Positions 1 to 64,000 of a DNA stretch of 64,000 nucleotides are shown in pieces. The notes beneath the pieces were generated by a model that saw nothing but the letters and a program-made list of their open reading frames with translations, did not search any database and had not been told where the DNA came from. The stretch comes from Tridacna crocea (Eukaryota > Mollusca > Bivalvia > Cardiida > Cardiidae): NCBI GenBank assembly GCA_943736015.1, contig OX031058.1:1503001-1567000 (forward strand), written 5' to 3'. Every line of letters starts with the position of its first letter. Within the stretch, counting starts at the first letter, position 1. Made by a program: the position numbers and the translations under genes.

Positions 1-3000
1 ATTGAAAGTTATACGAATTCAAATGCCTACAATATTTAAAAAAAGACGAAATGACAGGCCTCATCTCCTCCACATTAAACCGTTTAGAATCTACGGGTTG
101 AAACATTAAATGTTGTTTTGTTTTCGCCAGTCATGTGCCATACTAATAAAGTATTCATTTGTCATTGATAATTCATTTATCTTATATAAGAAGTAAAACA
201 AAATATAATGAAAGTAAAGTTATGACAATATTACCTGAATCTTTTTACACTCATCAGGCCACGCCAGTTCTCTTTAAAATTGAATTTAGGTGGAAAGTGT
301 GGAGGGTATGAAAAATTCAGTCAGTGCACCATTGCAAAAGTATGAGCTAAATTTAGATTAATTTTGTCACCCAGATAATTCCTTGATAGCATGTCAAGAA
401 AGGCCCATATGTTGATTAAGCCATGCAGTACGTATTATATGAAACGGGCATCAGGACAAGAGGGGACGATATTTTTAACAAGAAAATGGGCTAAATAAAC
501 AAGGATGAAAAGTGAGAAAAAGTATTTTCTGTACTTTGATGAATTTCAGTTCCTTCTCTTGATATAATGTCTTGTTGATCGTTTACACCAAGATTTTTTC
601 TGAATGACATTATTGGTGATTTATGCAAATGCAGACACTAGAACTGAGAGGGTACTGATAAAGTTTAGCGAACCACTTGTAGTTATTATCACTTTTCACG
701 AAATAAGCAGTAAATGAAGTTGTTTCTATTTGGAAAGAAGAAAATGGATTTAAAAGAGATGGTATCTCTACCCAGCACCTAAAAGTATGCTAACAGACTG
801 ATGACGTAAGTGGCAGTAGCTATGAAAAACCTAATTGTCAGTCGGGCGGTTCCAGTCTGTCACTTCGTAATTAGAAAAACAAAACGGTCACAAACTTATA
901 CGTTTTTTTTTTAAAACAGAAAGGACAATTTAATTACATTATTAAAAATATGAAACCATTATACATGGATACATGGAGCTTTTGTAATAAGGCAATATGT
1001 CGTGTCCATTTTTTAGACTTGGAAAGCAAATACGGCGCTGCGCGGATGTATAGTATCGTGCATAATCTCTGTTCATTTGAAATACGAGGTCGTCTTGCAT
1101 TTTTAATGCAACCTTATAAAACGACCGGCATTTCGAAGTTATTGTCGAGAAACCCATTTTTTTTCCAAAACACAAACACGAAATTGGTGTACCTCAGGGT
1201 AGCATCCTTTTAGTAACGTTATTTGGTTTCTAGAACCCAGCTGTCGACAGACACCTCTTTATTATTTTTGCATGTACTATAGATCAAAATATATGCATAT
1301 CATTGAAAGACAACTGTAGCTAGTATTATACAACTTACCTAAAAAGTCAAACGTGCTTAAAGTTTCCAAGACAAAGTGCACGCATTTTTGTCAGACACCA
1401 TAGAATCAGCTTGATTAAAAGATTTCAGACTTGTTTGAATTCGGATAGAGGTCGTTCAACCGTTTTAATTCTTGGGGCTACTACTTGTCTGTGATCTTTA
1501 AGCCATAGAATAATCAGTTCAATGATAAATTTTAAAAAGGCACTTAACGTAGTTCGTTTTGTTTTCAACATGGACTAGGGAGCAGATCTGATATATCTTA
1601 TTTATCTTTATTGAACTGTATTAACGTCCAACACGACTACAGGTGTGTTATTTACGGTTCTGCAAGAATATCTAAAGTTGAAAACCTGGTCACCACCCTC
1701 AAGATGTTCGTTTAGTCTTGATTGCATTCAAGACTTCATCTATAAATGATCTGCAAAAGGGATAGGCGGACATTTGCGTAAAGTTTCCGTCTCGGATTAA
1801 CCTGTGCTAATTTTGCACTTTAACAGACATGAGCGAAAGAGAAAACTGCATAAGAACGGAAACTGTCGTCTCGGATTAGCCAGTGCATGCTGATCCAGGA
1901 TGACACTTTTTGCAAAGGTCCGAATGTCCCTTTTCGCGTGTTGCAGGCCAAAGGGTTAGGGTTAGATTCTAATTTATACAAATGAATTTTGCTAACCCAC
2001 CCCCTTCAAAAAAAAAAAATCGCCATGCAATATTGAAGTGACTAAAATGCCAAACACCCTACACATAATGTAGTTTCACCCTGTTTGCAAGGAACTATGT
2101 TTCAACTCAAGATCGGGTTATGCCACCATTTAGTTTGCGCTGTGAACCCTGGCTGTTGTGACATGTGTTTTCATTTGTGCTATTCTATAGCAGTTGGTAT
2201 TTCAAAGGCAAAATTATTGTGTAAAGTTCCTGCGTTGACATTCAAGACAAATTAACAAGTCACAGTGTATATATCTCCAGTTGAAAGGCACGCACTGTTC
2301 TGTACCTTTAATTTGAAACAAACCATATGAAATAACAAGGATGGAATATTTAACCCTTTCCAATGTGGCAAGCTTAAGACCCTCCCACACTCGTCACAAC
2401 TCGGCCGATTCCGTACCTACATCTAACCTCGCCCGTATTACGTTCGTTTCCATTTGAACTGAGAATCACTTGATTCTATATACATGTATAGGTCTCCACT
2501 GACAGTCGTTTAGCAACGACATAAACAACTTCGATGGAGTTATTCACATCTATTTGTCGGTGAAAGATTCATTCGGAAAATGATAAACCACGTTAAAAAT
2601 TAATTTACGAACTGTTTGGCAACTGAAATACGGTGAGAAAGATTTTTATGAAAAATTGGAACTCAAGTTCTCTTTTGCTAGAGGAGAGTTACAATTTTCA
2701 GAACGGTAAACTGGCGTACTCCCGGGCGATGAATGTACCGATCTGCCACATATCAATCAACCAGTTACAGCCCCGGATATGATGGTTCCGGTCACCCGAC
2801 GTATGCCGAATGACTCTCCCAAAGTCAAAACAACTTCAGACGATTTATATAAAATTAGTACAAAAGACCTTAGCTTTTTTATAGAGTACAAATCATTCGG
2901 GAAAAAATGCTGGTTAATAATCATTTCTCTTGTTCTCGTTTTACCAAGATGTTTTCAAAAAATTTCTTCCACAAACATTCTCTCTCCTTTTCGCGAACTA

Positions 3001-3157
3001 TTTTCAAAAGATTTCTCCCACAAGGACGTCTAAACTCATAACTGTGGTCATAGAGAGATTTTACAGAAAATCTTTTCACTGCTATTACTTTCTAAAGATG
3101 TTTGAAGCAGAGATAGAAACACAAGACTATGAGCAATATTGAAAAAAAAGTAGTTCG
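1..3157. other. AT-rich non-coding stretch, no gene recognised
   Basis: Short open frames here (for example 942-1175 and 950-1213) overlap on opposite strands, have no recognisable motif and look like chance. The only structure I can name is the dispersed repeat at about 1,765-1,945, listed separately. Distant regulatory or intronic sequence cannot be excluded. Confidence 0.6.
1765..1945. repeat. Dispersed repeat with GTCTCGGATTAGCC motif
   Basis: Two diverged copies of a motif reading approximately GGAAACTGTCGTCTCGGATT lie about 90 bases apart, followed by GATGACACTTTTTGCAAAGG. The pattern (a GTCGTC..GATTAGCC half, then a GACACTTT half) resembles a very common short repeat that I recall from heterodont bivalve genomes. 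That family link is recall only. The copy is degenerate and no target duplication was found. Confidence 0.4.
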
Positions 3158-3313
3158 GGTGTAATGCAGAGAAATGACCCCCTCCTTTCTAGGTAGAGAA
3201 ATGACCCAAGGTTATTTCTCTACGTAGAATAATGATCCGGGTCATTCCTCTACGTAGAAAAATGACTCATGGGTCATTTTGCAAGGGGGGGGGTCATTTC
3301 TCTACATTACACC
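3158..3313. mobile_element. MITE with 25 bp terminal inverted repeats
   Basis: The element opens with GGTGTAATGCAGAGAAATGA followed by CCCCC, and closes with the inverse complement; about 24 of 25 bases pair, with C/T the only difference. The middle repeats the same words in both orientations (GGGTCATT, CTCTACGTAG), so almost the whole 156 bp folds on itself. It has no coding capacity. No clear target-site duplication is visible, so the superfamily is unknown. Confidence 0.7.
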
Positions 3314-3625
3314 AGCAAACATTCTATAAACTATGTCGTCAGTAGTGAAGATAGAATATTGATCAATACGATCAATAACCATGTAATTGGCTTTTTGTCT
3401 TCAATATTTTCCACGTAATTTCCTCGTAAACAACATCTATCCACTGTGTCAAGTGTTAAGCCATGTCTAAAATTTGGTTTACGAAATATCTTAAGGTGGT
3501 ACCCTTCTAATGGAAAATAGCCATTTCCACTACAATATTATCCTGTAAAATTTGCTATTATCAAAAATGAGTTTTATTATGCTACTTTAACCGATCAAAT
3601 GGAGTGGTTCGCAATCATGGAATGA

Positions 3626-3757
3626 ACAAGCCATTGGACAAACTGGTTTCGAAATAAAAAGGCCCAGGAGCTACCTGGTGCAATTTATTCAGCTATGATC
3701 AGCAGCTTAGAGAAAGCTGGAGCTAAAACAGGTCCTATTTCTCCTCAAGCGTATCGA
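3626..3757 (+). pseudogene. Possible degraded coding fragment, 44 codons
   Basis: A 44-codon open stretch bounded by TGA and TAA encodes a plausible protein-like sequence containing SLEKAGAKTGPISPQAYR. It has no start codon and no clear splice sites. I do not recognise the family. Chance is possible; it is listed because the composition is more protein-like than the surrounding frames. Confidence 0.2.
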
Positions 3758-4140
3758 TAAAAGCCATTTTCTCCATTGCGACTTAAAACCTCGTAATACT
3801 ACAATCCCGCCCAATTTTGGGGAGATTGATGCGTCACATAAGACAGATCGAATCTTGGAAGAATATGACATCTGCAGACAATGCAGTAACATATAAAAAT
3901 ATGAAGGTGCCTGCTGGAAAATGGGCATAAATGAGTAAAAAAAAGGGTTGGGGAAACAGGGGAATTTGAAACACTATTTTCAAAGCTGTAGTAAAATTCA
4001 GCATAGAAACATTAACACATCATGTAGGTATGATGTCAGAGTCAGCACCAGCTGATAGATTTCCTGATTTCTAACAGGCATGGAGGAAGACATTGAATGG
4101 GCTTAGTTTTCATTGTGGAAGTAAATGAAATAATTTGCAG

Positions 4141-4356
4141 AGAGTTGACCGTTTTTGGAAGGCGAGATTTTCATTCTCGCCTTCATATGTCAACGCTCGG
4201 CAGCTTGCTGAAAATGCCTCTGAACAACATTATCAAAACGCCTTTCAAATAGTTCGATACTTCTCGAGTACATTAGATCAAAATAATGTCGAGACCATTG
4301 TAAATTTAATCAGAACAGCAAGAAGAAACTTAAAGTTTCTAGAAGGAATGAAATAG
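4141..4356 (+). CDS. Unrecognised terminal exon (left copy)
   Basis: The exon begins after TTTGCAG, a plausible splice acceptor, and runs about 71 codons to a TAG stop. It encodes a basic, helical-looking peptide including FWKARFSFSPSYVNARQLAE and ending FLEGMK. A nearly identical peptide is encoded in the inverted copy at 21,028-21,268. The few differences include R/Q, D/E and L/F replacements and an altered stop, so both frames have stayed open since duplication. I recognise no domain. It could be the last exon of a duplicated host gene or of an old transposon. Confidence 0.4.
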   Translation, partial: RVDRFWKARFSFSPSYVNARQLAENASEQHYQNAFQIVRYFSSTLDQNNVETIVNLIRTARRNLKFLEGMK

Positions 4357-7300
4357 AATTCGTAAAAAGCATCGTTTTTGACAAATGCAAAATACTTCGG
4401 ATCAGTTCATTGATATAATCACGTTGCTACAGCAACAAATAAACCATAGCTATTAAAAGCCAATCGAAAGCTACTAACATGACGTCATTCGGACCTACTT
4501 CCACTTCACAACGCATAAACAACTAACCAGTGGGATCGTACATGTAAATTTACTATCCCAGAACTAACCAATCGGATAGCTTCTTTGAATGACGTACCGC
4601 TGATAGACCCATTTCCTCTGTTGGCAACCTTATTCTGTCTTTGTGAGAAGTAAAATTTCAATGAAATAAATTCCTTTGAATCATCGAGTGTTTAACTCTT
4701 TACCACACAAGAAAATTTTAGACTGGTCCAAATTGAAAGCCTTTCCAGACGACAAAATAAAGGTGATTGAAAAACTGAAATTTGTTCCGGGAAGGGTATA
4801 AAACACTATAATATATGTAAAGGAGAAAATGCTGGTCACCAGCATTTTCTCCTTTTCCCACAGTCTTTTCAAAAGGCTTCTTTCTCAGGGGCGTCAAAAG
4901 TAGGGATTGTGTGGTAATGGGTTAAACAAAATTTTCTCTTTCTAAGAAATATTTTTCTTTTATCAAAGTTGTGCTTGACTTTATGACTAATGACTAGGTT
5001 ATTGTTACGCATCGGCGTGGCCGAGTTTTTCCGGAGACCCGTGAAAAGAAAAAGGTAAATCAGTAGAAATCACAATAGATGTGTCATTTTGAAGTAGTTC
5101 TGGTCAGTATAATGTACCGATGTATCAGCTTGGGTTACAGGCTGATCACCTCTTTCCTTTTATACGAGTATGATCGGATTTTACTACGTCAAAAATGACA
5201 ATAACATGATCTGTAACCGTTTTAACATGCAAAGAATTTTAACTTCTTCTTTTGGTCGTCACGTTGCTTAACGTTCAGCAAATATTCATAAATATTTAAC
5301 CCTTTACCGCTCAATTGAAACGACTCTGAAAATCAAGCTTATAAAAACATCGAGAGGAGAGGGGAAATTACAATCGGAAACCGGCATTTTTTTTTTTTTT
5401 TTTTTCCATTTTACCACAATGTTTCTACCCTATCAAGAACAAATTTCGTCGCTAATTTACCCATTTGGGCCACCCTGAATTTGTCATCTGTATGAATCAG
5501 TGCTTTCAATTTCAACTTAGTCTGAAATTTCTTTGTCAGGTAAAGAATAAACGCTTATCGCAATGAATTATCATTATCACTTACCTCCGTCATTATTAGA
5601 ACTGAAATCTTTACCTTATATATTCCCATTTATTTTCCTCGAAAGAATATTTCCTTCAACTATACACCTTTTTCCAAAACTGAATAACACAATGATAAAA
5701 TTAACTTGACAGGGAGAATCCCACTATCCTAGAGTGCATCAGAAGTGTTCATGCTTTTCTAAGAACACGGACCAAGGGCCTGTATCTGTGTAACTGTGCA
5801 GGATATATTTTTGTCAAACAAAGGAATAGGGTGTATCTCAATATTGACGAGTTGGCAATCATTTTGCTTTTATGTTTGCCGACAGGCTGAACGTACATTT
5901 CGGTTACGCGGGATTAATGAAAGACAAGGCAGACGATTCTAGTCTGCACAAAATATGCAATCTTATAAATGTCGGATTAGCTATATTGTAATAACCCTAC
6001 AAAAACAGCCCAGGGTGAGGTTGCAATAATTAAGCATTTTTCCCCGAGATGTTAAATGCCACTTTCATCAATACAGCGCTCTTGAATAAGGGTTAACAGA
6101 GTCATAGATTACAAGAATCGTATAAACGAACACATTCCGACGTTCCTTATAGGACCTAAGAAGTCAACCGTCAAATGATGTTGGTTGGTTATCCTTGATA
6201 GGATGGTAAACATTGCGCAAAACGGAGAAAATGTTCGTTTTTCTAAAAAGCCCCATTCTTTAAGGTCATTAAAACCCAGCACATGTATTGTAATTTAAAT
6301 GTTAAATCTCCGTTTTGAACATTGAAAGTCGTTTGTTTTGAAAGTCTTTTTCAGTCTTGATAAAGTCTATTTCAAATAAGATGGTAAACAAATAAAAAAA
6401 AAGCCTTTTAGCTGAACGATACTGAAATTTTGACAAGCTCAAGGGAAAAAAAGTTTCAAAATACTTTCGGAAAAGGGAAAAACGCTAGCCACCAGTATTT
6501 TCTCTTTTTACCATTGTTTTGTACTTTTCCCAGCCAAACGGCACATTTTTAGCTGCTCTTAACTTATAATCTGCTAATTGCTTTAATGTAGACGGCCCTA
6601 ATTTTTTGTAATTTTCTTAAGGGTTTTGTAAAGGGTTACTAATGGAAAACATTGTAGGAAAGTCAAACAAAAGGTTGATTATCATTATTTGCTACTTTTC
6701 CTACAATGCTTTAAAAGGCCTCTTCTTCAACATTGTTGAAAGTCAGTATTGTGATCTAAAAGGCTGAATCTCAGTTTCTATACTCTAACATGTACCTTTC
6801 TAAAAACTCTTTGCTCTCTCAATAAAATTATCCATGGAATAAAATGGTAAAGACTTTCAAGAAATCAATCATCTCATTACAGATTTACAGTTTCAGATCT
6901 ATCAAAAATGATTGCATTTTCAAGCAAAAACTATTCTTTAATCCTTTACCATACCCTAAGTACAGTTTTAACAACCCTGAGAAAGAGGCCATTTAAAAAC
7001 TTGATTTTGAAAAGGAGAAACTTTCTTGACTCTTTACACGAAGAAAAAAATTCAGACTTTCCAAAACTGAATCTATTTTCAGGTAGCAACAGTGACTTTT
7101 TGATCTGGCACCATTGATGGAACCTGTAAGAAATAGGATGAAAGACATTTTAGGAAAAGGAAAAAAATGTCAATTAGCACCGTATTCTCCTTTTCAGACC
7201 AAAAGTTCTCAAGACTTCTTCTTAGACCTTTTAAACTCATTACTGGGGTAATAGAGGGTTAGATCTAAGTTTCTGTACAACGTAAAAACATATACAGGTA

Positions 7301-7594
7301 ACATCAAATTAAAATTCTTTGCTTTCACATATAACTTTTCCTTCAAATGAAATGGAAAGGAGTTTCAGAAAAGTCCATTCGTTTTAATTTTTTTCAACAC
7401 ATTTTCACAAGCCTTCTTCTATTTTGTTAAAACTCAGAATGGTAAACTGGTCTTCATTGCACAGGAACATTGCACAACTCTATAGACTTTTCTTTATCAG
7501 GAGAGGCGATTTAAGTACAGGAAAATGTATTTCAATATGTTATGGCTATATTCTAAACTCGCCTTCTAACAGTACTTTCAGTACTTTGATTTAA
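4148..7594 (+). repeat. Left arm of a large inverted duplication
   Basis: This 3.4 kb segment is repeated in reverse complement at 17,160-21,235. Homology starts inside the exon at 4,141-4,356 and ends in the word AGTACTTTGAT near 7,594. The matched landmarks keep their order across the arm. The left arm holds about 330 bp near 6,155-6,500 that the right arm lacks. In the 230 bases I compared closely (4,148-4,375) there are only about five differences; other parts look more diverged. Much of the arm is old TTAA-type hairpin elements. Confidence 0.85.
4696..4921. mobile_element. TTAA-type hairpin MITE, complete copy
   Basis: The 226 bp element starts CTCTTTACCACAC, ends GTGTGGTAATGGG and is flanked by TTAA on both sides (4,692-4,695 and 4,922-4,925). 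A central palindrome around 4,826-4,860 pairs GGAGAAAATGCTGG with its complement. TTAA duplications are typical of piggyBac and Kolobok-type elements; assigning the family to either is inference. Other copies are at 10,498, 12,925, 21,866 and 43,099, and decayed ones occur at about 5,300, 9,000, 17,000, 20,150, 59,340, 60,840 and 62,400. Confidence 0.75.
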
Positions 7595-8937
7595 TTATGA
7601 GCAAGGGCTCCATATAGCAAAGAGTATAAATGTGATGATGATTTCATGCACAATATGAATTTAAGTTGACAATGGGAAAATCAGCAATTCTAGTTAGCTC
7701 TTTACCAAACGACTTGTCCAAACCGAAAGCTTTTGCAGACGACAAAATAAACGCGACTCAAAAATTGAAACTTGGCTTTAGAAGAATAGAAAACATTGTG
7801 GGAAAAGGAGAGATTTTGTCTGTAATCCTTTGATGCATAATTTCCAGATTTAAAACAGTGTAACGGGGGATAAGGGTATTAGCTATATGTCATCCATTGT
7901 GTATGCTAGACGAGTGATAAAGAATGATGCATTTTGATTGGTTAATTGTTAGTGTCCCGGGTAGCCACGCCTACCTGTTCGAGTACCAGACTTTAGAGAT
8001 TACATATGTGTAAAGAACTTTCCACCTTCCTAAACACCTTGTAAACAATCAACTGATAAATTAATCAAGCTGGGGATTACAAGTTACATATGATCCCTGA
8101 TCAAGCTGAGCAGCTGGTTTTGGACGAGTGCCCTAAAAAAAACTTGTCGTCTGGTGGAATCCTTTAAGATTTGTTGTCGTCGGCCGGGAAAAATCGTCGT
8201 CTCAGACGATGGTATACATGGATCCGTGGAAATCGATATTTGACCAATCAGGACATCGGATTTGTTCTACCCGATGTCCTACCTTGGTTTCTGCTATTTC
8301 GGCTCACAAATAAAAGACTGTTAACGTTGGAAGAATGCTGTTCTCTTTATTTATGTTGTGTTTTTAACGTTTGAATTTTTTAAAAAAAAATTACAAAGTG
8401 TGCTTTGCGAACGTGTACCGATGACGTGAGATCACGCAGAGGCTATAGAAAAGTTTAAATTGTGATGATTACTGAAAATTTGAACTTGTGCAAAGAGCTA
8501 ATCAGCGCTGGATAATAGATTAATTTAAAATATTCTGTAATTTTTCCTCTCTGAAAGAGAAAACTGGAAAACAAAGGTAAAAACAGACCTATATGAAGTA
8601 TTGATAAAAAGAACATACTTTTACTTGAATATTAACCTTGTTCAATAACCTATGCACATCCAAAAAGTGGCCGCATTACTCGTCACCAATGTTTCGATTT
8701 GACATTAATTTTAACCCATGGTGCATGAAGAATATGCTGAATGTGTACTGGGATCGTATATGCGATCTCTGATGTGTAGATATAGATCAGATTGCAAATT
8801 ACATGATGTTTATTCTTGGATTTAAAGTACCTGCTGATTACAATAAGCACTTTGACCTGTAGTTCTTCCTCATTATAGGAGTATATTTCAGTTTTAAAGA
8901 AAGTCTAACTTCTGATCTGGTGGAACATGAAAATTTT
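7595..8937. other. Non-coding stretch with decayed repeats
   Basis: A decayed TTAA-type hairpin element begins near 7,690 (CTCTTTACCAAACGAC). The 68-codon open frame at 8,171-8,374 has no start context or recognisable motif and I do not accept it as a gene. Confidence 0.45.
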
Positions 8938-8982
8938 TCTCTTGACTTATCTGTTTTAACCGTTTACAGATAAGTCAAGAGA
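8938..8982. repeat. Perfect 17 bp palindrome
   Basis: TCTCTTGACTTATCTGT (8,938-8,954) is exactly inverted at 8,966-8,982 with an 11-base loop. It lies just left of a decayed TTAA-type hairpin element at about 9,000-9,180, so it may be a remnant of another small inverted-repeat element. Confidence 0.7.
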
Positions 8983-9182
8983 CGTTTTAACGACCCGTAG
9001 AAAGCTTTTAAAAGCATTACGGAGAAAGGAGAAAATGCTTGTAACATTCATTTTATCCTTTTCTCACTGTGTTTTGCGCTCTTTCAAAAACAAATTTCAA
9101 TTTTTGAATCATTTATTTTGTTGTCTGCAAATATTTGAATTTGGATTGATCTAAAAATTTTGTTATTTGGTGACGAGTTTAA

Positions 9183-10497
9183 ATGGATTAGCACATCTGC
9201 ACATTAGCACAAAGGGTGTGTTGGTAAACTGTTAATTTGATAAGAAGTGTGTTTGATTGCAACACAATTTGCCCTCTAATCAACTTGACCAGCCGTTGTA
9301 ATCAGTATATCATATACTACCGTCAATGAAATTAACAATTTTCTTAATTGACAACACACTAAACGCATTTTATAATCCATCAGACAACCCTTTTCCCCTG
9401 AACCTGATATTAAAATTTTTCATTAACTTAAACCTCTCCAGACATTCTATAAACTTTTCAAAAGGTTTCTTTAATTTGATATGAAGCTGAGATCACTTTA
9501 CTAGCCCAACGAAAGCAATAAGTATCGTTAATTCTATTATTCTGTGGCAAAACGGAGATTTGTTGATGTTTTTTATATGTTCAAATTTTTGTTTAAACAT
9601 GTAAATCTGTTACATTGTACGTCGCCCCCGTAATTCGCCCTTTTAATACATCTCCGTATGTAAATTAGTAAAGCATCTTTAAATTTCTTACTGAGAATTT
9701 ATCATCGATAGAAATATATGATTAAAATACTTTTTCCGGAATTTTATTGAGAGAAACAGTCATGAAAGCACGATTTAAGTAGCCTATCTGCTATACTGTA
9801 TATGTATTGACTACGTTTGTTTGTGAGACGTTGGCAACAGTAACTAAGGTAGTCGGTTTATCTTTTCGCCACGGATCCATGTATTGGCGTTTCCGAGACC
9901 TCTGTAAATCATTTGTTTTCTTTATGTTCAGTTTTCCATGAGGCTCAGAAGGAATTTTTTCCCGAAAATTTCTATATACACCCTCCCTAGAAGCAAATTT
10001 TTGGCTAACATGACCACTGATAGAAGCAATTTAATGAAAGGGACACCCCGATAGAAGTTTTTTAAAATGCTCCCGCCCAGGTACATGTTTAACTGGAATA
10101 GCCCTTAATTCAAATGCTTTCTATATCTTTTATTATTCTTTTTTTTTTCCTTTGGATCATATTCCACACTTTTTTTTTTATCGATTCCCAATTTCTCAAA
10201 TACAAAGAGCCTCCAGATTGTTTGCTTTTTTCTCTCGTTTCATGCACTCTTTCATTCCTGGAGTTTGATGCGATGTGATGTTTTCTTTGAACAAGGAATG
10301 AACCTCTGCAATCTCCTCCACCGTCCATGTAACCCTTGTACTGCTACCTACATATATAAAAATGCTCCATATAAAGTTAAACCAGTACAGATTTACAGGT
10401 CTGATAATTATCTAAGTCTCATGCAACTTATTCAAATTACGGAAGAAAAACATCGTGCATTCTTTAAGGCATGACAAGTAATCAGTTTATGTCATAA
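9183..10497. other. Non-coding stretch, nothing recognised
   Basis: AT-rich sequence with only short chance open frames (10,110-10,328 and 10,265-10,474 overlap on opposite strands). No RNA gene, transposon terminus or conserved motif was found. Confidence 0.5.
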
Positions 10498-10720
10498 CTC
10501 TTTACCACACGACAAAATTTTAGACTGGTTCAAATTGAAAGCATTTGCAGACGACAAAATAAAGGTGACTGCAAAATTGAAATTTGTTCTGGGAAGGATA
10601 GAAAACACTGTGGGAAAAGGAGAAAATGCTGGTTACCAGCATTTTTTCCTTTTCCAACAGCGTTTTCAAAAGACCTCTTTCTCAGGGGCGTCAAAAGTAG
10701 GGATTGTCTGGTAATGGGTA
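10498..10720. mobile_element. TTAA-type hairpin MITE copy
   Basis: It begins CTCTTTACCACACGAC and ends ATTGTCTGGTAATGGG, with the central GGAGAAAATGCTGG/CCAGCATTTT palindrome near 10,618-10,655. The flanking tetranucleotides are ATAA and TAAA, decayed from TTAA. It shares the internal word GCAGACGACAAAATAAAGGT with the copies at 4.7 kb and 12.9 kb. Confidence 0.65.
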
Positions 10721-10857
10721 AAAGGTGGGTGTTTAGATTTTTCACATCTCACCAAAGTACAAAGATAACAAAGTACAAAGTACGCTTATATTCAAGACTA
10801 GGTACACTCAATTTTTACATCCTTTCATTGTAACTCATTTTCGACAATCTTAGGCTT

Positions 10858-11253
10858 TTAAGCATTCTTGTTGCTCTTCGCTGTACATTTTCTAATTGCA
10901 CTTTTAAACGTTTTTTTATATGGGTTCAAAATTACTGATGCATATTCCAAATGTGGTCTTACCACTGTTTTATGCAGATTGTTAAACATCGTTTGATCCA
11001 AATACGAAAATTTTCTATGGATAATACTCAAATTCCTATGGGCTATATTAATTTTATGTTTAATTTGTTCTTCAAACTTCAGTTCATCATCAAATATTAC
11101 TCCAAGATCTTTCTCTTGATTTGCTAATTGTATTTTGTGCATGGTTCCCATACTATCCTTCAGAAAATATTCACTAGCTGTCTTAGTTCCTAGATGCATT
11201 GTTTTACAATTTTTGACATTAAAGGTCATTTGCCGTGGGCTTGTCCTTGACAA
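10858..11253 (-). pseudogene. Non-LTR retrotransposon RT C-terminal remnant
   Basis: The open frame carries the thumb region typical of jockey/CR1-type LINE reverse transcriptases: a K-C-K-MHLG-like segment, then EKDLGVIFDDELKFEEQI, a helical stretch, and VVRPHLEYASVILNPYKK. The upstream palm with the FADD motif is missing. After NPYKK the expected sequence is lost by frameshift, so this is a dead, 5'-truncated copy. It is unrelated in sequence to the LINE at 47-64 kb. Confidence 0.7.
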
Positions 11254-11554
11254 GGTGCTTCAAAGCCCTAGTTTAGCCGAGCAATTTCTTCTTTTCCCAT
11301 AATATTTTCCACTCAATCAGATATTTGTTTCCTCATTTGTCCATAGTTTTGACATCATTTCTTTATTGGCTCCTGAGATGGAAGAGTCTCAAATTGGCAT
11401 ATCAGGAAAAGGGTTAAAAAAATGTAAACGGTAGCAAAAAGTTTCGACCCAAGTCAGCCTGCGAAGACTATTGTGACTAGTTGTACTTCGCCCCCTTTTC
11501 ACAGACAATAGCTCATATTTATGCAAAGAATGTGTTGATAAAAACCTTACTTTC

Positions 11555-11869
11555 CATGGGCGGATCCAGGGGGGGGGGGGGCCGGGGGTCCGGACCCCCC
11601 GCCCCCCCTGGAATTTTGGCAAAAAAGTGGTTATCGCATTCGTGAAATGGTACTGGTTTGATATTGTATAGCATTTATGTAAAATACAGTCATAAATTTA
11701 AAAAAAAAAAGGTTCTAAATGTGGAGACTTCCTCATGGTTAGAACTGGAAACGTTGACTTTCTTGAAAACGGCTTACATCCACTGAAATCCGGAAACCAA
11801 AGTATCATATAAGACGAGTGCGTTTTCGGTGCCCCCCTCCCCCGAGAAAGATATCTGGATCCGCACATG
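11555..11869. mobile_element. MITE with 16 bp TIRs and CTTTC duplication
   Basis: The left end CATGGGCGGATCCAGG and the inverted right end CATGTGCGGATCCAGA differ at two positions. CTTTC occurs immediately outside both ends (11,550-11,554 and 11,870-11,874), a 5 bp target duplication. A G-run (about 11,569-11,588) and a C-run (about 11,594-11,609) sit just inside the left end. The chance frame through the G/C tract yields a proline/glycine-rich peptide and should not be called a gene. Confidence 0.75.
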
Positions 11870-11954
11870 CTTTCATATACTAGTATTTCGTGCGAATATC
11901 TATTCAACTAAAACATATGCAGCGACTTTTTTTATATTTGAATTTTGTATATCG

Positions 11955-12027
11955 TCGGTTTTCTTAAAAAACTTCGTAACTTCAGTTTGTTTCAAGCTGC
12001 GGTTACGAGGTTTTTGAAGAAAACCGA
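11955..12027. repeat. 26 bp-arm hairpin
   Basis: The arm at 11,955-11,980 pairs with 12,002-12,027 (about 23 of 26 positions) across a 21-base loop. Both arms contain CGGTTTTCTT and CGTAAC halves. The size and near-complete pairing resemble a small-RNA precursor, but a tiny inverted-repeat transposon is equally possible. Confidence 0.6.
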
Positions 12028-12924
12028 TGTTTTTTTTAGGGTACCTTAATAATAATTGTTACAAGAAAAATGGTACTCGCTTGATCACGCATAACCATCC
12101 AAACAAACTTCCTTTCTTCTTTTTTTTCTTCTTGTTTCTTTCTTTCTTTCTTTCCTTCATCCCTGACCTTTTCTCATTTTTCCTTTCTCCCCTTGTAGGA
12201 ATCGCATCAAGTGAAAATCACAGGTTTGCATGTTCTGATAAGATGAAATAAGGTGTTTTCCATCATATTTGACCTTTTATTTGAATAATTTTGATGCGTG
12301 CTACTGCTAGAATCCTTATTATGTAAATGCAGTGCTAAATAAATGAATAAATAAGCATTGTTCATTAAGTAAAGAAATTAATTTTATCAGATTTTTCTTG
12401 ATCAAAAAAGAAATTTCCTTTAATTTGGCGAAACATGAGAAAATATTTCCGTTATGTCACTTTTCAAATTTTTGCTTTATAAACTAGTCTATAAAAATGT
12501 AAATATACAGTGAACTTGCATGTAGATGTCTACATCTCGTTACATTACGGTTTTAATGTATTTACATTTCGTTACATTCGGCGTTTGGGCATCATCCAAT
12601 GATCTCGTCCTAATTCGGGAGATTCCGTAAGTACGATTTCATCCGACATATACCGAATGTTTCTGATGAACTTGGAAACAAAATGGTGGAACTAAACAAT
12701 ATGGCTGCCAGGCGCAAATTTTGGAAATGACTAGAAACCTCCCAATCTTCTTGTAAAAGTAAGAGCATTGTGCTTTCATTTATTTCTAACGGTAAGATAA
12801 ACGAGAGTTCTAAAAGTATAAGGTAAACGATTAATAACTTACCTTATTCCAAAGGCTAATCCTCTCTTAATAAATCCAAGGCACTGCGTTCTGTAAACTG
12901 CATTCATTAACCAAGAGGTGATTT

Positions 12925-13130
12925 AACTAATTACCAAACGAAAAATTATAGGTTTGTCCAAATTGAATGCATTTGCAGACGACAAAATAAAGGTGACTGA
13001 AAATTTTATTTTTGTTATTGTTTTTTTGTGGACGGTAGAAAACAGTGTGGGAAAAAGGAGAAAATGCTGGTAACCAGCATTTTTTTTTCTTTTCCTACGC
13101 TTTTTTCTCAAGGTAGGCAACATTTGGGGT
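12925..13130. mobile_element. TTAA-type hairpin MITE copy
   Basis: It begins near AATTACCAAACG and contains the shared internal word GCAGACGACAAAATAAAGGT. Its centre GGAGAAAATGCTGGTAACCA (from about 13,058) pairs with the following CAGCATTTTTT. The right end is decayed (GGGGTTGTGGTTTG). Confidence 0.55.
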
Positions 13131-13420
13131 TGTGGTTTGAATATGCATTACCCTTAAATCTTTATAAAAAATAAAAGAAAACCGACTTGCAAATGAAAAG
13201 CACATGCAGACGACAGGATAATTGATGATCAAATCCTTATGGCATTTGTCTTTGAGTTTGAAAAGGAAAAAGTCCCCCCCATCCCCTACAATGTTTCAAA
13301 GGTCTTCTACCACATCATAGATTGAGTTATATTCAAACTTCTTGGTCTGGAGAGGATTAACCATTTATCATATAAGAATAAAATAAACTTGGTCTTGGTC
13401 TGAATAAAATTAACCATTTG

Positions 13421-13487
13421 AAAAAGTTATTGACGAGCAAACAAATTATCCGGGGTAAAAAATTTGTTTGCTCGTCAATAACTTTTT
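13421..13487. repeat. Perfect 27 bp inverted repeat, 13-base loop
   Basis: Bases 13,421-13,447 are exactly inverted at 13,461-13,487, with no mismatch. It lies 220 bases upstream of the pogo-like reading frame. No matching sequence is seen downstream of that frame, so I cannot call it that element's terminal repeat. Confidence 0.8.
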
Positions 13488-13706
13488 TATCGGGTGTTGT
13501 TTAAAAAATCTAACACATCAAGCAAATCTCTGGAGTCCTTCCGCCTTCTCTGCTTCAAACCAAATTCAAATCGGTCATGTATTAACTGAATTATTGAAGA
13601 TTTTCTTACCTCAAGTTGGGGAATTTTTTCAAATGTCGGGTCATTTTTGTTGCTGTTGTGTCACGTGATTCCCCGCCGTGTATACGGTCGTTTCCATTTT
13701 TTTCAG

Positions 13707-15479
13707 GCAAATCCCAGAAGAGTGGACAAATAGTACAAGAAATATGACGAAAATGCTCTAAAACTGGCATTCCATGCAGTTTCAAACAAGGGAACTCAAG
13801 TCAAAAGAGCAGCTAGAATGTTCGGAGTTCCAGTATCCACGCTTCGAGACCGAGTAGCTGGGAGAGTAGACCCAGAAAACAGTGGCCATGATACCCTTTT
13901 TACAAAGGAAGAAGAGGAAAAACTTGTAGATCATATTAAGGCCAGGGCATCACTTGGATATGGCATGACAAACATGTTTTTAAAGAAAATAGCTGGCGAA
14001 ATGGCGTTAGAACTGGGCAAAAAATCCAAAAGTAACCCAATGAGTAACATGTGGCTCTATGCCTTTCTTAGACAATGGAGTCACGATATTGCCTCAATGA
14101 AACCAAGAGCACTAGAGCCATAACGTGCAAAAAATGCAACTCCCGAAGTTATTAAAAGCTATTTTGAAAATTTAGAACAAATTATGATACATAACAACCT
14201 GTTGGATAAACCTCACAGAATTTTCAACCTTGATGAGACTGGGCTACAACCAGAGCACAAACCTTCCAACATTATCGGCGATCCAAGTACAAAGATTCAG
14301 GCCATAACATCCCCAAAAACAACAACAACAACAACAGTTATTGGTTGTGTCAATGCTCTTGGTACTGCTTTACCTCCATTTTTCATTTTTAAGGGTAAAA
14401 GATGGAACCCAGATCTCATGAAGGGAGCACGTACAGCCGCAAAAGGGACCATGTCTGACAGCGGCTGGTCAAATTCCAACATATTCAAAAAGTACCTGGA
14501 GGAACACTTCCTTCCAATGGTTGCTCCGCCAAGCCTTGAAGATCCTATCCTTCTTATATATGATGGACATGCCTCCCACAAAAATCCAGAAACAATCCAC
14601 TGGGCTAGAGAAAATGGCATTATCCTATTTGTATTGCCACCACACAGCTCTCACCTCCTCCAACCGCTAGATGTTGCTGTTTTCGGTCCTTTTCACTATA
14701 GTGAATGTTCCAGATTCATGTTCTGTAATATGGGGCAAGTTATCACAAGATATGATATGTGTGCGCTTGCATCACATGCATTTTTAAAAGCTTTCAGCCC
14801 CATGAACATTCAGTCTGGATTCAGAAAAACCGGAATCTATCCACTGCAGAAAAATGTCATGGACACTGAAAAATTACTGCCATGTGAAAGTTTCCGGGAG
14901 CAGGACCCAGTTTCAAAAGCTAAGGCAGTAAAAGCAGGGCCTGAACAGGTAGAGGTATTTTTAAAACAAAAAGAAGAAAAAATTAGAGACTTGCAAGAAA
15001 CAAATGAATCAGTCTGTACATTTAAGTTGAAGAAAAATAATATACCAAATCCATCTGGAAGAGCAATCACCAGTGATGACTACATTTCCAAACTAAGCGC
15101 TCTTGAGAAAAAAAATCAACCAATTAAAAAGAAAACAAATAATCAACAAATCAAAAAGAACAATCAACAAAAGCAACCGGAGACCCCAAAAGCAAGCACA
15201 AGCGGAATTCAAATCAACAGACAGGTCGAAAGTGTAAGCGATGACAGCGACATGGAAGTAGAATTTCTTGATGCTGAAAAATGCTGCGTATACCAACGTT
15301 ATGAGCCAGAAGGATTGAAACACCTGCCCTATTTCAAACTTGTGAAATGGGCCAAATGTGATGATTGTGAGCATTGGGTACATCTTATCTTCTGTGCAGG
15401 CCAGCAGAAAAAACAATCAGGAGACAAAGTACATTTCTTTGTCCCTACTGTGTGGCCAATTAAATTTCCAAATCATTAA
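13707..15479 (+). pseudogene. Pogo-like (Tc1/mariner) transposase, two in-frame stops
   Basis: The frame begins after TTTTTTCAG (13,706), a likely splice acceptor. A psq-type helix-turn-helix segment with GTQVKRAARMFGVPVSTLRD is followed by a CENP-B/DDE_1 catalytic core: FNLDETGLQ, LIYDGHASH and SSHLLQPLDVAVFGPF. Counting from 14,184, the aspartates fall at residues 17, 127 and 163, giving the D35D spacing of pogo transposases. The C-terminus has a lysine/glutamine-rich linker and a zinc-binding-like module (CC..., VKWAKCDDCEHWVHLIFC). TAG at 13,731 and TAA at 14,121 interrupt one continuous frame, so the copy is probably dead, though everything after 14,124 is intact. No terminal repeats were identified. 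Confidence 0.85.
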
Positions 15480-16453
15480 ACGGATGGGGCATGTCAGCTC
15501 TATCCGTCTTACTTACTTTTAAACAGTTGAGTGTTGAAGTTATTAGTAAAAGTTGAAAAAAAATCGAAAATCAAACAAAAAATGTTTTCATTTCATTACG
15601 TCGACTATATAATTTGAACTGCACTGTAGTTTTATTGTGATATGGTGACCATGACCTTTTATTCATCAGACCAATTAGAGGGGTCGAATTAACAAGACAA
15701 GCACCTGAGTGATCCAGAGCAGTGACCCGGTTTGTTTGAGTACCGTTTTTTCAGTTTTTGGTTGTTTTATGTCGTTTTTTATTTATAGTTTTGAATTTTG
15801 AAAGTTCATTTTAAAATTTGAAAAATGAAAAGTGAGCTAATATTACATCATTAACGCGCATGCCCGATAATCAATGCTAAAGGGGTCGAAAACACAGGTC
15901 ATCAGGCTATAAGATCTACTCTCTTTTCCTTGAAAAAAAAAATCATTTCAATTAACCGAGCGACTAAAACTCCTGCACAACAACCAATTCACTGGATAAT
16001 TCATCCGCAGTCTTTTTCTGGTTGAACTAATGAACACGTAGCCCTTTGTCTTTAAGCAGTTCACGTTTCTTCCGTAAGACAAGATTCTAGCGCTTTGTTC
16101 TAAAAATAGCTTTTCTTTTTACGTCATACCTTATCGTGACGCAGACAAGAAAGTCATAGTTCTACAGTCATGCCGTACAAGTGAAGGCTTGATCGTCTCG
16201 ATTACCTGCCACACAATCAAGCTTACACGTTCCATTCAGTCAGGTTAATCTATTCTCAGTTCAATGATAATATCCTTTCCCCATCCCTCTCTGCATGCCC
16301 TCGTATCTCAAATTTACACGCAGAGATTCTGCCACAACATTTGGAACAGCTGGGATAACAAAGCTGCATAACAAACCTGCATTAGATCTAGATCTAGATC
16401 TATTACAATTACTGAAGAGAATTCTAAGAATATGACTGGTTCAAAATCTATAT
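15480..16453. other. Non-coding stretch downstream of the pogo-like copy
   Basis: AT-rich with a short (AGATCT)n run at about 16,385-16,402. No inverted copy of the sequence upstream of the transposase is visible, so the right end of the pogo-like element is not located. Confidence 0.45.
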
Positions 16454-16753
16454 CTAGTCATCTTCGCGAGCCAATTTAACCATCACTACACGGATATTAC
16501 CGTGGCGGATTGAGCTTACTACCATTTGACAACCGTTAGAACTAACACCCGTCAAATCAGAGACATCAAAACGTGTCTTAATACACAGCCCTACGCCAAG
16601 AAAAGTTAAGAAGCCTCTGATCTTTACACCGCCTTCTTCAGTCTCGGAGGAATGTGAAATTGATGATAAACGACACGAAATGAAGCTGAAAAGAATTGGG
16701 GTATCCATTTCGCCAGGCAAAACAAAGGTGAGCTCTGAATTCTTCAACAACAA
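16454..16753 (-). CDS. Possible exon of unknown function, 99 codons
   Basis: An open frame starting at TTG codons and ending at TAG encodes a protein-like sequence with GVKIRGFLTFLGVGLCIKTR in the middle and MVKLAREDD at the end. No domain is recognised, there is no ATG, and splice sites are unclear. It may be a decayed exon or chance. Confidence 0.2.
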   Translation of the reverse strand: MLLKNSELTFVLPGEMDTPILFSFISCRLSSISHSSETEEGGVKIRGFLTFLGVGLCIKTRFDVSDLTGVSSNGCQMVVSSIRHGNIRVVMVKLAREDD

Positions 16754-17159
16754 ATCGATTGTAAACTAGAGTTTACACTTGAATGAAAAAAGAAAGAGAA
16801 AATTTCCCGTCGTGTTAACTAGTAACCCGTCTACCAAACAATCCCGAAAATCAACAAACTTAACAAGAAACTTTTGAAAACATTGATAGAAAAGAAGATG
16901 TTGGTGATAAACATTTTCTCCTTTTCTCTAAATATTTTCTGCCGTATTTATTACGGACAAATTTTATGTTTAAACCGATCGCCACATAATCCTGACTTTT
17001 AACAACCCTATATAAAGAGACTTCTGAAAACATTGTGGTAACCAGCATTTTCTCCATTTCCCACAACATTTTTTACCCTTGCCGAAACAAATTCCACTTT
17101 TTCAGCCACAGTCTTTACAGTTCAATAGTATTATCAAATACACTTGAGGACATAGTAGT

Positions 17160-19330
17160 AATCAAAGTACTGAAAGTACTGTTGGAAGGCGAGTTTAGAA
17201 TATAGGCATAACATATTGAAATACATGTTCCTGTACTTAAATCACCTCCCCTGACACAGCAAAGTCTACAGAGTTGTGCAATGTTCCTGTGAAATGAAGA
17301 CCAGTTTACCATCCTGAGTTTTAACAAACTTTTGAAGAAGGCTTGTGAAAATATGTTGAAAAAATTTAAAACGAATGGACTTTTCTGAAACGCCTTTCCA
17401 TTTCATTTGAAGGAAAAGTTTTATGTGATAGCAAAGAGTTTTAATTTGCTGTTACCCGTATATGTTTTTACGTTGTATAGAAACTTAGATCTAACCCTCT
17501 ATTTCCCCAATAATGAGTTTAAAATGTCTAGGAAGAAGGCTTGAGAACTTTTGGTCAGAAAAGGAGAATACGGTGCTAATTGACATTTTTTCCTTTTCCT
17601 AAAATGTCTTACATCCTATTTCATACAGGTTCCATCAATGGTGCCAGATCAAAAAGTTGCTACCTGAAAATGCATTCAATTTTGGATAGTCTGAATGAAT
17701 GAATGAATGAATGGTGTTTTATGGCCCGTCGACAACTTAGGTCATATTGGGCGCACTTACATATAAAATCATGCATCTACTTTAAGTTTTCCTGTGAAAC
17801 ATTGACACAGATGAGAAATAACAAAGAAGCTGGATAGTCTGAATTTTTTTCTTCGTGTAAAGAGTCAAGAAAGTTTCTCCTTTTCAAAATTAAGTTTTTA
17901 AATGGTCTCTTTCTCAGTGTTGTTAAAACTGTACTTGATAGGGTATGGTAAAGGATTAAAGAATAGTTTTTGCTTGAAAATGCAATCAATTTTGATAGAT
18001 CTAAAACTGTAACTCTGTAATGAGATGGTTAATTTCTTGAAAGTCTTTACCATTTTATTCCATGGATAATTTTATTGAGAGAGCAAAGAGTTTTTAGAGT
18101 ATAGAAACTGAAATTCAGCCTTTTAGATCACAATACTGACTTTCAACAATGTTGAAGAAGAGGCTTTTCAAAGCATTGTAGGAAAAGTAGCAAATAATGA
18201 TAATCAACCTTTTGTTTGACTTTCCTACAATGTTTTCCATCTTAGTAACCCCTTACAAAACCCTTCAGAAAATAACAAAAAATTAGGGCCGTCTACATTA
18301 AAGCAATCAAAGTACTGAAAGTACTGTTAGAAGGCGAGTTTAGAATATAGGCATAACATATTGAAATAAATTTTCCTGTACTTAAATCGCCTCTCCTGAT
18401 ACAGCAAAGTCTATAGAGATGTGCAATGTTCCTGTGCAATGAAGACCAGTTTACCATCCTGAGTTTTAACAAACTTGAAGAAGGCTTGTGAAAATATGTT
18501 GAAAAAAAATTAAACTGTGACGAATGGACTTTTCTGAACCTCCATTACATTTCATTTGAAGGAAAGTTTTATGTGATGGCAAAGAGTTTTAATTTGCTGT
18601 TACCCACATATGTTTTTACGTTGTATAGAAACTTAGATCTAACCCTCTATTACCCCAATAATGAGTTTAAAAGGTCTAGGAAGAAGGCTTGAGAACTTTG
18701 GGTCTGAAAAGGATAATACGGGTCGGTGCTACTGCTAATTGACATTTTTTCCTTTTCCTAAAATATCTTCCATCCAATTTCATACAGGTTCCATCAATGG
18801 CGCCAGATCAAAAAGTTGCTACCTGAAAATGCATTCAATTTTGGAAAGTCTGAATTTTTTTTCTTCGTGTAAAGAGTCAAGAAAGTTTCTTCTTTTCAAA
18901 ATTAAGTTTTTAAATGGCCTCTTTCTCAGGGTTGTTAAAACTGTACTTGATAGGGTATGGTAAAGGATTAAAGAATAGTTTTTGCTTGAAAATGCAATCA
19001 ATTTTGATAGATCTAAAACTGTAACTCTGTAATGAGATGGTTAATTTCTTGAAAGTCTTTACCATTTTATTCCATGGATAATTTTATTGAGAGAGCAAAG
19101 AGTTTTTAGAAAGGTACATTTTAGAGTATAGAAACTAAGATTCAGCCTTTTAGATCACAATACTGACTTTCAACAATGTTGAAGAAGAAGCTTTTCAAAG
19201 CATTGTAGGAAAAGTAGCAACTAATGATAATCAACCTTTTGTTTGACTTTCCCACAATGTTTTCCATCTTAGTAACCCTTTACAAAACCCTTCAAAAATA
19301 AAAAAAAATTAGGGCCGTCTACATTAAAGC
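17160..19330. repeat. Tandem duplication of about 1.0-1.15 kb
   Basis: Both units start ATCAAAGTACTGAAAGTACT (17,160 and 18,306) and end in GGGCCGTCTACATTAAAGCA. Unit one is about 1,146 bp and unit two about 1,025 bp. The difference is mostly the retroposon at 17,697-17,831. The left arm of the inverted duplication has a single unit, so the tandem step occurred after the inverted duplication or was lost there. Confidence 0.8.
17697..17831 (-). mobile_element. Short retroposon with (ATTC)n tail
   Basis: A 135 bp insertion present only in the first tandem unit. GGATAGTCTGAAT (13 bp) lies on both sides (17,684-17,696 and 17,832-17,844). The TGAA repeats at its left edge form an ATTC tail when read on the minus strand, as expected for a 5'-truncated SINE or LINE end. 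It must post-date the tandem duplication unless it was precisely lost from the second unit. Confidence 0.7.
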
Positions 19331-21027
19331 AATTAGCAGATAATAAGTTAAGAGCAGCTGAAAATGTGCCGTTTGGCTGGGAAAAAGTACAAAACATAGT
19401 GGTAAAAAGAGAAAATACTGGTGACTTCTTAGGTCCTATAAGGAACGTCGGAAGGTGTTCTTCGTTTATACGATTCTTGTAATCTATGACTCTGTTAACC
19501 CTTATACTAGAGTGCTGGATTGATGAAAATAGCATTTTACATCTCAGGAAAAATGCTTAATTATTGCAACCTCACCCTGGGCTGTTTTGGTCGGGTTATT
19601 ACAATATTGCTAATCCGACATAAGATTGCATATTCTGTGCAGACTATAGAATCGTCTGCCTTGTCTTCAAAAGAGACAGGCGTAATAAACGATGCAAGGG
19701 TTCATTAACATTAACGCTAGTCTTTCATTAATCCCGCGTAACCGGAATGTACGTTCAGCTTGTCGGCAAACATGAAAGCAAAATGATTGCCAACTCGTCA
19801 ATATTGAGATACACCCTATTCCTTTGTTCGACAAAAATATATCGTGTACAGTTACACATATACAGGCCCTTGGTCCGTGTTCTTAGAAAATCATGAACAC
19901 GTCCGATGCACTCTAGGACAGTGGGATTCTCCCTGTCAAGATAATTTTATCATTATGTTATTCAGTTTTGGAAAAAAGTGTATAGTTGAAGGAAATTCTT
20001 TCGAGGAAAATAAATGGGAATATATAAGGTAAAGATTTCAGTTCTAATAATGACGGAGGTAAGCGATTATGATAACAATTCATTGCGATAAGCGTTTATT
20101 CTTTACCAGACAAAGAAATATCAGACTAAGTTGAAATTGAAAGCACTGATTCATGCAGATGACAAATTCAGCGTTGCCCAAATTAGCGACGAAATTTGTT
20201 CTTGATAGGGTAGAAACATTGTGGTAAAATGAAAAAAAAAATGCTGGTTTCCGATTGTAATTTCCCCTCTCCTCTCGATGTTTTTAAAAGCTTGATTTTC
20301 AGAGTCGTTTCAAGTGAGCGGTAAAGGGTTAAATATTTATAAATAATTGCTGAACGTTAAGCAACGTGACGACCAAAAGAAGAAGTTAAAATTCTTTGCA
20401 TGTTAAAACGGTTACAGATCATGTTATTGTCATTTTTTGACGTAGTAAAACCCGATCATACTCGTATATAAGGAAAGCAGTGATCAGCCTGGCTATACAT
20501 CGGTACATCATACTGACCAGAAGTACTTTGAAATGACACATCTATTGTGATTTCAACTGATTTACCCTTTTCTTTTCACGGGTCTCCGGAATCAAAACTC
20601 GGCCACGGCGATGCGTAACAATAACCTAGTCATTAATCATAAAGTCAAGCACAAGTTTGATAAAAGAAAAATATTTCTTTGAAAGAGAAAATTTTGTTTA
20701 AACACTTGATGATTCAAAGGAATTTATTTCATTGAAATTTTACTTCTCACAAAGACAGAATAAGGTTGCCAACAGAGGAAAGGGGTCTATCAGCGGTACG
20801 TCATTCAAAGAAGCTATCCGATTGGTTAGTTCTGGGATAGTACAATTACATGTACGATCCCACTGGTTAGTTGTTTATGCGTTGTGAAGTGGAAGTAGGT
20901 CCGAATGACGTCATGTTAGTAGCTTTCGATTGGCTTATAATAGCTATGGTTTATTTGTTGCTGTAGCAACGTGATTATATCAATGAACTGATCCAAAGTA
21001 TTTTGCATTTGTCAAAAATGATGCTTT

Positions 21028-21268
21028 TTACGAATTCGATTTCATTCCTTCTAGAAACTTGAAGTTTCTTCTTGCTGTTCTGATTAAATTTACAATGGTC
21101 TCGACATTATTTTGTTCTAATGTACTCGAGAAGTATCGAACTATTTGAAAGGCGTTTTGATAATGCTGTTCAGAGGCATTTTCAGCAAGCTGCTGAGCGT
21201 TGACATATGAAGGCGAGAATGAAAATCTCGCCTTCCAAAAATGGTCTTTTTCTACTTCATAGTAAAAT
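21028..21268 (-). CDS. Unrecognised terminal exon (right copy)
   Basis: Counterpart of the exon at 4,141-4,356. It reads YYEVEKDHFWKARFSF... through FLEGMKSNS to TAA. The left copy stops three codons earlier through a C-to-A type change. The first bases are unique to this copy and follow an AG at 21,269-21,270, a possible acceptor. If the left copy is truncated upstream, this one is the better candidate for the ancestral gene. The function is unknown. Confidence 0.4.
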
Positions 21269-21364
21269 CTTTTGGCATGATATATTTTAAATGCACCTGC
21301 ATGCAAGTACATGAAATATTGCTGTAAGAGGAATTAATGTCATTTTCAATGCATTTTGTATGTT

Positions 21365-21727
21365 TTATTTAGAAAATCCAAAACAGAAAAGGTAAAAAGT
21401 AAAAACAATCCACCAAGATTCATATCGGAGAATTTTCAAAAACATTGCCCTATATTCTCCTAAAGATAGACTCGGAAGAACAATGTACAAGTCACCTCTT
21501 AAAGATTCAATAAATAAAGCTGTTTTTAACGAAGTGAAGAGGGAATGTAGTGTTCTGTGTTCAAGGAAGTTTCCTTTATCATCACGAGACACTAACAGTT
21601 CAAAGTTATCAACCTTCTCGTTTGAACCATTGTAACGTGAAATTAAGGAGAAAGCCCCTCTGCTACATGGATTATTACAGCAGGCTGTAAAAAGATCTGT
21701 TCTGGGAACTGTAGTAACGTCAAGCAT
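21365..21727 (-). CDS. Possible upstream exon of the same minus-strand gene
   Basis: A 120-codon open frame starts at an ATG at 21,727 with TGA upstream. The first 95 or so residues look protein-like (VPRTDLFTACCNNPCSRGAF and, later, VLPSLSLGEYRAMFLKILR). The hydrophobic tail that follows probably reads through a splice donor, but no strong GT site in the right phase was found. It lies 100 bases upstream of the exon at 21,028-21,268 on the same strand. No domain is recognised. Confidence 0.35.
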   Translation of the reverse strand: MLDVTTVPRTDLFTACCNNPCSRGAFSLISRYNGSNEKVDNFELLVSRDDKGNFLEHRTLHSLFTSLKTALFIESLRGDLYIVLPSLSLGEYRAMFLKILRYESWWIVFTFYLFCFGFSK

Positions 21728-21865
21728 TTGCTTGAAGTTTAGGAATGCTCAGCTGTCTGGCTTTCATTACATCGTCTCACAGATCCTAGATAAAGGAGGA
21801 GCCACTGATGAGGTATATCTATTTTGAATTTGTATGTGTTTGAATTCATCTACTATTTTTCTTAA

Positions 21866-22087
21866 ACATTTACCAAACAATCCCGACTTTTGATGACCCG
21901 CGTGAGAAAGAGAGTTTTTGAAAACATTGTAGGAAAAAAAGGAAATTCTGGTAACCAGCATTTTCTCCTTTTCCCACAATGTTTTTTACCCTTCTCAAAT
22001 TAAATTTCAATTTTTGAGTCATTTATTTTGTCGTCTGTAACTCCGTTCAATTTGGACTAGCCCAAAATCTTGCCGTTTGGTAAAACG
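21866..22087. mobile_element. TTAA-type hairpin MITE, complete copy
   Basis: Flanked by TTAA at 21,862-21,865 and 22,088-22,091. The ends ACATTTACCAAAC and (inverted) CGTTTTACCAAAC form the terminal repeat. The centre around 21,930-21,985 is the GGTAACCAGCATTTTCTCCT palindrome. Length is 222 bp, matching the 226 bp copy at 4.7 kb. Confidence 0.75.
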
Positions 22088-22644
22088 TTAAATTGTATCA
22101 AATCAAACCTAGGTTCTGTTTGAATGTTGTGTAACACTTCTTTCAGCAATATATCACAGGGTTTCCTGACCATTACCAGTTTGAACCATTTACCATAGTC
22201 CAATAAGTTGGGTGTGGTGCAATCCCCACAACCATCACATGGACATTCACATACATTTTGATTAGATTATTAACCCATCAAACCATATATATGCATTTTA
22301 ACGGATGGAAATTAGAAGTCATTTGACAATATTTTGATAAAAGGAGAAATTCCCCATAACAAGTACTTTCTCATATTTCTATTTTATCACAAAACAAAAG
22401 CTTCAATTCTCTGAATACAACATTTTTGTCAGCTGATTCTTCCAGTTTGAACAAGTCTAATAAAGATAATACTAAAATGAGATTGAAAATTTGGAGAAAA
22501 ATACCCTATGAATAAATTGTCGCTATTATACAATTATACTAATTATTACATTTATTACTTTTGGAGGTAATTGACACCTTAGCAAAGTTGGGTTTGTGTG
22601 TATCATCTTCATCAACATTTAAGTAGAAAAATAAACTTTAACAA

Positions 22645-22976
22645 AGACAGACTGACAAAATTGAAAAATTGCTGCTTAAAGAGAAAAAAGCATTAGAAAG
22701 CCATGATGAATGTCAAAATCAGGCATCAAGTGATATCATAGGTGATAATATTGATATTAGTAGAAGTCCATCACAGATGAGCATAGACAGGCGAAGAAAA
22801 AGTTGGCAATGGTTCTTATTAATTGGTCTGCAGAAACGGGTTATAGATAATTCTTTAGATGACTCAAAGCCACTTGCAGAGATAAATAAAGTTGAAAACA
22901 GTACATTCATACCGAACTTACATGACTGCAAACTTTTGGAAAAAAACTTTGTGTTCCACATTATGAATGTATTTAG
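22645..22976 (+). CDS. DUF6589-like exon (partial)
   Basis: An open frame carries the order of motifs I associate with DUF6589: GDNIDISRSPSQMSIDRR, then WQWFLLIGLQKRV, then FIPNLHDCKLLEKNFVFHIM. DUF6589 proteins are often transposon-associated and have no established biochemical function. The exon ends with TTTAG followed by GTATGT, a strong splice donor at 22,977. Reading through gives a stop nine bases later. The upstream limit is a TAA at 22,639. No further exon is recognised within 2 kb, so the gene is partial or decayed. Confidence 0.5.
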
Positions 22977-22992
22977 GTATGTGGGCTATTAG

Positions 22993-25220
22993 TGTTCAGT
23001 TGTCAATTACTGATTAAAGGATGTGCATAAAATACTAGTAAACAACCACTAAGAGGCTTACCAAGGAACAGTGTGTGACGGGGAATTGACATTACCCAGC
23101 ATGACCCACAATAAATTGAAGTACCACTTAACAAAGACTTCATCGAATCATATAAGATTTTTTGTTAAGACATTTATCCACATTTGCATCCCAGAATAAA
23201 ACTGTTAAAATAAGACTAAAAAGAGGCTTTAAGAATACGTATTTCTTATGTTGTTTGCAATTTAAAAGTCATAAATCAGGCTATACTTCCACACAGTCTT
23301 ATCTGATAAGCATCTTTGTTCATTGTTAGCAAGATACCAGAATATTTTACGATTCTCTAAAGCAATATTTTCATGTGACATTGTTAATAAATGAGCCGCT
23401 ACGTGGCAACAACATCTATTCGGGATTTGGGCCAAGTAAAGACTCTAATTAGCATTGGCACCTGCCGAGTCTGATCAGTGTCTTTGCTGTCCACTTTGTG
23501 GTAGTAACTGATATATAGCTTTAATGATGCAGAGAGCAGACTGATCATATTGGGTGCAAAACACAAATCATGAGTCCGACTCATGTCTTTAATTATTGTT
23601 TTTAAAAAGTCAACAGAGATTATGGCTTTTCAGTGGCTTTCTTATTTTCATTGATGCAATTTTATTTGCAATATTTTATTGATTTCTGCAAAGAGTAAAC
23701 AAGTAAAATAAATGAATGTTTATAATGCCTTGAAATAACAGAAATGTTGATTTATAGGTAAAGGAGGGGGAAAAAAAAGATAAATCGGTCTTTCAGTACC
23801 TAGCTCAATCTCCTTCCTCACTTCGGCAAATCGATGTTCCTTGTTGAAGTTCCAAGCAGTTGGGAGCGATTTCCCCAATCCTACACAGACACTCATTGTA
23901 GATTCTTACTGTCCAGATATGGACACATTTTCTCACGGTCTGCATGTATCAATTAGAGGACCTTGAGTGCTTCAAATCGCTCTTCTGGCAGTGATTTTGC
24001 ATTTTTGCTAGCGTACATTATGAATTTATGATGCAAAAAGAAAACATACACACACACACAAAGAAGGATGTTCAGAGAATGAACCTAGTAGGATAGCCAA
24101 AGTAGGCATGGTAAATTGAAACAATTAGTGAAAATAATGAAAGTAAAATTTCTTAAAAACTTTTTCCATGTTGATTGTCAGATTTTCTTTTGTAAATCCG
24201 TTCACTGTAAAGCTATTTATAAGATAAACTGTGTTGGTTTCATCAACATTAGTCCACAAATGTAGACTTTATCGCGAAAACAAGAAATGGAAATTTTCTA
24301 CTTCAAATTGTTTCTTTTCCCATGCCGGTTCTCAGATCTTTTTTTTCCAAATTCAATAAAAAAAAATGCAAGTTTCACAAAAACCCTACTTTAACGCGTA
24401 AACGAGAAAAATACTGAAGGATGGACGAAACTACACAATGACGTAAGTTCTGCTGACTTTAAGCCAGTGGAGCTAAACATTACTGAAGTATTATATGCTT
24501 CATCTATGGCTATAACAGCAAGATTGCAGCTTCTAGCTAGATTTTACATGAATTCATCACTAAGAATGGTCTTCAGAAGTGCCTCAGGTCGAGCATAGCA
24601 TTCTAAACAACCCCGTTTCTATATCATTCACAGGCAATGTAAAGGAAGGGTGCCCATATTCATCATCTTGGTCTGAATCTGAACCAGATTAGTATGGAAA
24701 ATTTCTGCCTTATGACACATGCAGTCATTAACGCATGAGCTTATGCCCTGTGTGGAGAGGGCTCGGCATTGACCAGTCGTGATACTGTCTAAGGGCGAGA
24801 TGACTAGTAAGCAGTATTTAATGTAAGGAAGAAGAATACCGTTTTCAGGTTCATGACAAATGGCATTAAATGGTAGATGAGACTTGCCTCCACCGCTCTA
24901 GGCAATATAGCTAGAAAATCATTCTTGACAAATGTCTATACAAACAAGTATTGCTCCTTTCTTCGATGTTTGTAGAAACCAATGTCTGTCTTTGCTTCGT
25001 TTATCAGTTGACGATCTTTCACTTTTGAATGCGAAAATTCCATTGAAATTTTATATAGTGAGAAAATTTTCATGTAAGATAAATCTAGAGCTATCAACGA
25101 AATTATTATTATAAGTCATTTTATGTTTGCTACTATTTTGCGGCAGGATGTTGTTTACGCATTGCTTATTAATATTAATCGTGAACAGAATTGTGATGCA
25201 TCATAGCAGAAGATCGATTT
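22993..25220. other. Non-coding stretch, nothing firmly recognised
   Basis: It contains an (AC)n run near 24,050. The open frame 23,399-23,584 (minus) contains KDTDQTRQVPMLIRVF, resembling a recurrent repeat-derived frame in mollusc sequences rather than a gene. No RNA gene was seen. Confidence 0.45.
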
Positions 25221-25237
25221 TTAGCTCACCTGAGCAC

Positions 25238-28200
25238 TGTAGCAACCAGTTTTGCAATAAAAACGAGAATTGCAATAAATTATTGCAAAACTCGTTGCGA
25301 TGATAGGAACTTTATTACATTTGACTTCACAACCAGTTTTGCAATAAAAACGAGAATTGCAATAAACCCATTATATGGACCATGTATGATCGTTTTCTAG
25401 TCAAAACCAAATTCAAATACAATTTAATGTTAAATGGGAGTATATAAGACCTAAATTAAGTTACAGAAAGTGTGCTTCAAAGACCAATAGAAACATTTCA
25501 GGCTAAAGACTATTAAGACTGAAATCATTTGGAAACTGTCATAAAGTCTATTAGATGACGTAAACAGCATGAAATTTGGATCGGTTCAGAAACAATATGT
25601 TTTAAACCAGTATTGCAGGAAATTATTGCAAAACTCGTTGCGATCACAGGAACTTTATTAGATTTGACTTCACAACCAGTTTTGCAATAAAACCGAGAAT
25701 TGCAACAAACTCTATTATATGGACCATACTTGGCCGTTTTCTAGTCGATACAAACTTCAAATACAATTTAATGTTAAATGGGACTATGTAAGACCCAAAT
25801 TAAGTTACAGAAAGTGTGCTTCAAGGACCAATAGAAACATTTCAGGCTAAACACTATTAAGGCTGAAATCATTTGGAAACTGTCATAAAGTCTATTAGAT
25901 GATGTAAACAGCATGGAATTTGGATCGTTTCAGAAATAATACGTCTTAAACCAGTATTGCAGGAAATTATTGCAAAACTCGTTGCGATGACAGGAACTTT
26001 ATTAGATTTGACTTCACAACCAGTTTTGCAATAAAACCGAGAATTGCAATAAACTCATTATATGGACCATACTTGATCGTTTTCTGGTCAAAACCAAACT
26101 GAAATACAATTTAATGTTAAATGGGACTATATAAGACCGAAATTAAGTTACAGAAAGTGTGCTTTAAAGACCAATAGGAACATTTCAAGCTAAACACTAT
26201 GAAGGCTGAAATAATTTGGAAACTGTCAGAAAGTCTCAGAGTTGACGTAAACAGCATGGAATTTGGATCGGTTCAGAAACAATTCGTCTTTAACCAGTAT
26301 TGCAGGAAATTATTGCAAAACTCGTTGCGATGACAGGAACTTTATTACATTTGACTTCACAACCAGTTTTGCAATAAAACCGAGAATTGCAATAAACTCA
26401 TTAAATGGACCATACTTGATCGTTTTCTAGTCAAAACCAATTTCAAATACAATTTAATGTTAAATGGGACTATGTAAGACCCAAATTAAGTTACAGAAAG
26501 TGTGCTTCAAGGACCAATAGAAACATTTCAGGCTAAACACTATTAAGGCTGAAATCATTTGGAAACTGTCATAAAGTCTATTAGATGACGTAAACAGCAT
26601 GGAATTTGGATCGTTTCAGAAATAATACGTCTTAAACCAGTATTGCAGGAAATTATTGCAAAACTCGTTGCGATGACAGGAACTTTATTACATTTCACTT
26701 CACAACCAGTTTTGCAATAAAACCGAGAATTGCAATAAACTCATTAAATTGACCATACTTGATCGTTTTCTGGTCAAAACCAAATTGAAATACAATTTAA
26801 TGTTAAAGGGGACTATGTAAGACCCAAATTAAGTTACAGAAAGTGTGCTTCAAGGACCAATAGAAACATTTCAGGCTAAACACCATTAACGCTGAAATCA
26901 TTTGGAAACTGTCAGAAAGTCTATTAGATGACGTAAACAGCATGGAATTTGGATTGTTTCAGAAACAATACGTCTTAAACCAGTATTGCAGGAAATTATT
27001 GCAAAACTCGTTGCGATGACAAGAACTTTATTAGATTTGACTTCACAACCAGTTTTGCAATAAAAACGAGAATTGCAACAAACTCATTATATGGACCATA
27101 CTTGATCGTTTTCTAGTCAAAACCAATTTAAAATACAATTTAATGTTAAATGGGACTATGTAAGACCCAAATTGACTTACAGAAAGTGTGCCTCAAAGAC
27201 CAATAGGAACATTTCAGGATAAACACTATTAACGCTGAAATCATTTGGAAAATGTCAGAAAGTCTATTAGATAAAGTAAACAGCATGAAATTTGAATTGT
27301 TTCAGAAACAATACGTCTTAAACCAGTATTGCAGGAAATTATTGCAAAACTCGTTGCGATGACAAGAACTTTATTAGATTTGACTTCACAACCAGTTTTG
27401 CAATAAAAACGAGAATTGCAATAAACTCATTATATGGACCATACTTGATCGTTTTCTAGTCAAAACCAGTTTCAAATACAATTTAATGTTAAATGGGACT
27501 ATGTAAGACCCAAATTAAGTTACAGAAAGTGTGCTTCAAGGACCAATAGAAACATTTCAGGCTAAACACTATTAGGGCTGAAATCATTTGGAAACTGTCA
27601 GAAAGTCTATTACATGACGTAAACAGCATGGAATTCGGATCGTTTCAGAAACAATACGTCTTAAACCAGTATTGCAGGAAATTATTGCAAAACTCGTTGC
27701 GATGACAGGAACTTTATTAGATTTGACTTCACAACCAGTTTTGCAATAAAAACGAGAATTGCAATAAACTCATTATATGGACCGTACTTGATCGTTTTCT
27801 GATCAAAACCAACTTCAAATACAATTTAATGTTAAAGGGGACTATGTAAGACCCAAATTACGATACAGAAAGTTTGCTTCAAGGACCAATAGGAACATTT
27901 CAGGCTAAACACTATTAAAGCTGAAATCATTTAGAAACTTTCAGAAAGTCAATTAGTTGACGTAAACAGCATGGAATTGGAATCGGTTCAGAAATAATAC
28001 GTCTTAAACCAGTATTGAAGGAAATTATTGCAAAACTCGTTGCGATGACAGGAACTTAATTACATTTGATTTCACCACCAGTTTTGCAATAAAACCGAGA
28101 ATTGCAATAAACTCATTATATGGACCATACTTGATCGTTTTCTGGTCAAAACCAACTTCAAATACAATTTAATGTTAAAGGGGACTATGTAAGACCCAAA

Positions 28201-29722
28201 TTAAGTTACAGAAAGTGTGCTTCAAGGACCAATAGAAACATTTCAGGCTAAACACCATTAAGGCTGAAATCATTTGGAAACTGTCAGAAAGTCTATTAGA
28301 TAACGTAAACAGCATGGAATTTGGATCGTTTCAGAAACAATACGTCTTAAACCAGTATTGCCGGAAATTATTGCAAAACTCGTTGCGATGACAGGAACTT
28401 TATTAGATTTGACTTCACAACCAGTTTTGCAATAAAACCGAGAATTGCAATAAACTCATTATATGGACCATACTTGATCGTTTTCTGGTCAAAACCAAAT
28501 TGAAATACAATTTAATGTTAAATAGGACTATGTAAGACCGAAATTAAGTTTCAGAAAGTGTGCTTCAAGGACCAATAGAAACATTTCAGGCTAAACACTA
28601 TTAAGGCTGAAATCATTTGGAAACTGTCAGAAAGTCTATTAGATGACGTAAACAGCATTGAATTTGGATCGTTTCAGAAACAATACGTCTTTAACCAGTA
28701 TTGCAGGAAATTATTGCAAAACTCGTTGCGATGACAGGAACTTTATTAGATTTGACTTCACAACCAGTTTTGCAATAAAAACGAGAATTGCAACAAACTC
28801 ATTATATGGACCATACTTAATCGTTTTCTAGTCAAAACCAATTTCAAATACAATTTAATGTTAAATGGGACTATGTAAGACCCAAATTAAGATACACAAA
28901 GTGTGCTTCAAGGACCAATAGAAACATTTCAGGCTAAACACTATTCAGGCTGAAATCATTTGGAAACAGTCAGAAAGTCTATTACATGACGTAAACAGCA
29001 TGGAATTTGGATCGTTTCAGAAACAATACGTCTTTAACCAGTATTGCAGGAAATTATTGCAAAACTCGTTGCGATGACAGGAACTTTATTAGATTTGACT
29101 TCACAACCAGTTTTGCAATAAAAACGAGAATTGCAATAAAGTCATTCTATGGACCGTACTTGATCGTTTTCTGATCAAAACCAACTTCAAATACAATTTA
29201 ATGTTAAAGGGGACTATGTAAGATCCAAATTAAGATACAGAAAGTTTGCTTTAAAGACCAATAGGAACATTTCAGGCTAAACACTATTAAAGCTGAAATC
29301 ATTTAGAAACTTTCAGAAAGTCTCATAGTTGACGTAAACAGCATGGAATTGGAATCGGTTCAGAAATAATACGTCTTAAACTAGTATTAAAGGAAATTAT
29401 TGCAAAACTCGTTGCGATGACAGGAACTTTATTAGATTTGACTTCACAACCAGTTTTGCAATAAAACCGAGAATTGCAATAAACTCATTATATGGACCAT
29501 ACTTGATCGTTTTCTAGTCAAAACCAATTTCAAATACAATTTAATGTTAAATGGGACTATGTAAGACCCAAATTAAGTTACAGAAAGTGTGCTTCAAGGA
29601 CCAATAGAAACATTTCAGGCTAAACACTATTCAGGCTGAAATCATTAGAAAACTGTCATAAAGTCTATTAGATTACGTAAACAGCATGGAATTTGGATCG
29701 TTTCAGAAACAATATGTCTTAG
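25238..29722 (+). repeat. Satellite array, forward arm, 343 bp monomer
   Basis: The word TATTGCAGGA recurs at 25,611, 25,955, 26,298 and 26,641 and onward, giving a 343-344 bp period. Monomers carry GAAATTATTGCAAAACTCGT and ACCAGTTTTGCAATAAAA, so each contains an internal inverted pair (TTTTGCAATAA/TTATTGCAAAA). Units differ by only a few percent by eye. Open frames within the array are by-products of the repeat. Confidence 0.9.
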
Positions 29723-32700
29723 AAGACTTAAAGCGTTTCAGAAACGATCTAAATTTCATGCTGTTTATGTCGTCTAATAGACTTTATGACAGTTTCAAGA
29801 TAATTTCAGCCATTATAGTGTTTAGCCTGAAATGTTCCTATTGGTGTTTGAAGCACACTTTCTGTAACTTAATTTAGGTCTTACATAGTCCCATTTAACA
29901 TTAACTTATACTTAAAGTTGGTTTTGATTAGAAAAAAATCAAATATGGTCCATATAATGAAATTATTGCAATTCTCGGTTTTATTGCAAAACTGGTTGTG
30001 AAGTCAAATCTAATAAAGTTCCTGTCATCGCAACGAGTTTTGCAATAATTTCCTGCAATACTGGTTTAAGATGTATTGTTTCTGAACCGATCCAAATTTC
30101 TTGCTGTTTACTTCATCTAATAGACTTTCTGACAGTTTCCAAATGATTTCAGCCTTAATAGTGTTTAGCCTGAAATGTTTTTATTGGTCCTTGAAGCACA
30201 CTTTCTGTAACTTAATTTGGGTCTTACATAGTCCCATTTAACATTAAATTGTATTTGAAATTGGTTTTGACTAGAAAACGATCAAGTATGGTCCATATAA
30301 TGAGTTTATTGCAATTCTCGTTTTTATTGCAAAACTGGTTGTGAAGTCAAATCTAATAAAGTTCCTGTCATCGCAACGAGTTTTGCAATAATTTCCTGCA
30401 ATACTGGTTAAAGACGTATTGCTTCTGAAACGATCCAAATTCCATGCTGTTTACGTCATCTAATAGACTTTCTGACAGTTTCCAAATGATTTCAACCTTA
30501 ATAGTGTTTAGCCTGAAATGTTCCTATTGGTCTTTGAAGCACACTTTCTGTAACTTAATTTGGGCATACATAGTCCCATTTAACATTAAATTGTATTTCA
30601 ATTTGGTTTTTACCAGGAAACGATCAAGTATGGTCCATATAATGAGTTTATTGCAATTCTCGGTTTTATTGCAAAACTGGTTGTGAAGTGAAATGTAATA
30701 AAGTTCCTGTCATCGCAACGAGTTTTGCAATAATTTCCGGCAATACTGGTTTAAGACGTATTGTTTCTGAAACGATCCAAATTCCATGCTGTTTACGTTA
30801 TCTAATAGACTTTCTGACAGTTTCCAAATGATTTCAGCCTTAATGGTGTTTAGCCTGAAATGTTTCTATTGGTCCTTGAAGCACACTTTCTGTAACTTAA
30901 TTTGGGTCTTACATAGTCCCCTTTAACATTAAATTGTATTTGAAGTTGGTTTTGACCAGAAAACGATCAAGTATGGTCCATATAATGAGTTTATTGCAAT
31001 TCTCGGTTTTATTGCAAAACTGGTTGTGAAGTGAAATGTAATAGAGTTCCTGTCATCGCAACGAGATTTGCAATAATTTTCTGCAATACTGGTTTAAGAC
31101 GTATTATTTCTGAAACGATCCAAGTTCCATGCTGTTTACATCATCTAATAGACTTTCTGACAGTTTCCAATGATTTCAGCCTTAATGGTGTTTAGCCTGA
31201 AATGTTTATTTTGGTCCTTGAAGCACACTTTCTGTAACTTAATTTGGGTCTTACATAGTCCCATTTAACATTAAATTGTATTTAAAATTGGTTTTGACTA
31301 GAAAACGATCAAGTATTGTCCATATAATGAGTTTATTGCAATTCTCGATTTAATTGCAAAACTGGTTGTGAAGTGAAATGTAATAAAGTTCCTGTCATCG
31401 CAACGAGTTTTGCAATAATTTCCTGCAATACTGGTTTAAGACGTATTATTTCTGAAACAATCCAAATTCCATGCTGTTTACGTCATCTAATAGACTTTCT
31501 GACAGTTTCCAAATGATTTCAGCCTTAATAGTGTTTAGCCTGAAATGTTTCTATTGGTCCTTGAAGCACACTTTCTGTAACTTAATTTGGGTCTTACATA
31601 GTCCCATTTAACATTAAATTGTATTTGAAATTGGTTTTGACTAGAAAACGATCAAGTATGATCCATATAATGAGTTTGTTGCAATTCTCGTTTTTATTGC
31701 AAAACTGGTTGTGAAGTCAAATCTAATAAAGTTCCTGTCATCGCAACGAGTTTTGCAATAATTTCCTGCAATACTGGTTAAAGACATATTGTTTCTGAAA
31801 CGATCCAAATTCCATGCTGTTTACGTCATGTAATAGACTTTCTGACAGTTTCCAAATGATTTCAGCCTTAATAGTGTTTAGCCTGAAATGATCCTATTGG
31901 TCTTTAAAGCACACTTTCTGTATCTTAATTTGGGTCTTACATAGTCCCCTTTAACATTAAATTGTATTTCAGTTTGGTTTTGACCAGGAAACGATCAAGT
32001 ATGGTCCATATAATGAGTTTATTGCAATTCTCGGTTTTATTGCAAAACTGGTTGTGAAGTCAAATCTAATAAAGTTCCTGTCATCGCAACGAGTTTTGCA
32101 ATAATTTCCTGCAATACTGGTTTAAGACATTTTATTTCTGAACCGATCCAAATTTCATGCTGTTTACGTCATCTAATAGACTTTCTGACATTTTCCAAAT
32201 GATTTCAGCGTTAATAGTGTTTATCCTGAAATGTTCCTATTGGTCTTTGAGACACACTTTCTGTAACTTAATTTGGGTCTTACATAGTCCCATTTAACAT
32301 TAAATTGTATTTGAAGTTGGTTTTGACTAGAAGACGATCAAGTATGGTCCATATAATGAGTTTATTGCAATTCTCGTTTTTATTGCAAAACTGGTTGTGA
32401 AGTCAAATCTAATAAAGTTCCTGTCATCGCAACGAGTTTTGCAATAATTTCCTTCAATACTAGTTTAAGACGTATTGTTTCTGAACTGATTCCAATTCCA
32501 TGCTGTTTACGTCAACTAATTGACTTTCTTAAAGTTTCTAAATGATTTCAGCTTTAATAGAGTTTAGCCTGAAATGTTCCTATTGGTCTTTAAAGGAAAC
32601 TTTCTGTATCGTAATTTGGGTCTTACATAGTCCCCTTTAACATTAAATTGTATTTGAAGTTGGTTTTGACCAGAAAACGATCAAGTATGGTCCATATAAT

Positions 32701-35311
32701 GAGTTTATTGCAATTCTCGGTTTTATTGCAAAACTGGTTGTGAAGTGAAATGTAATAGAGTTCCTGTCATCGCAACGAGATTTGCAATAATTTCCTGCAA
32801 TACTGGTTTAAGACGTATTATTTCTGAAACGATCCAAATTCCATGCTGTTTACATCATCTAATAGACTTTCTGACAGTTTCCAATGATTTCAGCCTTAAT
32901 GGTGTTAAGCCTGAAATGTTTCTTTTGGTCCTTGAAGCACACTTTCTGTAACTTAATTTGGGTCTTACATAGTCCCATTTAACATTAAATTGTATTTGAA
33001 ATTGGTTTTGACTAGAAAACGATCAAGTATGATCCATATAATGAGTTTGTTGCAATTCTCGTTTTTATTGCAAAACTGGTTGTGAAGTCAAATCTAATAA
33101 AGTTCCTGTCATCGCAACGAGTTTTGCAATAATTTCCTGCAATACTGGTTAAAGACGTATTGTTTCTGAAACGATCTAAATTCCATGCTGTTTACGTTAT
33201 GTAATAGACTTTCTGACAGTTTCCAAATTATTTTAGCGTTAATAGTGTTTAGCCTGAAATGATCCTATTGGTCTTTAAAGCACACTTTCTGTATCTTAAT
33301 TTGGGTCTTACATAGTCCCCTTTAACATTAAATTGTATTTCAATTTGGTTTTGACCAGAAAACGATCAAGTATGGTCCATATAATGAGTTTGTTGCAATT
33401 CTCATTTTTATTGCAAAACTGGTTGTGAAGTCAAATCTAATAAAGTTCCTGTCATCGCAACGAGTTTTGCAATAATTTCCTGCAATACTGGTTTAAGACA
33501 TATTGTTTCTGAACCGATCCAAATTTCATGCTGTTTACGTCATCTAATAGACTTTCTGACATTTTTCCAAATGATTTCAGCGTTAATAGTGTTTATCCTG
33601 AAATGTTCCTATTGGTCTTTGAGGCACACTTTCTGTAACCTAATTTGGGTCTTACATAGTCCCATTTAATATTAAATTGTATTTGAAGTTGGTTTTGACT
33701 AGAAAACGATCAAGTATGGTCCTGGGTCTTACATAGTCCCATTTAATATTAAATTGTATTTGAAGTTGGTTTTGACTAGAAAACGATCAAGTATGGTCCA
33801 TATAATGAGTTTATTGCAATTCTCGTTTTTATTGCAAAACTGGTTGTGAAGTCAAATCTAATAAAGTTCCTGTCATCGCAACGAGTTTTGCAATAATTTC
33901 CTGCAATACTGGTTAAACTCGTATTGTTTCTGAAACGATCCAAATTTCATGCTGTTTAGGTCAACTATGAGAGTTTCTGACAGTTTCCAAATGATTTCAG
34001 CCTTAATAGTGTTTAGCCTGAAATGTTCCTATTGGGTCTTTGAAGCACACTTTCTGTAACTTAATTTCGATCTTACTTAGTCCCATTTAACATTAAATTG
34101 TATTTGAAATTGGTTTTGACTAGAAAACGATCAAGTATGGTCCATATAATGAGTTTGTTGCAATTCTCGTTTTTATTGCAAAACTGGTTGTGAAGTCAAA
34201 TCTAATAAAGTTCCTGTCATCGCAACGAGTTTTGCAATAATTTCCTGCAATACTGGTTTAAGACGTATTATTTCTGAAACGATCCAAATTCCATGCTGTT
34301 TACGTCATCTAATAGACTTTCTGACCGTTTCCAAATGATTTCAGCCTTAATAGTGTTTAGCCTGAAATGTTTCTATTGGTCCTTGAAGCACACTTTCTGT
34401 AACTTAATTTGGGTCTTACATAGTCCCCTTTAACATTAAATTGTATTTCAATTTGGTTTTGACCAGAAAACGATCAAGTATGGTCCATATAATGAGTTTG
34501 TTGCAATTCTCGTTTTTATTGCAAAACTGGTTGTGAAGTCAAATCTAATAAAGTTCCTGTCATCGCAACGAGTTTTGCAATAATTTCCTGCAATACCAGT
34601 TTAAGACATATTGTTTCTGAAACGATCCAAATTTCATGCTGTTTACGTCATGTATTAGACTTTCTGACAGTTTCCAAATGATTTCAGCCTTAATAGTGTT
34701 TAGCCTGAAATGTTTCTATTGGTCTTTGAAGCACACTTTCTGTAACTTAATTTAGGTCTTACATAGTCCCATTTAACATTAAATTGTATTTGAAGTTTGT
34801 ATCGACTAGAAAACGGCCAAATATGGACCATATAATGAGTTTATTGCAACTCTCGTTTTTATTGCAAAACTGGTTGTGAAGTCAAATCTAATAAAGTTCC
34901 TGTCATCGCAACGAGTTTTGCAATAATTTCCTGCAATACTGGTTTAAGACATATTGTTTCTGAAACGATCCAAATTTCATGCTGTTTACGTCATCTAATA
35001 AACTTTATGACCGTTTCCAAATGATTTCAGTCTTAATAGTGTTTAGCCTGAAATGTTTCTATTGGTCTTTGAAGCACACTTTCTGTAACTTAATTTGGGT
35101 CTTACATAGTCCCATTTAACATTAAATTGTATTTCAATTTGGTTTTGACTAGAAAAGGATGAAGTATGGTCCATATAATGAGTTTATTGCAATTCTCGTT
35201 TTTATTGCAAAACTGGTTGTGAAGTCAAATGTAATAAAGTTCCTGTCATCGCAACGAGTTTTGCAATAATTTATTGCAATTCTCGTTTTTATTGCAAAAC
35301 TGGTTGCTACA
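29723..35311 (-). repeat. Satellite array, reverse arm, 343 bp monomer
   Basis: The same monomer in opposite orientation for about 16 units. The switch occurs in ATGTCTTAGAAGACTTAAAG around 29,710-29,732, itself a short palindrome. The two arms together could fold into a stem of more than 4 kb. A 77 bp internal duplication lies at 33,646-33,799. Confidence 0.9.
33646..33799 (-). repeat. 77 bp direct duplication within one monomer
   Basis: TGGGTCTTACATAGTCCCAT starts at 33,646 and again at 33,723, and the two 77 bp copies are identical as read, including a rare AATATT variant. The identity shows a recent local slip rather than an ancestral monomer feature. Confidence 0.85.
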
Positions 35312-35549
35312 GAGCACAACGTGCTCAAGGGGAGCTTTTAGGGTCACTGGGTGTCCGTCGTCCGTCGTGCGTCGTTCGTCGTCCGTCGTGCGTCGTCAAC
35401 AATTCTTTAAACATCAACTCCTCCTAAACCACTGGGCCAATTTGGACCAAACTTGGCAGGAATGTTCCTTGGGAGGTCCTCTTTAAAAATTGTTCACAGA
35501 ATTTGATTCCGTCAAAAACTCTGGTTGCCATGGCAACCAAATGCAATTT

Positions 35550-36750
35550 TTTAGCAAATTCTTTAAAAATCTTCTCCTCTGAAACCGCTGGTCGGATTTT
35601 GAAATAATTTCACAGATATGTTCCTTGTGTGACCCTTTTCAAAAATTGTTCGTGAAATTTTGATCCGTCAAAAATTGTGGCTCTGGTGAATGGGGGCTAC
35701 TTGCTCTATATAGAAGTGAAGGAATTCTTAAAAAATCTTCTTCTCTGAAACCGCTGGTCAGATTTTGAAATAATTTCACAGATATGTTCCTTGGGTGACC
35801 CTTTTCAAAAATTGTTCGTGAAATTTTGATCCGTCAAAAAATGTGGCTCTGGTGAATGGGGGCTACTTGCACTATACAGCAATGAAGGAATTCTTAAAAA
35901 ATCTTCTTCTCTGAAACCGCTGGTCAGATTTTGAAATAATTTCACAGAATTGTTCCTTGGGTGACCCTTTTCAAAAATTGTTTGCAAAATTTTGATCCGT
36001 CAAGAAACATGGCTCTGGTGAATGGGGGCTACTTGCACTTTAGGGAAATGAGGAAATTCTTAAAAATTTTTTTTCTCTGAAACCGCTTGTCAGATTTTGA
36101 AATAATTTCCCAGGGATGTTCCTTGGGTGACACTTTTCAAAAATTGTTCACAAAATTTTGATCCGTCAAGAAACATGGCTCTGGTGAATGGGGGCTACTT
36201 GCACAAAAGGGAAATGAAGAAATTCTTAAAAATTCTTCTTCTCTGAAACGGCTGGACAGATTTTGAAATGATTTCACAGAGATGATCATTGGGTGACCTT
36301 TGTCAAAAACTGTTCACAAAATTTTGATTCGTCAAGAAACAGGGCTCTGGTGAATGGGGGCTACTTGCACTATATGGAAATGAAGAAATTCTTGAAAATT
36401 CTTTTTCTCTGAAACCTCTTGTCAGATTTTAAAATAATTTGACAGAGATGTTCCTTTGGTGATCCTTGCTCTTGTGAATGGGGGCTACTTGCACGATATG
36501 GACATGATGAAATTCTTGAAAATTCTCTTTCTCTGAAACCCCTGGTCAGATTTTAAAAGAAATTTTCCGAAATGTTCCTTGGAAGACCCTTTTCAAAACT
36601 TGTTTGTAAATTTTGATCCATTCAGAAACATGGCTCTCGTGGATGGGGGATACTTGCTCTTATACAGAAATGAAGAATTCTTAAAAATTCTTCTTTTTGA
36701 AACTGATGGTCAGATTTCGAAATGAATTTTACAGGTGACCTTTTGAAAAT
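35550..36750 (+). repeat. Tandem block of about 166 bp units
   Basis: GGAATTCTTAAAAAATCTTC recurs 166 bases apart (35,721 and 35,887), and related units continue with CTCTGAAACCGCTGGTCAGA, GGTGACCCTTTTCAAAAATT and CTGGTGAATGGGGGCTACTT. About seven increasingly diverged units are present. This block is the body of the hairpin-headed repeat. Confidence 0.8.
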
Positions 36751-36866
36751 TGCTTAGCAAAATTATAAATTTGGTACCAATGTTTCAATACCTCAAAAAA
36801 AAATAGGCTATGGTCATCTCAAAAATTCAGGTGAGCGATCCAGGGCCATCTTGGCCCTCTTGTTTT

Positions 36867-38146
36867 AAGGATGTGACATGCTCTGACAACGGTGTAGATA
36901 CTAACCAAGATGTCTAAATGAAACGTGTGACTACCAGATATGATGATTATTGATGGTTTTACTGTGGATATCGTATTTCAACCAGAGATATCAAACTACT
37001 CAGTCTATAAGACACAAGATCAACTGTATTGAAAAAAGAACGAAAGCGTAGAATTAAATTGCGGGATTTCCCCGCAACTGGGGAAAAGTCGCAGTTATGT
37101 GGGGGATTCATGCGATCCAGCAAAGTTGCAGCATAAAACCTTGTAAAAATAAAACAATAGCTGTCATAGGAGGAGCATGAAATGAGAAACAGAACCCAGC
37201 TGACCTGATTCATATCAGAACTTACAATAGCAAATTATAGTTTGTTACGGGAGACCACTCTAGTTCAAGGCCTCGTCCCGATTAAAATACAACACCTAAC
37301 AACTGCGTTAGGGAGATATCTCTTTGGCTCAGTAGTTATGGTTCAGTGGTTATGGTGTTGGTCAAATGCGGTTTGTATGTCAGTTATGCATTTGTTTCTC
37401 TGTTTCGTAAGAAGTTCATGCAGACGTTTTGGATTCAATGATTATAAAAATGTGGCATCTGGAGTACACACAATTTATTTCCAAGACTAAAATGACTAAC
37501 TTTTCTTTCAGTGACCGAATGGAAATAGCAAGACCAGGTTTCTGGCGAAATTTCATGAATACGCCACGATCTGTGTGATCTCTTGAAAAACAAAACTTTC
37601 ATAGCCATTGAGCTTTTTTTTACCTGACATCTCTACATTTCAGTATGTCCAAGCAAACTCAAACAAAACATACTTTTCACACACGAGCAAATGTCGATTG
37701 GTTCACATTTCATAGTAAACTCACGCGTTCAATAAGAACAAAGAGGACATTTCCCTTTTTATCTACAGCGTAAAATAATATTCTACATCTGTTTCATCGG
37801 TGCAACACCATCCTGATAAAAATGCACACTGCAGTTTGACCTCTATAGTTCGGCTTTCATGTCAAGCTGTTGGATTTAAGTATTGAGTACCATATCGTGA
37901 GTTTAAAAACAGCAGGCTCGTTAATGTGATAAAAATAGCGAGATAATACTAACAACCCACGTAAGGCAACGTGAACACCAACTTAAACGTAAATTGTATA
38001 TTGACCGACTCAAAACGGTAGTACCATTAGGACATAGGTATTGTATACCGGGTTTGTCAGGTCTGAAGTGAAACTAGTGAAAAATTGAGCTTCACGCGCG
38101 TGATACAGTCCTTCAAATTCACTGCTTTCAAGGCGACCTTTTCGGA
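36867..38146. other. Non-coding stretch with a decayed miniature LTR
   Basis: Apart from the LTR relic at 37,243-37,412 nothing is recognised. Short frames at 36,959-37,213 and 37,242-37,490 have no motif. Confidence 0.45.
37243..37412 (+). mobile_element. Decayed solo LTR of the tRNA-bearing miniature family
   Basis: It starts TGTTACGGGAGACCACTC, shares AGGGAGATATCTCTTTGGCT with the two intact elements and ends TTTCGTAAGA. The A-box region is locally duplicated (GGTTCAGTGGTTATGGTGTT) and the B box is lost. No primer-binding site follows, so it is a solo or truncated LTR about 170 bp long. Confidence 0.65.
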
Positions 38147-38154
38147 TATAAAAG
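38147..38154 (+). promoter_or_regulatory. TATA box upstream of the ORF at 38,203
   Basis: TATAAAAG is a textbook TATA box. It is placed so that transcription would start about 25 bases before the ATG at 38,203. Support is positional only. Confidence 0.35.
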
Positions 38155-38202
38155 GTACAACGCTTACTAGAGATTTTGGATTGGTGAACATCGCTGTTCA
38201 AG

Positions 38203-38514
38203 ATGGAGAAACCAGAACAACGCACCAAAGGCAGACGATTTTCTCCGCAGAATGTTTTCCGGGCCGTTACAGACGACTTTATCTCAAGGACACTGGAGGT
38301 TCTTCACCAGAGAGGAGGACGGATCCCATCAAGTCCGTACTATTTCAACATCAATTTTGAATTGCGATGTTCAAGCCTGCGAGGGCGTGTGCTCAGTGTC
38401 GTCTTTTACTGGTTGTCGGTCTCCCTTGGCGCAATTATACTAAGCACTTATTATTGGACATTCTGGCGCCCAAATACAAAGAGACTTTTCTCTTCCAATA
38501 CTAGCTTTGTCTAA
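38203..38514 (+). CDS. Hypothetical protein or first exon, 103 codons
   Basis: ATG with a good context (TTCAAGATGG) lies about 50 bases after a TATA box. The product has a basic N-terminus (EKPEQRTKGRRFSPQNVFRA) and a hydrophobic segment around residues 64-84 (SVVFYWLSVSLGAIILSTYY) that could be membrane-spanning. No family is recognised. It may be the first exon of a longer gene whose donor I cannot place, or part of a transposon. Confidence 0.3.
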   Translation: MEKPEQRTKGRRFSPQNVFRAVTDDFISRTLEVLHQRGGRIPSSPYYFNINFELRCSSLRGRVLSVVFYWLSVSLGAIILSTYYWTFWRPNTKRLFSSNTSFV

Positions 38515-38905
38515 ATAATAAGGATGTTAGCTGAAGAAACGAATTGAAGATCACATGAACAGATTGTCACATGTTCATTTTTCTCCTTTGTAAAGACACG
38601 TAAGTGTTCTGAAAACTTAACAGCCAACTATTAAGTATTTGTTCAATTTACCATGTTTGAGCCCATTGACCTCTATAACCAACACGTATTTTCTTTCATT
38701 CTAAGTTTATAAAGTTTATACTTTATTTAAAGCAATGAAAAGTTATTAAAATACAAAGTATCGTGGAATGCTCACAACTGACCTTAACATTCTCGTACAT
38801 GTATTTACGAACGTAAAAGTTAAATTTTACGTCATTTCCCGTCATTTTGATTAGATGTATTCGCGAGAGTTGTTAAATTAGTCCATTTGAAGCAGTCCTA
38901 TACAC

Positions 38906-39281
38906 ATGTACTCTGTGATGGATAGATGGATAAAGGGCAAAAAAAGGAGGCGAAGACCTTATTTTTCTCATGATGAATTGAGAATTCCTACAGAAGAGAT
39001 ACATGTAAGCCTGAGCAAATCCTCACTTATTCGTAAATTCACTGAAACTTTGGACTGTAAAAAGAAGACTAAAATATGCCACTCCATTGCTACAAAAATG
39101 AAAGCTGTCTTTCGTAGAACGGACTGGAGAAGAAATAAGGAAGAATGGATAGACTGGTCTTCGTCAGTGAAGATAAAGTTTTCAAAGTTAAACATATCCA
39201 TATCGAAAACGGGAGGTCGCGAGTCCGACGTACGCTTGAGGAGAAAGTAATAAACGTTTTAAGAAAAACGGCTGTTGAAGG
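38906..39281 (+). pseudogene. Myb/SANT-like DNA-binding protein remnant, 5' part
   Basis: The frame contains RRRRPYFSHDELRI, SLIRKFTETLDCKKKTK and a helix ending WRRNKEEWIDWSSSVKIKF, the tryptophan spacing of Myb_DNA-bind_5-type domains that often accompany Harbinger transposases. Part of the third helix looks deleted (WRRNKEEWIDW). The frame stops at 39,248, after which a shifted frame continues up to the miniature LTR insertion at 39,282. Removing that element and one AAGG puts this shifted frame in phase with 39,814 onward. Confidence 0.55.
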
Positions 39282-39813
39282 TCTTACGAACGAAGTCCGT
39301 AACAAAGAAACAAATGAATAAATGCATGGCAGAAATAAGGATCGGAGCGGGATTCGAACTCCGAACTCCCGGACGCAAAGCCAATACCCTAACCACTGAG
39401 CCAAAGAGATATCTCTCTGACGCAGTAGCCAGGTATTGTATTTAAATCGGGAGTATATGCCATGCAGGAAGGAGTGGTCACCCGTAACACACCCCCTCTT
39501 AAAGTCATCATTTATTGATGACTCAAAGCCTCATTAGGCAGGAAGTCCGATTTTGGACAACAAATGGGATTAATGGCTCAATGGCCAATCCCGGACGAGC
39601 CCCCATCTTACGAACGAAGTCCGTAACAAAGAAACAAATGAATAAATGCATGGCAGAAATAAGGATCGGAGCGGGATTCGAACTCCGAACTCCCGGACGC
39701 AAAGCCAATACCCTAACCACTGAGCCAAAGAGATATCTCTCTGACGCAGTAGCCAGGTATTGTATTTAAATCGGGAGTATATGCCATGCAGGAAGGAGTG
39801 GTCACCCGTAACA
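39282..39813 (-). mobile_element. Miniature LTR element (TRIM) with tRNA-like LTRs, copy 1
   Basis: Two identical 208 bp LTRs (39,282-39,489 and 39,606-39,813) enclose 116 bp. Next to the right-hand LTR, on the minus strand, is TGGGGGCTCGTCCGGGAT (39,588-39,605), the classic proline-tRNA primer site. Next to the other is a purine tract (AAGAGGGGGTG). AAGG flanks both sides (39,278-39,281 and 39,814-39,817). It has no coding capacity. Each LTR holds pol III A- and B-box sequences. It interrupts the Myb-like pseudogene. Identical LTRs imply recent insertion. Confidence 0.85.
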
Positions 39814-40250
39814 AAGGCCTTAAACAAGGCTTTGACATCGCTTACAAGCCTGCGTCGAAACAATTTAACGTACCCTCTACCAGCATAGCACCCAGTGGAT
39901 GTAAAGATAGTGTAGATAAGATTCTGCTGGATTTATTTCGCAACGAAGACTCTTCTCTCATAATGGAATAGACAGTGATTATGTGGCGACAAATTGCTCT
40001 GAAGCCATACGGGAAACGCATTTGACAATTGGAAGGAAAACATCAAAACAGAAAGCGGAAAGTCGGCACTGATCCAAATAACGAATCTAGCGAAATAATG
40101 CAGATAGAGAAGGAACGCTTGTTCGTTGAATGAGAGAAACATGAAATTGAAAAGCAGTTATCCGTCGAAGAAAAACGCCTTAATATGGATCACGTATTGC
40201 TGAAGACTACACAACAGCCAATGTCCGTTGCATAAAATCTCAAAGCCAAT
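39814..40250 (+). pseudogene. Myb/SANT-like protein remnant, 3' part
   Basis: It continues the frame from upstream of the miniature LTR element: GLKQGFDIAYKPASKQ, a low-complexity middle, and a C-terminal charged coiled-coil-like stretch (IEKERLFVE, then EKHEIEKQLSVEEKRLNM). Stops at about 39,969, 40,021, 40,129 and 40,232 show decay. The layout (N-terminal Myb, C-terminal coiled coil) is that of Harbinger-partner or NAIF1-like proteins, by inference. Confidence 0.5.
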
Positions 40251-40937
40251 GTTATCTGCAACGACACCGGAAGTGCGTGATTTTGGCAAGTTTTTCTTTG
40301 AAGCGGCTCACCAAGAACATCGCAGAGAGTAAAAATTGATCCTCGGTCGAGAAGGTATTTTTTATCAATTCAAATCAAATGGATTCATTATGTCCCTAAA
40401 AGCTCGCCGATCTATATTATTTCTTCTGTGCGTGTTCACGTGTAGAAAGAATGCCGTTTACGAAAATAAAACAACACCTCGTTTTTGTATATAACTAAAA
40501 ACGGCCTACGATTGCGTTAAGGTAGCTTCGGAGTTCTCGTAGTTTAAGATCAAGTTTACGATCGGCCCTTAAGTTGGGATGTTTTAAAGAGTGGTCAAAA
40601 TGCTAACAAGGGGCATAAGATCGGTTTATGATGATCGTAGCACTTAACGTGTTTTGAGAGATCGGGTCCAGTTCCGCCTCAGTGTGCTGATATTTTCTTT
40701 CAAGTCTTTTTAGAGTGATCTATTGGAAATGGAACTTATCCCATTTACCAAAGAAAAAAAAATCCAGTTTAACCACCCCAGAGAAAGAAATATTTTTTAC
40801 AAACCTTGTGGCAAAAACAGTATGAAAAAGATTTCCTGTTATAATTAAGATTTGTCATCTGCAAAAATTTCCTGCTATAATTAACATTTGTCATCTGCAA
40901 AAATAATGTTTTCAATTTGGATCAGTCTAAGGTAATT

Positions 40938-41095
40938 ATACCCCCGCAAAACCGATGTTTTCGGGGTTATACTGGAATCAGCCTGTCTTGTCCGTCTGTG
41001 TGTCCGTCTGTGTACAAAATACTAAGTAATCGCCTGTTTCCGTTAAAGCACTGGCGGGGGTATTAAGTCGCATTCAGTGACAGCTCTAATTTCAT
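40938..41095 (+). repeat. CCCCCGCAAA...GGCGGGGGTAT dispersed repeat
   Basis: It runs from TACCCCCGCAAAACCGATGT through a CCGTCTGTGTGTCCGTCTGT tract to GGCGGGGGTATTAAGTCGCA and CAGCTCTAATTT. I recall this arrangement as an abundant molluscan repeat type. It is non-coding and its class is uncertain. Confidence 0.45.
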
Positions 41096-41412
41096 CTGGT
41101 AAAGATTATTCATATACATTTAAAACAAATTAAAATTTATTGACTGCAAGTGAAAATGTCTTCAATATGAATCTGTCTGAATTTTTGCAATAGTATGTAA
41201 ATTTGGTCGCAGGTAAGGGATTATCATTGACATTTTGCCCTTATCTCCACAGATGGGGAGATGTTTAATTTAAAAAAAAAAAAAAAGTGGGGGAGCTGAT
41301 GGCATTGAATATCTGGAGTTTGTGCTGAGAGAAAGACTAAATCCAAGACAGGAGAGCAGACAAATGATATAATACCCATAAATCCAAAAAAAAGATTCAA
41401 CTCCAGAATCAT

Positions 41413-41962
41413 CTTCGCAAGCCAAGGATACTAACTCCACTTTGTTCGTTACGTACCTTGGCCGCTCGCCTGTTTAAAAATCGAAACTCCCGCTGCGCCA
41501 CCTATCGAATATCACAAGTTGCGTAACCTTTGCTGATGTTATTTCTGACCAATCAAGATGCTCGTAAAAAATTTGTTGGGCAATGCATCAAATATGGCTG
41601 CGCTTTCGGAATCATCAGATCAGAAACAAGACGAACAGACATACGATAATCCGCAATCATTTGGCTGTGGAACCCGTCCTAATACTTCACATAATTGATC
41701 GTAAACTATATAAAACTTATTAAATATCGATCGTCTACTCTTTTTTGGCAAATTTTCGTCACAGACACGACAACTTTCGTTTTTGATGGGCGTCGCCATT
41801 GTTGTTTTCTGTTTTGCGAAAGATTTCTTGTTACGAATGGTTTGATTGGACGCGATGGGTTTTGATCGCATCCAATGAAATGGCGCAGCGGGAGCTTCGA
41901 TTTTTAAAGAGGCGAGCGGCCAAGGGTACTACCATAGTATCCTTGGCTTGCGAGGATGCTCC
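41413..41962. mobile_element. 550 bp element with about 95 bp inverted repeats
   Basis: Bases 41,413-41,508 are inverted at 41,868-41,962. Matching blocks include TCGCAAGCCAAGGATAC, CTTGGCCGCTCGCCT and TCCCGCTGCGCCA, with an internal stretch of different sequence (ACTCCACTTTGTTCG in the left arm only). The ends lie in TTCGCAAGCC/GGCTTGCGAG. A cysteine-rich reading frame lies between the arms on the minus strand. No clear target duplication is visible. Confidence 0.65.
41620..41871 (-). CDS. Cysteine-rich ORF inside the inverted-repeat element
   Basis: The frame encodes CRVCDENLPKKSRRSIF, a hydrophobic/aromatic helix, and CGLSYVCSSC at the end. The two C-x2-C pairs about 45 residues apart suggest a zinc-binding N-terminal module like those of ZAD-type or transposon-linked proteins. 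The likely start is the internal ATG of MATPIKNESC, near 41,797. The sequence downstream of the stop continues in another frame, so this may be the first exon of a transposon gene or an unrelated trapped exon. Confidence 0.35.
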   Translation of the reverse strand: MRSKPIASNQTIRNKKSFAKQKTTMATPIKNESCRVCDENLPKKSRRSIFNKFYIVYDQLCEVLGRVPQPNDCGLSYVCSSCF

Positions 41963-43098
41963 AGAATACACAGAGAAATGTCTTGTATTATTATGAACTT
42001 TATGCCCAAAAACGCCCAACTGATTTTTTGGTCCTACTGACCCTTCTATCTAGCCCCCCGAACTACCTCGGAGACAAAATGACACTACTTAGTAAATGAA
42101 AATGACCACCGGAAAAAAATCATTCATGAATTGTATGGCTGCTGCTGGGCTTGAATCCCAATAGAGATGAACCAATCGCTGAACCAGAAAACACCTTATG
42201 CAATAGCTAAGAAATTGTGGAGTAGCTCCGAGGGATATTATGCAAATCAGCGAGCATTATAAACATTCAATCAGTATTGAATTACACTGAAAACAAACAA
42301 AAAGAATGTTCACGGATACTTTTAACCTCAAGACAACAGGTAATCGCCACCATTTCATTGGAAGATGCAGCAGAAAGTTACACTTCAACTTATAATGTGA
42401 ATGTACCTCCCCAACCTATACAAGATCTCCCCCTAATGGACAATATGGTAGCATGTAATGCTCAAGTGTCTATGACCACCAGTTCAAATTAATCTATTTC
42501 TTTACAAAATGACACAATATCAACACTCTCATCATTCTCTGGAGGTGTTTTACATATATTCAGAATTTCATTGTGTAAATGAAGTAAAAAACAAATAGAT
42601 ATTTGTTCAAAACTGCAGTCATACTGCAGGACAGGGATTATACCTATGAAAAGCATGGAAATTGTTTATAAGATTCTTCTGTAGGGGAAATATTTTACTG
42701 ATGATTATTTTTATTAAGTCTACTGATAAGTAGTTATTTTCATTCAGTGAGGCTTAAAAAGAGTACCCAATAACTCATCAGCTTACTGGTATTTTCATTG
42801 TGACTTAGTTGCTGTGTTATGGGAATTAAACATGATCCCTGTAGTGAAAACTTTCAAACTTTTAAATTGAGCTTTGTAGTCATGACCAGCCATGGTATAT
42901 ATCCTAACCGTCAATATTGTGAAGATTAAAATAAACTTACATTTATCATCATCCTTAGCGTGAGCCGTAAATAGAAAATGTGATTCACTTTTTTGTTGGT
43001 TGATTCAGTCGCCTTCTCCTTCCATCTTCCCCCTCTACAAGTAGTGGCACGTTCTTGTAGAACATTTCAAAAGCATTATATCCACTCCCTGGTTTTAA
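41963..43098. other. Non-coding stretch, nothing firmly recognised
   Basis: An open frame at 42,277-42,492 (SRQQVIATISLEDAAESYTS within it) is weakly protein-like but lacks an ATG and known motifs. No RNA gene or transposon end was seen. Confidence 0.4.
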
Positions 43099-43291
43099 CG
43101 GGTCTGGAATAGTAGCCTTTAGAAAACATTGTGGGAAAAGGAGAAAATGCTGGTAAACAGCATTTTCTCCTTTTCCCACAATGCTTTCTACCCTATCATA
43201 GACAGAAATCATCTTTTCAGCAAGAGTTGAATTGTCGTCTGCAAATGCTTTCAATTTGGTCTAGTCCAAAATTTTGTTGTTTGGGAAAGGG
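43099..43291. mobile_element. TTAA-type hairpin MITE with near-perfect core
   Basis: TTAA lies at 43,095-43,098 and 43,292-43,295. The right end reads GTTTGGGAAAGGG. The left half is shortened. The core pairs 43,121-43,152 with 43,158-43,189, 31 of 32 bases, across a 5-base loop. The hairpin is long and clean enough to be a small-RNA precursor if transcribed. Confidence 0.75.
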
Positions 43292-43295
43292 TTAA

Positions 43296-43938
43296 ATATA
43301 TCTATCGATAATTATTAATGACAAATGACAAGTATTTCGTCAGTCGAGGACATCATGCTGGCCAATATACGACGAACACAACACGCAGTTCACAGTCGTT
43401 TACACAAATGTGTAAATCGAAGCGAGGACGAAAATAAACAAAAGTTGTACTTGAAAATACGAAGTTGAAGCTGAAATTGTTGTTGGTCCAGGTACTTTGC
43501 CAGATCCTGCAAAAAAAAAAAAGGGGGGGGGGGCAGGTTAGACCGTGAGGAGGTGGCGTTAATAGAAGAAGTGTTAAAGCAGGAGGAACTCCTCTACCGA
43601 GAGGGGCTCCGGCGTCAAAAGCACTGGGAAGAAGAGAGCGGATACTTGGGTTGGAATCGCAATTACATTTTGTTACATATTTTCTTCAATCTGATAGACT
43701 CATGACAATCACTTATTTTAACTAATAAAAGATCATGTTTACATATCATACTTACTTGTTGACAAAATTGGTAACATTTACCTTGATCATTACTAGAATG
43801 ATGTTTACATCGACCTACATGTATCCTACATTGGCACAAGTGCGCGCCTGAATGTTGCAATTCTTGGGGTCAAATCTCCGAATTTTGAAAACTCCCGAAG
43901 GATACGTTTATAAATAGATCTACACCCCCCCCCCAAAA

Positions 43939-43969
<31 letters not shown>

Positions 43970-44408
43970 CACACAACCCGAAATCATAATTAACAGCTAC
44001 TCTGGTAGGGTTGAATAGATATTATTTCATACGAAAAGAACATGATCAAATTGACTCAATGAACCCTAGGAAAGCGGAGTTGATAAATGGACCTATTCAA
44101 TGGAGAAAAAATTCCCAAATATTGTCATTTCATTGTTGTTTTAGCCAGAAAACGTAATGAAGTAGCAGCCAGTGTAGTTCAAAAATCAGACTGCATGTTT
44201 TGTGCAATCTGATCTTAAGTGAGATGATGACTGAGATCATAAATCTGCTGACCAGTTGGGACTCAAATAGGTTTATGTTGCATTATTACTCGGCCTGTGT
44301 GGATACTGTATATCAACCTTTATCCTTCACAAACCATTTTTTGTAACATGTAAAATATGGACATACATGTATGTGTAAAAAATATTCTCCATCAAGTATA
44401 ACATTATA
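43296..44408. other. Non-coding stretch with simple repeats
   Basis: It contains A/G homopolymer runs near 43,511-43,530 and a C-run, A-run and (AT)n block at 43,924-43,970 leading into ACACAC. No gene is recognised; the 65-codon frame at 43,663-43,860 has no motif. Confidence 0.45.
43926..43976. repeat. Compound simple repeat (C)n(A)n(AT)n(AC)n
   Basis: Ten Cs, thirteen As, then about eleven AT units and a short AC run in direct succession. Confidence 0.9.
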
Positions 44409-44626
44409 GTTTGTGGTTTCCGTGGTCATGAGGTAGAGCGTCGGCCTCGTAACCAAAAGGTCCTGAGTTCAATTCCCGGGAGCGGGTGTCAACTTTGGGA
44501 TTTTTCATTGGCCCACACATTCGGCGCGAGTACAGATGTAATTTCCAGGAAGCAGAATCGAGAGAGATTAGTATTAGTTTTGTAAGAACTTGTTTCTCAA
44601 TCGATGTAAAATAAATATGTTTACAC
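44409..44626 (+). mobile_element. tRNA-derived SINE with 10 bp target duplication
   Basis: TAACATTATA flanks both ends (44,399-44,408 and 44,627-44,636). The first 70 bases are tRNA-like: an A-box region at TGGTCATGAGGTAGAGC, GCGTCGGCCTCGTAACC in the anticodon arm, and the B box GAGTTCAATTCCC. The anticodon arm and AAGGTCCTGAGTTC match elongator tRNA-Met in pattern, with CGT where the CAT anticodon would be. A non-tRNA body and an A-rich 3' end (GATGTAAAATAAATATG) follow. The intact duplication suggests a fairly recent insertion. Confidence 0.8.
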
Positions 44627-44667
44627 TAACATTATATTTAAAAAAAGAAATGATTAAATACTTAAAA

Positions 44668-44876
44668 TTAAAAATCAAAATCAACAATGTCCCCTTGGTC
44701 AACCCCAATATTGTGCAACACAACACATGCCAAAATGGTAGTGACGGCAGTTTCTGGGGTTGATCATATTGTCCCTTGCAACACCTGAAAGCATTTGTTT
44801 AAGATATCAAAAGACTGTTCATTGAGTACTCTTGTGCGGCATAAGGCGTTGTTATAATTAATTTCAGCAGAGGTTC
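44668..44876 (-). pseudogene. Harbinger (HARBI1-like) transposase C-terminal fragment
   Basis: The minus strand reads EINYNNALCRTRVLNEQSFD, a segment with ILNKCFQVLQG, then an in-frame TGA, then ETAVTTILACVVLHNIGVDQ. The E-x-x-Y-N-x-A...R...E and AC-x-x-LHN pattern is the end of the DDE_4 (Harbinger) nuclease domain. Only about 65 codons survive and the catalytic residues are absent. The same family contributes Myb-like partners, such as the remnant at 38.9-40.2 kb, but no direct link is shown. Confidence 0.6.
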
Positions 44877-46346
44877 CTTGATTTAAAAATTGATTTACAA
44901 AGCTGCAGATAGATAGATTTCGATTTCAAAATTGAAAATATTAAATATTCTACACTAAACCTTATGTTACATTAGAGAATGATAATAACCCTTTGCAAAT
45001 TTCCACTCGCGAAAAAGCACATGTCCCTTTCGTAACGAGATGAGGTGAAACTTTCCAGATTGCACTAATCACGTACCTGTATTACTTTTTGTGCATATTT
45101 TACACATAGTATATCTAATTTAATTTCTGTGCCAAAACTCTAACATTTGAAACTTAATTGACAATAAAATCTAAAAGAAGATTCAGTCCCCTACAAACCC
45201 GTCACCACCGTCACATTGTTAAAGAAATCAATTTTGTAAGTTGTATAAGCGTCAATTTTCCCTATGTTGTATATGTCGTCATTGTGGCATCCTTTGGGAA
45301 GTCCATTGTGGCCATTTCATGACATAAAAGAAGTTGGGAATTGAAAAACACTCCAGATGGCTGAAACGGTTCTACCCGTATGTTTATGATATGTCCAATC
45401 CGTAACATTAATTTTACAGTATATATTCCAACTAAGAACAAGGTAATTTTCACAGTCAATATAACTGTGAGGTCTTAAATTAAATATGAACATTTCATTA
45501 TCATTCGTACGGTTTTATGTCGCTTATGCCATGTTTCAAATTAAAAAAGTCCCCTCCGTCACAGTCAACACCGTTACAAAATACTCAGTCACGGTATGGA
45601 CAACTTCGTTACGGTGGTGACATTTTTCCTAAGTTTTTATCATGTTGCAGTTTTACAAAGCATATATACGTTTTTTATGGATGAGCTGTTACAACTTCTT
45701 TTGAAACAAGTAATTTCTCCTCTTTTTAAAATGTGTTTTCTTGGTTGTCAGAGAATACCACAGCGCCGTACAATGTAACACTTTATCACAAGAAACTACG
45801 TTTTGAAATGAAGCAATAGTCACATCCGAATTTTGCAAGTTGTAAAGGCTGAAATCAGATCTATCTAGATCACCAATACACCCACTGATTCATCAGTGTG
45901 TAATGCCATTTGCAACACATTTTCATTTATATCACAGCGAAGGGCTTTTATGCATGTATTTAACGACTTTCACCATAACTGGGCCAGCTCCAAGTGATGC
46001 TCGCTGCCCGCGCAATTTGAACAAAGACTCAGAAACTAAAAATTCACTGCCTTGACAACAAAGGGCTCCTTTTCGAAATTACCGGATCATTCTATTGTCG
46101 GTTGTTAAAAATACCATGCCAAAATTAAAAGGTATCTAATAAAGCAAACAAAGTCTCTTGAGGAAAGTTGGAATGCAGGACCAACTATTCTTTATCTATC
46201 TAATCTAAGACGTTGTCCACCAGACATAGAAAATCCTGCAATTTTGAACTATTAGCCGCTGAAGCGGATATGCTTTAAAAGAGAAAAAGGTTATGAAATT
46301 ACACTCGACATCAACTAACTTATCATTTCTGGTTTTTTGCTTATAT
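44877..46346. other. Non-coding stretch, nothing firmly recognised
   Basis: GTCAC/GTGAC-rich words occur on both strands near 45,195-45,215 (CCGTCACCACCGTCAC) and 45,555-45,620 (TTACGGTGGTGAC), possibly ends of a decayed inverted-repeat element. Short frames at 45,262-45,459 and 45,596-45,778 look like chance. Confidence 0.4.
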
Positions 46347-46430
46347 TGTTACGAGAGACCACTCCTTCCTGCATGGCATACTCCCGATTTAAATACAATA
46401 CCTGGCTACTGCGTCAGGGAGATATCTCTT

Positions 46431-46490
46431 TGGCTCAGTGGTTAGGGTATTGGCTTTGCGTCCGGGAGTTCGGAGTTCGAATCCCGCTCC
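46431..46490 (+). promoter_or_regulatory. tRNA-like pol III promoter inside the LTR
   Basis: TGGCTCAGTGG (46,431-46,441) fits the A box and GAGTTCGAATCC (46,473-46,484) fits the B box, about 31 bases apart, as in a tRNA gene. The pieces do not fold into a convincing cloverleaf, though TCGGAG/CTCCGA can form a T-arm-like stem. No T-run terminator lies inside the LTR. The same sequence recurs in the second LTR and, inverted, twice at 39.3-39.8 kb. It is probably a pol III promoter captured by the LTR rather than a working tRNA gene. Confidence 0.75.
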
Positions 46491-46552
46491 GATCCTTATT
46501 TCTGCCATGCATTTATTCATTTGTTTCTTTGTTACGGACTTCGTTCGTAAGA

Positions 46553-46570
46553 TGGGGGCTCGTCCGGGAT
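46553..46570 (+). other. Primer-binding site, tRNA-Pro type
   Basis: TGGGGGCTCGTCCGGGAT follows the LTR with no spacer. It is the 18-base site complementary to the 3' end of tRNA-Pro used by many vertebrate retroviruses. It is conserved in both intact copies in the window. Confidence 0.85.
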
Positions 46571-46653
46571 TAGCCATTGAGCCATTAATCCCATTTGTTG
46601 TCCATAATCGGACTTCCTGCCTAATAAGGCTTTGAGTCATCAATAAATGATGA

Positions 46654-46668
46654 CTTTAAGAGGGGGTG
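46654..46668 (+). other. Polypurine tract of the miniature LTR element
   Basis: CTTTAAGAGGGGGTG ends exactly where the second LTR begins, the expected place for plus-strand priming. Confidence 0.7.
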
Positions 46669-47915
46669 TGTTACGAGAGACCACTCCTTCCTGCATGGCA
46701 TACTCCCGATTTAAATACAATACCTGGCTACTGCGTCAGGGAGATATCTCTTTGGCTCAGTGGTTAGGGTATTGGCTTTGCGTCCGGGAGTTCGGAGTTC
46801 GAATCCCGCTCCGATCCTTATTTCTGCCATGCATTTATTCATTTGTTTCTTTGTTACGGACTTCGTTCGTAAGAATATAAAGAAAAGCATGCCCAATCCA
46901 GAAAGAGTAACACATAGACTTTGCAATTTGCAAAAGTATATCTGGGCAAACATTTTCACGTTTAACAGCATCAAACAATCTTAATTAGAAAATCGATTTA
47001 TCTAGAAAATACCAGTATTAATTACCATTTAAAAGTACGTTTCACGCATCTCCGGCGAAGCGAAACTATAAAACGGAGTTGGCGGGGTTTTTTTAGCACA
47101 GTATTTTCTATATATCATCTCTAATTACGTCTGCAACTTGAAACTTTACCTAAAAGGATCTTTTAACTGTGTTTTTCAATGAATTTAGAGAAAAGGAGTC
47201 CGAGCCATCCCATTTATTTCCTTTTTATCTACCTGCCATATGGTGTCACACGAACAGGCACTGGAAATAAACAGAACAGAACAGAACAAAAGTTTATTAT
47301 AGGACAAGTACACAGTTGTACATAGTCACAAAAAAGAATAATTTATAAACATGAAATAACACGAGATCTAGAGAGCATGACAGATGGTAAAAGGACCTAC
47401 ATTATACAATATATGTGTGTGGCACTTTCAGAAATTCAAAATATATGTTTAATATAATTTAAGCTTTGCTTGACAGTGCCACACATACATTTGTCTACTG
47501 AACAGTAGGTATACAGAAAAAAAGTTTTAAACAAAGTCAACAGACATAAATAGAAAGTACCTTGAACATGTAGGCATAGGTTTTTTTTTTTAAATACAAA
47601 TGGCATCTTTGATTAATCTCAGCAACAATAATAATAACATGTTACAATTTTAGAGCACGTATGTCGGGGAGGATGACTTATGCATGTAGTGCTTTCAGCA
47701 AAGCTATACAATATATTTCATATAATTCATTTTAGTTGAGAGCACCACACGTATGAGTTACTAACAAAACGAAGCAAAAAAAAAAAATGAATTAGATTGT
47801 AAGTTTGGGGTGTTTTTACGGATATCTAGGGCATTTTTCATGAATCTCGATAAGGTCAAAAGTTGTTTGCCATCATCGCTATTCATCAATTGATTAAATT
47901 TAAAAACTGAAGGCC

Positions 47916-48467
47916 TTACATAGTATTTTTTTCTAAATATTTTTTTCTTAATCTATCATAAGAAGGACAGATACAAATGAAATGAAACACGTCTTCAATA
48001 TCATTTGTGTTACAACACTGACAAATGCGTTCATTTCTTGGAATCTTATTTCTGCCATAGCGGCCTGTTTGAATTCTTAAAGAGTGTGAAGACAGTCTCA
48101 TTCTCGTTAAGTAAAATCTGTAATTATTTGGTAAAATGTCTAAGTATGGTTCATATCCGAAATGGTTTTTAAAGTGCTTATACTCTTCCAATGCAGCGCT
48201 AGATGCTATTGATCTATACCAGTCCTGTATAAAACAGTCGATAACTCTTTGTTTAAATACACGCGGAAACTTCTCTAAATATATGGGGTTCGGATTGTAA
48301 AAAACATGATTGAAACCATAATTGTCTAATAAATTTTTGACTCTGTGCACCCAATTCTTGTAGCCATGATTGCAATCTTCTAAATTTAATTTATAAACGT
48401 TACTTAAAATAATATTATTAGAAGAAACCACCTTACACCAATAATTAATTATCCTGTAGTAGCGCAT
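47916..48467 (-). pseudogene. LINE ORF2 C-terminal region
   Basis: Continuation of the LINE polyprotein after the reverse transcriptase. It ends with a zinc-knuckle-like ICQCCNTNDIEDVFHFICIC (C-x2-C...H...C), usual at the end of several LINE ORF2 proteins, preceded by RLSSHSLRIQTGRYGR. It is out of frame with 48,488-48,997, so one frameshift lies near 48,470-48,487. Confidence 0.7.
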
Positions 48468-48487
48468 TACATAAAGAGGGTACCGTG

Positions 48488-48997
48488 CTAATTCACCATA
48501 TACACTTGCGGAACAAGTACTGGAAGGATCCTTTTACAAAATCGTAAATGAACAAGCTCAATACCTTTTGCTTTGGAAAATCCCCACAGCTCGCACGCGT
48601 AACTTAAGATTGACCCAACAAAGGAATCAAATAATTGGCAGAGACTTTTTGGTTTGAGCGGGTATTTGTTATAATTTTTTAAAAGAACATTAACAGCTTT
48701 TAATCCTTTACCAACTAGATATTCATTGTTACCCGAAAATGAACCGTTAAACGATAGAACTGTACCTAAATAATTAAACTGGTCCACGATATCTAAAACA
48801 TTGCCGTCGTAGAACCACTTTTCGGTATCGTGTATGTGACCCCTTTTTCTTATGACCATGATCTTTGTTTTGGTAGAGTTGACTTCAAGTCCCCACAAAT
48901 TGCAATAATCAAGTAAGGAATCGAGAGAATTTTGTAGATCACGTGGACTTTCGCCAAATAATATCATGTCATCAGCAAATAGGAGCAACATTATATA
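48488..48997 (-). pseudogene. LINE reverse transcriptase, catalytic FADD segment
   Basis: LLLFADDMILFGESPRDLQN carries the catalytic FADD motif. WGLEVNSTKTKIMVIRKRG and the FNYLGTVLSFNGSF thumb motifs follow. The sequence up to about position 49,009 beyond the junction belongs to the inserted element, not to the protein. The upstream part of the palm domain is at 59,971-60,187 and 63,392-64,000. Confidence 0.8.
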
Positions 48998-49000
48998 GAG

Positions 49001-49161
49001 GATAATCAACTGGTTATTTTTGATATGAAAAATATCTCACGAGGATGCGTCGTAAGGCGTTGAAAAAACGAGTGCGAAGCACGAGTAGCACTCGTTTTTT
49101 CAACGCCTTACGACGCATCCTCGTGAGATATTTTTCATATCAAAAATAACCAGTTGATTAT
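49001..49161. repeat. 75 bp-arm palindrome at the left end of the foldback element
   Basis: Bases 49,001-49,075 pair with 49,088-49,161 with one or two discrepancies and a 12-base loop. The outer word is GATAATCAACTGGTTATTTT. A diverged relative is at 59,611-59,800. Confidence 0.9.
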
Positions 49162-50147
49162 TCTATTTATTATATACCTTATTAACATTATCATTTTTAT
49201 TTTTTCGTTCGAAAGTCGAAATCAATACTTTGGACAGAGAGAAGAAATCGAGGACATAGTGCGGATAAATACATAATTTAAAAGAACAAAACGAGACTTC
49301 ACAAAACAAAAGAAGTCGCCATTTTTTTTTTTTTTCAGTTGAAGCGGATAAGTTGTGCTTTTTCTTTTTGTGTATTCCGTGCCATAAATACGTAATGGAT
49401 ATGTGGATTTATTTAAAAGTGAATATTTTGAGATTCTCATCACTGCAGGTAGCTTTGTATGCAATGACATTCGGTGTGAATCGTGATTTCATCGTGGAAA
49501 TGACTTGACCAGTGGCAATTTCAATCAGCTGATTTGGAAGATTCCGGGAGGGGGAAACGGACAGTTTCAGTGGTCAAGATGAAGCACAATTTTGTAAAAA
49601 TAGGAATAGCAATTTCTTTAACTTTACCACTGATTTGGTTAAAGTAAAACGACAGTAAATAAATGCTTTAACTTTTAATTATCCGTTTCAGTTAACATGG
49701 AACATGTATGCGTCTCATTCTAAAAATAGCACATTAACATGTGTAGAGCGACAGTTCAAGGACGGTTTTAGCAGAGTGCACATTGTTCATCTATTCGATA
49801 CATGTGTTTTGTGATCATGGGTGAAATTATTATGTAACTAGTAAGTGCTTTAGTTTACGGAATATACTTCAAGTTCAATTTGGATTTATTCACTGTCGGA
49901 GGATGACGACTCAAGAGGTAAGATTCTTCTGTACTTTTTTTTGAGCTTTCGCTTTTACTAAAAGTTTTAGGACACATGAAAGGACAAAGAATGGAAGGAA
50001 AGGAAAAGCTCAAAGGAAAACAGTCTTTTGCAGATTTTAAAACATTTAGTTGTATATACATTGGTAAACGATGCATGTTTTAAAACCTGTGCATCGATTA
50101 CTGGGGAAATATAACTATTTGTTGAGCCATCAGACTTCGGATCGGAT

Positions 50148-50368
50148 TAAAGTGTGCCGAGTTATTATTTTGGGGCGTTACCTGTCCTTTAGTGGTGTAA
50201 ATACTTGCGAAGGTGCTAACTTCAGTATTTCTTTAGCTTCTGACTTCGTGGACGTCCACACAGTAGATTGTCAGGTGAGAGAGTGAACAAAGAGAAATAC
50301 TGGTTCCCTATTTTAATTTTACCCGCCACTCTGGTTTTCCAGTGACACTGGTACCCAGCGTCACTACA
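50148..50368 (-). repeat. Gypsy 3' LTR
   Basis: 221 bp. Read on the minus strand it starts TGTAGTGACGCTGG and ends at GGCACACTTTA. The purine tract GGAGAAAGTCGGGGGGAG (50,369-50,386) abuts its inner side. Confidence 0.85.
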
Positions 50369-50839
50369 CTCCCCCCGACTTTCTCCAAGAAGGCTTCGGC
50401 GGTAGCTGACGGAATCCATATTTGGGGGGTTACTCCCAAAGTGGAGTGGAAACCTTTCCCTAGGTCACAACTCAAATACCCGGGGCTAGAAGCCGCTGAA
50501 ATTTGCCCCTTAAGTGGGCTAGAAGCCGCACGAGAACTTTAAAGCTAGAAGCGTTTGGGTTAGTAGGCTAGAAGCCGCACAAGACCCTTAAAGCTAGCAG
50601 CTTTTGAATAAGTGGGCTAGAAGCCGCACAAACACTGGAAAACAACAACCTAGACTGAAACTAGTAAAAGAGAAAGGAGCTAGAAGCTCTTTTTCACTGG
50701 GCTAGAAGCCGCAGAGAAAATCTGGTCAATCTCCCTAGTTTCCTTGGCGTATCATACGACAACACACTAACTTATCCTGGGTTACAGACCAGTACTTTAG
50801 TAAGTATAGGAGAGAATTCCTCCACCAGAATGCAACTGG

Positions 50840-51151
50840 CTAAAAGCCAAACTGAGAAGACAGCATCCGGCCCAGCCACAGGGAGACAATAATAGCCTCG
50901 TATTGCAGCCGGTCTTCCCGCCACCACTCCAAGGCCTCAACCTGATCTAGACTAAAAGCCCTGATCGTGTTGGTGAAGCCTAAGAAGGAATTGGGAAACT
51001 CCTTCAGCCATCCATCTACCACACACTGGTTTCCGGTGAAGCAGTGTGGATGGATCCTTTGGCGAGGCCTAACATACCTCCGCGTAAAACGCAGAAGTTT
51101 GAGAAAAGCCTCAATTCCGCAGTCCTCATCCACTTTTGTGCAATGCAACAC
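50840..51151 (-). CDS. Possible small accessory ORF in the gypsy 3' region
   Basis: A 103-codon frame between pol and the 3' LTR, without an ATG at its start, encodes a protein-like sequence (KVDEDCGIEAFLKLLRFTRR, later FSLDQVEALEWWREDRLQYE). No signal peptide or fusion motif suggests an envelope. It could be an accessory protein reached by splicing, or chance in a long untranslated region. Confidence 0.25.
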   Translation of the reverse strand: MLHCTKVDEDCGIEAFLKLLRFTRRYVRPRQRIHPHCFTGNQCVVDGWLKEFPNSFLGFTNTIRAFSLDQVEALEWWREDRLQYEAIIVSLWLGRMLSSQFGF

Positions 51152-51684
51152 CTGAACTTGCCACTTTCAGCAAGGGCATAACTCTCTCCAGCAACACTAG
51201 TCAACCGTACGTGAGGACGTCCTAGTCAACCCGTGCTACTGAGTGCGTCGCAGCTACACCAAGTCAGCGGGCTCTTAGGGGAGCTAGAAGCCCCAGCCAT
51301 AGAGGCCGACTTACTTGCAAACACCTGAAGTTTGCGGGCTCTTCGGGGAGCTAGAAGCCCCAGCCTTAGAGGCCGACTTATAACTTCTGTTTTATTAGCT
51401 TGTTTTCTTCTTACCTCCCCCCCTCCCCCTTTTTGGAGCCGCCTCTCCGGGGGCCCTCCCCGGGCTGGAGACAGTGGGACTAAACCCGACTGGAGTGAAA
51501 GGTAAAAAGTTCCGACGGAGCGGGCTAATCTTTTGGCAAGGCCTTGACCTGGCTGAAGGATAGGCTAGAAGCCACATCCTTGGATACACCTACACAGAAA
51601 GACAGGCTAGAAGCCGCATCTTCCTATCCTGTAGGTTACCCTGGAGTCGGAGATAATTTGCTGATGTTTTATACTGACAAATAA

Positions 51685-54600
51685 TCAGTATGCTACATCC
51701 ACAGTTCCTCCACTCTTGCAGGCCTTACACTTATATTTGTCAATAGTCAATGCATCTGAAACACTGATATTGACGCATGAACCATGGAACCACTCATCAC
51801 AATAGTCACACTGTATCATGAAGCGACCATTCCAGGGCTGGCGACACAAGCAATACTTGGTGCTTTCCTCACTGTCAGGAATGATTGCTGAATCCTGAGG
51901 TGGGGATTTGTGCTTTGTGATCCAATTTGGGAGAGTCCTATCCCTACAGGGCATTAGCCTGTCATGGTTCACTACGAACACAGACTTATGGAGCTTCACA
52001 CGGTATACGTATGAAGACAGTTTCTTTATTATTATGGCTGGTCCCTTCCAAGGAGATGACAGTTTTCTGGACTGTCCCTTACTAACTGCTGTATCTAATA
52101 GATACACAACATCTCCTTCTGCGTATGGCCGTAAAAGAATTTTTAGATCATAATTCTTTTTCATGCGCTTCAGCGAAGTTTTCAGATTCTGGCGAGCGGT
52201 GTCATGAGCCGATTGCATGTTTTTAACCAGGTCATTGACATACTCGCCATAATCCACAGACTGACTTTTGGGACAAGGGAACATCAAATTTGCTGGTGTA
52301 TTGACCTCCCGTCCCAACATCAATCTATTCGGGGTAAAACCCGTACTTCTGTTGACTGAAGCCCTTATTGCCAAAGCTATTTGCTGGAGGTACTTGTCCC
52401 ATTGATCCTGTTTTTTACCTAAAAAGCATCGGACAGCATCCATTAAAGTACGATTAAATCGTTCTACCTGTCCGTTGGCTGCAGGTCGATAAGGAGTGGT
52501 TCTAGCCTTATGGATCTGCAAAGCTTTGCATAAAGCTTCAAAAAGTTTTCCGTCAAAGTTCCTGCCTTGATCGGAGAAAATCTGTAGTGGTAGACCAAAA
52601 CGCGAAAAAAAGTTATCAATGGCCGCCTGAGCCGTTTCCTCCGCGCGCTGAGAAGGCAAAGGGACACATTCAACCCATTTCGTAAACTGGTCCACCATCA
52701 TTAGGCAGTGAACATTACCAAGCTTTGTTTTAGGTAAAGGACCAATAAAATCTATATGTACCCGCTCCATAGGTACCCCAGCTTGAAATTCTGTTAATGG
52801 GACCTTTCCATAAGCCTTGTTCTTTTTGCTCTGGTTACAGACATTGCAAGATAGCACATAGGACTCCACATCCTTTGACATACGAAACCAGAAAAACTTT
52901 TCTTTGAGTTTTGCCTTTGTCCTAGCGACACCCTGATGCCCCGCTGAGGGTATATCATGGTGCAAGGACAAGACAGACTCTTTAAGACTTTCGGGGACGA
53001 CTAGAAGCCAGTCACCCATGTCTTCATCTGGTTTTTGTCTGTATAAGACACCATCTATAAGTTTGAACAACTCTTTATCCAGCCAGTAACTTTTTGCCCC
53101 AACGCTGGCAATAAACAAATCTTTTTCAGCTGGTTCTTCCTTTTTCTCGATCCAAGCTAGAAGCATGGCGAGATTTTTGTCTTTATGTTGCTCGTCTCGC
53201 AGTTCACCGAGTGAATAGCCCCAGCACGTTCTTGTGGTGGTCCTGGTAGCCAAATCACTCAGGGAGACGGTGCAACACCCTATTTTGCTCAAACTTCTTT
53301 CCTTACGGAAAGTTATGTCAAAGTGTGCTTCTGTACTACCTAACCCGTCAATGTCTCCAGAACCAATGACGTCTAGAAGACGGTCATTGCCTGTAAATAT
53401 GACTGCGTCTAGAAGACGGCGGTCTTTACAGGGAGCGTCGTCTGTCGGCTGGTCTAGAAGACCCGAGCCTAGACTGCTCTTTATGCCTGGATGCTGCCCT
53501 GAATGGTCTAGAAGACCCGATTCAGTCTGCAGCTCTTTAGCAGTACAAGATCTTTCTAAAAAAATCTGGCGGACTCCCACTGACCTGGCCTCGCCCCTTC
53601 TTGCACCTACCATTTTTCGGTTAACCTCTGTCGGAGGTGCCTTCCCTTCCTGCACGACCAGACTAACAGCCTCGTCCACCTCGTCAGTGAACTTAGCCCA
53701 CTGGGTATGCGCCCTCGTGCAGTAATGGCATCCTCCGCATGGTAGGTCCGCAAGCTTGATGCCAGAAATGTACTTTAAGCATGGACTTAAAGGATCTGGG
53801 ATCCCTGAAAGTGCATCCGCATTTCCATGCTTTGATCCTTCTCGATGTTTGACCACCATGTGGTATTGAGAAAGTTCCTCAATCCATCGAGCTAGCTGGC
53901 CCTGTGGTTCTTTGAACCTTAATAACCAGGTAAAACTGGAGTGGTCTGTCCTTACTGTAAAGATCTTACCAAGCAGATAGAACCTAAACTGTCTAGTAAA
54001 CCTCACAATGGCCAACAACTCCCTCCGGGTGGTGCAATAATTCTGTTGCTCAGGAGTCAGAGAAAAACTGCTAAAAGCAATCACCTTCTCAACCCCATTC
54101 TGCAACTGAATCAACTCAGCGCCTATGGCAAACTGAGATGCATCCACATCCAAAATGAAGGTATCATTGACGTTCGGTAAAGCTAGAACAGGTGGACTTG
54201 TAAGTACTGCTTTTAACTTTTCAAAAGCACCCTGATGCTCTTCACCCCATGTAAAGGGTTTTCCCCCTGCCAGTTTGTACAGAGGACGAGCGATCTCTGC
54301 AAAATCTTTTACGAACATTTTATGGTAATTAGCTAACCCCAGAAACCGTTCGACATCTTTAGAATTTTTGGGCGTTGGCCAATTTCTAACAGTTTCTGTA
54401 TCCTTCTCTGTCATGGATAAAGAGTTTCCACTTACAGATCTGCCCAGAAACTCCACTTCATTTTGAAAGAAGAGGCATTTCTTAGGCTTCAGCTTCATAC
54501 CATGTGTTCTGAATCTATCCAGGACTTGACATAGATTTTGCAAGTGCTCTTCAAAAGTTTTTCCCATTACAAGAATGTCATCTAAAAAGGCAAGCACAAT

Positions 54601-55641
54601 CTTCCAGGTCAGCCCCTTCAGTATGAAGTTGACAACCCGGGAGAACGTGGCGGGTGCATTGGTCAGACCAAAACCCATCTTTAAGTGTTCAAAGAGTCCG
54701 AACTTGGTAAGAAAAGCTGTTTCCTTACGATCTTCCTCCTTGACCTTAACTTGCCAATAAGCAGAATTTGCATCTAGTTTAGAAAACCAGATGTTTCCTG
54801 CCAGCGTGTCAAGACAATCTTCAACTAGTGGTAATGGGAATGTGTCTTTCACTGTGACGTCATTCAAAGCTCCGTAGTCTATGCACCACCGAACTGAGCC
54901 ATCTCTTTTCCTGATTAAAACAGGAGAAGAAGCCCATTCAGACACAGATTCCTGAATGACGCCTGCATCCAACATTTTCTTCAGGTGAGCTTCTTCCTCA
55001 TCAACAAAACACGCAGGTGTTCTACGCATTCTTTGTTTGATAGGCTTAGCGTCACCTGTATCAATTGCATGCTCTATAGCTGTGAATTGACCAAGGTCAA
55101 ACTCACTTTGAGCAAAGACATCGGCATAGCTACGTAGAACGCCAGCTACTTTCGATTCCTGCTCTGCATTAAGGTGCGTTCTGGATGCCTCAAACACACC
55201 TTGCAAATGCAATGGTAATTCCACAGCTATATTACTCTCACCTTTGTGGCTAGAAGCCACAAGATTCACTGATCCGTGACCCTGGGGTTTTCTCGTTGAG
55301 CTAGAAGCCGCAAAGGGCCTAAACCCCTTACTGAATACAGTTGGGCTAGAAGCCGCAACTGACTTTGACATATGGCGTAAATTAGTTGGGCTAGAAGCCG
55401 CAGCAGACCTTATTCCATGATTATGTATTGTTGGGCTAGAAGCCGCAACACTACTAGACCCTGATATGGAAGATTGGCTAGAAGCCATTCTTTCATCTGC
55501 ACTGTGCATGTCCCCTAAAACAGTGTCAATTTCGTGTGCATTCGCAATAATTTCATTCTTTTTCAATGTTTTGAAATTATCGGTGGGGTTAACCAGACAG
55601 ATGATCGGTCTATCACCGGCAGATCTGACAATGCAAGGCAT
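51685..55641 (-). CDS. pol: Gypsy Pol: reverse transcriptase, RNase H, integrase, PHD finger
   Basis: The longest open frame, 1,318 codons from its first ATG; the frame itself opens at 55,695 after a UAG. Residues 50-135 are a serine/alanine-rich linker with repeated AASSP. The reverse transcriptase spans about 200-420, with WFSKLDANSAYWQV and the catalytic FLDD at 352-355. RNase H spans about 490-615 (ILDVDAS, RREL, TDHSS). The linker at 640-800 contains repeated LLD words written by the hairpin family. Integrase has an HHCC-type zinc region (GHQG, SCNVC) and a D964, D1024, E1060 triad, then a GPY/F-like region. Residues about 1,261-1,318 form a C4HC3 PHD finger (YCLCRQPWNGRFMIQCDYC, EWFHGSC, KCKAC). 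All catalytic motifs are intact. Confidence 0.93.
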   Translation of the reverse strand: MPCIVRSAGDRPIICLVNPTDNFKTLKKNEIIANAHEIDTVLGDMHSADERMASSQSSISGSSSVAASSPTIHNHGIRSAAASSPTNLRHMSKSVAASSPTVFSKGFRPFAASSSTRKPQGHGSVNLVASSHKGESNIAVELPLHLQGVFEASRTHLNAEQESKVAGVLRSYADVFAQSEFDLGQFTAIEHAIDTGDAKPIKQRMRRTPACFVDEEEAHLKKMLDAGVIQESVSEWASSPVLIRKRDGSVRWCIDYGALNDVTVKDTFPLPLVEDCLDTLAGNIWFSKLDANSAYWQVKVKEEDRKETAFLTKFGLFEHLKMGFGLTNAPATFSRVVNFILKGLTWKIVLAFLDDILVMGKTFEEHLQNLCQVLDRFRTHGMKLKPKKCLFFQNEVEFLGRSVSGNSLSMTEKDTETVRNWPTPKNSKDVERFLGLANYHKMFVKDFAEIARPLYKLAGGKPFTWGEEHQGAFEKLKAVLTSPPVLALPNVNDTFILDVDASQFAIGAELIQLQNGVEKVIAFSSFSLTPEQQNYCTTRRELLAIVRFTRQFRFYLLGKIFTVRTDHSSFTWLLRFKEPQGQLARWIEELSQYHMVVKHREGSKHGNADALSGIPDPLSPCLKYISGIKLADLPCGGCHYCTRAHTQWAKFTDEVDEAVSLVVQEGKAPPTEVNRKMVGARRGEARSVGVRQIFLERSCTAKELQTESGLLDHSGQHPGIKSSLGSGLLDQPTDDAPCKDRRLLDAVIFTGNDRLLDVIGSGDIDGLGSTEAHFDITFRKERSLSKIGCCTVSLSDLATRTTTRTCWGYSLGELRDEQHKDKNLAMLLAWIEKKEEPAEKDLFIASVGAKSYWLDKELFKLIDGVLYRQKPDEDMGDWLLVVPESLKESVLSLHHDIPSAGHQGVARTKAKLKEKFFWFRMSKDVESYVLSCNVCNQSKKNKAYGKVPLTEFQAGVPMERVHIDFIGPLPKTKLGNVHCLMMVDQFTKWVECVPLPSQRAEETAQAAIDNFFSRFGLPLQIFSDQGRNFDGKLFEALCKALQIHKARTTPYRPAANGQVERFNRTLMDAVRCFLGKKQDQWDKYLQQIALAIRASVNRSTGFTPNRLMLGREVNTPANLMFPCPKSQSVDYGEYVNDLVKNMQSAHDTARQNLKTSLKRMKKNYDLKILLRPYAEGDVVYLLDTAVSKGQSRKLSSPWKGPAIIIKKLSSYVYRVKLHKSVFVVNHDRLMPCRDRTLPNWITKHKSPPQDSAIIPDSEESTKYCLCRQPWNGRFMIQCDYCDEWFHGSCVNISVSDALTIDKYKCKACKSGGTVDVAY

Positions 55642-55695
55642 AAGTACCTTTCTTTGGTGTATCAGATCACCAGGTTCTAGATAATAATCACCCAG

Positions 55696-56379
55696 CTAGT
55701 CGTCCAATTTACATGCAACACGAACGACAGAATTGGGAGGGACCACCACCCTTTTTGTCAAAGACACCCTAGCCACAACAGGTTTTTTATCCTGCAAATG
55801 TGTCGTGACAGGGACGCTTTCTCCATTCACCACAAGGGTGTCAGACTTCATATCATGTAAGACACCCAAATGGTGCATGATGTCATGGCCCAACAACATG
55901 TCGTCTGAAATAGGGGCGACATAAAGTCTTTCCCTTATTATCTGGGAGCCAAGACATATCTGCACAGGTTTAACTATGAAACCTGGTAAAATGTTGTCCC
56001 TATCCGCCATCTGCATCACGATATCCTTGATCTTTTTTGGTTTTTGTTTCAAGGTATCGTAAACCTGCTTGGAGAGAATAGAAATTTCTGCTCCCGAGTC
56101 AATCCTAGCCTGAATATCTCTCCCCCCGACTTTCAAATTGATGAAAGAAGAGCCTGCACAAACAATGTGAACCTTAACTGGCTCATCCTTAAAGGTAGGA
56201 GGATTAGGATCAACAATGGTTGCAGTATTACTACTCCCTTTAGTCTGGTTAGAAACCGAGACTGACTCAGAAGTCAGGTTAGAAACCGTGACCTTCGACT
56301 GAGTTTGACCACTTTTAAATATTTCTTTGACAGAGGACGGAGGGGCGTGGTCCTTGACCTCAGTCCTTACCCGTTTAAA
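55696..56379 (-). CDS. Gypsy protease segment, reached by -1 frameshift
   Basis: This frame has no ATG of its own near its start and begins at the slippery site (56,373-56,379). A linker of about 75 codons with two VSN words written by hairpins leads to an aspartic protease: ARIDSGAEISIL holds the DSG catalytic triad and LLGHDIMHHLG is the downstream flap-side motif. It ends at UAG (55,696-55,698), after which the same frame continues into reverse transcriptase. The stop may be a disabling mutation or a readthrough signal; GAC-UAG-CUG resembles the permissive UAG-C contexts only partly. Confidence 0.85.
   Translation of the reverse strand, partial: FKRVRTEVKDHAPPSSVKEIFKSGQTQSKVTVSNLTSESVSVSNQTKGSSNTATIVDPNPPTFKDEPVKVHIVCAGSSFINLKVGGRDIQARIDSGAEISILSKQVYDTLKQKPKKIKDIVMQMADRDNILPGFIVKPVQICLGSQIIRERLYVAPISDDMLLGHDIMHHLGVLHDMKSDTLVVNGESVPVTTHLQDKKPVVARVSLTKRVVVPPNSVVRVACKLDD
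56307..56379 (-). promoter_or_regulatory. Programmed -1 frameshift site with predicted pseudoknot
   Basis: In the gag frame the codons are AAT-TTA-AAC-GGG-TAA, so U-UUA-AAC is the slippery heptamer (56,379-56,373) and gag stops one codon later. Protease lies exactly in the -1 frame. After a 6-base spacer, GGACTGAGG (56,366-56,358) pairs with CCTCCGTCC (56,343-56,335), 8 of 9. GACCAC in the loop (56,352-56,347) is fully complementary to downstream GTGGTC (56,312-56,307), giving an H-type pseudoknot. Heptamer, spacing and knot all match known -1 sites. Confidence 0.85.
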
Positions 56380-58163
56380 TTCTGCTGGTTTTCTTTGTTT
56401 TTCTTCTGTAACCAGGCCTTGTACCTCTTACAATCTTTTTTGTAATGGCCAGCCTTTTTACAGAAGAAACAATGATAACCTGGTTTAGCCTTTCTTTTTT
56501 CTTTGTCCGACTTAATTGCTTCAGCAACGACCTTTTTTACTTCTTCCAGGGTTATCTGATTGACGGACACCTGGTCTGTAGATTTTTTACTTTTTTTCTG
56601 TCCGTCAACAGCCCTGGTAATGTATTGGTGGTGTTTCACCAAATTTAAGGCCTGTTGAATACTTTTAGGGTTTTCAAGGCAAGCATGTTTAGCTGCTTCC
56701 TTGTCCAAACAACCCTGACTAAATCTAGCAACAGCCTCCTGAATTGTGTGACTTTCAGACAAGTCTTTGTAGGCTGAAGTAGCAAGGGACATGACCGTAT
56801 CTGCCCAGTCTTCTAAAGTTTCCTCTGGATGTTGAGAGGCTTGCTGGAAGTTGACTCGAGCAGTTTCAATCAAGTCAATGGAGCCAAACCTACTTTCAAG
56901 TTTTTTGAGCATTTCCTTGAAAGTAAATTCTTCATCCATCCTAAATGTGATGGTGAAGAAGTCTAGAGCCTTTCCTTCTAGACTCCAAGTCAAATAATCC
57001 TTGCATTCCTGCTCTCCCCAGTTAGAAACCGACCTATAGCTCTCGAACATTTTTCTGAACGAGAACCAGCTCGTCTTGCCATTAAAATGTATATTTTTTG
57101 GCAGCAGAGCCGGCTTCCCTCTTTTCAGAATGGCGGGTCTAGAAGACACCTGCCTGTCCGAAGCCATTTCAGGTTTAGGAGAACTGGAATTTGAACTTGA
57201 GGAAGACTCGTCCGGATAGAATCCAGTCGGTCTTCTGTTGACCCTCAACTTCCTGGACTTTTTGCTTGTGCTGGTGAGTCTCGGAATAGGCGGCTGAGCT
57301 AATTTTTCCTTAATGGTACTTGTTTTAGGAACCTGTTTCTCCAGATTCTCGAACTCCTGTGTGAGGGGCTTGAATCCTGGAGGAACACATGGAGCAGCAG
57401 TGTGCACGGAAGATTGTCTAGAAGACATATCCACAGCAGCCACTTGTCTAGAAGACAAGTCAAAAGTTGCCGGCTGCTGTGCCAGCGACTGCTGCAACTC
57501 CAACTGGGTCCTAATTAATTTCTGCAAGTCTTGAATTTGTTTAGCTGTTTGTTCTTGGAGGACTTGCAAAGTTACCATATCCATCTGCGTTTTCAATAGG
57601 CTTTGCCTGGGTGCAGGCAAAGGTGATTTGGGTGGCTGCAGATGGAGAGTTGGTTTAGGCGGAGAAACCAACTTATGTAATTGCTCAGTCTGTGCAGAAT
57701 GTGTAACGGGTTCAAATTTTTGCACAGAAGGTCTACTTTGATGGGGTGGGGTTTGAAAAGTAGCAGCAGTCCTCGGAACTGTTGTCAATTCCGAAAACAT
57801 TTGCCCAAAACCCTGGCTTTTCTTAGTAGGCCGTATATCACTTTGTGACAAAAGCCTACGTAGCTGATCCTCAGTCTCACTTATTTGAGACTCAAGTTCA
57901 GCCCTTTCTGCCTCTAGTGAGGTTAAGGGAGGAAGTGGCAAACTCTTATCTGCCCTTTCTCTCTTAAGTTGTTTTCTGGAAGGAACACTGAAATCTAATT
58001 GATTCCAGGTTTCTTCCTCAACTGCCCCCATCATCATCATGGAGAACGCCATTTTCGTCACCGGACCATACATATCTCTATGGTAGACAATGGCCTCTGC
58101 TCTTTTTTGGCCAATGCCTTTAACGCTGCAGAGTTGGTCAACAGTTGCAGTGTTGATGTTCAT
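56367..58163 (-). CDS. gag: Gypsy Gag with N-terminal helix-hairpin-helix
   Basis: 598 codons from the ATG at 58,163; six in-frame codons upstream lack an ATG. Residues 1-34 (MNINTATVDQLCSVKGIGQK followed by RAEAIVYHRD) form a ComEA-type helix-hairpin-helix, a DNA-binding motif unusual in Gag. A charged coiled coil follows at about 80-112, then a long proline/serine/glutamine-rich region, and a capsid-like domain at about 370-500 (LTWSLEGKALDFF, ETLEDWADTVMSLA). A CCHC zinc knuckle (CFFCKKAGHYKKDC) lies near the C-terminus for RNA binding. Four or more hairpins are written into the coding sequence, several giving SSR peptides. Confidence 0.9.
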   Translation of the reverse strand: MNINTATVDQLCSVKGIGQKRAEAIVYHRDMYGPVTKMAFSMMMMGAVEEETWNQLDFSVPSRKQLKRERADKSLPLPPLTSLEAERAELESQISETEDQLRRLLSQSDIRPTKKSQGFGQMFSELTTVPRTAATFQTPPHQSRPSVQKFEPVTHSAQTEQLHKLVSPPKPTLHLQPPKSPLPAPRQSLLKTQMDMVTLQVLQEQTAKQIQDLQKLIRTQLELQQSLAQQPATFDLSSRQVAAVDMSSRQSSVHTAAPCVPPGFKPLTQEFENLEKQVPKTSTIKEKLAQPPIPRLTSTSKKSRKLRVNRRPTGFYPDESSSSSNSSSPKPEMASDRQVSSRPAILKRGKPALLPKNIHFNGKTSWFSFRKMFESYRSVSNWGEQECKDYLTWSLEGKALDFFTITFRMDEEFTFKEMLKKLESRFGSIDLIETARVNFQQASQHPEETLEDWADTVMSLATSAYKDLSESHTIQEAVARFSQGCLDKEAAKHACLENPKSIQQALNLVKHHQYITRAVDGQKKSKKSTDQVSVNQITLEEVKKVVAEAIKSDKEKRKAKPGYHCFFCKKAGHYKKDCKRYKAWLQKKNKENQQNLNG

Positions 58164-58770
58164 TCTGCTAATTTTTTCCAAAGAGAAATGAATACAGGCA
58201 ATTTTTTGTGTTTAATCAAAAATTAAACAAAATGTAAAACCTGCAAGGAAAAAGCATGCAATTTAAACAACAAAGAAAGCAATAACTTACAGTCAAATTC
58301 AAGTGCTTAGAAAGCGTACCTGAAAATAACAGAAAAACTTTCTAATTGTAAAACAGGTGGGTGGGGTAAGTACTGGCTTTACAGTAAAATGGGCTCTTCC
58401 TGCCTGTAAAGATTAAACTGGCATACCCTAACCTGATTTAAATTAGCCTTTCTTTCTTTTCTGTGTAGACCAAATTTGGAACTGACATGTGAAACCACCT
58501 CGGCTAGAAGCCAATTTAGGTAACACAAGAAAACTGGGACCAAACAAGTAGAACTCAATTTAGTCTTGAAGTCAAAAGTTGTATTGAATGAATAGAACTC
58601 AATTCAATACCCTTATCCACAACAGGTGCCTTGTTTTCAAATTGTTTTCAAGCTAGAAGCCTGAGGGAGTCTTTTTTGGAATTTATAGAAGGCTCGCGAA
58701 AACACAATACCAACAACCAAAAAGACTGGAAACAATCGAAAACGTTCTTGTTTTTAATCCTCGTCGCCAA
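58164..58770 (-). other. Gypsy 5' untranslated leader with primer-binding site
   Basis: About 600 bases between the 5' LTR and gag. TGGCGACGAGGATTAAAAA (58,751-58,769, minus sense) directly follows the LTR and is the likely tRNA primer site; the tRNA is not identified. Two members of the UCU-triloop hairpin family (58,502 and 58,652) lie in this leader, where packaging signals usually reside. Confidence 0.7.
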
Positions 58771-58991
58771 TTAAGTGTGCCGAGTTATTATTTTGGGGCG
58801 ATACCTGTCCTTTAGTGGTGTAAATACTTGCGAAGGTGCTAACTTCAGTATTTCTTTAGCTTCTGACTTCGTGGACGTCCACACAGTAGATTGTCAGGTG
58901 AGAGAGTGAACAAAGAGAAATACTGGTTCCCTATTTTAATTTTACCCGCCACTCTGGTTTCCCAGTGACACTGGTAACCAGCGTCACTACA
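58771..58991 (-). repeat. Gypsy 5' LTR
   Basis: 221 bp, with about four differences from the 3' LTR (for example GGGGCGATACC against GGGGCGTTACC, and CTGGTAACC against CTGGTACCC). This identity indicates a recent insertion. Confidence 0.85.
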
Positions 58992-59610
58992 GGATCAAGA
59001 AAGTTTGGATGGGAGTGGGGATTAAGGAAAATGGAAAAACAGCTGTTTGAAACAGTGAGAGGAAGGAAGGAAAACATATAAACCAAGATGATACTGAAAT
59101 ATAGGTAAGTCTTCTTTATTATGCATTTTTGTTTGGACTTTATGGTTAAATTTCATTTTCAGAGGCTATTTTGTATTGCTTTCATGTTTTGAATGTAAAA
59201 GATAGTTTTATATGATTTTCAATAACAATATCTACTTTCAGAAACATTAAACTGTTGACGGAATTTGGTAAAATTCATATTGCACTTTATTAACTAAAAT
59301 CAATCTGTTTTATGCATTCTTTCAATAAGGTAGACTGAAAATATCATGAGAAAAGGAGAAAATGCATGAAAAAAATATTTGCTCCTTTTCCAAGAATATT
59401 TTTGTAATTTTATTGTATTTTTGTTTAGACTGAGAAAAGTAGTTGGATTATATGGTTGAAAATACAGAACTTACAATTAACTCTATAAGTGCTTGATGAA
59501 AAAAAAAAGTAGTTCCTAAATTACGGCAGGAAGTGAAAGTGAAAGTTGATATCGTCACTAGTGATGATATCAAAATTTATTACACTGGGAAATTCCAGGA
59601 TTTCACTGCT

Positions 59611-59800
59611 AGGTATATAATAAATAGAGAATAATCAACTGGTTATTTTTGATATGAAAAATATCTCACGAGGATGCGTTGTTAGGCGTTGAAAAAACGA
59701 GTGCGCTGCACGAGTTTTTTTAACGCCTTACGACGCGTCCGAGTGAGATATTTTTCATATCAAAAATAACCAGTTGATTATTCTATTTATTATATAGCTT
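59611..59800. repeat. Right-hand palindrome of the foldback element
   Basis: A diverged relative of the palindrome at 49,001-49,161. The arms begin TATATAATAAATAGA and include ATAATCAACTGGTTATTTTT. The centre has GTGCGCTGCAC where the left copy has a longer loop. Confidence 0.85.
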
Positions 59801-59970
59801 ATTAACATCATTATTTGTAATTTTGCTTTTGAAAGTCGAAAATAATGTAGTCGAAAAAAAGGTAGTTCCCAAATGACGTCAGGAAGTGAAAGTTGATAAC
59901 GTCACTAGTGATGATATCAAAATTTATTACACTGGGAAATTCCAGGATTTCACTGCTAGGTATATAATAA

Positions 59971-60187
59971 ATAAATATCGTTAATAGACAACCCAGCGTT
60001 ACCCCTATTAGATAGGGATAACTCTAGGTCCTCTAGAAACAGAGACACGAGGACAGGTGACATTATCTCCCCTTGTCTAAGACCTAATGAATATTAAAAA
60101 AATTCGGACATGTTTCCACAGTGTTTTACATTCTCGTACATGCTCTTAATAACACGTAAAATTTTGCCCTGAAAACCTTGTTTGAAA
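59971..60187 (-). pseudogene. LINE reverse transcriptase, middle segment (piece 2 of 3)
   Basis: The minus strand reads GFQGKILRVIKSMYENVKHC and then, after a small frame change, GEIMSPVLVSLFLEDLELSL. These are the motifs between the first catalytic aspartate and the FADD box. The piece is bounded on the right by the inverted-repeat element at 60,188 and on the left by the foldback element. Confidence 0.75.
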
Positions 60188-63100
60188 CATAGCCAACTTT
60201 CACGGACATGCCCTATCAGCAGTCTCGCCTTTCAACAAATCGATGAAAATAATCGATATCATACGTAAAGGTCCGGGAGTTTCCGGAGTTTGGCGAACTT
60301 ACATCGTGTATACAAGGAGCCTGCAGCGATAAAAGATAAGAGAAACGTAACATTACGTAACAGTGGCCTGCTTCAAATTCACAATCCTTGCCAAGACGGT
60401 ATATCTGTCAACAGCATATTGGAATAACATCTGATAAAGAAAGATTTTTCTTGAGAAAAGAACATTGAAATTGTTATATATATCAGCTTTATTTGTCAGT
60501 TTGTAATTCATTTATCCTCGAATTAAGGGTTAAGTTTTGATTCTCGGAGACAAAAACTGATCGGTCCTAAAACTGCTCTCGACAAATGCACTTTTTGTAG
60601 TCTGATCCTGAAATCTTATCCGTCCAAATGCACTTTTGCTGACAATGTAGATTTATAACAGGATGCATAAAACAAGCTGTCTGATCTTTGACCTGATTGA
60701 TTTTTTAAGGCGAAAATTATTTTGTTTAAAAAAATCTTTGATATTCATGGCAAAATCAACAAGTTGAATTCTGCAGAAAATTCGGCGTTTTGAGAATACC
60801 AGTTTCACACTACAGCAATCTAACGGACCTGAGAGAAAAGGCTTTAGTACACTTTGCTGGAAAGGGAGAAAATTTTCTTCTGTTCCTAAAATGTTCTACC
60901 TTTTAAAAGACAGACATTATCATTTGAGTTGCATTTAATTTGTTGTCTGCAAATGTTTTTAACTTGGTGGTGTCCAAAATTTCGTCATTCGACTTTTGTT
61001 TTAATGAGAAAATTTGCTTTATGTGGCAGTTACATTACCAATCCGACTCTGAAAAAGCAAGCAAGGAAAGGAGAAAATACTTGTGGTGAGCAATTTCTCA
61101 TTTTCCCTAGGGATCGTATATAACATGTCTTCTACGATTCCTGTTCTCCCTCAGTGTTTTCTACTCTTTCGAAAGCAAGTCTTATTATGTGTCATATTTT
61201 TCGTCTGTAAGTTCTTTCAACTTGAAAAAAAAATCATAATATATTTTGTCGTTTAGTAAATAGCTAATGGTTATATATTGATTGGGTAAACTTTGTCTTT
61301 TGTGTGCATGTGTGGTTTAATGGTTTTGATTTTTATAATTTCTGCTTTCTACGATTTTTACAAGAAATAAGTTGGGAAGGCGGAGAAATAAAACTGTTAT
61401 AGCACATAAAATAATTTGAACAACGGCCGCTCAGAACCATCAGAGTAAATTTACATGGTTTTACACAGACGAAAAGTTACAGATTCGGCATAAAAAAAAA
61501 GCATTCGTTCAAAGTTGGTTTTCATCGAACAAATAAAAGAAAATGGTTCGTTCCGAACATTACATGTACTGTGTGGCGCTTGTGAACTGATCCGATGCTA
61601 CACTCTAGCGCCGCCTACAGGCATGATAAAGATAAAAAGATATTTCTTCCTCTAAAAAAGTTATGTATGGTGTCATTTCAACTAAGCATCAGTAGAATTA
61701 ACCAGCAAGCTGTGTTAAAAACCGGTTTCAAACCAAGATACATGTAAATCAATCTTAATACAAGGTTGATTAAATACTATATCTTGAAATAATAAATAAT
61801 GATTATGCAGTAGACCTGTAACTTTTTAAGTTACTAGTAAAGGAGAAGTAGGTTGTATTATTCACATTGCCGTGTACATGCATGATCTACGTCATTTTTT
61901 CTCTCTTTTATTCACTCATAGCGGTTATGCTTTTTGCAGTTTGTATCGTTTTAAAGATGGAAGAACCTTACTGTTTAGGCTATTTTTTCCAATGAACAAT
62001 TAAAATATTAAAGATGTAAAGGGAGGGGGACATTTGAAAGAAGGGAGAAACTGTTTGATTTATGTAAAAGAAAAGTTGTCAATTTTGATCTAGCGGTGTC
62101 ATTCTTTGAATAGTAAATACTCTTTGCAGGAGAAACCGATTGAGTGATGTAGACAACAATGCTTGAAAAGTAGAAGATAACTTGTAAAAAGATAATGCGC
62201 CTGTTTTCATATTTTATCCTAAACAATCAATAGCAGGGTCGTTAGATGCCGTATTTATACAGTAACAGGTTAAGCTTGTTATTTGAATCTTAAGCAAAAG
62301 ACAAAATTTCAGACTTGTTCAGAAGTTCAGAATGAAGTAATTTTCTTAAGACAAATAAAACATGGAAAAAACTGAACTTTTCTTTTATTGAGTTAAAAAT
62401 AGTGTAAGAAAAGGAGAAAATGTTGGCAACCAGCGTTAAAATCTTTTTCTTCAATGTTCTCAAATGCCTTCTGTATGATACGACAGATCAAAGACCGATG
62501 TGAAAAAAGCAAGGAAACATGAGTTTGTGAGCTGTCGCCAGAAAAAAAAATATTATAAAGCATTAATTTCTAAAAAGCTGAAAAGTTGAAAAAAAATCAT
62601 CAAACGTACATTTTCTTATTTCATATATCAATCTTAATCATTGTAAAAGGAAATAATTTCATAAGTATTAAATTCTGGTCTTTTAGATAAATAGGATACA
62701 TAATAAAAACATCTTAGGGATACTGTCAGGATCAAACGGTATCCGATCTGAAAACAACCCGGGTATAAATTCCAGTTTATAATAATGTGGATACACGTAT
62801 ATCATAAACATAACAGGGGGTCCGTTAGTCAATGAAACATTACGTAACACAATAAGGATACCCGGCAGGCTTATCTAACAGTAAGACTCGGCCAATATCG
62901 GCGAATTCCGGCATAATCCGAACGTTCGCGGAAAAGAAAAAAATAGGATGGTGGCATTAAAAAACTGTAAAAAGGACCAAAAGTTTATTTTTTTAAATGA
63001 CTCAAAATTATACCATTTGAAAGAGAAATGAATAAAGTAACTCACTCCACTTGAGATAATTTTGACTTTTCAACACAACGAAAGAAAATTACACAAATGT

Positions 63101-63391
63101 TACAGGTTTTGACCTCGGAAAATGCGTTTTTCCTCTTTATTCTATATAAACCATACCTACAATTTTCAAGTTAAAAAAGGACCAAAAGTTTCTTTTTCGA
63201 AATTTTTAAAACTAAGTTCATTTGAAAGAGAATAAATTGAATTTTCTTACCTCACTTGAGATAATTTTCAATTCTAAAAATTGATGAAGTTATAAGCGTT
63301 TATTTACCAAGGCCCTTCATAATTCTATATAAAAAAATGCAGGTAAAATTGGCCGATATCGACTTTTCCATGTCCGCGAAAGTTGGCTATG
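60188..63391. mobile_element. 3.2 kb TIR element inserted in the LINE, no target duplication
   Basis: Left end CATAGCCAACTTTCACGGAC (60,188 on) and the inverted right end CATAGCCAACTTTCGCGGAC match at 22 of 23 bases. The flanking LINE reads ...GAAA on the left and ATTTTATA... on the right, and joining them restores the reverse transcriptase frame exactly, so no bases were duplicated. No transposase is encoded. Inside are decayed TTAA-type hairpin elements (about 60,840, 61,070 and 62,400) and a 200 bp tandem pair. Lack of a duplication at an AAA/TTT-like site recalls Spy elements, by inference. Confidence 0.75.
62968..63340. repeat. Diverged tandem pair of about 200 bp
   Basis: AAAAAGGACCAAAAGTTT, CATTTGAAAGAGAA, CACTTGAGATAATTTT and TTCTATATAAA occur in the same order twice (from about 62,968 and 63,175). 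The pair is subterminal in the 3.2 kb element. Confidence 0.7.
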
Positions 63392-64000
63392 ATTTTATAT
63401 AGAAGCGAGTTCCTGTTTATACTATCGAAACATTTTTTTAAGTCAACGAAGGCAACGTACAGTCTCTTATTATGATTAATAAAATGTTCAATCAAGGAGT
63501 ATAAAACAAAAACAGCATCAACAGTGGAACTACCTTTTTTAAAACCAAACTGGGCATCTGAAATTTTCCCATTAACTGCGCAGTAAGACACTATTCTCTG
63601 ATTCAAGATAACTGTAAAAAGTTTTGAAAAACAGCTGAGTAGAGTTATTCCTCGGTAATTGCCGCAATCCATTTTGTCTCCCTTTTTGAAAATCGGGATA
63701 ACAATACCTTCGGTCCAGGATTCTGGGAAAACCCCAGATTCTAGAATACTGTTAAATAGGTCGCATAGGTGTGAACCCAATATATCTACAGTTTCAATCA
63801 AATATTCGTTTAAAATGTTATCAGCACCATGAGACTTGCCAGTTTTCAATTTTTTAACCGCAGAAATGACCTCGTTGATAGTTATGGGAAAATCTAAATC
63901 GTCATTGAAATCTAAGGGATTATCAAAATAATAATTACTACAAAAAGTTTCAGCATCGGAATTTTCTGCCGAGTTGATTTCCTGTTCTAAGGTAGAAAAA
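63392..64000 (-). pseudogene. LINE reverse transcriptase, N-terminal segment (piece 1 of 3, runs off the window)
   Basis: Open on the minus strand from the window end to the junction at 63,392. Motifs in order: KTGKSHGADNILNEYLIE, FPESWTEGIVIPIFKKGD, NYRGITLLSCFSKLF, DAQFGFKKGSSTVDAVF and YVAFVDLKKCFDSINRN, the last holding the first catalytic aspartate. No stop is seen in this piece. It belongs to the same LINE as the pieces at 59,971-60,187 and 47,268-48,997. The upstream endonuclease domain, if present, lies beyond 64,000. Confidence 0.85.

Follow-up and report, generated by a model that had tools for sequence, protein, structure and literature searches.

Why does one retrotransposon carry some thirty small hairpins with the same UCU loop, in coding and untranslated sequence alike? 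The window, that is, the whole stretch of 64,000 nucleotides of Tridacna crocea DNA analyzed here, contains a gypsy-type retrotransposon on the minus strand at positions 50148-58991. Long terminal repeats (LTRs) surround gag and pol, and the order protease, reverse transcriptase (RT), RNase H, integrase marks it as a Ty3/gypsy LTR retrotransposon. A CCHC-like knuckle was found by eye in the translation of the gag frame. Named protein relatives of the element come from Ruditapes, Dreissena, Pinctada, Ostrea, Elysia, and Lingula, among others, and some relatives carry assembly labels of bacterial symbionts. The window gives no match to Rfam at gathering scores.

The original prediction, made from the letters alone, was of about 30 hairpins. 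We found 33 sites with a YUUCUAR core and retained 35 hairpins (Table 1), with all loops inside the range originally indicated. The final set consists of the core sites, minus site 54783, plus three sites lacking the core (58596, 58552, and 55138). We removed site 54783, located in the RT core, as a conserved run of RT codons folds similarly in L032, a family with no hairpins; the site is still counted in the 33-row tests of folding energy and covariation described below. Site 57220, which lacks the core and has a weak outer stem, was excluded as doubtful.

Table 1. Parts of the retrotransposon and its UCU hairpins (positions in the window)
Feature	Coordinates	Strand	Details
5' LTR	58773..58991	-	219 bp, 98.6% identity with 3' LTR
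3' LTR	50148..50368	-	
gag frame	56370..58211	-	N-terminal helix-hairpin-helix, PNMA-type Gag domain
Aspartic protease frame	55699..56427	-	
pol frame	51688..55695	-	reverse transcriptase, RNase H, integrase, C-terminal PHD finger
UCU hairpin	58643..58670	-	5' untranslated region
UCU hairpin without YUUCUAR core	58582..58609	-	5' untranslated region; 4 bp + 5' bulge + 9 bp
UCU hairpin without YUUCUAR core	58538..58565	-	5' untranslated region; 4 bp + 5' bulge + 8 bp
UCU hairpin	58494..58521	-	5' untranslated region
UCU hairpin	58297..58324	-	5' untranslated region
UCU hairpin	57438..57465	-	gag linker, SSR phase; 8-bp continuous stem
UCU hairpin	57408..57435	-	gag linker, SSR phase
UCU hairpin	57129..57156	-	gag linker, SSR phase
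UCU hairpin	57012..57039	-	gag, VSN phase
UCU hairpin	56269..56296	-	protease frame start; outer GTCA/TGAC
UCU hairpin	56239..56266	-	protease frame start; outer GTCT/AGAC
UCU hairpin	55468..55495	-	pol N-terminal linker, ASS phase
UCU hairpin	55426..55453	-	pol N-terminal linker, ASS phase; 5' bulge
UCU hairpin	55381..55408	-	pol N-terminal linker, ASS phase
UCU hairpin	55336..55363	-	pol N-terminal linker; outer CAGTTG/CAACTG; 5' bulge
UCU hairpin	55291..55318	-	pol N-terminal linker; 5' bulge; copies L015 and L035 have a longer outer stem
UCU hairpin	55240..55267	-	pol N-terminal linker; 8-bp continuous stem
UCU hairpin without core	55124..55151	-	coding, ahead of RT; 5' bulge
UCU hairpin	53498..53525	-	RNase H-integrase linker, LLD phase
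UCU hairpin	53444..53471	-	RNase H-integrase linker, LLD phase
UCU hairpin	53399..53426	-	RNase H-integrase linker, LLD phase
UCU hairpin	53363..53390	-	RNase H-integrase linker, LLD phase; outer CAATGA/TCATTG
UCU hairpin	53147..53174	-	ahead of integrase zinc-binding domain, LLA phase
UCU hairpin	52991..53018	-	close to integrase zinc-binding domain, LLV phase
UCU hairpin	51597..51624	-	3' region; pair 5 A-U/G-U/G-C across copies
UCU hairpin	51555..51582	-	3' region; pair 5 A-U/G-U/G-C across copies
UCU hairpin	51341..51368	-	3' region; GGGGCU-UCU-AGCUCCCC
UCU hairpin	51274..51301	-	3' region; GGGGCU-UCU-AGCUCCCC
UCU hairpin	50692..50719	-	3' region; 5' bulge
UCU hairpin	50670..50697	-	3' region
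UCU hairpin	50607..50634	-	3' region; 5' bulge
UCU hairpin	50558..50585	-	3' region; pair 5 A-U/G-U/G-C across copies
UCU hairpin, weak	50535..50562	-	3' region
UCU hairpin	50509..50536	-	3' region; 5' bulge
UCU hairpin, weak outer stem	50476..50503	-	3' region

These hairpins are far too numerous for chance. Perfect 4-bp triloop hairpins with AGA on the plus strand number 26 in 50141-58995, and the remaining 55 kb of the window adds 3, while the second most frequent triloop of the element forms 6. In 500 dinucleotide shuffles of the element, the mean was 0.75 and the maximum 5. As predicted, all copies point the same way: the 26 perfect UCU hairpins are all sense, with 0 antisense. Codon-preserving shuffles (500 each), the control originally proposed, gave averages of 0.34 for gag (4 observed), 0.07 for the protease frame (2 observed), and 0.55 for pol (10 observed). 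A score of at least 7 is reached at 16 of 190 UCU positions compared to 11 of 8611 positions of the 63 other triloops pooled; UCU is the sole triloop with many well-paired sites in the element. The mean folding energy of the 33 core sites is -12.4, against -8.5 (sd 0.41) in 300 permutations of the flanks. When three clusters were folded locally, the z-scores were extreme for one (-4.9), moderate for another (-2.3), and weak for the 3' cluster (-1.4).

The stem sequences vary from hairpin to hairpin, while complementarity is kept. All the outer stems cited in the original prediction are present: CAGTTG/CAACTG (55344), CAATGA/TCATTG (53371), GTCT/AGAC (56247), GTCA/TGAC (56277), GAAT/ATTC (53506), GGCT/AGCC (53452), and GGAT/ATCC (51563). 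The inner stems fall into few classes; the outer ones differ in sequence and covary. The covariation score between sites is 0.47, compared to 0.21 in 500 shuffles, none of which scored as high, and for the outer pairs only it is 0.49 versus 0.21. The most frequent build is 4 bp, a single unpaired 5' base, and then the outer stem. The one-sided unpaired base, also foreseen, lies 5' in the sense RNA at 16 of 35 sites with four inner pairs, whereas 2000 permutations gave a mean of 3.3 and a maximum of 10; this test set comprised 37 examined sites minus the two without four inner pairs (53161 and 50549), and included 57220 and 54783. The bulged base is C in 11 cases, U in 4, and G in 1.

The sense fold beats the antisense one at 18 of 26 sites in the window, 17 of 27 in copy L015, and 12 of 20 in L035, but at only 6/12, 6/11, and 6/8 sites in the copies of a sister family (family B, below). 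Mismatches between flanking pairs are G-U rather than A-C in ratios of 10:6 in the window, 11:3 in L035, 6:2 in L036, and 4:1 in L037.

The coding sites use two phases, ASS/SSR/VSN (12 sites) and LLD-type (6 sites), and 16 sites are untranslated in the window copy. The two reading phases and the use of untranslated DNA mean that the constraint is not on the protein. Many of the units lie within hypervariable linkers and noncoding parts, and in the pol linker some resemble tandem copies ∼45 nt apart.

All DNA comparisons were made within one genome. Up to eight copies were compared with the window copy for the loop and inner stem of 34 sites. Variable positions comprise 16/373 in the loop and inner stem and 206/1433 in other noncoding DNA. 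The difference holds for four-fold positions (1/51 versus 110/815 elsewhere, p 0.015) and for noncoding positions (9/175 versus 206/1433, p 0.0004), with p-values that are too sharp, as the copies share descent. The resulting conservation valley has the loop at its center. Paired positions vary less than the remaining ones in 10 of 11 copies; the exception is L021, where they change slightly more (12.2 vs. 10.2% elsewhere). In three hairpins, one orthologous pair reads A-U, G-U, or G-C in different copies, the build having been chosen over all copies; the decayed copy L020 has one A-C pair at a site of this series. Double changes between copies are few, with one case of T-A to G-T, again in L020. 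In none of the 11 copies did single changes at paired positions keep more pairs than they broke (kept:broken from 3:3 in L013 to 4:14 in L019). The fraction of changes that kept a pair was 0.10-0.50, around the chance expectation of 0.26-0.37. Thus, within-family compensation is thin. The original prediction had named two results that would speak against structure, similar counts in shuffled sequences and unpaired substitutions in related copies: shuffles never match the counts, but single changes do break stems at about the chance rate.

Three copies of sister family B, from the same genome, contain 8, 12, and 11 UCU hairpins, counting the RT-core site, while shuffles give 0.6-0.8. The outer pairs of this family are formed in 48 of 70 cases, compared to 30.3 upon permutation (0/5000 as high); this test covered 14 sites, with the RT-core site omitted and one duplicate context collapsed. 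The hairpin sets of B and of the family of the window element (family A) are largely separate. No hairpin excess was seen in seven more distant families of this genome, each represented by one copy. Among the 100 listed of 338 clusters of three cores, 91 lie, by our reading, in family A or B, and the remaining 9 resemble tandem repeats; single units elsewhere in the genome are indistinguishable from chance occurrence. Scans of viral contigs and genome contigs yielded no DNA of relatives outside the host genome. Two viral contigs contained tandem GGCTTCTAGCC.

The hairpins are therefore real and, with one copy read per distant family, clade-specific, and they are very probably selected structures. 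The original suggestion that constraint acts on RNA structure stands as far as structure of the nucleic acid is concerned, given the permutation tests, the covariation, the two phases, the conservation valley, and the A-U/G-U/G-C series. The working form is probably the sense RNA, although the probability is lowered slightly because single changes keep pairs no more often than expected by chance.

The best explanation, to which we assign a probability of about one half, is that the hairpins are sites, dispersed along the RNA of the element itself, at which a protein recognizes that RNA, Gag being the likeliest candidate; judged from the sequence, we would give even odds on Gag being the reader. 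The recognition unit would consist of a short stem capped by a UCU triloop, in many cases with an unpaired 5' pyrimidine four pairs below the loop, and the stem sequence would be fairly free provided that pairing holds. One protein may read both loop and bulge, and many sites per genomic RNA could gather Gag and favor packaging of that RNA, a mechanism also proposed for the dispersed packaging signals in RNA phages and viruses. New sites might arise by tandem duplication of existing units, possibly with template switching yielding perfect stems, and then be retained by selection.

The structural, conservation, and strand evidence would fit equally well if the hairpins were read by a host RNA-binding protein for export of unspliced RNA, avoidance of decay, or translation, with no role for Gag. 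Consistent with this, no Gag domain was found that is present in A and B but missing from the other families. Still, a host factor could also have been used by the seven related families, of which the one copy read of each has no hairpins, and we consider this explanation rather unlikely.

The original prediction also offered selfish palindromic inserts like those of some bacterial genes. These would copy themselves within the element, similar to palindromic repeats of some bacterial genes and mitochondria. Palindromic elements of Rickettsia and mitochondrial GC clusters also occur within coding sequence, share a common stem sequence, and are found in either orientation. The location of many units in hypervariable linkers and noncoding parts, the tandem-like spacing in the pol linker, and the few classes of inner stems agree with such spread. 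However, here the loop and strand are fixed, the outer stems differ in sequence and yet pair, the loop and inner stem are conserved in noncoding DNA too, and 91 of the 100 listed triple-core clusters lie in two families, so that this part of the prediction is disfavored and self-copying is improbable.

We give similarly little credence to a structure acting in DNA or during reverse transcription, through cDNA hairpins, strand switching, or binding of the DNA by a protein, for example through the helix-hairpin-helix of Gag. The presence of that domain fits, as does the possible origin of perfect stems by template switching (PMC8794818), but the orientation is strictly sense, kissing between UCU loops is impossible, and the intermediates on the sense strand are G-U rather than A-C, a modest signal. 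Finally, a by-product of tandem duplication and a serine-rich protein repeat, palindromic by chance, would explain the tandem units of the pol linker and the chance-level retention of pairs, but we regard it as refuted by the synonymous shuffles, the two coding phases with untranslated copies, and the permutation tests.

Recognition of the hairpins by Gag would have a parallel in MS2 and other RNA phages and viruses, which, as described in PMC6281560, likewise have many stem-loops per genome with a common short loop motif in variable surroundings; those of MS2 also have an unpaired base on the 5' side of the stem. The MS2 motif is an (x)xYA loop with a bulged A; here it is UCU with a mostly pyrimidine bulge, four pairs apart. 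Binding of coat protein has been shown for MS2-type signals, whereas our candidate sites, in an LTR retrotransposon, come from sequence. In yeast, the packaging needs of Ty1 and Ty3, the latter likewise a gypsy-type (Metaviridae) element, are imprecisely defined, with some suggestion of scattered sites (PMC4974528, PMC11381356); the sections of these papers that we used describe no repeated hairpin family, unlike what is seen here. The 2016 review among them considers that scattered sites likely contribute to RNA selection by LTR retrotransposons, ill-defined even in yeast (PMC4974528). It also reports that most internal sequence of Ty3 is dispensable for retrotransposition with proteins supplied in trans, so a related element can manage without such sites. 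Template switching in RNA hairpins is described in PMC8794818 as a mutational process by which perfect stems are created or repaired; it accounts for the origin of stems but not for the retained loop, bulge, and strand. No published account of such hairpins was recognized in the open-license literature, judged by titles and abstract openings.

It is possible, and we propose it tentatively, that element-wide arrays of Gag-recognition hairpins have evolved in a clade of LTR retrotransposons and correspond, among retroelements, to the multi-site packaging signals known from RNA phages. Sister families would have assembled their arrays, all with the same UCU loop, largely separately from each other, and related families would lack them. 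If so, the gain of a multi-site packaging system could be traced inside one host genome and would reveal the natural history of such a code within coding sequence. The ∼35 candidate sites, whose motif can be read as a UCU loop and a 5' bulge, are in a single genome together with the sister family and hairpin-free families, which makes multi-site RNA recognition by a retroelement directly testable.

Serine-centered pentapeptides were not enriched in a general test (0.78 times the shuffled value in pol and 0.36 in gag), and therefore hairpin-encoded linker repeats in relatives remain a lead only. The linkers of relatives carry the repeats GTSSTKT (P0003 and kin), RVVNP (P0007), and GVIDP (P0010), which could potentially be encoded by triloop hairpins, GTSST via GGTACT-TCT-AGTACC.

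The sense strand of the gypsy-type LTR element carries 26 perfect UCU hairpins (UCU triloop, 4-bp stem) and the other strand carries none, in line with the original prediction of many such hairpins in one orientation. Dinucleotide shuffles of the element yielded 0.75 hairpins (maximum 5, n = 500). The excess withstood the codon-preserving check that had been proposed, as synonymous shuffles gave 0.34, 0.07, and 0.55 hairpins in gag, protease, and pol, compared with 4, 2, and 10 observed. When all 64 triloops were scored alike, allowing G-U pairs and one bulge, score 7 was reached at 16 of 190 UCU positions and at 11 of 8611 positions for the other triloops combined. The letters UUCUA are invariant in the 33 copies with the core YUUCUAR.

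The stems covary between sites. The mean folding energy of the 33 copies is −12.4 kcal/mol, and swapping 3′ flanks with the inner stem (the four pairs below the loop) held constant changed it to −8.5 (sd 0.41, 300 permutations). In an ungapped alignment, 72% of cells are paired (55% when shuffled) and the covariation score is 0.47, compared with 0.21 for shuffled data and with no score as high in 500 shuffles, which bears out the claim of variable yet complementary stems. The same was seen for the eight outer pairs only (0.49 vs. 0.21; 0/500). The score fell to at most 0.304 when partner columns were slid by 1 to 3, and was 0.34 for a bulge-less version of the alignment. Four inner pairs are present in 35 of the 37 sites examined. 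The predicted single unpaired base between inner and outer stems was also recovered: one unpaired 5′ base followed by at least three outer pairs occurs at 16 of 35 sites (permuted mean 3.3, maximum 10 in 2000), several of which look like tandem relatives and hence are not independent. This base is C in 11 cases, U in four, and G in one. At least three outer pairs follow without a bulge at 4 of 35 sites (permuted 1.35) and after a 3′-side bulge at one (permuted 1.04).

The hairpins are also conserved between copies, apparently under selection. In up to eight copies projected onto the window at 34 sites, 16 of 373 loop and inner-stem positions vary, as do 77 of 596 outer-flank positions and 564 of 5997 coding positions outside hairpins; as the copies are of common descent, these and the following figures overstate independence. 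Four-fold sites vary at 1/51 positions in hairpins and 110/815 outside (Fisher p 0.015), and noncoding positions at 9/175 and 206/1433, respectively (Fisher p 0.0004). Plotted by position, variation dips to form a valley with the loop at its centre. In a copy-by-copy comparison of 37 sites, L013, L014, and L016 each have 0/406 changes in the loop and inner stem, with 1.5 to 2.6% change in other noncoding and coding classes. The remaining copies have 4/406 (L012), 3/396 (L015; 10.2% in noncoding), 6/165 (L017; 7.7% in coding), and, in the decayed L019, 16/198 changes (9 to 14% in other classes).

Unpaired stem changes, which the original prediction had counted against itself, gave a divided answer. 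In 10 of 11 copies, change is lower at paired than at the remaining positions (e.g., 1.0 vs. 2.5% in L013), the exception being L021 (12.2 vs. 10.2%). However, the share of single changes at paired positions that left the pair intact was 0.10–0.50, around the chance expectation of 0.26–0.37 given base composition and transition bias; thus, there was no sign of compensation among such changes in the 11 copies. In three hairpins (51611, 51569, and 50572), the first outer pair differs between copies: some have A-U, the window has G-U, and others have G-C, a route that sense RNA would be expected to take. At one of these sites, the decayed L020 carries A-C. Among single in-stem mismatches, G-U exceeds A-C in the window (10:6), L035 (11:3), L036 (6:2), and L037 (4:1), a modest signal, since the first two copies are related, as are the last two. 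Sense and antisense folding energies differ little, and longer folds of three hairpin clusters had z of −2.3, −4.9, and −1.4.

Searches of the genome for the reverse transcriptase (RT) produced 94 matches with 45–100% identity, and stretches from one to a few copies per class were read; few of the families are intact. Family A (the window element, L012–L016, and L035) has 20–27 hairpins per long copy. Its sister family B (L034, L036, and L037), with 80–84% RT identity, has 8, 12, and 11, counting an RT-core site (shuffles 0.63–0.78, maximum 3 or 4 in 200); five to seven are in the gag linker and the others in the 3′ half. The commonest inner stem of B, GTCT/AGAC, is present in A too, while the outer and several inner stems are unlike those of A; 48 of 70 outer-pair cells match in B (30.3 permuted; 0/5000 as high). 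By blastn, the RT-core site is the only B hairpin coinciding with an A site, and it was discarded; the gag linker is too diverged for alignment, so a common site could lie there. Seven further families, each represented by one copy (L032, L033, and L038–L042), have 0–3 UCU hairpins, within shuffles. Hence, among the families read in this genome, the trait is seen only in A and B, and much of each set probably arose after the families parted.

The LTRs of the window element are 98.6% identical over 219 bp. An in-frame stop divides its protease and RT frames; a longer open frame is present in some other copies. Most named relatives come from molluscs and a brachiopod, and some are labelled as bacterial-symbiont assemblies. 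The helix-hairpin-helix domain occurs in Gag of families with and without hairpins alike, scoring under the Pfam cut-off in L033, and the Pfam scan listed none in L032. A third open frame follows pol in some copies, and a TatD-type DNase domain (PF01026) was found in three of the four scanned (L015, L032, and L038, not L039). In L033 there is a frame that can be aligned with it, and L036 has a partial frame; in the window copy, ∼1.1 kb of the corresponding L015 region is unmatched and no long frame is present there. A literature search yielded nothing relevant on such a frame.

Features of the window element, of related copies (L0xx), and of the rest of the window
Feature	Location	Strand	Remarks
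Gypsy-type LTR element	window 50148-58991	minus	one in the window
gag frame	window element		N-terminal helix-hairpin-helix, PNMA-type domain
Protease frame	window element		separate frame
pol frame	window element		RT, RNase H, integrase, PHD finger
Helix-hairpin-helix (PF12836)	window 56370-58211; gag frames of L033, L034, L038, L039		start of the clade's Gag
Third open frame	L015:640-2745	minus	after pol
Third open frame	L032:7595-9691	plus	after pol
Third open frame	L038:2-2032	minus	after pol
Copies of CTAGAAAACGATCAAGTATGG and its reverse complement	window 25394-35149		many copies
Open frames resembling a DDE transposase and remnants of non-LTR reverse transcriptase	window 14124-15479 and 47916-49036		by eye

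The hairpins are not a protein signal. As predicted, they lie in both untranslated and coding sequence. Twelve sites are read as SSR, VSN, or ASS (gag, protease start, and pol N-terminal linker) and six as LLD, LLA, or LLV (RNase H to integrase core); in the window copy, five are 5′ and eleven 3′ untranslated. In L015, part of the hairpin-bearing 3′ region is within the third open frame, which contains hairpin codons. The pol N-terminal and four LLD hairpins are in stretches poorly aligned or absent in relatives, and sites 53161 and 53005 are within alignable integrase sequence.

An invariant loop, a recurrent bulge position, stems that vary but stay paired, a high copy number, and restriction to one strand are the marks of an RNA site recognised by a protein, and the closest known kind is the dispersed packaging signals of RNA phages. 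In MS2 (PMC6281560), the coat protein recognises a motif in the loop together with a bulged base on the 5′ side, aspects of which recur in other stem-loops. For yeast Ty3, PMC11381356 describes packaging needs as imprecisely defined and involving untranslated regions and POL, and PMC4974528 suggests scattered packaging sites, with most internal sequence dispensable in trans. Given these marks and parallels, we consider the likeliest role, with a probability of about one half, to be a candidate packaging function, in which Gag would bind the hairpins and the element RNA would be selectively packaged. The protein might instead be a host RNA-binding protein, a reading that we rank next, as less likely than Gag. 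Direct loop-loop dimerisation is unlikely, since UCU loops cannot kiss each other. As for the origin of the hairpins, pol linker units ∼45 nt apart resemble tandem copies, and template switching is described in PMC8794818 as able to make perfect stems; either tandem copying of units or template switching may contribute.

In the 1.05-Gb genome, GGCTTCTAGCC occurs 611 times (69 for the reversed control), paired GTCTTCTAGAC 172 times (1 for the control), and triple cores 338 times (86 for the control); by our reading, 91 of the 100 triple-core places listed, out of 338, belong to family A or B. At ten loci with a lone GGCTTCTAGCC, neither blastn nor protein comparison matched the element, and none of these loci had such hairpins in a cluster. 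Tandem GGCTTCTAGCC hairpins were also seen in two IMG/VR contigs (L001, L002, and L003), with matching outer stems in L002. Gag or pol proteins of related elements elsewhere (P0003, P0005, P0047, and P0160–P0184) contain extended arrays of repeats resembling GTSSTKT (three sequences inspected, motif counts over the whole protein set), which, judging from protein alone, are compatible with GGTACT-TCT-AGTACC hairpins. Similarly, RVVNP and GVIDP, repeated in the pol linkers of P0007 and P0010, could be encoded by triloop hairpins with other loops, again as read from protein. Elsewhere in the window, several copies of CTAGAAAACGATCAAGTATGG are spaced near 343 bp or multiples thereof with opposite orientation on two sides, apparently forming a repeat array with an inversion.
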